In this document: positions 1 through 33,379 of the stretch, piece after piece | Numbering within the stretch: the first letter of the stretch is position 1 | Layout of the letters: each line of letters opens with the position of its first letter | DNA from: a virus | IMG/VR virus record: IMGVR_UViG_3300047560_000364 | Coordinates: 1-33,379 of that record | Direction: 5' to 3' (one strand) | DNA: 33,379 nucleotides | Program-made: the position numbers and the translations under genes | The notes under the pieces: generated by a model | Seen by the model: only the letters and a program-made list of their open reading frames with translations | Database searches by the model: none | What the model was told of the DNA's origin: nothing

Positions 1-2233
1 TAACTTGTGCAAGATTGATATCTGCTAGATTAGAAACTGCAATATCATACACTCCAGCTAAATTAGCAATGTTTGGTTGATCTGCTGTTTCAACTGTACC
101 GTATAAATGGTCAGTATATAATGTAGCCAATCTTAAGTCAGCGTAATCACCTGTAACTTGGTTATCTGATGCAGTTGCGTTTGTTAATAATTGGAACTCA
201 TTTGATCCTTGCTTCCAACCCATGAATTGATTATTAACACCACTATCGTAATTGTGAATGTACAAGCCTCTATCGTATGCATCAGACCCTGCCAAATCTG
301 CACCGTTGTCGCCACCTGCGATATCAATTAGTGCGTCTTTGATACTAGAGTTAGTAGTGTTTACATATGTAGTTGTACCACTAACTGTCAAGTTACCACC
401 GATTACCATATCGTTAATGACGTTTGCATTGCCGCCGATACGCAAGTTACCAGTAGAGATGTTAGCTTCTGCGCCGTCGATCAATACATTACCTGTAATA
501 TTAGCTGCTGAACCTACGTAAATATTACCAGTGATACCAACACCACCGGTTACTGTTAGTGCACCTGTCGTAGTACTAGAAGCAGCATCACCACCTGCAA
601 TGTTTGCAGAACCTGTAACAAGAATATTAGCTTTAGCTGTGCTATTACCCAACACTACGTTGTTAGATGTTGTCAAATAACCTGCATATAAGTTACCAAC
701 TGCCGGCGTATATGTTGCACCAGCAACAGTTGCACCATAACCAACAATAGCGTTATTAACGATCATAACGTTAGAACCGCCTGAGCTAATTGTAGTGTTG
801 CCTAAGTTAATTGTAAAGCCAGACAACCATAAGTCTCTCCAACGATGTCCATCTGAACCCAAGTCGTATGTTACATCTTGATCTGGTAGCAAATCAGATT
901 TTACCCAGTGAGTAACTTTTAAGTTACCGATTGTTAGTACACCGTCGATGTTTGCATCATTATACACGTGCAAGTTGTTTGAAATATCAACGTTAGCATC
1001 ATTATCACCAATTGTACCAACAACCACGTTACCTGTTAGATATGATTCTGCACCACCGTTAACTGTCAAGCTACCTTGAATGATAGCATCGCTACCAATG
1101 TTTGCAGTATCAGTAACTTCTAATGTACCTGTGTTTACTGAACTAGTCGTAGTAATGTTACCTGCGTTAGCATAGATTGTACCAGGGACAGATAGATTAC
1201 CATCAGTACCGAATGACCAAGTACTACCGGTTACAGTGATTTCAATATTGTCACCTTGATTAGCAGTGATTTGATTGTCACCGGTGCCCATATATGCACC
1301 GTTTTCATCTACCCAAACCCATGTATCATTTAAGTATTCTAATTGTGCATAACCACCAGTTTCAGCATGTAGGACCGCTGCACCTGTATCAGTTCTATCA
1401 TACAAATAGCCGCCTTGTGGTAATACGACATAACTTGGACTAGAGATGTTACCACCATCGATGAATAGGTCATCCCATAAGTTAAGAACACCGTTAACAT
1501 CTAAGCTACCAGAAATGTTAGCTGAACCAGTAACGGTCAATGTGTTTGAAGTTTTATCAAAAGTAAACTCAGGAACTGCACCAACGTTACCATCATCGTT
1601 GAACAAGATTTGTGTGTTTAAACCAGGAGCAGAGATAGTAGCTGCGCCACCGCCTGGACTTACAACAGAACCAGCAGTTGTAATATTACCACTTGTAGAA
1701 TCAACTTGGAAAACTGTAGTGAATCCGCCATTAGCTGTATCTGCTGTGTTTGCAATCTTGATAGAGAAGTTACCAGTAGCATCAACATAAAATGCACTGT
1801 CTCCGTTTGCGCCACTAGAACCAACTATGAAACTATTTGATACTGCAACATCACCGTTTGTATCAATAGTTAATGCGCCACCTGCAAGATTAGCATTACC
1901 AGTAGAAGTGATACCACCGTTTGAACCAGTAATGCTTACATAGTTAGCACCATCACTGCTCACGATATTAGCAGCGTCCTTAACTGTTAATACATTACCA
2001 CCGGTGAATGTAAAGTTTGCACTGTCAGATAATACACTATCTTTAGTGAATGTAACACGTGTGTTAGCTAAATTGTTTGACGTAACATTACCAGCAGTGA
2101 TCTGGGTCGATGCAGTGACATTACCGATTACCGCATTAGCTACGTTACTAATATTGCCATCTGTTGAGATGACTATGGTTGCGTTTTCACCATATGAAAA
2201 ACCACCGACTGAGTTGAATGTTCTAATTGCCAT
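1..2233 (-). CDS. Fibre-like virion structural protein, partial (C-terminus beyond left edge)
   Basis: An open reading frame of 744 codons starts at the ATG at 2233-2231 and runs off the left edge without a stop. The start is preceded by AAGGA at good spacing and lies 9 bases after the stop of the upstream gene. The N-terminus (MAIRTFNSVGGFSYGEN) matches the layout of the next protein, which also begins M-A-x-x-x-FNS-x-GG. The body is a long series of short beta-rich units with Asn-Ile/Val-Gly-Asn patterns, typical of trimeric fibres. At about 810-870 there is a YDLGSDGHRWRDLWLSG module, a pattern recurrent in phage fibre and appendage proteins. The likely role is host attachment or a virion appendage. 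The receptor and attachment point are unknown. The fibre assignment rests on repeat character and context, not on a single catalytic or binding motif. Confidence 0.7.
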   Translation of the reverse strand, partial: MAIRTFNSVGGFSYGENATIVISTDGNISNVANAVIGNVTASTQITAGNVTSNNLANTRVTFTKDSVLSDSANFTFTGGNVLTVKDAANIVSSDGANYVSITGSNGGITSTGNANLAGGALTIDTNGDVAVSNSFIVGSSGANGDSAFYVDATGNFSIKIANTADTANGGFTTVFQVDSTSGNITTAGSVVSPGGGAATISAPGLNTQILFNDDGNVGAVPEFTFDKTSNTLTVTGSANISGSLDVNGVLNLWDDLFIDGGNISSPSYVVLPQGGYLYDRTDTGAAVLHAETGGYAQLEYLNDTWVWVDENGAYMGTGDNQITANQGDNIEITVTGSTWSFGTDGNLSVPGTIYANAGNITTTSSVNTGTLEVTDTANIGSDAIIQGSLTVNGGAESYLTGNVVVGTIGDNDANVDISNNLHVYNDANIDGVLTIGNLKVTHWVKSDLLPDQDVTYDLGSDGHRWRDLWLSGFTINLGNTTISSGGSNVMIVNNAIVGYGATVAGATYTPAVGNLYAGYLTTSNNVVLGNSTAKANILVTGSANIAGGDAASSTTTGALTVTGGVGITGNIYVGSAANITGNVLIDGAEANISTGNLRIGGNANVINDMVIGGNLTVSGTTTYVNTTNSSIKDALIDIAGGDNGADLAGSDAYDRGLYIHNYDSGVNNQFMGWKQGSNEFQLLTNATASDNQVTGDYADLRLATLYTDHLYGTVETADQPNIANLAGVYDIAVSNLADINLAQV

Positions 2234-2242
2234 ATTTTATCC

Positions 2243-2944
2243 TTATGCTTTATAGCTTGTTATCAAAATTTTGTAGTTTGTTAAGTGTGCTGATACCGGT
2301 GTTACAGTCAATGTAACGTTACCAGTTGCGCCACCTGGGACAAAGTTAACCTTGAAATCCCCTACCCCCGGGCTTGAAATAGGGGCATCGATGGTACCAT
2401 ATTCAAAATACCCTACGTCACTCCCCAGAACACTAGCAATTAACTTACTAGTTTGTCTTGTGTTAGCCACCACATCAGTTGCAATGATTGTATAGTCCAT
2501 TGAAATGACGCTTCCGGCTGGAACTCTATGTAATACTTGGTCTGCTGCCATGCTGTTCGTAGTTGCAACAAAAGATGAGATGTGATAAAACTGATTAACA
2601 CCTATTCCCAAAGAGAAAGTATTAGCAGTCAAATCTTCTTGAACCGTTACAGATTGTGTAGTGTTATCATAAATCACACCCTCTGCTGTAGTTGCTAATC
2701 CTAAATTGTTGTAAATGAATGCACCATCAGTACCAGTAATTGTAATGTTAGCATTGATGTTACCTTGAACGTTACCGAAAAAGTTAGTCGCTGCCAAATC
2801 ACCTGATACTGCTAAGTTACCAGAGATAGCCACATTGCCAAAAGATGCACGGTTGCTAGTAATGTTGCCATTACTATCTATAACTTGTATAGGCGGTATA
2901 TTTACTGTATAGCCACCTGCTGAGTTGAATGCGTCTGCTGCCAT
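2243..2944 (-). CDS. Small fibre-like virion protein
   Basis: This gene encodes about 233 residues. I chose the ATG at 2944-2942 (MAADAFNSAGGYTVN) over an in-frame TTG four codons upstream, because it aligns with the start of the neighbouring fibre gene and has GGGA six bases before it. Residues 1-50 carry the FNSxGGY head and a short DSNGNI segment also seen in the neighbour. The middle has SGNLAVSGDLAATNFFGN repeats like those of beta-solenoid fibres. The C-terminal 110 residues look like a separate globular beta domain with many Val, Thr and Ser residues. The gene is followed after 9 bases by the large fibre gene, so the two are probably co-transcribed. It could be a fibre tip, an adaptor or a fibre-associated protein. 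The exact role is not shown. Confidence 0.6.
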   Translation of the reverse strand: MAADAFNSAGGYTVNIPPIQVIDSNGNITSNRASFGNVAISGNLAVSGDLAATNFFGNVQGNINANITITGTDGAFIYNNLGLATTAEGVIYDNTTQSVTVQEDLTANTFSLGIGVNQFYHISSFVATTNSMAADQVLHRVPAGSVISMDYTIIATDVVANTRQTSKLIASVLGSDVGYFEYGTIDAPISSPGVGDFKVNFVPGGATGNVTLTVTPVSAHLTNYKILITSYKA

Positions 2945-2972
2945 GTATGGTCCCAAATATTATCTTATATCT

Positions 2973-2980
2973 TATTTATC
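2973..2980 (-). promoter_or_regulatory. Late-type promoter box GATAAATA
   Basis: On the minus strand the sequence reads GATAAATA, one base from the T4 late -10 box TATAAATA. The distance to the ATG at 2944 is 28 bases, which would give a short leader. It lies just downstream of a terminator hairpin, where a new transcription unit would be expected. Confidence 0.5.
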
Positions 2981-3011
2981 ATTAATCAACAATTGGGTCT
3001 TGTAGCGCCAT

Positions 3012-3038
3012 AAAAAAAGCACACCGAAGTGTGCTTTT
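3012..3038 (-). terminator. Intrinsic terminator with UUCG tetraloop
   Basis: A perfect 10-bp stem (3015-3024 with 3029-3038) encloses CGAA on the plus strand, which is TTCG on the minus strand closed by C-G. On the minus strand it is followed by a run of seven T. It sits 20 bases after the stop of the small gene ending at 3058, so it terminates that unit. The plus-strand reading also has four T after the stem. Confidence 0.9.
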
Positions 3039-3057
3039 GATTTTGATAATCTAAAGA

Positions 3058-3423
3058 TTAATCGTAGTTCAATGAATCACCGTTCAACACAGCGTTCCAT
3101 GCATTGCATGATGCGCCAGTTGCTTCGTTGATAGCTGCTTCAACCACTGATTGACGACCACCGTCAGCCATTGCTTCACCATCACCGTATGGTAATGTGT
3201 CGTCAGAGATAACTGCTGTGAAGTAGTTACCGTTTGGTGCGCCCAATGCATACAATTCACCAACTTGTTGGATGCCTTGTACAGCTAATTGATACAAGCT
3301 ACCGATTTGATCGTAGTTTGTTTCAACGTCTGTGTTCATGTCGATAACAACGAATGCTAACTTACGTGTAGCAAAGTTTGATTGATCGTATGTATTACCG
3401 TGTCTTTTGTTTGTATATGCCAT
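3058..3423 (-). CDS. Small late protein of unknown function
   Basis: This gene encodes 122 residues starting MAYTNKRHGNTYDQ. The ATG at 3423-3421 has AAGGA about eight bases upstream. A longer start 24 bases upstream lacks such a site and is less likely. I do not recognise the family. The protein is soluble in character, mildly acidic, rich in Asn, Gly and Ala, with no membrane segment and no obvious catalytic motif. It is a single-gene unit: a CATAAATA box lies 50 bases upstream, and UUCG-loop terminators sit on both sides. Its position right after the major capsid gene suggests an abundant late product, possibly a capsid decoration or other minor head protein. That is inference only. Confidence 0.75.
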   Translation of the reverse strand: MAYTNKRHGNTYDQSNFATRKLAFVVIDMNTDVETNYDQIGSLYQLAVQGIQQVGELYALGAPNGNYFTAVISDDTLPYGDGEAMADGGRQSVVEAAINEATGASCNAWNAVLNGDSLNYD

Positions 3424-3472
3424 GATATATTTCCTTTGAAATGTTTGCACTTCATATAGAACTGCATAATAT

Positions 3473-3480
3473 TATTTATG
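3473..3480 (-). promoter_or_regulatory. Late-type promoter box CATAAATA
   Basis: On the minus strand CATAAATA matches the T4 late box in seven of eight positions. It lies between the terminator after the capsid gene and the ATG at 3423, leaving a leader of about 43 bases that contains the AAGGA ribosome-binding site. Confidence 0.6.
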
Positions 3481-3488
3481 CCAGGAAA

Positions 3489-3513
3489 CAAAAAAGCACT
3501 CCGAAGAGTGCTT
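3489..3513 (-). terminator. Intrinsic terminator after the major capsid gene, UUCG tetraloop
   Basis: An 8-bp perfect stem (3494-3501 with 3506-3513) closes a TTCG loop on the minus strand and is followed by a T run. It lies 43 bases after the stop of the capsid gene and uses the same loop as the terminator at 3012-3038. Confidence 0.9.
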
Positions 3514-3556
3514 AATTGTAACTTCCCATCCCGAAGGGTAAGAGTTAATCCAATGA

Positions 3557-4753
3557 TTATTGGAATGTTAGGTTAGAAACAGCGATTTCGCCTAAGTAGT
3601 CAGCAGCGTTACCGAAGCTAGATGCTGTGTTTGTCAACTCAACATAACCGTAACGAGTCATAAATGATACGACTGGTTCGAATGTTGATGGATCTAGAAC
3701 AACACCAGATGACATCAATGGGATGTATGGGCAATAGAATGCCGCTGCATCTGTTTCTGATGTACCTTTGTAACCAACTAGAACTGGTTGTGTATCTTGT
3801 GCATAGCTGTTAACGAAAACACGCATAGCACCGTTCAATGTACCAACAAACTTAGTGTTTGTAGGAGCTTCGAATGTACCTTCTGTTGTACGAGCAAATG
3901 CAGAAGTAGTTGCAGATTGCAATACTGTCAATGCAGCTGGAGAAACAACAGCCCAATTACCTGCGCCACGACGAGTGCGTTGAGCGATCAAGTTAGCAAC
4001 ACGGTTGATAAGAACAGCTAGAGCAGCGTGTTCGTCACCAACGAATGTAGCTGTACCAGATACAGCAGCTTGGTTGTATGTGTATTCTGTTGTTGCCAAT
4101 GTTGACAATGACAATAGAATTTCTTGGTCGATTTCAGCAGTAATTTCTTGAGCAAGAGCGGCCATGATTTCTGCTTCAACGTCAATACCATGTTGGCTTT
4201 GTGCGTCTTGAGCAGCTTCGAATGTCCAACGTGCTTGCAACTTACGTGACTTAGCTTCAACAGCTTGACGCAAGATTTGTACGCTGATTTGCTTACCACC
4301 GTTGCCTTCTAGAGCAGCAGTATTATTGCCACCGTAGATGCTTGATGATGAGCTATCTTTAGTTTGTGTAGAATATGCTTGAGCAATCTTGAATGGGCTC
4401 AATGCTTCTTCACCAGCTGTTACGCTAGTTTGAGCAGCACTGTTATCCTGCAATGATTGTGCATAACGTACACGTAGAGTATGGATTTGACCAACTGGAC
4501 CTGTCATTGGCTGAACGCCTACCAACTCGTTAGCGATAACTGTTGGCATTACACGACGGATAACTGGCAAAATCACACGGTTTAATGTAGCGATGTTACC
4601 TGCAGTTGTTGTACCAGCTGAAGATTCAGATAGTAGTGACTTTTTGGTGTTTTCTAAGATAACACCCATTGTTGAGCGGCGAGTACCTTTAAGACCTTCT
4701 AACAGGGCTTCTTTAGTCTCATCCCAACGGCTTTCTAATAGAACTTGTGACAT
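3557..4753 (-). CDS. 23: Major capsid protein, gp23 family
   Basis: This is a 398-residue homologue of T4 gp23 (521 residues), the hexameric shell protein. The N-terminal region matches the family: a cleavable leader, then residues such as NRVILPVIRRVMPTVIANEL and VQPMTGPVGQ. T4 prohead protease cuts after (L/I)xE before a small residue. LSE-S at residues 41-44 fits the expected maturation site, and two more matches lie in the leader (LLE-S at 5-8, LLE-G at 17-20). The start has AGGAG ten bases upstream. The gene follows the scaffold gene, as in T4, and is followed by a strong terminator. The shorter length implies that the T4 insertion region is reduced. No gp24-type vertex paralogue is visible in this window. 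Identification is secure; the exact cleavage position is inferred. Confidence 0.97.
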   Translation of the reverse strand: MSQVLLESRWDETKEALLEGLKGTRRSTMGVILENTKKSLLSESSAGTTTAGNIATLNRVILPVIRRVMPTVIANELVGVQPMTGPVGQIHTLRVRYAQSLQDNSAAQTSVTAGEEALSPFKIAQAYSTQTKDSSSSSIYGGNNTAALEGNGGKQISVQILRQAVEAKSRKLQARWTFEAAQDAQSQHGIDVEAEIMAALAQEITAEIDQEILLSLSTLATTEYTYNQAAVSGTATFVGDEHAALAVLINRVANLIAQRTRRGAGNWAVVSPAALTVLQSATTSAFARTTEGTFEAPTNTKFVGTLNGAMRVFVNSYAQDTQPVLVGYKGTSETDAAAFYCPYIPLMSSGVVLDPSTFEPVVSFMTRYGYVELTNTASSFGNAADYLGEIAVSNLTFQ

Positions 4754-4784
4754 TTATATAATCTCCTAAATTATGTCTTTAATT

Positions 4785-5879
4785 TTATAGCCCTGCCAAA
4801 CGTCTAATGTCAATCACGTTATCACGTGCTTCGACTTCAACTGGCTTGGTGGCAGTTTTATTACCAGTAACTTCAACGCTTTCTTTGATTACTTGCTTTG
4901 AAGATTTGTTCTCAGTAGCGTTGTTTAATACTGCTGGTAAATACTTATCGAAAGCGGCTTGTAGACGAGGTGTCTGGACGCTTTCTAGTAAATCCTTCAT
5001 CACTGTTGCTTTTTCTTCGTTTAAAGAACCTAACAACTCGCCCATGACCTTTGTACGTTCATTGGACTCTTTGATGATACGGATTTCACGTTCTTTTGAT
5101 TCAACTAACTGCTTTGCAGTTTTAGCTGATTTGATAGATTCAGCTAACTGAACATCCTTAGCTTGTAGTTGTGCGAACAACTTACGAGTTTCAGCCTTCT
5201 CTTGTAGATAAGTTGTGCTGAATTCACTAGCGAAAGATTCGAAAATACGGCGACCAAAATCGTTTTCACGAGCAGTCTTAATATCTTCTTTCAATTGGCT
5301 CATTTCACCCTTCAAGTGCTTAGTAACAGCTTCGTTCATCTTAGCAGCACTCTTAGTCACAAATTGTGTCTTTAGTGTTTCTAATTGTTTACGTCCTTCT
5401 GCAACTAACTTGACCTTAGCTTCAACAACTGCTTGCTTGTCTTGTGCGAATTCTTTGATTTCACGTGACAATGCATGAACAACGAATTGTTCTAGCTTGC
5501 TTTGGCTTTCTTTTTGGATCTTGCGCTCTGCACGTAGTTCTTTGATTTCTTCTGATAACTTAGTTACCATGAAATTATTGAACTTTGTTGCATTCTCATG
5601 CAACTTGCGCTTTGCAGCAACACGGTCTTCGTTCATTGCTCGTCTTTCAACATTGAATTCTTCAATCTCTGCTGATAGACCATCTGTTACCATCTTGTCT
5701 AGGGCTTCTACCATTACGTTCTTATCATGTTCATAACGTTGTGCGAATTCCTCACGCAATTCAGCACGTACTTGTTCCTTAGCTTCGTTCAACTTAGATT
5801 CCCATGCTTCATTCAAAGCAACAGAAGTTTCTTCGTTGATTAAGCCAGATTCAAGTAATGGTTTGATAGCATCTAACAT
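4785..5879 (-). CDS. 22: Prohead core scaffolding protein, gp22-like
   Basis: The gene encodes 364 residues, almost entirely charged alpha-helix and coiled coil, placed between protease and capsid genes exactly as T4 gene 22 (269 residues). Scaffold gp22 fills the prohead core and is degraded by gp21 during maturation. Nine sites match the prohead-protease pattern (L/I)xE before A or S: after residues 10, 24, 32, 214, 247, 260, 271, 299 and 333. Residues about 60-205 contain roughly four related units of 35-40 residues built around a phenylalanine-valine, then EIKEF pattern, so the rod appears to have grown by internal duplication. The ATG at 5879 has AGGGG just upstream. The assignment is supported by synteny, composition and cleavage sites rather than close sequence identity. 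Confidence 0.88.
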   Translation of the reverse strand: MLDAIKPLLESGLINEETSVALNEAWESKLNEAKEQVRAELREEFAQRYEHDKNVMVEALDKMVTDGLSAEIEEFNVERRAMNEDRVAAKRKLHENATKFNNFMVTKLSEEIKELRAERKIQKESQSKLEQFVVHALSREIKEFAQDKQAVVEAKVKLVAEGRKQLETLKTQFVTKSAAKMNEAVTKHLKGEMSQLKEDIKTARENDFGRRIFESFASEFSTTYLQEKAETRKLFAQLQAKDVQLAESIKSAKTAKQLVESKEREIRIIKESNERTKVMGELLGSLNEEKATVMKDLLESVQTPRLQAAFDKYLPAVLNNATENKSSKQVIKESVEVTGNKTATKPVEVEARDNVIDIRRLAGL

Positions 5880-5890
5880 GCATAATCCCC

Positions 5891-6526
5891 TTATTTAATT
5901 TTAAGATCCTTGATGAGGCGCATTACTTCCTCCTTCAGGTATCTCTGTACTCTTGCATCGCTCTGTGCGTCTTTTGCAATCTCAAGCGTTCTATGACCAT
6001 GACGCATATTCATCATCCCTTCATAGATTGCTTTAGGATAAGCATTAGGAGCACTCGGTTGTGCAACGATATCCACAGTGACAATTTCAAAGTCACTGAC
6101 ATGGCCATTCATGTCATTCACGTTTCCGCTACCACGACTTGATACGCCTAGTTTGACACCACTCTCCAACATAGTAGACACTAACTGTCCCATTGGAGTT
6201 GGTAAAATCTTTAGCTTGCCGAAACCATTAGCGCCATCCATCCACATTTGAGTAATCATATGTGATACACGGTCTAAGTTGATTTTTAAATCATCTGGGT
6301 GATCGACTTCGCCTAATACTGAGTAACCGCCGGAAATTTGTTCGTTAAGAGTATTGACAGCATTATCGATTTCAGATACGGGATAAACACGCTCATTGGC
6401 GTTCTTTACCCCACCCTGAATGAAGATCCCTTTCATATAAAGGGACTTCTTACTACCTTCACCTTCACTTTCGACAACCATTGCGGCTCTGTCGAAAGTT
6501 AGATGCTCTTTAAGATACAAAGCCAT
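5891..6526 (-). CDS. 21: Prohead maturation protease, gp21 family
   Basis: This 211-residue protein is the same length as T4 gp21 (212), the serine protease that matures the prohead and shares a fold with herpesvirus assemblins. Visible motifs are GEVDHP with His76, and GVSSRGSG with Ser129/Ser130, the expected His and nucleophile regions. SDFEIVTVDIVAQPSAP (144-160) is the conserved segment after them. The gene sits between the gp67-like core protein and scaffold gp22, as in T4. Substrates should be gp22, gp23 and core proteins, all of which carry candidate sites here. Spacing to both neighbours is 11-14 bases, consistent with one operon. The ribosome-binding site is weak. The assignment is firm; which of the two serines is the nucleophile is not resolved. 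Confidence 0.95.
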   Translation of the reverse strand: MALYLKEHLTFDRAAMVVESEGEGSKKSLYMKGIFIQGGVKNANERVYPVSEIDNAVNTLNEQISGGYSVLGEVDHPDDLKINLDRVSHMITQMWMDGANGFGKLKILPTPMGQLVSTMLESGVKLGVSSRGSGNVNDMNGHVSDFEIVTVDIVAQPSAPNAYPKAIYEGMMNMRHGHRTLEIAKDAQSDARVQRYLKEEVMRLIKDLKIK

Positions 6527-6540
6527 TATCTCAGGTATCC

Positions 6541-7407
6541 TTACTTAACAATCTTCTTAGTGCTTTTCACTTTACGTGATTCACTAGTGATTGACTTCTT
6601 GTTTACACCGTCATCACCTTGCTTTGGCTTAGCAACTGATTCACCCTTTTCAGAGAAGTTACCTTTGCCTGGAGCATTCTTGTAGTTACCAGGAATGTCT
6701 TTAACTGCAGGGTTTAACAAACCACCTTTAGTGCCTTCGCCAGAAGCTACGCCACCTTTAGCGATATTAGCTGCTGTTGCGCCGTTACCACCAACTTTAG
6801 GGCCGCTTGATACGATTGACTTGTTGTTTACACCGTTGTCACCGTGTGTTACAGAAACTTTCTGCAACTGTACAGCTTCCATCATTTCTTCGTCACCGAC
6901 TGGCTCTTCTTCGCCGCCGAATTCTTCGCCGCCCATGTCGTCGCCGCCCATGTCGTCACCACCGAATTCTTCGCCGCCCTCTGAACCCATCATTTCTTCG
7001 AATTCAGCCATTAGCTCGTCTAGTTTGTCTTCTAATTCTACAACGCGGTCTTCTAAGTCGCCTTCTGGAACTTCACCGTCGTCTTCGCTGCCCATGTCGA
7101 TGTCAGCAAATTCATCATCTTCTTCAGTCATGCCTTCTTCTTCAGCACCGATTTCGTCTAATAGACCACCGACTTCACCGCCCATGCCCATGTTTTCTTC
7201 TAGTTCTTCTTCAGTACCTTCTTCTAGTTCTTCTTCAGTACCTTCTTCTAGTTCTTCTTCAGCGGATTCTTCTAATTCTTCATCCATCATTGATTCATAG
7301 ATTTCACGGCTCTTTTCAACCACGATATCATGGAACAATGCTTTAGCTTGTTCTTCATTCTCATTGATAATCAAATCAATAAGTTGTTCAAATTTTTTAT
7401 TATCCAT
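6541..7407 (-). CDS. 67: Acidic prohead core protein, gp67-like, enlarged
   Basis: This is a 288-residue, extremely acidic protein. The first 40 residues (FEQLIDLIINENEEQAKALF and following) resemble the start of T4 gp67 (LIEAIKSNDLVAARKLF), an 80-residue core protein degraded during head maturation. Residues 43-74 are four 8-residue repeats of the form EELEEGTE, and three of them create LEE-S or LEE-G sites matching the prohead protease. Residues 75-175 remain acidic with GGDDMGG and GGEEFGG repeats. The C-terminal 110 residues change to basic and Gly/Lys-rich, with a duplicated motif (GDNGVNNKSI at 189-198, GDDGVNKKSI at 264-273). The start has TTAGGAG upstream. Position between portal and protease fits genes 67/68. 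The N-terminal match is by eye; the C-terminal part is unassigned. Confidence 0.75.
   Translation of the reverse strand: MDNKKFEQLIDLIINENEEQAKALFHDIVVEKSREIYESMMDEELEESAEEELEEGTEEELEEGTEEELEENMGMGGEVGGLLDEIGAEEEGMTEEDDEFADIDMGSEDDGEVPEGDLEDRVVELEDKLDELMAEFEEMMGSEGGEEFGGDDMGGDDMGGEEFGGEEEPVGDEEMMEAVQLQKVSVTHGDNGVNNKSIVSSGPKVGGNGATAANIAKGGVASGEGTKGGLLNPAVKDIPGNYKNAPGKGNFSEKGESVAKPKQGDDGVNKKSITSESRKVKSTKKIVK
7186..7281 (-). repeat. Four tandem 24-bp repeats in the gp67-like gene
   Basis: The minus strand encodes four consecutive 8-codon units (EELEESAE, EELEEGTE, EELEEGTE, EELEENMG). The middle two are identical in protein and nearly identical in DNA. Each unit regenerates an LEE motif followed by S, G, G or N. 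Confidence 0.9.
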
Positions 7408-7460
7408 TGTTTAATCTCCTAATGAAATGGCTTTGTAATAATACTTAGTGCGTATCATAA

Positions 7461-7488
7461 AAAAGAGCACAATAAGTGCTCATTTTTT
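7461..7488. terminator. Bidirectional-looking intrinsic terminator
   Basis: A 6-bp stem GAGCAC/GTGCTC (7465-7470 with 7476-7481) with a 5-base loop is flanked by an A run on the left and a T run on the right. On the minus strand it follows the 77-residue gene by about 20 bases and has six T after the stem. Confidence 0.8.
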
Positions 7489-7502
7489 GCGTTTTTTGCA
7501 AT

Positions 7503-7736
7503 TTATAGTGAAGGCATTGCGCCTTCTTCAGGAACCGGTGTATATTGCTTACGGATCTTCTTCAAGTTTTGTACACGTTCATAGTTACGAACGTCATTCA
7601 TCTTGCGTAATTTTCTGATTTGTTTCAATGTAAGTTTAGTCTTACGGGATTGCTTCCACTTAGGTTTGCTGTTGTCTTTAGCAACATCCTGATAAGCATC
7701 GCTCTTTGGAGCGTCATACATTTCAAATAATTTCAT
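7503..7736 (-). CDS. Small basic protein next to portal, unknown function
   Basis: The gene encodes 77 residues, strongly basic, with a helix-forming core (KLTLKQIRKLRKMNDVRNYE). It lies where T4 has gene 67, immediately after the portal gene and before the acidic core protein. It is not acidic like T4 gp67, so it is not a direct counterpart. No ribosome-binding site precedes the ATG at 7736; instead a CATAAATA box ends five bases upstream. It is followed by a terminator. Context suggests a role in the prohead core or portal initiation, perhaps pairing with the very acidic neighbour. That is inference. It is probably a real gene because of clean packing between portal and terminator. Confidence 0.7.
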   Translation of the reverse strand: MKLFEMYDAPKSDAYQDVAKDNSKPKWKQSRKTKLTLKQIRKLRKMNDVRNYERVQNLKKIRKQYTPVPEEGAMPSL

Positions 7737-7741
7737 ACTAT

Positions 7742-7749
7742 TATTTATG
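7742..7749 (-). promoter_or_regulatory. Late-type promoter box CATAAATA overlapping portal stop
   Basis: The minus strand reads CATAAATA, seven of eight positions of the T4 late box. It overlaps the portal stop codon and ends five bases before the ATG at 7736, so a transcript starting at the usual distance would be leaderless or nearly so. Confidence 0.4.
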
Positions 7750-9511
7750 CTACTGGTGGTGCAGCACCCATTCCGCCCATATCAGCTGGCTGTCCAACTG
7801 CGGGTTGTCCTGCCATATCTTGTGGCATTTGTTCCATACCTTCGTCTGGAATCTCGTCAAGTGTATCAGCATCAGCTTCCATATCACCCTGACTAATACC
7901 GATACTACGTAAGTCGCTACCAGATGCTTCGGAATCTTCTGGTTCTTCACGTTCTTCAAACCACATCTTCTGATTTTCTTCGATTTCCTCTTCTGTCAAT
8001 CCTAAGAATCGCTGCAATGCAAAACGCTTACTGATGTATGGGAATGCTTCCATTGTTTGGAATACTGAAACACGTGCTGTATCTAGTTCTGACTGACGAT
8101 ATGCAGCAAAGTTCTGTGGTGCGTTGAACTTAATGTCAAACAAACCACCGTCAATATTCAATCCTCTCCAACGCATGAACAACTTGAACTCATCATTTAA
8201 CTTCTGAGCAATGTAGTTCTGTAGACGTTCGCAGTATTGATTGAAGCGGAATTCTTGAATCATTGCAGTACCGACTCGTCCATCACTGAGGGGAGTAGGA
8301 TTATCTTCTGGCCCTTGTGGCAAGTAAGAACTTGGTACACGCAAACCTCGTGCCAATCTGTTGTTGAAATAACGCAAATCATCAATTTGACCTAAGTTGT
8401 CGCCACCTGGCAATGTCGTAACGTCTGAGCCACGACCATCAGCAGTAACAGGGAAGAAGTAATCTTCGTTAATACTCAATGGGTTGTATGTTGCATCCAT
8501 TACTGATTGACCACCTTGAATGCTTGGGATTCTACGTTGGTGAATCTCATTCTTAATACGGTCAACGAAAGCCATAGCCATGTGACTTGGCATGTTACCA
8601 ACGTCAATCTTGAATACTCTGCGTTCAGGAGCACGTTGTATGCGATAGATTAGAATAGCATCTTCAAGCAATTCTTTTTGCTTGAAAACTTTGAAAATGT
8701 TTTCTAGTACTGATTGTCCGAAAGGCCAGTAGCGGTCTAGACCTTCTGTTAAACTCAAATGAACAACGTGCTTCGCATCAACTGCGGCTTCATTCAAACC
8801 CATTGTGAATCTGCTACCAGAACCACCACCTGCTGAACCAGCATTTGGGATTGTATAGCTAGCTGCACCACCAAATCCACCTGGGCCCTGCGGTGTCATA
8901 AAGTCAGTTGTTGTTTTCTCTGCTATACTTAAGTTTTGTAGGTTAACGTTAATGTCTTTAATAACATACTGCTCAGGAAGCTTTCCTTCACTTTCGTTAA
9001 CGATAACTTTGACTACTTTAGTCATGTCAACCCAGTATAACTTGAAGTTTTCTGGGTCTCTGACGAATACTTGATCGCCGTATTTCAATGTATTACGGAA
9101 GATTTTGAATGTTCTAGTATCAAATTCATTCAACTTACACCACTGTTGTAATTGCTTTTTGATTAGTTCTACTTCGTGGGGAGTAGGATCTTCTCTGAAT
9201 TCAATCTCAAAAGGAGTGTTGTTTTGTTCGTTTTTCTGTGTACTGAACTCAGCAATAATGTCTAAACATGCGTTGATTTCTGCATCAACGTCCATCATTT
9301 CATACTGATTATAACGTTCAATACGGTTAGGGTGACCTGTATAGACTTCAGGTAAACGAGAACCATAGTTCTTGTATCCAAAGTCTGCATTAGCATATCC
9401 TTGTGCAGGATCTACTGGACTGTTCCATGCCCCAGAGTTACTGTTGGCACCGGATATCGGGCTATTAACGCCGGTTAAATTGGGAGCGCGGAAACGTTTC
9501 TTATAAGACAT
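7745..9511 (-). CDS. 20: Portal vertex protein, gp20 family
   Basis: This 588-residue homologue of T4 gp20 (524) forms the dodecameric portal at the head vertex through which DNA enters and leaves. Family features include RYNQYEMMDVDAEINACLDI near residues 65-84, the DRYWPFGQSVLENIFKVFKQ helix region, and the segment with YRIQRAPERRVFKIDVGNMP. A Gly/Ser-rich insertion lies near residues 210-235, and the C-terminal 60 residues are acidic followed by Gly/Ala/Pro-rich sequence. Gene order portal, core protein, protease, scaffold, capsid is that of T4. There is no clear ribosome-binding site; a GATAAATA box lies just upstream of the ATG. Identification is very secure. Confidence 0.97.
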   Translation of the reverse strand: MSYKKRFRAPNLTGVNSPISGANSNSGAWNSPVDPAQGYANADFGYKNYGSRLPEVYTGHPNRIERYNQYEMMDVDAEINACLDIIAEFSTQKNEQNNTPFEIEFREDPTPHEVELIKKQLQQWCKLNEFDTRTFKIFRNTLKYGDQVFVRDPENFKLYWVDMTKVVKVIVNESEGKLPEQYVIKDINVNLQNLSIAEKTTTDFMTPQGPGGFGGAASYTIPNAGSAGGGSGSRFTMGLNEAAVDAKHVVHLSLTEGLDRYWPFGQSVLENIFKVFKQKELLEDAILIYRIQRAPERRVFKIDVGNMPSHMAMAFVDRIKNEIHQRRIPSIQGGQSVMDATYNPLSINEDYFFPVTADGRGSDVTTLPGGDNLGQIDDLRYFNNRLARGLRVPSSYLPQGPEDNPTPLSDGRVGTAMIQEFRFNQYCERLQNYIAQKLNDEFKLFMRWRGLNIDGGLFDIKFNAPQNFAAYRQSELDTARVSVFQTMEAFPYISKRFALQRFLGLTEEEIEENQKMWFEEREEPEDSEASGSDLRSIGISQGDMEADADTLDEIPDEGMEQMPQDMAGQPAVGQPADMGGMGAAPPVA

Positions 9512-9518
9512 AGTTATA

Positions 9519-9526
9519 TATTTATC
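9519..9526 (-). promoter_or_regulatory. Late-type promoter box GATAAATA before the portal gene
   Basis: On the minus strand GATAAATA ends seven bases before the portal ATG at 9511, in the 17-base gap after the tape-measure gene. The predicted start of transcription would fall at the start codon. Confidence 0.45.
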
Positions 9527-9528
9527 TA

Positions 9529-12261
9529 TTAAGCCTTGGCATGCTTTAATATGTTACTGAGGGTATCGTTAGCTGAATCTAAATGACTAATCATGTCATC
9601 AAACTTCGTAGCCATTACTTCTACTATTAGTTTTTCTAAACCACTCATGTCAATTGAAGGTTGCGTGACTGTGTTTTGGTTAGTAACTTGTGTGTTGCTC
9701 AGTGCAGCTAGACTTTCTTTTTTCACATCCTTGATGAAGTCACCCATGTTAGGCATAGGGATAACTGCTTCATTTCCGTGTAACATAACAGGGTAACCGG
9801 AATCTGGACCATCAAATACGCCGCCACCGTGTGCTTGTTTAATTGTACCCTCTTTGAAACCTTCATGTTGTTTCATTGCCGCTAGCATAGCTTGGCGCTG
9901 TTCTGGTGTTAGTTCTGCCATCGCAGTAGTTTCTTTTGCGCCAGTTGCGTTTAGAATTTGCTGAATGTACGCACGAGTATTGTTTTCCGACGAAGGTGCA
10001 TACTTACTAATAGCAGAACCAATCGATAGTCCTTTATACAAATCACTTTCAAACAACAAACGTTCACGTGCTTTTTCACCAGTTGCCATGTCAGGAAACA
10101 CGGCAAATCCACCTGCTGTACCGATAGAACCATACTCTCTGGAATACTTACCGTCACGCAAGTTGCCAGGGTTGTTGTTTCTCCAACTTATCGTTCCACC
10201 TTGACGAACTTCTTTTTTACCATCAGCACTCGTAATCTCAGTGGTTAGGGATCTATTGCCCTCCATATTTTTAGCAGCAGACAAAGGAGCACCGCCGCCT
10301 TTACCGCCACCGGTAGCGCTACTAGTTGCAGCCGATCTAGAGCTTGGGGTAGCCTCCATACTAGCTTGTTCTTTTTCTAGCTCCTGGATTCGCTTATCTT
10401 CAGCTTGTAGTTTTTGTTCGTTATCTAAAATTTGCTTACGTTGTTTTTGTAACGCTGCATCTTTTTCGGCTAAATTGAATTCTTTCTCAGATTTTTTCTT
10501 TTCGTGTTCTGCTTGAGCTAACTCTTTCTTTTTAACTTCAAGATCCATGTAGGCTTTTCTTCTATCTTCGCCCTTCATTGTACTCAAGTTAGCAGTTAGA
10601 TCATTAATCTCTTTTTGCTTTATCTTTATCTGCTCGTTTGCTTTGTCACGTATGTCTAGTTGCTTACCAATTTCTGCTTCAGTAGCTTCAAGTTTTGCTT
10701 TGGTTGCAATCAAGTCTTCTGCGATAGCGGCTCTAGACTGGCGTGTAGACTCTAAATCACTAGCAACATCGTCAGCATCTCTAAACGCATCTGATAAATG
10801 AGTTTGACCCATTCCAGGAATCTTAGATGATATCGTATCAATAATCTTAGCAAGACCTTTACCGAATCCAAACATAGCACGAGTTAATTTCTCAAACATA
10901 CTCACAACCATGTTACCAACTTCGTATATACCTTTATCCGCCGCAATACGCAATGCACGTGCTTCTTGTTCAGTTTTAACGTTTGTATCTAAGCGATCTT
11001 TTTCAGTGTTCATCGCTTCTTTCAACTTCTTCTGAACTTCTTGTCTGGTTTTACCTTCCATCATTTGCATACCGATCAAACCTTCATTTGACCCGGTCAA
11101 TGTACCAATTTGCTGTCCAGCTTGATTATACGCTACACCCAACTGATTCATGTTTCTACGCATACCGGCTGCTGTATCTTTCAAGCCGTCGTACATGTCA
11201 ATTTGACCCTTTTGGGCTTTCATCGCATTCTCGTAACCTTTGTTTTGCGTAGAAAGCATAGCACGAGTACTAGCTTCTCCCACTGCAGCACCCTTGTTGA
11301 CGATTTGTTCCATCAAGTCATTGGCATTTTGCTTACCAAATGTCTTTTCATAACTTGCCATATAACTACGCAAGTTAGCTGCTTCTTCTTTCTTTCCAGA
11401 TAACTCTAACTGTCGCAAGTATTCATTATAGCGATACTCGCTCATTTGTTGATCCATTAACTTTTGTGCTTCATCACGGCTCATACCAGTTAACTCTTGC
11501 AACTCACGCAATGTAACCATGTACTTAGATGATTCTTGTCTTAGTTCTGCTTCAGTCTTAGCTTGTGATAGACCCAATTTTGCCTGTTTGGCGATGTAGT
11601 CAGCAGTGGCATCACGCATTTCTTCTGCGCCGTAACCGATGTGCGCCATAGCACGTTCGATTTCGTTATTAGGACCGATCATGCCCTGAATAACGCCAAG
11701 CAGTTTCTCTTTACCTGCTGTTACACTACCACCGAATGCTGCCAATTCAGGAGCATTCTTTTTCAACATTGCGCCGAACTTTTCGGCTTCTTCTGATGTT
11801 AAGCCTACTTTGTGTAGGTCATCTCTTAGTTGTTCTAAGCTACCACTTACAGAGCCTGCTTCAGCAAGTTCTCTGTATGATTTCATCAATGCATCATTTT
11901 GCTTTAAGCTGGCAGCTGCAACTTGACCGAAAATCTTAATTAGGCCGCCGATAACAAAGCCCAGTGGTCCTAACTTCCCTACAAAATTACCAACGCCATC
12001 AGCGGCACCTGTAACTGAACCACCGAACTTAGATAACCCTTCGCCACCTGCAGCGAAGTTCTTAGTCATATCAAGCACAGACGAACGCAATGCTTCGTTC
12101 ATCTGTTTAAGTCGCTGAGATGCTTCTTCTGCTTTAGCGGCGGCTTGTTTATCAGCTTCAGCTTTGGCGCCAGCCTCACGGCTACCGGTACGCATTGCGT
12201 CCGAAAAGGCGTCCACTAAAGCACGATGTTCAGGGGTGATGAGAGGTTTTTCGTCAGCCAT
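9529..12261 (-). CDS. Tail tape-measure-like protein with muramidase-like domain
   Basis: This is a 910-residue, largely helical protein. A Gly-rich hydrophobic stretch lies near residues 75-120, followed by long amphipathic helices and a charged coiled coil around 520-655. Residues about 690-805 form a compact domain beginning SWRNNNPGNLR and containing YGSIG, GFAVFP and YAPSSENNT, a pattern found in phage virion-associated peptidoglycan-degrading domains. Residues 811-835 (HGGGVFDGPDSG, then MLHGNEAVIP) resemble a C-terminal motif common in tape-measure proteins. The likely role is to set tail length and open the cell wall during injection. Alternatives are a gp29-type hub protein or another internal virion protein. 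It starts at 12261 without a clear ribosome-binding site and is transcribed away from the gp26-like gene. No enzyme activity can be proved from sequence alone. Confidence 0.72.
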   Translation of the reverse strand: MADEKPLITPEHRALVDAFSDAMRTGSREAGAKAEADKQAAAKAEEASQRLKQMNEALRSSVLDMTKNFAAGGEGLSKFGGSVTGAADGVGNFVGKLGPLGFVIGGLIKIFGQVAAASLKQNDALMKSYRELAEAGSVSGSLEQLRDDLHKVGLTSEEAEKFGAMLKKNAPELAAFGGSVTAGKEKLLGVIQGMIGPNNEIERAMAHIGYGAEEMRDATADYIAKQAKLGLSQAKTEAELRQESSKYMVTLRELQELTGMSRDEAQKLMDQQMSEYRYNEYLRQLELSGKKEEAANLRSYMASYEKTFGKQNANDLMEQIVNKGAAVGEASTRAMLSTQNKGYENAMKAQKGQIDMYDGLKDTAAGMRRNMNQLGVAYNQAGQQIGTLTGSNEGLIGMQMMEGKTRQEVQKKLKEAMNTEKDRLDTNVKTEQEARALRIAADKGIYEVGNMVVSMFEKLTRAMFGFGKGLAKIIDTISSKIPGMGQTHLSDAFRDADDVASDLESTRQSRAAIAEDLIATKAKLEATEAEIGKQLDIRDKANEQIKIKQKEINDLTANLSTMKGEDRRKAYMDLEVKKKELAQAEHEKKKSEKEFNLAEKDAALQKQRKQILDNEQKLQAEDKRIQELEKEQASMEATPSSRSAATSSATGGGKGGGAPLSAAKNMEGNRSLTTEITSADGKKEVRQGGTISWRNNNPGNLRDGKYSREYGSIGTAGGFAVFPDMATGEKARERLLFESDLYKGLSIGSAISKYAPSSENNTRAYIQQILNATGAKETTAMAELTPEQRQAMLAAMKQHEGFKEGTIKQAHGGGVFDGPDSGYPVMLHGNEAVIPMPNMGDFIKDVKKESLAALSNTQVTNQNTVTQPSIDMSGLEKLIVEVMATKFDDMISHLDSANDTLSNILKHAKA

Positions 12262-12271
12262 TTTTTGGTCT

Positions 12272-12279
12272 TATAAATA
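12272..12279 (+). promoter_or_regulatory. Late promoter box TATAAATA (perfect T4 consensus)
   Basis: The plus strand carries the exact T4 late -10 octamer TATAAATA, 53 bases before the ATG of the gp26-like gene. AGGAG at 12323-12327 serves as ribosome-binding site. The box lies in the divergent region between the tape-measure-like and gp26-like genes. Confidence 0.75.
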
Positions 12280-12292
12280 GTTTGCTATATTG

Positions 12293-12300
12293 TATTTAGT
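12293..12300 (-). promoter_or_regulatory. Late-like box ACTAAATA driving the minus strand
   Basis: The minus strand reads ACTAAATA, 31 bases before the ATG of the tape-measure-like gene. It differs from TATAAATA at two positions. The same octamer recurs on the minus strand at 18889-18896 upstream of gp55. Confidence 0.4.
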
Positions 12301-12332
12301 ACAAAGAAATACCCATAAAATTAGGAGCCCAC

Positions 12333-13169
12333 ATGGCCGACACAGCAAACAACCCATTAAGACAATACTTTCGCAGACCAGCTTTATATCTAAAACTACC
12401 ATCAAACGGTGTAGGATATAGTCAAGGTGCGATTGAATTCCCAGAAAACCGTGAATTGCCAGTATACCCGATGACTGCAATTGACGAGATTACTAGCAGA
12501 ACCCCAGACGCATTGTATAACGGCTTAGCTGTAACTGAGATTATCAAAAGCTGTGTTCCATCAATTAAACGCCCCTGGGAAATTTTAAACGTTGACTTAG
12601 ATCCGATCTTAGTTGCTATTCGTATGGCTACGAATGGTCAAATGATGGAACTAGAAACTGTATGTCCTAAGTGTGAAGAATCTAGCAAGTTTGACTTGAA
12701 CTTATCAGGAGTATTAGCTAGCTTTAAGCCCGGAGATTACAATAGTCTATTAGATATCGATGAGTTTATCCAAGTAAAGTTCCAACCATTGAACTACAAG
12801 CAAATCAATGGCGCAGGCGAAAGTCAATTTGAGATCCAACGCATGTTGAACCAAGTAGATTCTATTGAAGATGCAGAAGAACGTAACAAAAAGACTTCGG
12901 CAATCCTAACAACCATCAATGAAATGGCTCTTGACTTGATGATTGATACGATTGAGTATATCAAAACCCCAGACTCTACTGTTTTAGACAAGAATTTCAT
13001 TAGAGAGTTTCTAACTAACTGTGATAAAAACACATACAATAAGATTAGAGACACCAATGTAGAACTACGTAAGAGCACTGAATTGAAGCCATTAGAAATC
13101 AAGTGCTTACATTGCAGTAACGAGTACACCCAACCCTTTAACATCAACATTTCTAATTTTTTCGAATGA
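12333..13169 (+). CDS. 26: Baseplate hub protein, gp26 / T4_baseplate family
   Basis: This 278-residue protein is recognisable as the T4 gp26-type base plate family (T4 gp26 is 208 residues), required for hub assembly. Family features include YLKLPSNGVGY near residue 18, PMTAIDEI at 46-53, and the segment PWEILNVDLDPILVAIRMAT. Two CxxC pairs (Cys111/114 and Cys258/261) could form a zinc site. The ATG at 12333 has AGGAG five bases upstream and a perfect late box further up. The last codons (S-N-F-F-E-stop) contain T TTT TTC in frame, and the stop overlaps the ATG of the next gene by four bases. Both features suggest coupled or frameshifted expression with that gene. Confidence 0.85.
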   Translation: MADTANNPLRQYFRRPALYLKLPSNGVGYSQGAIEFPENRELPVYPMTAIDEITSRTPDALYNGLAVTEIIKSCVPSIKRPWEILNVDLDPILVAIRMATNGQMMELETVCPKCEESSKFDLNLSGVLASFKPGDYNSLLDIDEFIQVKFQPLNYKQINGAGESQFEIQRMLNQVDSIEDAEERNKKTSAILTTINEMALDLMIDTIEYIKTPDSTVLDKNFIREFLTNCDKNTYNKIRDTNVELRKSTELKPLEIKCLHCSNEYTQPFNINISNFFE

Positions 13170-13196
13170 GGCTTCTTCTCCTTGGTTCCGAGGAGA
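13157..13196 (+). promoter_or_regulatory. Candidate programmed -1 frameshift signal
   Basis: The heptamer T TTT TTC (13157-13163) is in the X XXY YYZ phase of the gp26-like frame, two codons before its stop. Slippage by -1 leads into CGA then ATG of the 75-residue gene. A hairpin follows: 13177-13184 pairs with 13189-13196 (8 bp including one G-U) around a GTTC loop, 13 bases after the slip site. The expected fusion is 353 residues. Confidence 0.6.
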
Positions 13197-13393
13197 TCAA
13201 GTCACTAATCGATCAGATGGAACGTGAGTGCCATGACATTAAATCAGGAGCAATGAAAATGTCATGGTATATGCGTGGCGGTGTATCCTATGAGGATATA
13301 CTTAACATGAGTATTGATGAGAGACATTCCATAAGTAAGATTATTGAGGATAACTTAGAAACTACTAAGAACTCAAAGATGCCATTCTTCTAA
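13166..13393 (+). CDS. Small hub-assembly-type protein, probable frameshift partner of gp26
   Basis: The gene encodes 75 residues if started at the ATG at 13166. Visible features are a helical N-terminus, then WYMRGGVSYEDILNMS and a C-terminal helix ending NLETTKNSKMPFF. I recognise this as a small protein type found beside gp26 in T4-like phages, at a position like T4 gp51, but I cannot prove homology to gp51. The ATG overlaps the gp26-like stop (ATGA) and has no ribosome-binding site upstream. It must therefore be made by coupling, by -1 frameshifting at 13157-13163, or both. The frame is exactly -1 to the upstream gene. No other long open frame follows. Confidence 0.8.
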   Translation: MRLLLLGSEEIKSLIDQMERECHDIKSGAMKMSWYMRGGVSYEDILNMSIDERHSISKIIEDNLETTKNSKMPFF

Positions 13394-13457
13394 TCTCTGT
13401 TCTTTAGCCGTTATTAGTCATTTATACTAACTTAGGATTAATTACTTTCTATCTTAA

Positions 13458-13476
13458 AGATGAGCTTCGCTCATCT
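13458..13476. repeat. Inverted repeat between convergent genes
   Basis: AGATGAGC (13458-13465) pairs perfectly with GCTCATCT (13469-13476) around TTC. A related, weaker element with the same GCTTCGC core lies at 13488-13508. No T run follows on either strand, so simple intrinsic termination is not clear. They may block read-through between the converging transcripts. Confidence 0.6.
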
Positions 13477-13564
13477 ACCTTCTCATAATACTTCGCTTCG
13501 CTCAGTATCATGTTCGGTAAGAGTTTTCAATTCAATTTAATTTTTTCATCACTATAATTAGTGG

Positions 13565-13940
13565 GGTATCAATTGCCGCTTAGAAGCCATGGTAGTGCTA
13601 TTCAAGCACTACCAATGGTTAAGGGATTTGCCATGCCCGTCATCCGTGCTATCTATTCCCGTAAACGTTGACCCTTTTCGTCACGTTACGCCACCGGTTC
13701 CCCTGTAAGGTTTATGGACTGTAGTTGAATCTAATCAATATCTCATTTGTATTGACCGACCCTGAAACGCATGTTTTATAGCATCAAGATAGAGTAGCTA
13801 TAAACTCATTGAAGGTTCGCTTTGACGAGAGCCTTCTCGGTGTGTCGATACTATCACTAGCATCTATACTCCAGAATCTGACGGCACAGCACAATCTGTA
13901 CAATCTCAAGGAGGTCTTGCAATCAAGACTACGAATTTTT
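13565..13940 (+). ncRNA. Candidate structured non-coding RNA
   Basis: A TATAAT box at 13553-13558 precedes a series of plus-strand stems. 13585-13599 pairs with 13605-13620 (15 bp with one bulged A, 5-base loop). 13735-13741 pairs with 13749-13755 (7 bp, one G-U, 7-base loop). 13775-13782 pairs with 13797-13804 (8 bp). 13811-13818 pairs with 13829-13836 (8 bp, one G-U). 13914-13919 pairs with 13924-13929 (6 bp), and a T run follows at 13936-13940. The density of stems and lack of a reading frame suggest an RNA of about 375 nucleotides. I compared it by eye with tmRNA, RNase P RNA, tRNA and group I intron hallmarks and found no convincing match. The -35 region is poor and the terminator is weak, so boundaries are uncertain. 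Confidence 0.4.
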
Positions 13941-13969
13941 ATATTATGCGAACTTTGTGTCTGCTTTTA

Positions 13970-14515
13970 TTAAGTGGTTGGAATTGAAATGTTTGACGTG
14001 GTGTCTGGTGTGCTTGAATATAGTTTTACTAAATCTGCGTTTTTGTCGAAAAAGCTAGAATGTTCCATGATTACCCAATCGCCGTACTTCTTGCTACTAT
14101 AGAATAGGCAGTTATCACCCATCCATGTATGCTTGCCTTGTACAGCAACGTATTGACCTTTGCGATTAAACTTCATAAAAAGAATGTTTAGATCACCTTC
14201 GTCTTCAACGTCAAGTAATTGATCTAGCCACGAATCAAGTTGACTACACTCACCCGTAAGAGTTAAGTGCCACGGAAAGTCAGCGTAGAATTTGCATTCA
14301 ATATTCATCTTAGTAAACGATTGTCCTGGAACAATGTCTCCTTTGAATGAACGAATCTGACCTTCGTGCAAGAACTGCGTCCTTGATTGATTCTTGCCAC
14401 CCACATAAGCCCCAGAACCCGGAGCACGAATAAACGACTCTCCGTATAAATCTGATAGAAACTTGGCTACTGTACGTTCGTAACCTGAACCTTTGGCTTT
14501 TTGTGGACTTGGCAT
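13970..14515 (-). CDS. PD-(D/E)XK nuclease, Holliday-junction-resolvase-like
   Basis: The gene encodes 181 residues. The N-terminal 80 residues follow the archaeal Hjc-type resolvase layout: KGSGYERTVAKFLSDLYG (8-25) with Glu13, RAPGSGA (30-36), KGD with Asp60, and IECK with Glu73 and Lys75, then the FYADFPWHL segment. These would be the metal-binding catalytic residues of a PD-(D/E)XK nuclease. The likely role is resolving branched replication or recombination DNA before packaging, the job done in T4 by the unrelated gp49 endonuclease VII. It lies just downstream of gp46 on the same strand, which supports a recombination role. The ATG at 14515 has no strong ribosome-binding site. Another structure-specific or repair nuclease is possible. 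Family assignment is by motif only. Confidence 0.72.
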   Translation of the reverse strand: MPSPQKAKGSGYERTVAKFLSDLYGESFIRAPGSGAYVGGKNQSRTQFLHEGQIRSFKGDIVPGQSFTKMNIECKFYADFPWHLTLTGECSQLDSWLDQLLDVEDEGDLNILFMKFNRKGQYVAVQGKHTWMGDNCLFYSSKKYGDWVIMEHSSFFDKNADLVKLYSSTPDTTSNISIPTT

Positions 14516-14548
14516 ACAACTACTTATACTTGAAAACTGTGCCCAATA

Positions 14549-16621
14549 TTATTCTATATCAACCGCTGTATTATAGCTTGTAAATCCGTTCTCTTTGACG
14601 ACTTTTAAGACGTTTGGTACACGGCCAGCTAGTTCTTCACGGTGAGAAACGAGCCAGATTGACTTTTTACGCTTTCTGCTCATATCTTTGAGAATAGCGA
14701 TTGAGTTTTCGACACCCATAGTGTCTAAACCACTGTCAATCAACTCGTCAATAAACAATGTATTGATAGGTTGATACAAACTCTCCCAAACATCACGGAA
14801 AGCAAACGACAAGCCTAGAATTAGACGGTTACGTTCACCGCGTGATAGATTGTCAAAGTCAAGTTCACGACCTAACTCAGTAATTTCAACTTGTAAGTCG
14901 TTTTTAAACACAACTTGGTGGGGCAAACCGATTGCATCCAAGTAATGTGTCAAACGACCGTTGAGATAACTCAAGTTCTGGTCAATAATCTTCTTACGGA
15001 CAAATGAATCCTTGCTAGTTAGAATGTCAAGCAAGAACTTTTGATGTTCCATTGTCTTTGTTAGCGTATTGATACGTGTGAAGTCAATCGCTTGTAGTGC
15101 ATTAGCTTCCATTTCAGTGATTTGATCCGAGTACGGATCAGTTTCATCACCCTTCTTAGCGATTGCATCTAGTAAGTTATTAACTGTACTACGATGTTCA
15201 ACTGCCTTAGCTTCTGTATCATAATGTGTCTTGGGTTGAGGTCCAGGATTGACAGAACTCAATTCTTTAAGTTGTTCAGCATACGGATCAACTTCTTTTT
15301 CTTTTTCTAAGATTTTTATAGCGATGTTATTTTCATCTGAACCATGACGAATAGCTTCTGCTTCTGTTTTGTAGTGTGTCTTCGGTTTAACTTCCGCAAC
15401 AAAGATTTGAATCTGACGTTGTTCATTCCATTGATTCAACAAAGTAGTTGCATGGAACTGTGCATCCTCTAGCATCTTCTCTTTATCAGCTAAAACCTTA
15501 GTATGTTGTTCATCGTGGAAGTCTTGACCACAAGCATAACACTTGTGCTCTTTCAATGTTTCAATCTCTGCGATAAGTTTTTTGATTAACTTGTCTTCCT
15601 TGTCAATATCTTTAGTAAGACGGGCAAGTTCCTTATCTCTTGCATCTAGTAATGCTGTTTGTTCGTTATATTCTGCTAGGGCACGGTGCGCTTGAATTTC
15701 TTCAACAATGTCAATTGAATCTAACTTAGCTAGTTGATTCTGTAACGTATCCATGTCTTTGTCATACTTTTGTTGCCAGGCTGTTTGTCTAGCAACTAAT
15801 GCATCGTATGTTTCTTGTTGTTTCTTTTTCTCGTTCCAGATGACTAGGTCTTTGTGAGCCATCAACTCAGCATCAATGTCAATTTTGGCTAACTCGTCAT
15901 ATTGGGCTACTAAGTAATTCAAGTCACTTTCATGTTTAGATTGCCATAGGTTCTTACGGCGCTTCAAACTATCAATCTGTTCTTTAACTCGTTTGTTAGC
16001 TTCTTCAACTGCTTTGACTTTGAATTCTTCTTGTTGGATTTCGTCTTTTGTATCTTTCAACATGACTTTGATGACTTCAGCCTTCTCAGATAGCAATGTG
16101 ATACCGAGTAACTGTTCAATGATTTCACGTTGCTCGTTTGACTTAAGAGCTAAGAATGGGTCAGAGTAAGTGTTCAACGCAACAATGTGCTTAAACATGT
16201 CCCCGCCCATGTGAATTACTTTTTCGATTTGAGCTTGTGTTTCCTTATTCTCACCTTGTGCATCGTCTTGTTTTTGCTGTACGTTGTTAACGTAGAAACG
16301 TAAGATGTTCGGCTTACGACCGCGTTCAATCTTATAGTCAATGCCATTAGCAGTGAACTCAAGCGTAACCATCATGGCTTTGCCATTAGTTCTATTGACT
16401 AAGTTATCTTTTCTAATTGAGTTGATCGGGTTACCGAACAAAGCATACGACAAACCCTGAATCAATGTGGTTTTACCGGTACCATTACGAGCACCGTCAC
16501 CACCTAAGTCTAAGTTCTCGCCTAGAATTAGTGTTAAGTCTTGTTTGTCAAAGTCTACTGCTTGTGTGACTTGTCCGATTGATAGGAAGTTTCGTAATGT
16601 TATGCTCTTTAATGTAATCAT
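14549..16621 (-). CDS. 46: Recombination exonuclease subunit, SbcC/Rad50-like gp46
   Basis: This 690-residue SMC-type ATPase is longer than T4 gp46 (560). Motifs are Walker A GARNGTGKT (43-51), zinc hook CYAC with Cys361/364 at the coiled-coil apex, ABC signature LSRGE (592-596), Walker B LFIDE (622-626) and the late His in LVSHRE (657-662). With gp47 it forms the Mre11/Rad50-type complex that resects DNA ends for recombination-dependent replication. The coiled coil contains duplicated segments on both sides of the hook (about 241-276 with 296-333, and 413-454 with 463-504), which accounts for the extra length. The start overlaps the stop of the upstream small gene by ATGA, so expression is coupled. 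Confidence 0.96.
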   Translation of the reverse strand: MITLKSITLRNFLSIGQVTQAVDFDKQDLTLILGENLDLGGDGARNGTGKTTLIQGLSYALFGNPINSIRKDNLVNRTNGKAMMVTLEFTANGIDYKIERGRKPNILRFYVNNVQQKQDDAQGENKETQAQIEKVIHMGGDMFKHIVALNTYSDPFLALKSNEQREIIEQLLGITLLSEKAEVIKVMLKDTKDEIQQEEFKVKAVEEANKRVKEQIDSLKRRKNLWQSKHESDLNYLVAQYDELAKIDIDAELMAHKDLVIWNEKKKQQETYDALVARQTAWQQKYDKDMDTLQNQLAKLDSIDIVEEIQAHRALAEYNEQTALLDARDKELARLTKDIDKEDKLIKKLIAEIETLKEHKCYACGQDFHDEQHTKVLADKEKMLEDAQFHATTLLNQWNEQRQIQIFVAEVKPKTHYKTEAEAIRHGSDENNIAIKILEKEKEVDPYAEQLKELSSVNPGPQPKTHYDTEAKAVEHRSTVNNLLDAIAKKGDETDPYSDQITEMEANALQAIDFTRINTLTKTMEHQKFLLDILTSKDSFVRKKIIDQNLSYLNGRLTHYLDAIGLPHQVVFKNDLQVEITELGRELDFDNLSRGERNRLILGLSFAFRDVWESLYQPINTLFIDELIDSGLDTMGVENSIAILKDMSRKRKKSIWLVSHREELAGRVPNVLKVVKENGFTSYNTAVDIE

Positions 16622-16824
16622 ATATTGTTAAGTCCAATGCGTGAATAGCCTAATTTGCTTTTTAGTTCTTTGCGGCTTTTGCGTTCTTCTTGTTTGTATT
16701 GCTTGATAACAAGTTTTGCGAATTGTTCAAGGTCTTTTGTGATGGGAAGATGTTCTAATTTACTGGTATAAATTTCATCATCTTTCACAAAGAACCCTGC
16801 TTCTTTTGCTAGTTTGTGTATCAT
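16618..16824 (-). CDS. Small gene between gp47 and gp46, unknown function
   Basis: The gene encodes 68 residues, basic and helical, starting MIHKLAKEAGFF and ending KLGYSRIGLNNI. I do not recognise a domain. It overlaps both neighbours by four bases (ATGA at each junction), so the three genes are translated as a coupled set. T4 also has small genes (46.1, 46.2) between 47 and 46, so the position is conserved even if the sequence may not be. A role linked to the gp46/gp47 complex is plausible but unproved. Tight packing on both sides supports that it is real. Confidence 0.75.
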   Translation of the reverse strand: MIHKLAKEAGFFVKDDEIYTSKLEHLPITKDLEQFAKLVIKQYKQEERKSRKELKSKLGYSRIGLNNI

Positions 16825-17834
16825 AGGTTAGTGTAAATCTCTAGCAAAATCTTTTTGTCGAATGTAGCTGATTCGATAGCGTTGATTTGGTCAATGACGA
16901 TTTGGTCTACTGACTCAAACTTCAAATCACCCTTACCTTCTTCTTCAACATGGTCAACCTTCATTGGAATCAACGACATTTCACGTAGGTTGTGTTCGGG
17001 GATAAGGGTTTCACGAATGAAGTTTGCTTCTTCATAACTAATATCAATATCTAGATGTACTCTAACATGACTGTCAGGTAATAGCAAACCCTTAGGGTTT
17101 TCTAAGATTTCACTGAGTTTGTAAACCCTAAACAAGGGCTGCTTCGGCCAGCTATGAAACTCTGGCTCTTTGTCCCACTCTAAAATCATCATGCCACGAG
17201 CATCATCACCTGCATCTGCGTAGTTGTGAGGGAATGCGTTACCAATGTACCAAACGTTTTTCTTTGCTTGACGTTTGTGAAAGTGACCTGAGAATACTTT
17301 ATCAAACCCAGATATCTGGTCTGCGTTAAGTTCCCCGTGATCGGGCATCTCAACCATAGCATTCATGTAAAAGTGTGGTAATTCGAAATGACCGAACAAG
17401 TACTTGCCCTTCATTTCTTTTAACTTCTTGTAATCTTCTTGTACAAGCCACGGTGCAATAGCTACGTCACCTTCTTCAAAGAAGTCGTTGATGATTTTAA
17501 CGTTCGGAAGATGTTTAGCCCACTCAACGGAATGAATATCACGGCGGTCACGATAATACAAATCGTGATTACCGGGTATAAAATAAACAGTGTCAAATGC
17601 TTGATTAAGTTTTTCAAGTGCTTGTAATCCATATTGTAATGTGTGAATGTTGATGCTTGCTCTGTGATGATTCCAATCACCTAAGAAGAAACATGTTTCA
17701 CATTTCTCTTGCTTGGCTTTCTCAATGAACCAATCTACAAAGTTTGCACAGTCTTGATTGTGTACTTGGCTATTTGATTTTAGTCCGAAATGAATGTCCG
17801 TGAAGACAGCGGCTTTATTAAAAAGGTTACTCAT
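16821..17834 (-). CDS. 47: Recombination nuclease subunit, SbcD/Mre11-like gp47
   Basis: This 337-residue protein closely matches the length of T4 gp47 (339). It is a calcineurin-like metallophosphoesterase with all expected metal-site motifs in order: DIH (13-15), GDWNHH (52-57), GNHD (88-91), GHFE (148-151) and GHFHKR (183-188). It is the nuclease of the gp46/gp47 complex that trims DNA ends for strand invasion. Its stop overlaps the start of the next small gene (ATGA). No strong ribosome-binding site precedes the ATG at 17834. A stable hairpin lies 19 bases upstream, between this gene and gp55. Confidence 0.95.
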   Translation of the reverse strand: MSNLFNKAAVFTDIHFGLKSNSQVHNQDCANFVDWFIEKAKQEKCETCFFLGDWNHHRASINIHTLQYGLQALEKLNQAFDTVYFIPGNHDLYYRDRRDIHSVEWAKHLPNVKIINDFFEEGDVAIAPWLVQEDYKKLKEMKGKYLFGHFELPHFYMNAMVEMPDHGELNADQISGFDKVFSGHFHKRQAKKNVWYIGNAFPHNYADAGDDARGMMILEWDKEPEFHSWPKQPLFRVYKLSEILENPKGLLLPDSHVRVHLDIDISYEEANFIRETLIPEHNLREMSLIPMKVDHVEEEGKGDLKFESVDQIVIDQINAIESATFDKKILLEIYTNL

Positions 17835-17852
17835 AGTTGTTAGTATATAGGA

Positions 17853-17878
17853 ATAGGGGTTACGAAAGCAACCCCTAT
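17853..17878 (-). other. Stable hairpin between gp55 and gp47
   Basis: A perfect 9-bp stem (17853-17861 with 17870-17878, ATAGGGGTT/AACCCCTAT) encloses ACGAAAGC, which on the plus strand can close a GAAA tetraloop. It lies 16 bases after the gp55 stop. There is no T run on the minus strand, so it may be an RNA-stability or processing element rather than a simple terminator. Confidence 0.5.
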
Positions 17879-17894
17879 GGTTAAGTAATTTGAC

Positions 17895-18794
17895 CTATTC
17901 TTCGTATGATGTAGAAGAACTAGATTGGCGACTCCAACTTGGATTCAACCCATTGATCTCCAGAATGTCATCACGAATGTTTTGATTGCGTTTCTCAGTG
18001 TTCAATACACGGCAGAAACTGTTAGTAATAGCGGCTGTGTAGTATGCGAACGGGTTAGCTGATTTGGCTTCATTGAATCGTAACCCAACGTATGTCAATT
18101 GTAAAATGGCACTGTTACGCATTTCATCGTTGTATGTGTAGCCACGCCAGTTAAACTTCATAGCGTATTTCTCACACATCATAATGTACATGCGGGCTAG
18201 CTTGTTTGTGATTTGACCGTGATCCTTAGAGAACTCACCTTCTTTCAAATCGCCCTTCCAATGACTCTTACCGATACACTTGAATGATCCAGTGCGACCC
18301 ATTCTGAAATGCTGGAATGGCGGGAAGTTGACCTTAACATGAACCATGTCGTCAACTTCTTTTTTGGTTGTAGTGTCTTCTAAATCTTCAAACAACTCAT
18401 CGATTTCTTCAATCTCAAAGATATCTTTAGCTGTCTTTTTCTTGTCTACTTTACGGGGTGCTTTTGGTGCTACTGGGACATGATCCCAAGTCATAATTCT
18501 GAATACTAAGTCGGTATCTTTGATGGTTGCCGGATCTACTGAATCTTTGACTCCGGCTTCTAAACTTAATCTAGCTGCTCTGTTTTCTTTAGCTTCCTGA
18601 ATGACTTCAGGTTTACTTGCATACTCTAAACTTTGTTTAATCGTGCTATCTGGTAAGTCAACGATGAAGTCATATCTGTGGTCGTTAAGCGGGTCCAAGA
18701 AAGTACAATAGGTTGTTTTGCTACTATGAATCTCTTTTAAGATATCTTTATTGTTTAAGTAATTTACTGGTTTTTTATGTGGTATTAGGCTCAT
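17895..18794 (-). CDS. 55: Late-transcription sigma factor gp55 with large N-terminal extension
   Basis: The gene encodes 299 residues, whereas T4 gp55 has 185. Residues about 177-290 are the gp55-type sigma domain: SHWKG, then KLARMYIMMCEKYAMKFNWRGYTYNDEM, FNEAKSANPFAYYTAAI and EKRNQNIRDDILEINGLNPS. gp55 binds host RNA polymerase core and recognises the TATAAATA late box, and such boxes occur through this window. Residues 1-145 are additional: a globular segment with SSKTTYCTFLDP (24-35) and VFRIMTWDHVP (97-107), then Lys-rich and acidic linkers. The C-terminus ends in Ser and YEE and lacks the SLDFLFE-like tail that ties T4 gp55 to the sliding clamp. GGAG lies four bases before the ATG. The core assignment is firm; the extension's function is unknown. 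Confidence 0.86.
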   Translation of the reverse strand: MSLIPHKKPVNYLNNKDILKEIHSSKTTYCTFLDPLNDHRYDFIVDLPDSTIKQSLEYASKPEVIQEAKENRAARLSLEAGVKDSVDPATIKDTDLVFRIMTWDHVPVAPKAPRKVDKKKTAKDIFEIEEIDELFEDLEDTTTKKEVDDMVHVKVNFPPFQHFRMGRTGSFKCIGKSHWKGDLKEGEFSKDHGQITNKLARMYIMMCEKYAMKFNWRGYTYNDEMRNSAILQLTYVGLRFNEAKSANPFAYYTAAITNSFCRVLNTEKRNQNIRDDILEINGLNPSWSRQSSSSTSYEE

Positions 18795-18880
18795 ATGGCT
18801 CCGTTATTATGATGAGAACATTGTAATACTTTCGTTTGCAGAAAGCAATAGAAACGGTAAAAATTGGGGATTTTTGATGC

Positions 18881-18888
18881 GATAAATA
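18881..18888 (+). promoter_or_regulatory. Late-type promoter box GATAAATA, plus strand
   Basis: GATAAATA ends 20 bases before the ATG at 18909. The leader would be about 14 bases and would include AAAGG at 18897-18901. It is in the divergent region between gp55 and the baseplate block. Confidence 0.6.
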
Positions 18889-18896
18889 TATTTAGT
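18889..18896 (-). promoter_or_regulatory. Late-like box ACTAAATA, minus strand
   Basis: ACTAAATA on the minus strand directly abuts the plus-strand GATAAATA box. It faces gp55, whose start is 94 bases away. The same octamer occurs in the other divergent region at 12293-12300. Confidence 0.35.
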
Positions 18897-18908
18897 AAAG
18901 GTATAATC

Positions 18909-20513
18909 ATGGCAACTACGCAAACATCTTCAGACCAGTATTATGAAAACGATGGCACTACGGGTAATGAATACCCATCGACACAAAAGACCGGTGTACC
19001 TGACGTAAATCCAAACTTTGTTGGGCCAACGCAACAATTAACTGCGCAGGGAATCCCTGCAGGCTCTGAGATGGGCGTAGCATTCGATGATAACGGCAAC
19101 GTATTACCCGGCTGGGCATTAGATCCTACTGGACAATTTTACGTCCAAACAGATCCTAACTACGTTGATCCAGCGACACAATATCAAGCATCACAAGATA
19201 GACAGGCGTATCAAAACACACAAGCATTTAATGAAGATGGTTCATTGAAAGAAGGATGGACTTATGATGAGTTCGGGACACCTATAAAATCGGGCGGTGA
19301 CGCAGTAGAACAAAAAACAGTTACGGATGAAGCTGCTCCAGCAGACCACGGCCCTTCACGTGATGATGAAGGTAACTTGATGCCTGGTTTTGCATACTCA
19401 GATGAGTTAGGTGACTACTGGGTAGGTGGTTCTTATGTAGACCAAAAGACAGTTGATAGCGCAGCCGAATCACGCTCGGCTAACTCAGCAGACCATGGAC
19501 CTCCTTATGATGATGATGGTAACTTGATGCCAGGTTGGTCGCTGAACGAAGACAATGACCCTGTTTGGGTAGGCGGCGACTTCGTTGAGCCTGCAACAGC
19601 CGAATCAGCAAAGAAAAGTAGAGAAGCAGCCGCAAGTAATAAAGCAGGGTCAACTAATTCAGCAGTCAACTCAAATGCTGCGGCAGCAAATAAAGCAAAG
19701 CCAGCAGAACCAGATGACTGGCGTGTTAGATTAAGTCTTGCCCCTTCTACAAATGGAGTAAAGTATCTATACAATGCGGCAGCTGCAGGAGACATACTGT
19801 TTCCCTTGCAAGGAACTAACGGTGTGTTATTCCCATACACTCCTCAGATTCAAACATCATATCGAGCAAACTATGATCCGGGTGAACTGACACATTCGAA
19901 CTACAAATTGTATTTCTATAAAAACAGTAGTGTAGATGATATTACAATTACCGCAGACTTTACAGCACAAGATACATATGAAGCAAATTATCTTCTAGCA
20001 GTAATACACTTTTTCAAGTCAGCTACTAAGATGTTCTATGGACAAGATCAGGCTCCTAGAGCAGGCACTCCTCCACCGTTACTATATTTGAGTGGATTTG
20101 GTGCATACCAATTCGATAAACATCCTTTGTTATTGACTAACTTCACATATAACTTACCTAACGATGTGGATTACATTCGTGCAGGATCTACATCTGTATG
20201 GGGTGGAACAAATATAGCCCAAGAAGGTAAGAACGCTATAAATAGTGCAGCAACAACACCCTTAGATAGATTGATGTCGGCATTCAAAGGTAAAGTAAAA
20301 CCCGGCGGCACTAAAGCAGAGCCTAAGTTTGTTAATAATAGTTTAGCAACAGGTACACCTACATATGTGCCTACTAAGATACAAATTCAGTTATCATTCG
20401 TACCTGTAGTGACACGTAAGGATATCAGCGATAATTTCAGTGTAGAAAAATATGCAAAGGGTTCGTTGACACGAGGTTCTAAACGCCCAGGCGGCGGAGG
20501 AGGTATTTGGTAA
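18909..20513 (+). CDS. Baseplate/tail-tube junction structural protein with N-terminal GW repeats
   Basis: This gene encodes 534 residues from the ATG at 18909, which has AAAGG seven bases upstream; an in-frame TTG 45 bases earlier lies upstream of the late box and is rejected. Residues about 58-230 hold four repeats of the pattern D-[DE]-x-G-N-L-x-x-G-[WF]-x-x-[DN], with Ala/Ser-rich spacers. Residues 268 onward form the conserved part: LFPYTPQIQTSYRANYDP, LYFYKNSSVDDITITADFTA, EANYLLAVIHFFKSATKMFYG and PPPLLYLSGFGAYQFDKHPL, then NLPNDVDYIRA. This resembles structural proteins at the gp48/gp54 (tube initiator) step of T4-like baseplates. The C-terminus is Gly-rich. It starts the baseplate operon and overlaps the next gene by one base. 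The exact T4 equivalent is uncertain. Confidence 0.65.
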   Translation: MATTQTSSDQYYENDGTTGNEYPSTQKTGVPDVNPNFVGPTQQLTAQGIPAGSEMGVAFDDNGNVLPGWALDPTGQFYVQTDPNYVDPATQYQASQDRQAYQNTQAFNEDGSLKEGWTYDEFGTPIKSGGDAVEQKTVTDEAAPADHGPSRDDEGNLMPGFAYSDELGDYWVGGSYVDQKTVDSAAESRSANSADHGPPYDDDGNLMPGWSLNEDNDPVWVGGDFVEPATAESAKKSREAAASNKAGSTNSAVNSNAAAANKAKPAEPDDWRVRLSLAPSTNGVKYLYNAAAAGDILFPLQGTNGVLFPYTPQIQTSYRANYDPGELTHSNYKLYFYKNSSVDDITITADFTAQDTYEANYLLAVIHFFKSATKMFYGQDQAPRAGTPPPLLYLSGFGAYQFDKHPLLLTNFTYNLPNDVDYIRAGSTSVWGGTNIAQEGKNAINSAATTPLDRLMSAFKGKVKPGGTKAEPKFVNNSLATGTPTYVPTKIQIQLSFVPVVTRKDISDNFSVEKYAKGSLTRGSKRPGGGGGIW

Positions 20514-20812
20514 TGGCATACGGTCCAACAAGTCCATATTTTAACACATCAGTATATAACAGTGAATTTTTAGATGTTATGGTCAACAGACCTATACCCA
20601 TGAATCCTGCAGACATTTACTGGGAGATAACTCAAACGTATCATATGCGTCCTGACTTGCTAGCATACGATATGTATGGTGATGCTAAGTTATGGTGGGT
20701 GTTCGCACAACGCAACCCTAACCGTTTAAAAGATCCTATGTTTGATTTTGTTACTGGCACTGGTATCTATATCCCTCAACTAACTACTTTAAGAGATTCA
20801 TTGGGACTATAA
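20513..20812 (+). CDS. 53: Baseplate wedge protein, gp53-like
   Basis: The gene encodes 99 residues from the ATG at 20513, which shares one base with the upstream stop (TAATG) and has AGGAGGT eight bases before it. An in-frame TTG two codons earlier is less likely. The protein contains the gp53-type segment YHMRPDLLAYDMYGDAKLWW, then VFAQRNPN, DPMFDF and TGIYIP, a LysM-like arrangement of short helix and strand also seen in baseplate proteins of other contractile tails. T4 gp53 is about twice as long (196), so this is a compact version. It joins wedge subunits in the baseplate. Position between other baseplate genes agrees. Confidence 0.8.
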   Translation: MAYGPTSPYFNTSVYNSEFLDVMVNRPIPMNPADIYWEITQTYHMRPDLLAYDMYGDAKLWWVFAQRNPNRLKDPMFDFVTGTGIYIPQLTTLRDSLGL

Positions 20813-20813
20813 C

Positions 20814-23420
20814 ATGGCATTACCAATAGAAGCACAAGATACCTATGACAGACTCAGTGCCTTAAAGGATAGATACGTAGACACATTAATCAGCCTTCAA
20901 GGTAGATATAATGATATTGCGGCAGATTTATCCGTGCCCAGTGCAGTTGGTGATTTGACTGCGTTGCAGACTGAGTACGCTGATTTTAAAGCTGAGGCTG
21001 TCAAAGAACTAGGTATCATAAATGACGAAAAGAAAACAGTTATGTCAAACATAACTGATCCTGATATAAAAGCTGAAGCCGCAACTCTATTCAATGACCT
21101 CATAAATTCAATCAATGACAACGTGATTGCTCAGTTGAGACAAGTAAGATTGGACATTGAAGCCGCTATTCCAGAAGCAAAGAAAAAAGCAGAAGAAGCA
21201 AAATCTCCTGAAAAGAAAGATGATGCTCCTACTGACAACACTAAAAAACCTACAGGTGCTGATGATGAAAGCGGTGGCGAGGCTAGTTTAGGGGCTAAAA
21301 CTGTTGCGGGTAAAGCAGGTACAAGTAAAGCAACTGATGCCGCACCTAAAGTTGGTCTGAGAGATTACAATCCGTTATCTGAATTTAGTAGCTACACTTA
21401 TAAAGCATCATTGTATATGATGAACACTAAACAGTTCAACAGTTATATGATGGGTGACTATTCTTCATTGAAAGATTTTCTACTTGTAGCACAGAGCGGC
21501 GGCGTAACTAAAGGTGTTGATAGTCAACGTGCGCCTGGATTTGATTTAGACTTGTACATGGACGATATTGAAATCGACACGTTTACTAGTGCAAAAGATA
21601 CAGCCAGTGCTAGCAACTCAATCACGTTTAAATTTAAAATCTACGAACCATTCGGGTTTACTTTCCCCACCAAGTTAACTAAAGCAATGATTCAATCACA
21701 GCAACGAAACGCTGACGCTACTAATAGAACATTGGAACAGATTCAATCATTGAACGAAGGTTTTCTAATGGTTATCAAATTCTACGGATACGACAAGAAT
21801 GGTAAGATTGTAACATCATCAGACTATCCACAGCCAGGTGTGATTAAGACTGATTCACAGTCTGTTTTCGAACGCGGGTTTCCTATCAGATTCAAAGAAT
21901 TCAAGTTCAAACTAGAAAGCAAAATGACAGTGTATTCAATTACTGCTGTACAGTATGCAGAACAGATGGCTAAGGGTATTAACATGGGCGTAGTGCCTGC
22001 AAAAGTATCAGTGTCAGGTGAAACGGTAAGAGATGTATTGGTAGGCAAATCACAAGATAGTAGTAAAAAATCTGTGAGTGGTTTACAGGATATGTTGAAC
22101 CAGTTAGAAGATGATGAACGTAGGAAACGTAACCCAGGCTATGTAATTCCAAACAAGTATATAATTGAATTTGATGAAGCAGATGGAATCGGTGATGCAT
22201 TAATGGTACCGAAAGATTACTATGTCAAAGAAAAGACTCCGATGGCGTCTATGGAAGGTGATAGTAACGAAAGAACTGCATGGAAAAATCGTTTAGGTAC
22301 AGTCGATAAGAAAACTAGAACAGTTGAAATCCCAGCAGGTATACCGATTGTTCAAGCAATCGATAACGTTATCAGTCAAAGTGAATACATCAAGCAAATG
22401 ATGTTAGCTAACGATAAAGAAATTAATGATACAGTTAAAGATTCTGATTCTGATACTGATGTGAACTCAAATCCGAAAACACTATCATGGTACAACATTA
22501 ATACCAGCGTGAAGCAATTAGACTGGGATGACAAGCGCAAAGACTATGCACACGAGATAACATATAAAATCTCCAAGTATGAGATTCCGTACATTCGTTC
22601 ATTGTATGCTAATAACACTGCAAGATACTATGGACCCCATAAGAGATACAATTATTGGTATACAGGTAAGAACACTGAGATACTAAGTTACGAGCAAGAT
22701 TACAACTTAGCATATACACTTGAGGGTCAACTAGCAAGTGATGTTGAAACACAGAACAATCAGTCGGCAAAGACTGTATTGAAGTCAGGACAAAACGCAG
22801 ACTCAACTACAACCAAGAGTGGTAAGAATGACATCATCAACAGTGTAAAGTCTTTCTTGTACAGTCCAGAAGACCAACGAAAATTCAAAATGAAAATATT
22901 AGGTGATCCTGATTATCTAATGCCAGCTATCGGAACTACATCAGGTGGCGGCGTCAACAAATGGTATGGTCCTGATTTTAGTATCAATCCGAATGCAGGG
23001 CAAGTGTTCTTTGAAATTGCTTTCCAACAAGTAGAAGACTATGACCATGCAACTGGTTTGATGAACCCCGACAGTGAGATTCAATTTGCAAGATATTCAA
23101 GTGACTTGAAAGTAAAACCGAATGGCATCATCTATCAACTAACACAAGTAACTAGTACATTCTCTAAGGGCAAATTTGAGCAAACGCTAAAAGGATTCTT
23201 ACCTGAGTTTGCACACGGTGATGTTGACAATGCATCACCTGAAGGTCCAGATAAGACCGCAGGAGCATTTAACGATAATGGTCAATTGAATAAGGGTTGG
23301 CAGTATGATGAGTTTGGCACACCTGTGAAACAATCATCAGAGGATGATAACCCTGGCGGTAAAGATGCTGCATCTAAAGCAGACCAGCCAGTTGAGGGTA
23401 GACCTCGCGGCGGCACTTAA
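20814..23420 (+). CDS. Large baseplate hub protein at the gp27 position
   Basis: This 868-residue protein starts one base after the gp53-like stop. Residues 1-125 are helical coiled coil. Residues 125-185 form a Lys/Glu/Ala-rich linker. The core from about 190 begins NPLSEFSSYTYKASLYMM and includes PGFDLDLYMDDIEID, FKIYEPFGFTFPTKL and KYEIPYIRS. A C-terminal tail near 818-839 carries one copy of the GW repeat found in the protein encoded at 18909-20513. The gene lies directly before the gp5-like spike gene. T4 gp27 forms the trimeric hub that holds gp5, so I infer the same job. No motif proves it. The length is more than twice T4 gp27 (391). Confidence 0.55.
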   Translation: MALPIEAQDTYDRLSALKDRYVDTLISLQGRYNDIAADLSVPSAVGDLTALQTEYADFKAEAVKELGIINDEKKTVMSNITDPDIKAEAATLFNDLINSINDNVIAQLRQVRLDIEAAIPEAKKKAEEAKSPEKKDDAPTDNTKKPTGADDESGGEASLGAKTVAGKAGTSKATDAAPKVGLRDYNPLSEFSSYTYKASLYMMNTKQFNSYMMGDYSSLKDFLLVAQSGGVTKGVDSQRAPGFDLDLYMDDIEIDTFTSAKDTASASNSITFKFKIYEPFGFTFPTKLTKAMIQSQQRNADATNRTLEQIQSLNEGFLMVIKFYGYDKNGKIVTSSDYPQPGVIKTDSQSVFERGFPIRFKEFKFKLESKMTVYSITAVQYAEQMAKGINMGVVPAKVSVSGETVRDVLVGKSQDSSKKSVSGLQDMLNQLEDDERRKRNPGYVIPNKYIIEFDEADGIGDALMVPKDYYVKEKTPMASMEGDSNERTAWKNRLGTVDKKTRTVEIPAGIPIVQAIDNVISQSEYIKQMMLANDKEINDTVKDSDSDTDVNSNPKTLSWYNINTSVKQLDWDDKRKDYAHEITYKISKYEIPYIRSLYANNTARYYGPHKRYNYWYTGKNTEILSYEQDYNLAYTLEGQLASDVETQNNQSAKTVLKSGQNADSTTTKSGKNDIINSVKSFLYSPEDQRKFKMKILGDPDYLMPAIGTTSGGGVNKWYGPDFSINPNAGQVFFEIAFQQVEDYDHATGLMNPDSEIQFARYSSDLKVKPNGIIYQLTQVTSTFSKGKFEQTLKGFLPEFAHGDVDNASPEGPDKTAGAFNDNGQLNKGWQYDEFGTPVKQSSEDDNPGGKDAASKADQPVEGRPRGGT

Positions 23421-23434
23421 CATAGAGACAAGAC

Positions 23435-26400
23435 ATGAGTGAAGATATTCAAAAAACGAGAGGTACGGCTAGTAACTATAAAGATGACCGCGGCGGTGCG
23501 GCAACGATACCTAGTGCTGTTTTAGGAATTGTCAAAGACAACATCGACCCCACACGTTCCGGTCGTATTAAAGTATATCTGAAACGCCAAGAGACTGGTA
23601 ATGAAAATGAACCGGGCTCATGGACTACTGTTAGTTACATGAGTCCATTCTTCGGATCAACTCCTAACACTGCTAGCTCAGGAGCAGAAGGTGACTATGT
23701 TGGGAACCCACATAGCTATGGTTTCTGGGCTACACCACCTGATATCGGTACAGAAGTAGTTTGTATCTTCTTAAACGGTTCTAGTGAATTTGGCTACTAT
23801 ATCGGATGTATTCCGAAGCCCGGACTAACTCACATGGTTCCGGCTATTGCGTCAAGTGACAAGATTATTGCTAACAGTTCAAGTGAAGCAGATAGTTACG
23901 GTGGTGCAACAAGATTGCCTGTAGGTGAAATCAACAACGCAAACAAAAAGCAAGATAACAGTTCTATGTTGACAAATCAACCTAGACCTATTCACAGTTA
24001 TCAAGCTGCGATTCTAAACAAACAAGGTCTTATCAGAGATCCTGATAGAGGAACAATCGGGAGTAGTAGTGCTAGAGAAACACCTAGTCGTGTGTTCGGT
24101 ATCAGTACTCCGGGTCGTCCTATTTATGAAGGTGGATATGATGATACTAGTATTGCAGACGCAGTTAAAGATAACAGCGTACCTGACAAAAACTTCAAGG
24201 TAGTAGGGCGCAGGGGCGGGCATACTCTAGTAATGGACGACGGTGACTTAACAGGTAAGGATCAGTTGTTCAGAATCAGAACGGCAGCTGGTCACATGAT
24301 TATGATGAATGATAGTATTCAATCACTGTTCATCATTCACGCAAACGGACAGAGTTACATTGAGTTGGGTAAAGAGGGTACAATTGATATGTACGCTAGT
24401 AACTCAGTTAACATTCGTACACAAGGTGACTTGAACCTACATGCTGATAACAATATTAATATCAATGCGGCGAAAGACTTAAACATTGCCGCAGAAAACA
24501 TTCATTTAGAAAGTTCTAAAGAAACTACACAGTTTGCTGGCACAACTTTCAAACAACAAACAAAGGGCAATCACACTGTCAAAGTAGATGCAGCTATGAG
24601 TTTAGCAAGCAAAGGTGATGGCAGTTTGGCAGCAGGTGGCAACGCATTCTTAAACGGAGCCAAAGTGAATTTGAACACAGGTTCTGCATCGTTGACTCCA
24701 GAAGCAGTCAAGCAACAATCATTAGTTGCACATACTGATACATTATATGACAGTAAAAAGGGTTATGCTGCTGCACCTGCAAAACTACAAAGTATTGTAA
24801 GCAGAGCACCTGCACATAGCCCATGGGCAGCAGCCGGTCAAGGCGTGAATGTAAAGACTGATATGAGCGCAGACTCTCAGTTACCTCCGTCACCTCCACC
24901 TGCAGTACAAGCAGCAAATGCGGGAGCATCAGCTACTCCACCGGCAGCAACATCTCCTGCAGTATCAGCTACGGCCCCGGTTAGTAAGGCTGCATCATCT
25001 AGCATGAATGCGGCAACTACGAGTACAGTAGTATCTCAAATGTCAGTCAACGCAGCGACTGGTCCGTTGAAGGATGCAGTATCACAAACAGCAGGTGTTG
25101 CTGATGTAGCAGGAACAAAAGTTGCAGTAGTCGGTGCAGTCGGTCTAACACCTACCCAAATGGCTGAAGCAGGTAATATTAAACCCGGAGCTGATGTTGT
25201 TGCAAACAAACTAATCGCTGAAGGCAAATCGTTAACCGAAGCATTACCTACAAACGTATTCACCGGTAAAGACGGGGTCAAGTCTGTGGGAGATTTAGCT
25301 AACAACATCCCAGCACAAGCTGGCGCTGCTACTACACTATTAGCTAAAGCAGAAAGTGCATTGAAATCAACTGGGTTGATGACAGGAAAAGAAAGTCCAA
25401 TCCAAACAGCAGGTTTAGTAATGAGTGCAGCCACAGCAGGCATTAATAAAACAATGGACTTTGTTAAGTCAGCAATTGGTGGTACAGGAACAGCAGGCGG
25501 GTTGAGTTTAGATTCTGCTGCATCCGGCTTGGGGCTAAAGATGCCGGAAAGTTTATCATCGGCAATGGGATCAGTTAAAGATTTAGTGTCAGGCGGTAAC
25601 TTTGCTGCGAGTTTATCAGATAAAGCAAATAACGTATTAGGTGGTATTCCAAATATTGCAGATGACTTGAAAGGCGCTGCAGCGGGTGCGTTCAGTGCAG
25701 TAACTAAGTCATTTAAGTCATTGGGTGCGCCGGGTGTACCGTTGAACCTTACTGCTATTAAAGCAAAAAATGATGAAGAAGCAGCCGCAGAAGATTCAGG
25801 CAAAACTGACTATAGCTTATCCTCATTAGCTGATAAAGCAAAGAGTTCTTTGGGTATTTCTTCCGGTATGTCATTATCAGGTGCGTTAGCAGCCGCAGGC
25901 TCAGCAGTTAAAACTGCAACAGGTGGGAAGATAGATCCTACTGCGGCAATTAATGCAGGTAGTACAGCATTGACTTCATTGACAAAGAGTTTTACTACTG
26001 ATCCTAGTGGTGCAAGTAACTTGCCCGGTGGCTCATCATCTATTGCATCGGCTATTAATTTGAATCCATCAGTCAAAGCACTTGCTAGTGATATACAAGC
26101 AGGTGCATCTAAGTTAGCATCAGGTTCTGTTGATATTCCCGGAATGCCTAGCGTACCCGGACTACCAAACATTCCGGGTACAGGTTCATTGACTAGCGCA
26201 ATGAATGATGTAACAGGTGCATTAGGTAAATCAATGGGCGGAATAACTGATGCTATCGGAGGTCTAAAAGACAAAGTTACGGGCGCAGGTGGACTACAAG
26301 CATTAGCAAGCACGGGACTAGGTCCAGGGGCATTAGCTAAGTTGAATAGTTCAATTGCTGGTATGGGCGCAGGCGGACCGGTTGATGTTAAACTTCCGAC

Positions 26401-26731
26401 TGTAGCTGCGGATAGCTTTGACTTTAGTAAGATGAAGGATCAAGCAAAAGCATTGCTAGGTAATCCTAAGATTCCATCTATCCCGTTCGGAAGCACTAAT
26501 GCAGGTGTTGTAGCACAACCTGACTCAGCAAAGTTGAAGCAAGTAGAAAAGTTAACTACTGATTACAATGCAGAGGCAGAAAAACAAGATGACTTACGTG
26601 ATGCGTACAAACTAGCGTCACAAACATCAGGGCCTGATAGCCCTGCCGCAGAAACAGCTTACGCAACATGGCAAGATTCTAGTAAAAAGATGGCTTCTAT
26701 CTTGAAGGAACTAGATGGACTTTCTGCGTAA
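23435..26731 (+). CDS. 5: Baseplate central spike, gp5/VgrG-like, without lysozyme domain
   Basis: The gene encodes 1098 residues. Residues about 27-130 are the gp5 OB-fold (GIVKDNIDPTRSGRIKVYLK, then FWATPPDIGTEVVCIFLNG and GYYIGCIP). Residues about 257-410 form the needle-type region: GHTLVMDDGD, RIRTAAGHMIMMND, QSYIELGKEGTIDMY, then strands such as LNLHADNNININAAKDLNI typical of the triple-stranded beta helix. The lysozyme that T4 gp5 (575 residues) has between these parts is missing; only about 120 residues join them. A Pro/Ala-rich linker lies at about 480-530, followed by some 500 residues rich in Ala, Gly and Ser, and a charged C-terminal helix. The spike pierces the outer membrane during contraction. 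The start has only a weak ribosome-binding site. Confidence 0.88.
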   Translation: MSEDIQKTRGTASNYKDDRGGAATIPSAVLGIVKDNIDPTRSGRIKVYLKRQETGNENEPGSWTTVSYMSPFFGSTPNTASSGAEGDYVGNPHSYGFWATPPDIGTEVVCIFLNGSSEFGYYIGCIPKPGLTHMVPAIASSDKIIANSSSEADSYGGATRLPVGEINNANKKQDNSSMLTNQPRPIHSYQAAILNKQGLIRDPDRGTIGSSSARETPSRVFGISTPGRPIYEGGYDDTSIADAVKDNSVPDKNFKVVGRRGGHTLVMDDGDLTGKDQLFRIRTAAGHMIMMNDSIQSLFIIHANGQSYIELGKEGTIDMYASNSVNIRTQGDLNLHADNNININAAKDLNIAAENIHLESSKETTQFAGTTFKQQTKGNHTVKVDAAMSLASKGDGSLAAGGNAFLNGAKVNLNTGSASLTPEAVKQQSLVAHTDTLYDSKKGYAAAPAKLQSIVSRAPAHSPWAAAGQGVNVKTDMSADSQLPPSPPPAVQAANAGASATPPAATSPAVSATAPVSKAASSSMNAATTSTVVSQMSVNAATGPLKDAVSQTAGVADVAGTKVAVVGAVGLTPTQMAEAGNIKPGADVVANKLIAEGKSLTEALPTNVFTGKDGVKSVGDLANNIPAQAGAATTLLAKAESALKSTGLMTGKESPIQTAGLVMSAATAGINKTMDFVKSAIGGTGTAGGLSLDSAASGLGLKMPESLSSAMGSVKDLVSGGNFAASLSDKANNVLGGIPNIADDLKGAAAGAFSAVTKSFKSLGAPGVPLNLTAIKAKNDEEAAAEDSGKTDYSLSSLADKAKSSLGISSGMSLSGALAAAGSAVKTATGGKIDPTAAINAGSTALTSLTKSFTTDPSGASNLPGGSSSIASAINLNPSVKALASDIQAGASKLASGSVDIPGMPSVPGLPNIPGTGSLTSAMNDVTGALGKSMGGITDAIGGLKDKVTGAGGLQALASTGLGPGALAKLNSSIAGMGAGGPVDVKLPTVAADSFDFSKMKDQAKALLGNPKIPSIPFGSTNAGVVAQPDSAKLKQVEKLTTDYNAEAEKQDDLRDAYKLASQTSGPDSPAAETAYATWQDSSKKMASILKELDGLSA

Positions 26732-26737
26732 TAAATA
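26730..26737 (+). promoter_or_regulatory. Late-type promoter box AATAAATA before gp25
   Basis: AATAAATA overlaps the stop region of the spike gene and ends 16 bases before the gp25 ATG. AGGAA at 26744-26748 would lie at the very start of such a transcript. Confidence 0.45.
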
Positions 26738-26753
26738 CTAGACAGGAATAATT

Positions 26754-27200
26754 ATGGCAACATACGTTGGATTTAGTACTCAGCAAGTGGATCAAGTTAG
26801 ACGACAGGTAATGCCTGGAGTTGATGCTAGTGACGGTTTAACGCCTAAGGCTTCTTTACCTGCCAAGAAGTATAGACTCACCGATGAGCAGTTAGTTATA
26901 GCAGATTTTCTGAACTCATTAAATATTCCACAAGGTCAGCGTGTGGGCAAGCCTGAATTCGGAACAACTTTGTGGTCTTTTGTGTTCGAACCCAATACAA
27001 ACGATGTTAGAAGTCTAATAGAAGATGAAATCAGACGCATGGCAGAAATGGACGGCAGACTTATCATAAACACAGTCGAGGCCTTCCCACAAGATAACGG
27101 TATTCTACTAGAAGTAGAGTTAGCAGTAGTCCCGTTTAATAACGCAACTACCCTAAGTATCATGTTGGATCAAGCGACTACTAGAGCATTCAATAGTTAA
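26754..27200 (+). CDS. 25: Baseplate wedge protein, gp25 family
   Basis: The gene encodes 148 residues; T4 gp25 has 132. The family core is clear: GQRVGKPEFGTTLWSFVFEP (61-80) followed by NTNDVRSLIEDEIRRM, including the conserved glutamate-proline of the gp25/GPW motif. It is a small wedge component linking gp6 and the sheath-side of the baseplate in contractile tails. Although once called lysozyme-like, the family is structural. AGGAA precedes the ATG at good spacing. The order spike, gp25, gp6 matches T4-like baseplate clusters. Confidence 0.93.
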   Translation: MATYVGFSTQQVDQVRRQVMPGVDASDGLTPKASLPAKKYRLTDEQLVIADFLNSLNIPQGQRVGKPEFGTTLWSFVFEPNTNDVRSLIEDEIRRMAEMDGRLIINTVEAFPQDNGILLEVELAVVPFNNATTLSIMLDQATTRAFNS

Positions 27201-27220
27201 AACCGCGTGTTTTTAGGTAT

Positions 27221-27228
27221 GATAAATA
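27221..27228 (+). promoter_or_regulatory. Late-type promoter box GATAAATA before gp6
   Basis: GATAAATA ends 19 bases before the gp6 ATG at 27248, in the short gap after gp25. The ribosome-binding site in the leader is weak (GAGAA). Confidence 0.55.
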
Positions 27229-27247
27229 CATAAAAGAGAAACACGCT

Positions 27248-30200
27248 ATGGCCACAAGTTCAAGACAGTCATCTATATTTGGTGTAAACGATTGGAAAAC
27301 AATCTATAGAACATACAAACAAGCTGATTTTCAAAGTTATGATTATGAAACACTACGCAAAACCTTCGTGGATTATTTGCGTATTACCTACCCTGAAACC
27401 TTCAACGACTACGTAGAATCAAGCGAATACGTTGCATTGCTTGACGTTATGGCTTTCATGGGTCAAGCATTGAGTTTCCGTGATGATTTAAACACACGTG
27501 AAAACTTCATTGACACAGCGGAACGCCGCGACTCTGTTATCAAGTTAGCTAACCTAGTTGGATACAATCCAAAGCGTAACTTGACAGGTCAGGGCTTCTT
27601 AAAGATTACAGCTATTCAAACCACTGAGCAAGTTAAAGATATTAACGGTTTGAATCTAAGCAATTTGACTATCATTTGGGCTGATCCTGCTAACCCTAAT
27701 TGGCAAGAACAATTCCACAGTATTATCAATGCAACATTGATTGACGCACAACGTGTGGGTCGTCCTGGTAATAGTAAGAGTATCCTAGATATCAAGACAG
27801 ACGAATACAGCATCAGAACACCTAACGGTGCTATTGCTACTGCTCCATTCTCTACTACAGTTGATGGCACTTCAATGAATTTTGAATGCGTCAGTGTAAC
27901 TAGTGTTGATTCAGATTCGTTGTACGAGATTTCACCTGGACCTAACAACAAGTTCAATATCTTATATCGCAATGACCGCTTAGGTTACGGAAGCCCGAAC
28001 ACAGGCTTCTTTATGTATTTCAAGCAAGGCTCATTGCAAACGTATAACTTCAATTTGAAAGAGCAAATTAGCAGTCAAGTAGTAGACATTGATATTCAAG
28101 GTATCAATGATACTGATACATGGTTGTATAATACTGATTCAACTACAGGCGTATCCACAGAGTGGAAACAAGTTGAAAGCATCTATGCATACAATAAGGA
28201 TTCACAGTCGGCATCTGTCAACAAGAAAATCTTTAATGTAATTTCTCGTTTTAACGACCAAGTTAGTTATAGTTTTGGCGATGGTGTATTCGGTGAGATA
28301 CCGATCGGTAACTTTACATCATATGTTCGTGCAGGTAACGCACTGACATATACTATTACTCCTAGCGAAATGCAAGGTATCACTGTTAATATTAACTACG
28401 TAAGTCGTACCGGTCGTGTAGAAACATTGACAGTTTCTATGGAATTGACACTACCAGTATCAAACGCACAAGCACGTGAGACACTAGCTGACATCAAGAC
28501 TCGTGCCCCACAACGCTACTACTCACAGAATCGTATGGTTAACGGTGAAGACTACAACAACTTCCCATACACATTGTACGGCTCAATCATTAAGAGTAAA
28601 GCACTTAACCGTTCTAGTGTAGGTGTAAGTCGTAACTATGACTTACTAGACCCTAGCGCAAAGTACTCAAGTACAAATACATTTGCCGATGACGGTGGTA
28701 TCTATTTGGATGAGAGTGATGGCTACACCAACTTCACTGCAAACACAACCAATGATACTGTTGCGTTCCTAACAGAAGTATTGAACAATGAGTTGAATAA
28801 CCATCGTTCATTCCAATACTATACTCAGCATTACAAGCGTTATAATATCGGTGAGGCTAGCGGTGACGGTATTATTGCATGGCATCAATCATCATTCAAC
28901 TCACTTGAGTCAACTGGTTATTTCTATAATAACTTTGGACCCGTGCCGATCGGTGTCTTCAGTACTGGTAACGTTAAGTACATCACTGAGGGTGCATTGT
29001 TGAAATTCGTTGCCCCTAACGGAATGTACTTTGACAAGAACAATAAGCTAATTGAAGGCATTCCTTCTCCTAGCGATAGTACTTTCATTTGGACTAGCGT
29101 TGCTGCTGTGCAAGGTGATGGTAATAATAATGGTCAGGGTAACTTGAATACAGGATTCGGTCCAGTCGTGTTGAACAACCCTATTCCAAATGGTGTTGTT
29201 CTTACAACAGTTCTACCTTCATTCACAAACTTGTTACCTAATGATGTCATCCAAGATTGTATCAAGCAAGTTACGTTGAATCAAAGTTTCAGTTTGATTT
29301 ACGATAACTCGTTATTAGCAAATCAAACTCGTTGGGCAGTAAGTGCATTCGGTGATTCAAAATACTTTGTTAAGTTTGAGAGCTTAGGTAGCAATCGTTA
29401 CTTAGTAACATATAAGTCAGTTGCTTATTATTTTGGTAGCGTTGCAAACGTCAGATTCACGTTTGACAGAAACCATGTTATCTATGATCCAAGTACAGGT
29501 AAATTGCTACAAGACTTCGTTAACGTATTGAAAGTTAACTCATACCCAGACAGCAATTATCCAATGCCTAATGACACTAAGTTAAGTGTAGTCGGCCAGT
29601 TAGTTGAATCTGATGGTTATGTTGATGATTATTCAGTAGAAGTAGCAAGCACGGATCCAAACGTTGCGGGTGTTGTAAAAGACCCTGACTTCTTCTATGA
29701 TTTGTCTGGTTATCAAACGGGTACAAAGAACACACGTTACTTTGTGTTCTTTGAAAGAATTACAGATATCAACCTATTGTCTAGATATCAAATGGTTTCT
29801 AGCACTAGTGTGAACTACAGCTTACCTACACGCTCTGATATTGCTTTGGTTCGTTACGAATACGCAGTTGGTCAAATTTACTATGCTTACAAAGAAGATA
29901 CATTCTATCAAGCAGTTAATGACGCAACAAGTGCAAACGTAGTTAACTTAATTCAGATTGACAACTACATGGCTAGAACAGGTCGTCAAGGTATTGCATT
30001 CCAGTATCGTCACAACAGTAACAATACTACACGTATTGATCCAGCTACTACAAACATCATTGATTTGTACGTTGTGACACAATCATATTATACACAATAT
30101 CAGAATTGGATCAAAGACACAACTAACAAGTTGTCGGAGCCAACTCCACCTACAATCAATGAATTAAATTTAACCTATAGTAAAATTAATAACTATAAGA

Positions 30201-30610
30201 TGTTGACTGATAGTGTTATTTTGAACAGCGTAAAGTTTAAGCCATTGTTTGGTTCTAAAGCTGAACCTCGCTTGCGTTCAACTATCAAGGTTATCAAGGC
30301 AAGCACAACTACTGCAAGTGATAGTGAAATCAGAACCGCAGTGTTAAGCGAGATGAATACTTATTTCAGTATTGATAACTGGAACTTCGGAGACACATTC
30401 TACTTCACTGAATTAAGTGCGTATTTGCATGGTAAGATTGGTGACTTAGTAAACTCAGTAGTATTAGTTCCAAACGACCCTACACTATCATTCGGTGAGT
30501 TGTACGAAATTCGTTCAGCACCTTATGAGATTTTTGTTAACGCTGCCCAAGCAACTGACATTATGGTTATCGCAGCATTGACACCCGCCGAATTACAAAT
30601 TAACAAATAA
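27248..30610 (+). CDS. 6: Baseplate wedge protein, gp6 / baseplate J family
   Basis: This 1120-residue protein is much longer than T4 gp6 (660). The N-terminal 100 residues are typical: IYRTYKQADFQSYDYETLRK, YLRITYPETFNDYVESSEYV, LLDVMAFMGQALSFRDDLNT and ENFIDTAERRDSVIKLANLV. A baseplate-J-like segment lies around residues 330-470 (SYSFGDGVFGEIPIGN, then RAPQRYYSQNRMVNGEDYNN). The C-terminal 150 residues (PRLRSTIKVIKAS, NFGDTFYFTELSAYLHGKIG) are also conserved in the family. Extra sequence of about 450 residues between these parts is beta-rich. gp6 forms the wedge ring that couples host contact to sheath contraction. Identification is secure. Confidence 0.94.
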   Translation: MATSSRQSSIFGVNDWKTIYRTYKQADFQSYDYETLRKTFVDYLRITYPETFNDYVESSEYVALLDVMAFMGQALSFRDDLNTRENFIDTAERRDSVIKLANLVGYNPKRNLTGQGFLKITAIQTTEQVKDINGLNLSNLTIIWADPANPNWQEQFHSIINATLIDAQRVGRPGNSKSILDIKTDEYSIRTPNGAIATAPFSTTVDGTSMNFECVSVTSVDSDSLYEISPGPNNKFNILYRNDRLGYGSPNTGFFMYFKQGSLQTYNFNLKEQISSQVVDIDIQGINDTDTWLYNTDSTTGVSTEWKQVESIYAYNKDSQSASVNKKIFNVISRFNDQVSYSFGDGVFGEIPIGNFTSYVRAGNALTYTITPSEMQGITVNINYVSRTGRVETLTVSMELTLPVSNAQARETLADIKTRAPQRYYSQNRMVNGEDYNNFPYTLYGSIIKSKALNRSSVGVSRNYDLLDPSAKYSSTNTFADDGGIYLDESDGYTNFTANTTNDTVAFLTEVLNNELNNHRSFQYYTQHYKRYNIGEASGDGIIAWHQSSFNSLESTGYFYNNFGPVPIGVFSTGNVKYITEGALLKFVAPNGMYFDKNNKLIEGIPSPSDSTFIWTSVAAVQGDGNNNGQGNLNTGFGPVVLNNPIPNGVVLTTVLPSFTNLLPNDVIQDCIKQVTLNQSFSLIYDNSLLANQTRWAVSAFGDSKYFVKFESLGSNRYLVTYKSVAYYFGSVANVRFTFDRNHVIYDPSTGKLLQDFVNVLKVNSYPDSNYPMPNDTKLSVVGQLVESDGYVDDYSVEVASTDPNVAGVVKDPDFFYDLSGYQTGTKNTRYFVFFERITDINLLSRYQMVSSTSVNYSLPTRSDIALVRYEYAVGQIYYAYKEDTFYQAVNDATSANVVNLIQIDNYMARTGRQGIAFQYRHNSNNTTRIDPATTNIIDLYVVTQSYYTQYQNWIKDTTNKLSEPTPPTINELNLTYSKINNYKMLTDSVILNSVKFKPLFGSKAEPRLRSTIKVIKASTTTASDSEIRTAVLSEMNTYFSIDNWNFGDTFYFTELSAYLHGKIGDLVNSVVLVPNDPTLSFGELYEIRSAPYEIFVNAAQATDIMVIAALTPAELQINK

Positions 30611-30624
30611 AATAGGTATAACAC

Positions 30625-33379
30625 ATGGCATCAAGAGTTAGAACAATTGATTTCTTACCAGAAATCTTTCAGACCCCATCTAATCAACAGTTTCTATCAG
30701 CTACACTAGATCAGCTAGTGCAGCCCCCTAATTTCACAAAAATGCAGGGTTACATTGGTAGTAAGTTTGGATATGGAGTTAATGCTTCGGATTCTTATAT
30801 CACTGAACCTAATAAGACTAGAAAAGACTATCAGTTAGAACCTGCTGTTGTCTTTAAAAAGAAAGATACGTTAGTTGCGTATGACGCAATCACCTATCCA
30901 GAAGTTATTGATGCTATCAAAAATGAAGGTGGTATAACAAACAATCACAACAGATTGTTTAGCGGAGACTTCTATTCATGGGACAGCTTTGCTGACATGG
31001 ATAAGCTGATTAACTATAGTCAGTATTACTGGTTGCCACAAGGTCCTGAACCTGTAAACGTTGAGACTGATAACTTATTCAAGTCAGGTACCTTCACCGT
31101 CGAAAGTAATGGAATTGAATATTCATATAGTGCAGACTTGTTCAGATTCGACACACCTAATCCAGTTGTTACATTAGTACGAGGTGGTTCATATGATTTT
31201 GTATTGAATCAAACTACTCCATTCTATATTCAAACTGAACCGGGCATCAGTGGATTCAAAGCATTAAGAACTAACATCAGCACACGTGATATCTATGGAT
31301 TGTCATACAACGGTACTTCTACAGGTACAATTACGTTTGATGTTCCTTTAGCAGATGCACAGGATAACAACAACTATCCAGGTAACACTGAGATTGATTT
31401 GGTTACCACTTTGACATTTGACCAAGTACATGGAAAACGCCTAAGTGAACTAAAGAACATCGATAATGTTACTGGACTAGAAAACAAGACTTTGATTTTC
31501 TATGGTACTGCACCAAAAGCAAAATACTTTGTTGGTAATTTCTTTGGTGAGTATGGTTTTGACGGTGATGCACCGGGTGCAAACCAAGAGTTTTCTATAA
31601 ACGTTCAGTCTGTTACTGATAGCGCACTTACATGCGATTCGACTATCGGCATGCAACCTAACATGGCTATCGTTTTCAGTGGAATTGTGTTCGATGAAAT
31701 TCAAGAGCACAGAGTTTACTATGTAAAAGAAGTTATTGACGAAACCACATTTACTATTTGTACTGACAACATCAAACCAAACGATACTCAAGTAACATTT
31801 GAGGATGCAATTCCAGCTGGCGAATTAACTGCTTCTTTAAACTCAGGTGGTCTTGAGGAAGGCACATATACTACTGTTAATAGTAACTACTACGTGATAA
31901 CTTATGCTCCCAACGATGATAATGACCCTGTTATCAGTTTAGTTGAAGGTGGCAAGTTACCAGACAATCAAAAGATTACTATTCGTTATGGTACAGAATA
32001 TGTAACTCGCAATTTTGTAAAGAATAGCTATAACGAAATCTCATTGATTCCTGTTATCACTGCTAACTTAGACACATTGTATTATCAAGACGGTACTAAC
32101 CCTGACCAATACGGTACTATCAAGTTAGTAGACAATCCAAACAGTAACATCATCAATGTAAATGATATTATCGGTAAGAAAACCTACGTAAGCCCTAACG
32201 GCATCAAGTTCACTAATGGCTTGAAAGTTAAGTTTAACGGTAACATTACTCCTGTAAAATACAAACAGGATCAATATTATGTTGAAGGTGTTGGTACTAG
32301 CATCGCATTATTACCGGTGAGTGAACAACTCGTACCTGAACCATTCGGTCAAGGTTTCTATGCACCGTTCGATAATGCATCATATGACACTGACGCATAC
32401 GGTAACGCATTGTTAGTTCCATATACACCGGACTATATTACTGTTAATCGTAACAGTTTGAGTAAGAATGCATGGAGTCGTAGTAATCGTTGGTTCCACG
32501 TAGAAGTTTTGAATGCTACATTAGCAAGCAACCCAAACAGCCCTCTAGTTATTGCTGCTTTGAATAGCAATGACGCTAGAGCAAAACGTCCTATCATTGA
32601 ATTCTATCCTAACTTGAAATTATTCAATGCTGGATCGATTGGTAAAGCCCCGATTGATTACATTAACTTTGATGTAACAGACGCATTCAACACAGTAGAA
32701 GGTGCAACCCAGTTCATCCCTGACGGTTCAACGAGTACTCTATTTGACGGAGCAAGAATTGTATTTGCAGGAGATGCAAATCCAGAAGTTAGAAACAAAA
32801 TCTTTGTTGCTAGCCTTGTCAGAACAAAGCCATTTGCTACTCCGGTGATTTCTTTGAGCAAAGCATATGACGGTGATGTTTCATACAATGAACAAACTGT
32901 AGTAGTTAAAGGTGAGCAATATCAAGGGCATAGTTTCTACTTTGACGGTAGTAACTGGAACGAAACTCAATTCAAACAGTATATAAATCAACCACCTAAG
33001 TTTGATGTATTTGATACGAATGGAATTAGCTTCGGTGATATTAACTACTATCCGGGTTCTAACTTCACCGGGTCTACTTTATTTGAATATAAAACAGGCA
33101 CTGGCGCAGATGATCCTATTTTAGGATTCCCAATACAATACAGTTCCATCACTAACATCGGTGATATTAGTTTTGATGTGAGTTTGAATTCAGATACATT
33201 TGACTTTGTGTATGATAGCCAATCGATAAACCTAAGTGTTGGTTTGGGTTACGTGCAGACATATACTTCAACTACCGATTACACACGTTCAATCGGCTGG
33301 CAAACAGCAGTTGAAAAGTCTTTCCAATATCAAGTATTCAACTTAACATATGCAGGCACTGCTATTATTTGTGACATAC
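30625..33379 (+). CDS. Very large virion structural protein at the gp7 position, partial (right edge)
   Basis: An open frame of 918 codons runs from the ATG at 30625 (AGG seven bases upstream) to the window edge without a stop. The N-terminus (MASRVRTIDFLPEIFQTPSN, then FLSATLDQLVQPP, then GYIGSKFG) looks like a baseplate-bound anchor. The rest is a chain of beta-rich domains, with NSLSKNAWSRSNRWFHVEVL near residues 611-630. It directly follows gp6, the place of gp7 in T4-like baseplates (T4 gp7 has 1032 residues). I cannot align it confidently to gp7. It could be a gp7 functional equivalent or a giant baseplate-attached fibre. The total length is unknown. Confidence 0.65.
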   Translation, partial: MASRVRTIDFLPEIFQTPSNQQFLSATLDQLVQPPNFTKMQGYIGSKFGYGVNASDSYITEPNKTRKDYQLEPAVVFKKKDTLVAYDAITYPEVIDAIKNEGGITNNHNRLFSGDFYSWDSFADMDKLINYSQYYWLPQGPEPVNVETDNLFKSGTFTVESNGIEYSYSADLFRFDTPNPVVTLVRGGSYDFVLNQTTPFYIQTEPGISGFKALRTNISTRDIYGLSYNGTSTGTITFDVPLADAQDNNNYPGNTEIDLVTTLTFDQVHGKRLSELKNIDNVTGLENKTLIFYGTAPKAKYFVGNFFGEYGFDGDAPGANQEFSINVQSVTDSALTCDSTIGMQPNMAIVFSGIVFDEIQEHRVYYVKEVIDETTFTICTDNIKPNDTQVTFEDAIPAGELTASLNSGGLEEGTYTTVNSNYYVITYAPNDDNDPVISLVEGGKLPDNQKITIRYGTEYVTRNFVKNSYNEISLIPVITANLDTLYYQDGTNPDQYGTIKLVDNPNSNIINVNDIIGKKTYVSPNGIKFTNGLKVKFNGNITPVKYKQDQYYVEGVGTSIALLPVSEQLVPEPFGQGFYAPFDNASYDTDAYGNALLVPYTPDYITVNRNSLSKNAWSRSNRWFHVEVLNATLASNPNSPLVIAALNSNDARAKRPIIEFYPNLKLFNAGSIGKAPIDYINFDVTDAFNTVEGATQFIPDGSTSTLFDGARIVFAGDANPEVRNKIFVASLVRTKPFATPVISLSKAYDGDVSYNEQTVVVKGEQYQGHSFYFDGSNWNETQFKQYINQPPKFDVFDTNGISFGDINYYPGSNFTGSTLFEYKTGTGADDPILGFPIQYSSITNIGDISFDVSLNSDTFDFVYDSQSINLSVGLGYVQTYTSTTDYTRSIGWQTAVEKSFQYQVFNLTYAGTAIICDI

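Follow-up and report, generated by a model that had tools for sequence, protein, structure and literature searches.

The window, that is, the whole 33,379-nt stretch of viral DNA analysed here (IMG/VR record IMGVR_UViG_3300047560_000364), contains a T4 gp26-like gene whose end overlaps the beginning of a small ORF. The question is whether these are two genes or a single gene that is read in two ways. Comparison with relatives argues that this gp26/gp51-family chaperone locus very probably yields a short and a long protein via -1 programmed ribosomal frameshifting.

The junction

The gp26-like ORF (12333–13169, plus strand; 278 codons plus stop) is preceded by the Shine-Dalgarno sequence AGGAG (12323–12327) and would represent the short form, the product of non-shifting ribosomes. 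The junction reads ...AAT TTT TTC GAA TGA GGC..., with TTC as the A-site codon followed by GAA and TGA. The slippery heptamer U UUU UUC (13157–13163) thereby stands in the X XXY YYZ phase, one codon before the stop. Across the main ORFs of the window, 8514 codons in all, it is the single in-phase U6Y. Behind it lies a 6-nt spacer, GAAUGA (13164–13169), which contains the frame-0 stop (TGA, 13167–13169). The small ORF (13166–13393) is in the -1 frame relative to the gp26-like ORF, and the codons read after a slip, CGA ATG AGG CTT ..., remain open to the stop at 13391–13393. This -1 extension (13163–13393, plus strand) has 76 codons which, with the first 277 of the gp26-like ORF, would specify a long form of 353 residues.

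The first-pass annotation, made from the sequence of the window, had proposed a candidate -1 frameshift site at 13157–13163, a small gene in the -1 frame with an ATG overlapping the stop and no ribosome-binding site, and an uninterrupted F-F-R-M reading into the small protein. The sequence agrees with each of these observations, and the phase, the open extension and the conservation in 70/70 sequences described below confirm the site.

The simplest alternative is that of two genes, the small ORF being translated from its own ATG (13166–13168) by termination-reinitiation while the heptamer is incidental. In the window this ATG overlaps the stop as ATGA, so that for this genome alone coupled reinitiation is a candidate, but no Shine-Dalgarno sequence precedes the ATG (AACATTTCTAATTTTTTCGA).

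Conservation in close relatives

The close family comprises 80 IMG/VR loci with 52–73% amino acid identity to the window protein. Together with the window these give 70 distinct sequences in 50 clusters at 80% nucleotide identity (median pairwise nucleotide identity 59%). T TTT TTC is found at position -10 from the stop in 80/80 relatives and in 70/70 distinct sequences including the window, and in all 80 relatives the -1 frame is open for exactly 74 codons beyond the stop. A junction ATG is present in 11 of the 70 distinct sequences, always as ATGA. The remaining 59 have none, and their earliest potential start usually lies well within the conserved extension domain; yet the frame is open and conserved through the slip site from F-F-R onwards. 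The ATG at 13166–13168 is not conserved and is probably not a genuine start. Judged by these sequences, most relatives do not have the small ORF as a gene in its own right; their conserved -1 coding frame is open and lacks a start of its own. The first-pass annotation had suggested aligning related junctions; in these the heptamer and the -1 phase are kept, the extension stays open and a separate start is generally lacking.

The extension shows 70% mean column identity and an invariant FFR start. Divergence after the slip site amounts to 0.34, 0.21 and 0.55 at codon positions 1, 2 and 3 of the -1 frame, a protein-coding pattern, while frame 0 beyond the slip site has about six stops per sequence. 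The slip codons themselves are TTT in 70/70 and TTC in 70/70, with zero synonymous change. All other residues conserved at 95% or above vary synonymously, their commonest codon reaching at most about 81%, and Phe codons elsewhere in the family are 68% TTT. The two-gene reading leaves the invariance of both Phe codons unexplained.

One might suppose instead that the two phenylalanines, and with them the heptamer, are kept for protein reasons only and that the extension is a decaying fragment. F276 and F277 are indeed among the family's most conserved residues, T4 gp26 included, which has no frameshift. T4 gp26, however, encodes its FF by the non-slippery TTC TTT; since other codons serve there, the needs of the protein do not fix TTT TTC. 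The constant length of the extension in close relatives, its column identity and the third-position bias of its substitutions likewise speak against decay, and we give this explanation practically no credence.

Downstream RNA structure

A two-tier stimulatory stem-loop is predicted at 13170–13203 (plus strand), with a minimum free energy of -17.7 kcal/mol. Its outer stem pairs GGCUU (13170–13174) with AAGUC (13199–13203) and starts 6 nt 3' of the heptamer; the inner 8-bp hairpin (13177–13184 with 13189–13196) starts 13 nt 3' of it. This hairpin had been noted in the first-pass annotation, which considered its 13-base spacer longer than usual. The hairpin is real, but it is only the inner part of the structure, the outer stem having been missed, and because that stem begins at 6 nt the spacing is normal. 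A stimulatory structure may be sought about 5–9 nt downstream, or else a Shine-Dalgarno element upstream, and the window has the former; among close relatives the spacer between heptamer and stem is 4–7 nt. No Shine-Dalgarno-like upstream element was found in the window's clade.

RNAalifold found no common structure in the 70-sequence junction alignment, because the register of the stem shifts between relatives. For this reason each sequence was folded separately against synonymous shuffles preserving the -1 protein and codon usage, and named pairs were counted. The 48 nt 3' of the heptamer fold with a mean of -15.8 kcal/mol and a mean z of -3.11, 63 of the 70 sequences having z<-2, and in the same shuffle test the close family has no comparable fold elsewhere in the extension. 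The named-pair counts, in which relatedness is only partly controlled, gave more paired cells and a higher covariation score than either shuffles or slid registers, the outer helix being 83% paired as against 35–57% in slid registers. Comparison among relatives thus establishes the structure as it does the slip site, its phase and, in most of them, the start-less coding extension. The structure is not universal: strong local 3' stems are evident in cyanophages as well as the window's clade, whereas several enterobacterial jumbo relatives have a weak stem or none.

Distribution in other phages

Among 146 distinct junctions from jumbo phages, cyanophages, Aeh1-like phages and Rhizobium phages, 145 have U UUU UUN in the ribosomal phase: 143 are U UUU UUC, one is U UUU UUU and one U UUU UUG. 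Cultured jumbo phages at 25–35% identity possess the same slip site and a homologous extension; they include Atu_ph07, Phosso, 121Q, PA5oct, RaK2, XbC2, GAP32, SCTP-2 and Munch among others. Several cultured jumbo-phage records have no small gene annotated at the junction, or one with an internal start. The slip site and -1 extension are also found in cyanophages (59 distinct) and in Aeh1/phiAS5-like phages.

This distribution bears on transcriptional slippage, in which RNA polymerase would add one U on the U6 run and part of the mRNA would read into the extension. The run is present (U7 in XacN1), and the resulting protein would be identical. Insertion of a U is indifferent to codon phase, however, yet all 145 runs stand in X XXY YYZ phase; furthermore, a stem 4–7 nt downstream suits a ribosomal stimulator, and U6 is short for slippage by a bacterial polymerase. 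We consider this mechanism extremely improbable.

The cyanophage-type junctions (L097, L102–L181) carry a Shine-Dalgarno-like GGAGG 12–14 nt upstream of U UUU UUC. The upstream Glu codon is GAG in 55/59 cyanophages as against 25% elsewhere, which suggests a dnaX-like upstream stimulator, absent from the window's clade. Their 3' structure is milder (z -2.1). In an Aeh1-like phage (L184, 2265–2441) a gp51-type extension matching phrog_634 (gp51) at 3e-14 follows gp26 in the -1 frame, the junction having no ATG.

Pseudomonas phage Cygsa01 (L100, 2572–3482) is the sole sampled junction outside T4's own branch that lacks the slippery heptamer; its gp51-like ORF begins at a TAATG overlap instead, possibly a switch to coupled initiation. 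This junction, and the ATG which cyanophages have a few codons past the stop, may be cited in favour of two genes. Against the start-less junctions and invariant slip codons of the close family, we still regard two separately initiated genes at the window locus as very unlikely.

Relationship to T4 gp26 and gp51

Profile searches place the gp26-like protein in PF12322 [4e-13; 50 bits against a cut-off of 24.5] and phrog_150 [2e-16]. Its AF2 model (pLDDT 87.9) has BFVD matches to T4-like hub assembly or gp26 proteins; PDB profile and fold searches gave no meaningful match, nor did the model of the extension give a significant fold match in BFVD. T4 gp26 and T4 gp51 both belong to PF12322, and both are given as hub-assembly chaperones (PMC3004832). 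The term "gp26-like hub protein" of the first-pass annotation is better replaced by tail-assembly (tape-measure) chaperone. On the evidence of these profiles the window gene belongs to the T4 gp26/gp51 family and is a putative tail-assembly chaperone. In keeping with such a role, though indirectly, the PA5oct record carries an ESI-MS/MS note on the neighbouring structural protein and the portal and none on the gp26-like protein, as expected of a chaperone.

By hhalign the extension matches the C-terminus of T4 gp51 with a probability of 97.3% for cyanophages and 95.6% for the Aeh1 group; the value for the window's clade is 85.4%, over 33 columns only, and for the cultured jumbo set alone 41%. 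At full length the window's clade scores 15.7% against gp51, so that it is the extension domain and the intermediate lineages that tie the clade to gp51. On phrog_150 the short proteins cover about 5–235, T4 gp51 13–280 and the -1 extensions 231–280. By these profile comparisons the extension of the long form is homologous to the gp51 C-terminus. The gp51 match, the PHROG boundary and the TTC TTT of T4 together indicate that what T4 divides between two genes is a single recoded locus in these phages. The window shares PF12322 with T4 gp26 (short) and gp51 (long), its extension corresponding to the gp51 C-terminus; T4 differs in having two separate genes, no frameshift and FF written TTC TTT. 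This short/long reading of T4 comes from Vladimirov et al. 2022 by way of PMC10885494, which also states, again from that source, that some T4-like phages have separate genes for a short chaperone and a long fusion.

Proposed mechanism

We propose that the majority of ribosomes would terminate at 13167–13169 and release the 278-residue short form. A minority would pause at the stem-loop beginning 6 nt downstream, where the two tRNA-Phe, on UUU and UUC, may each slip back by one base and pair with UUU in both cases. Shifted reading, R-M-R-L-L..., would then run to 13391–13393 and give a long form of 353 residues, whose C-terminal domain would be helical. The slippage itself, its efficiency and the chaperone role we infer from the comparisons above.

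The likely client is the divergent neighbour (9529–12261, minus strand), part of which matches the phrog_2276 tape measure at 1e-18. A long divergent ORF occupies this position in 65 of the 66 loci with enough flank. Match and position lend weak to moderate support to a probable tape-measure protein. If the analogy with lambda gpG/gpGT holds, it would be coated by many copies of the short form and few of the long one, and the extension may recruit tail-tube subunits.

Comparison with known systems

The likeness to lambda gpG/gpGT lies in the strategy of using one frameshifted gene for a short and a long tail chaperone. The lambda slip site, G GGA AAG, is unlike the U UUU UUC of the window. Further differences are that the window proteins belong to the T4 gp26/PF12322 family, that the probable tape-measure gene is divergent and that the 3' stem is pronounced. 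In lambda, few long and many short copies sit on the tape measure and the extension recruits tube subunits (PMC5009743). Read as the source of short and long forms of a tape-measure chaperone, the window locus falls in with the lambda G/GT type rather than departing from it.

For cyanophage gp26 and its "short gp51", every junction examined has U UUU UUC standing in phase and leads into a -1 extension with the same domain. They differ from the window in that the extension is 59–64 codons in nearly all, an ATG is possibly available nearby and the GGAGG stands upstream. For the Vandenendeviridae and Andersonviridae (phage Adele, PMC12846349) a conserved -1 frameshift at a polyT motif of the chaperone gene is predicted, although these are other phage families and the motif is GTTTTT.

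A 2016 review (PMC5009743) has tail-chaperone frameshifting conserved in long-tailed phages "except T4". By contrast, frameshifting appears near-universal in the T4 relatives sampled here, with T4's own branch and a single pf16-like phage as the only ones that lack the site. The first-pass annotation knew of no frameshift established for a gp26-type gene. There is probably a precedent, as PMC12846349 attributes polyT slippery sites in the chaperone genes of T4-like phages to Vladimirov et al. 2022; so far as these sources go, they indicate that frameshifting in T4-like chaperones is partly known already. Tail-chaperone frameshifting being known, and given that credit as it stands in PMC12846349, what we add is the lineage-specific stimulators and the wide sampling.

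We think it likely that short and long chaperones made by frameshifting are ancestral to the whole T4 superfamily, and that T4 and its nearest relatives swapped recoding for the duplicated genes gp26 and gp51. The stimulators would be lineage-specific: the environmental jumbo clade of the window would use a two-tier 3' stem, and cyanophages an upstream Shine-Dalgarno plus 3' stem. The "truncated" or "missing" gp51 would be the -1 extension of gp26. Gp51 has been reported at about 20% length in cyanophages and as missing in Aeh1 (PMC3037559). Frameshifting would explain why the cyanophage protein looks truncated, and the gp51-family match of the Aeh1-type extension would explain the absence. 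Likewise the "baseplate hub" gene, a name given for its homology to T4 gp26, and the "hypothetical" gene in many jumbo-phage records would be one recoded chaperone locus. The window supplies a readily testable frameshift site with a well-defined stimulator.

Remainder of the window

Regions 3557–18794 and 23435–30610 carry a T4-type set of modules: major head protein, head maturation protease, gp20 portal, gp46/gp47-like SbcC/SbcD, late sigma factor, tail-lysozyme hub and baseplate wedge. This gene content marks the window as part of the genome of a T4-related phage, the nearest cultured relatives by the gp26-like protein being Phosso and Atu_ph07. The last 2.8 kb or so (30611–33379) have no ORF of more than 104 residues, no tRNA and no Rfam match. 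Between the extension and a PDDEXK gene (13394–13969) there are repeated CTTCGCT-containing inverted repeats (GATGAGCTTCGCTCATC), which are possibly terminators.
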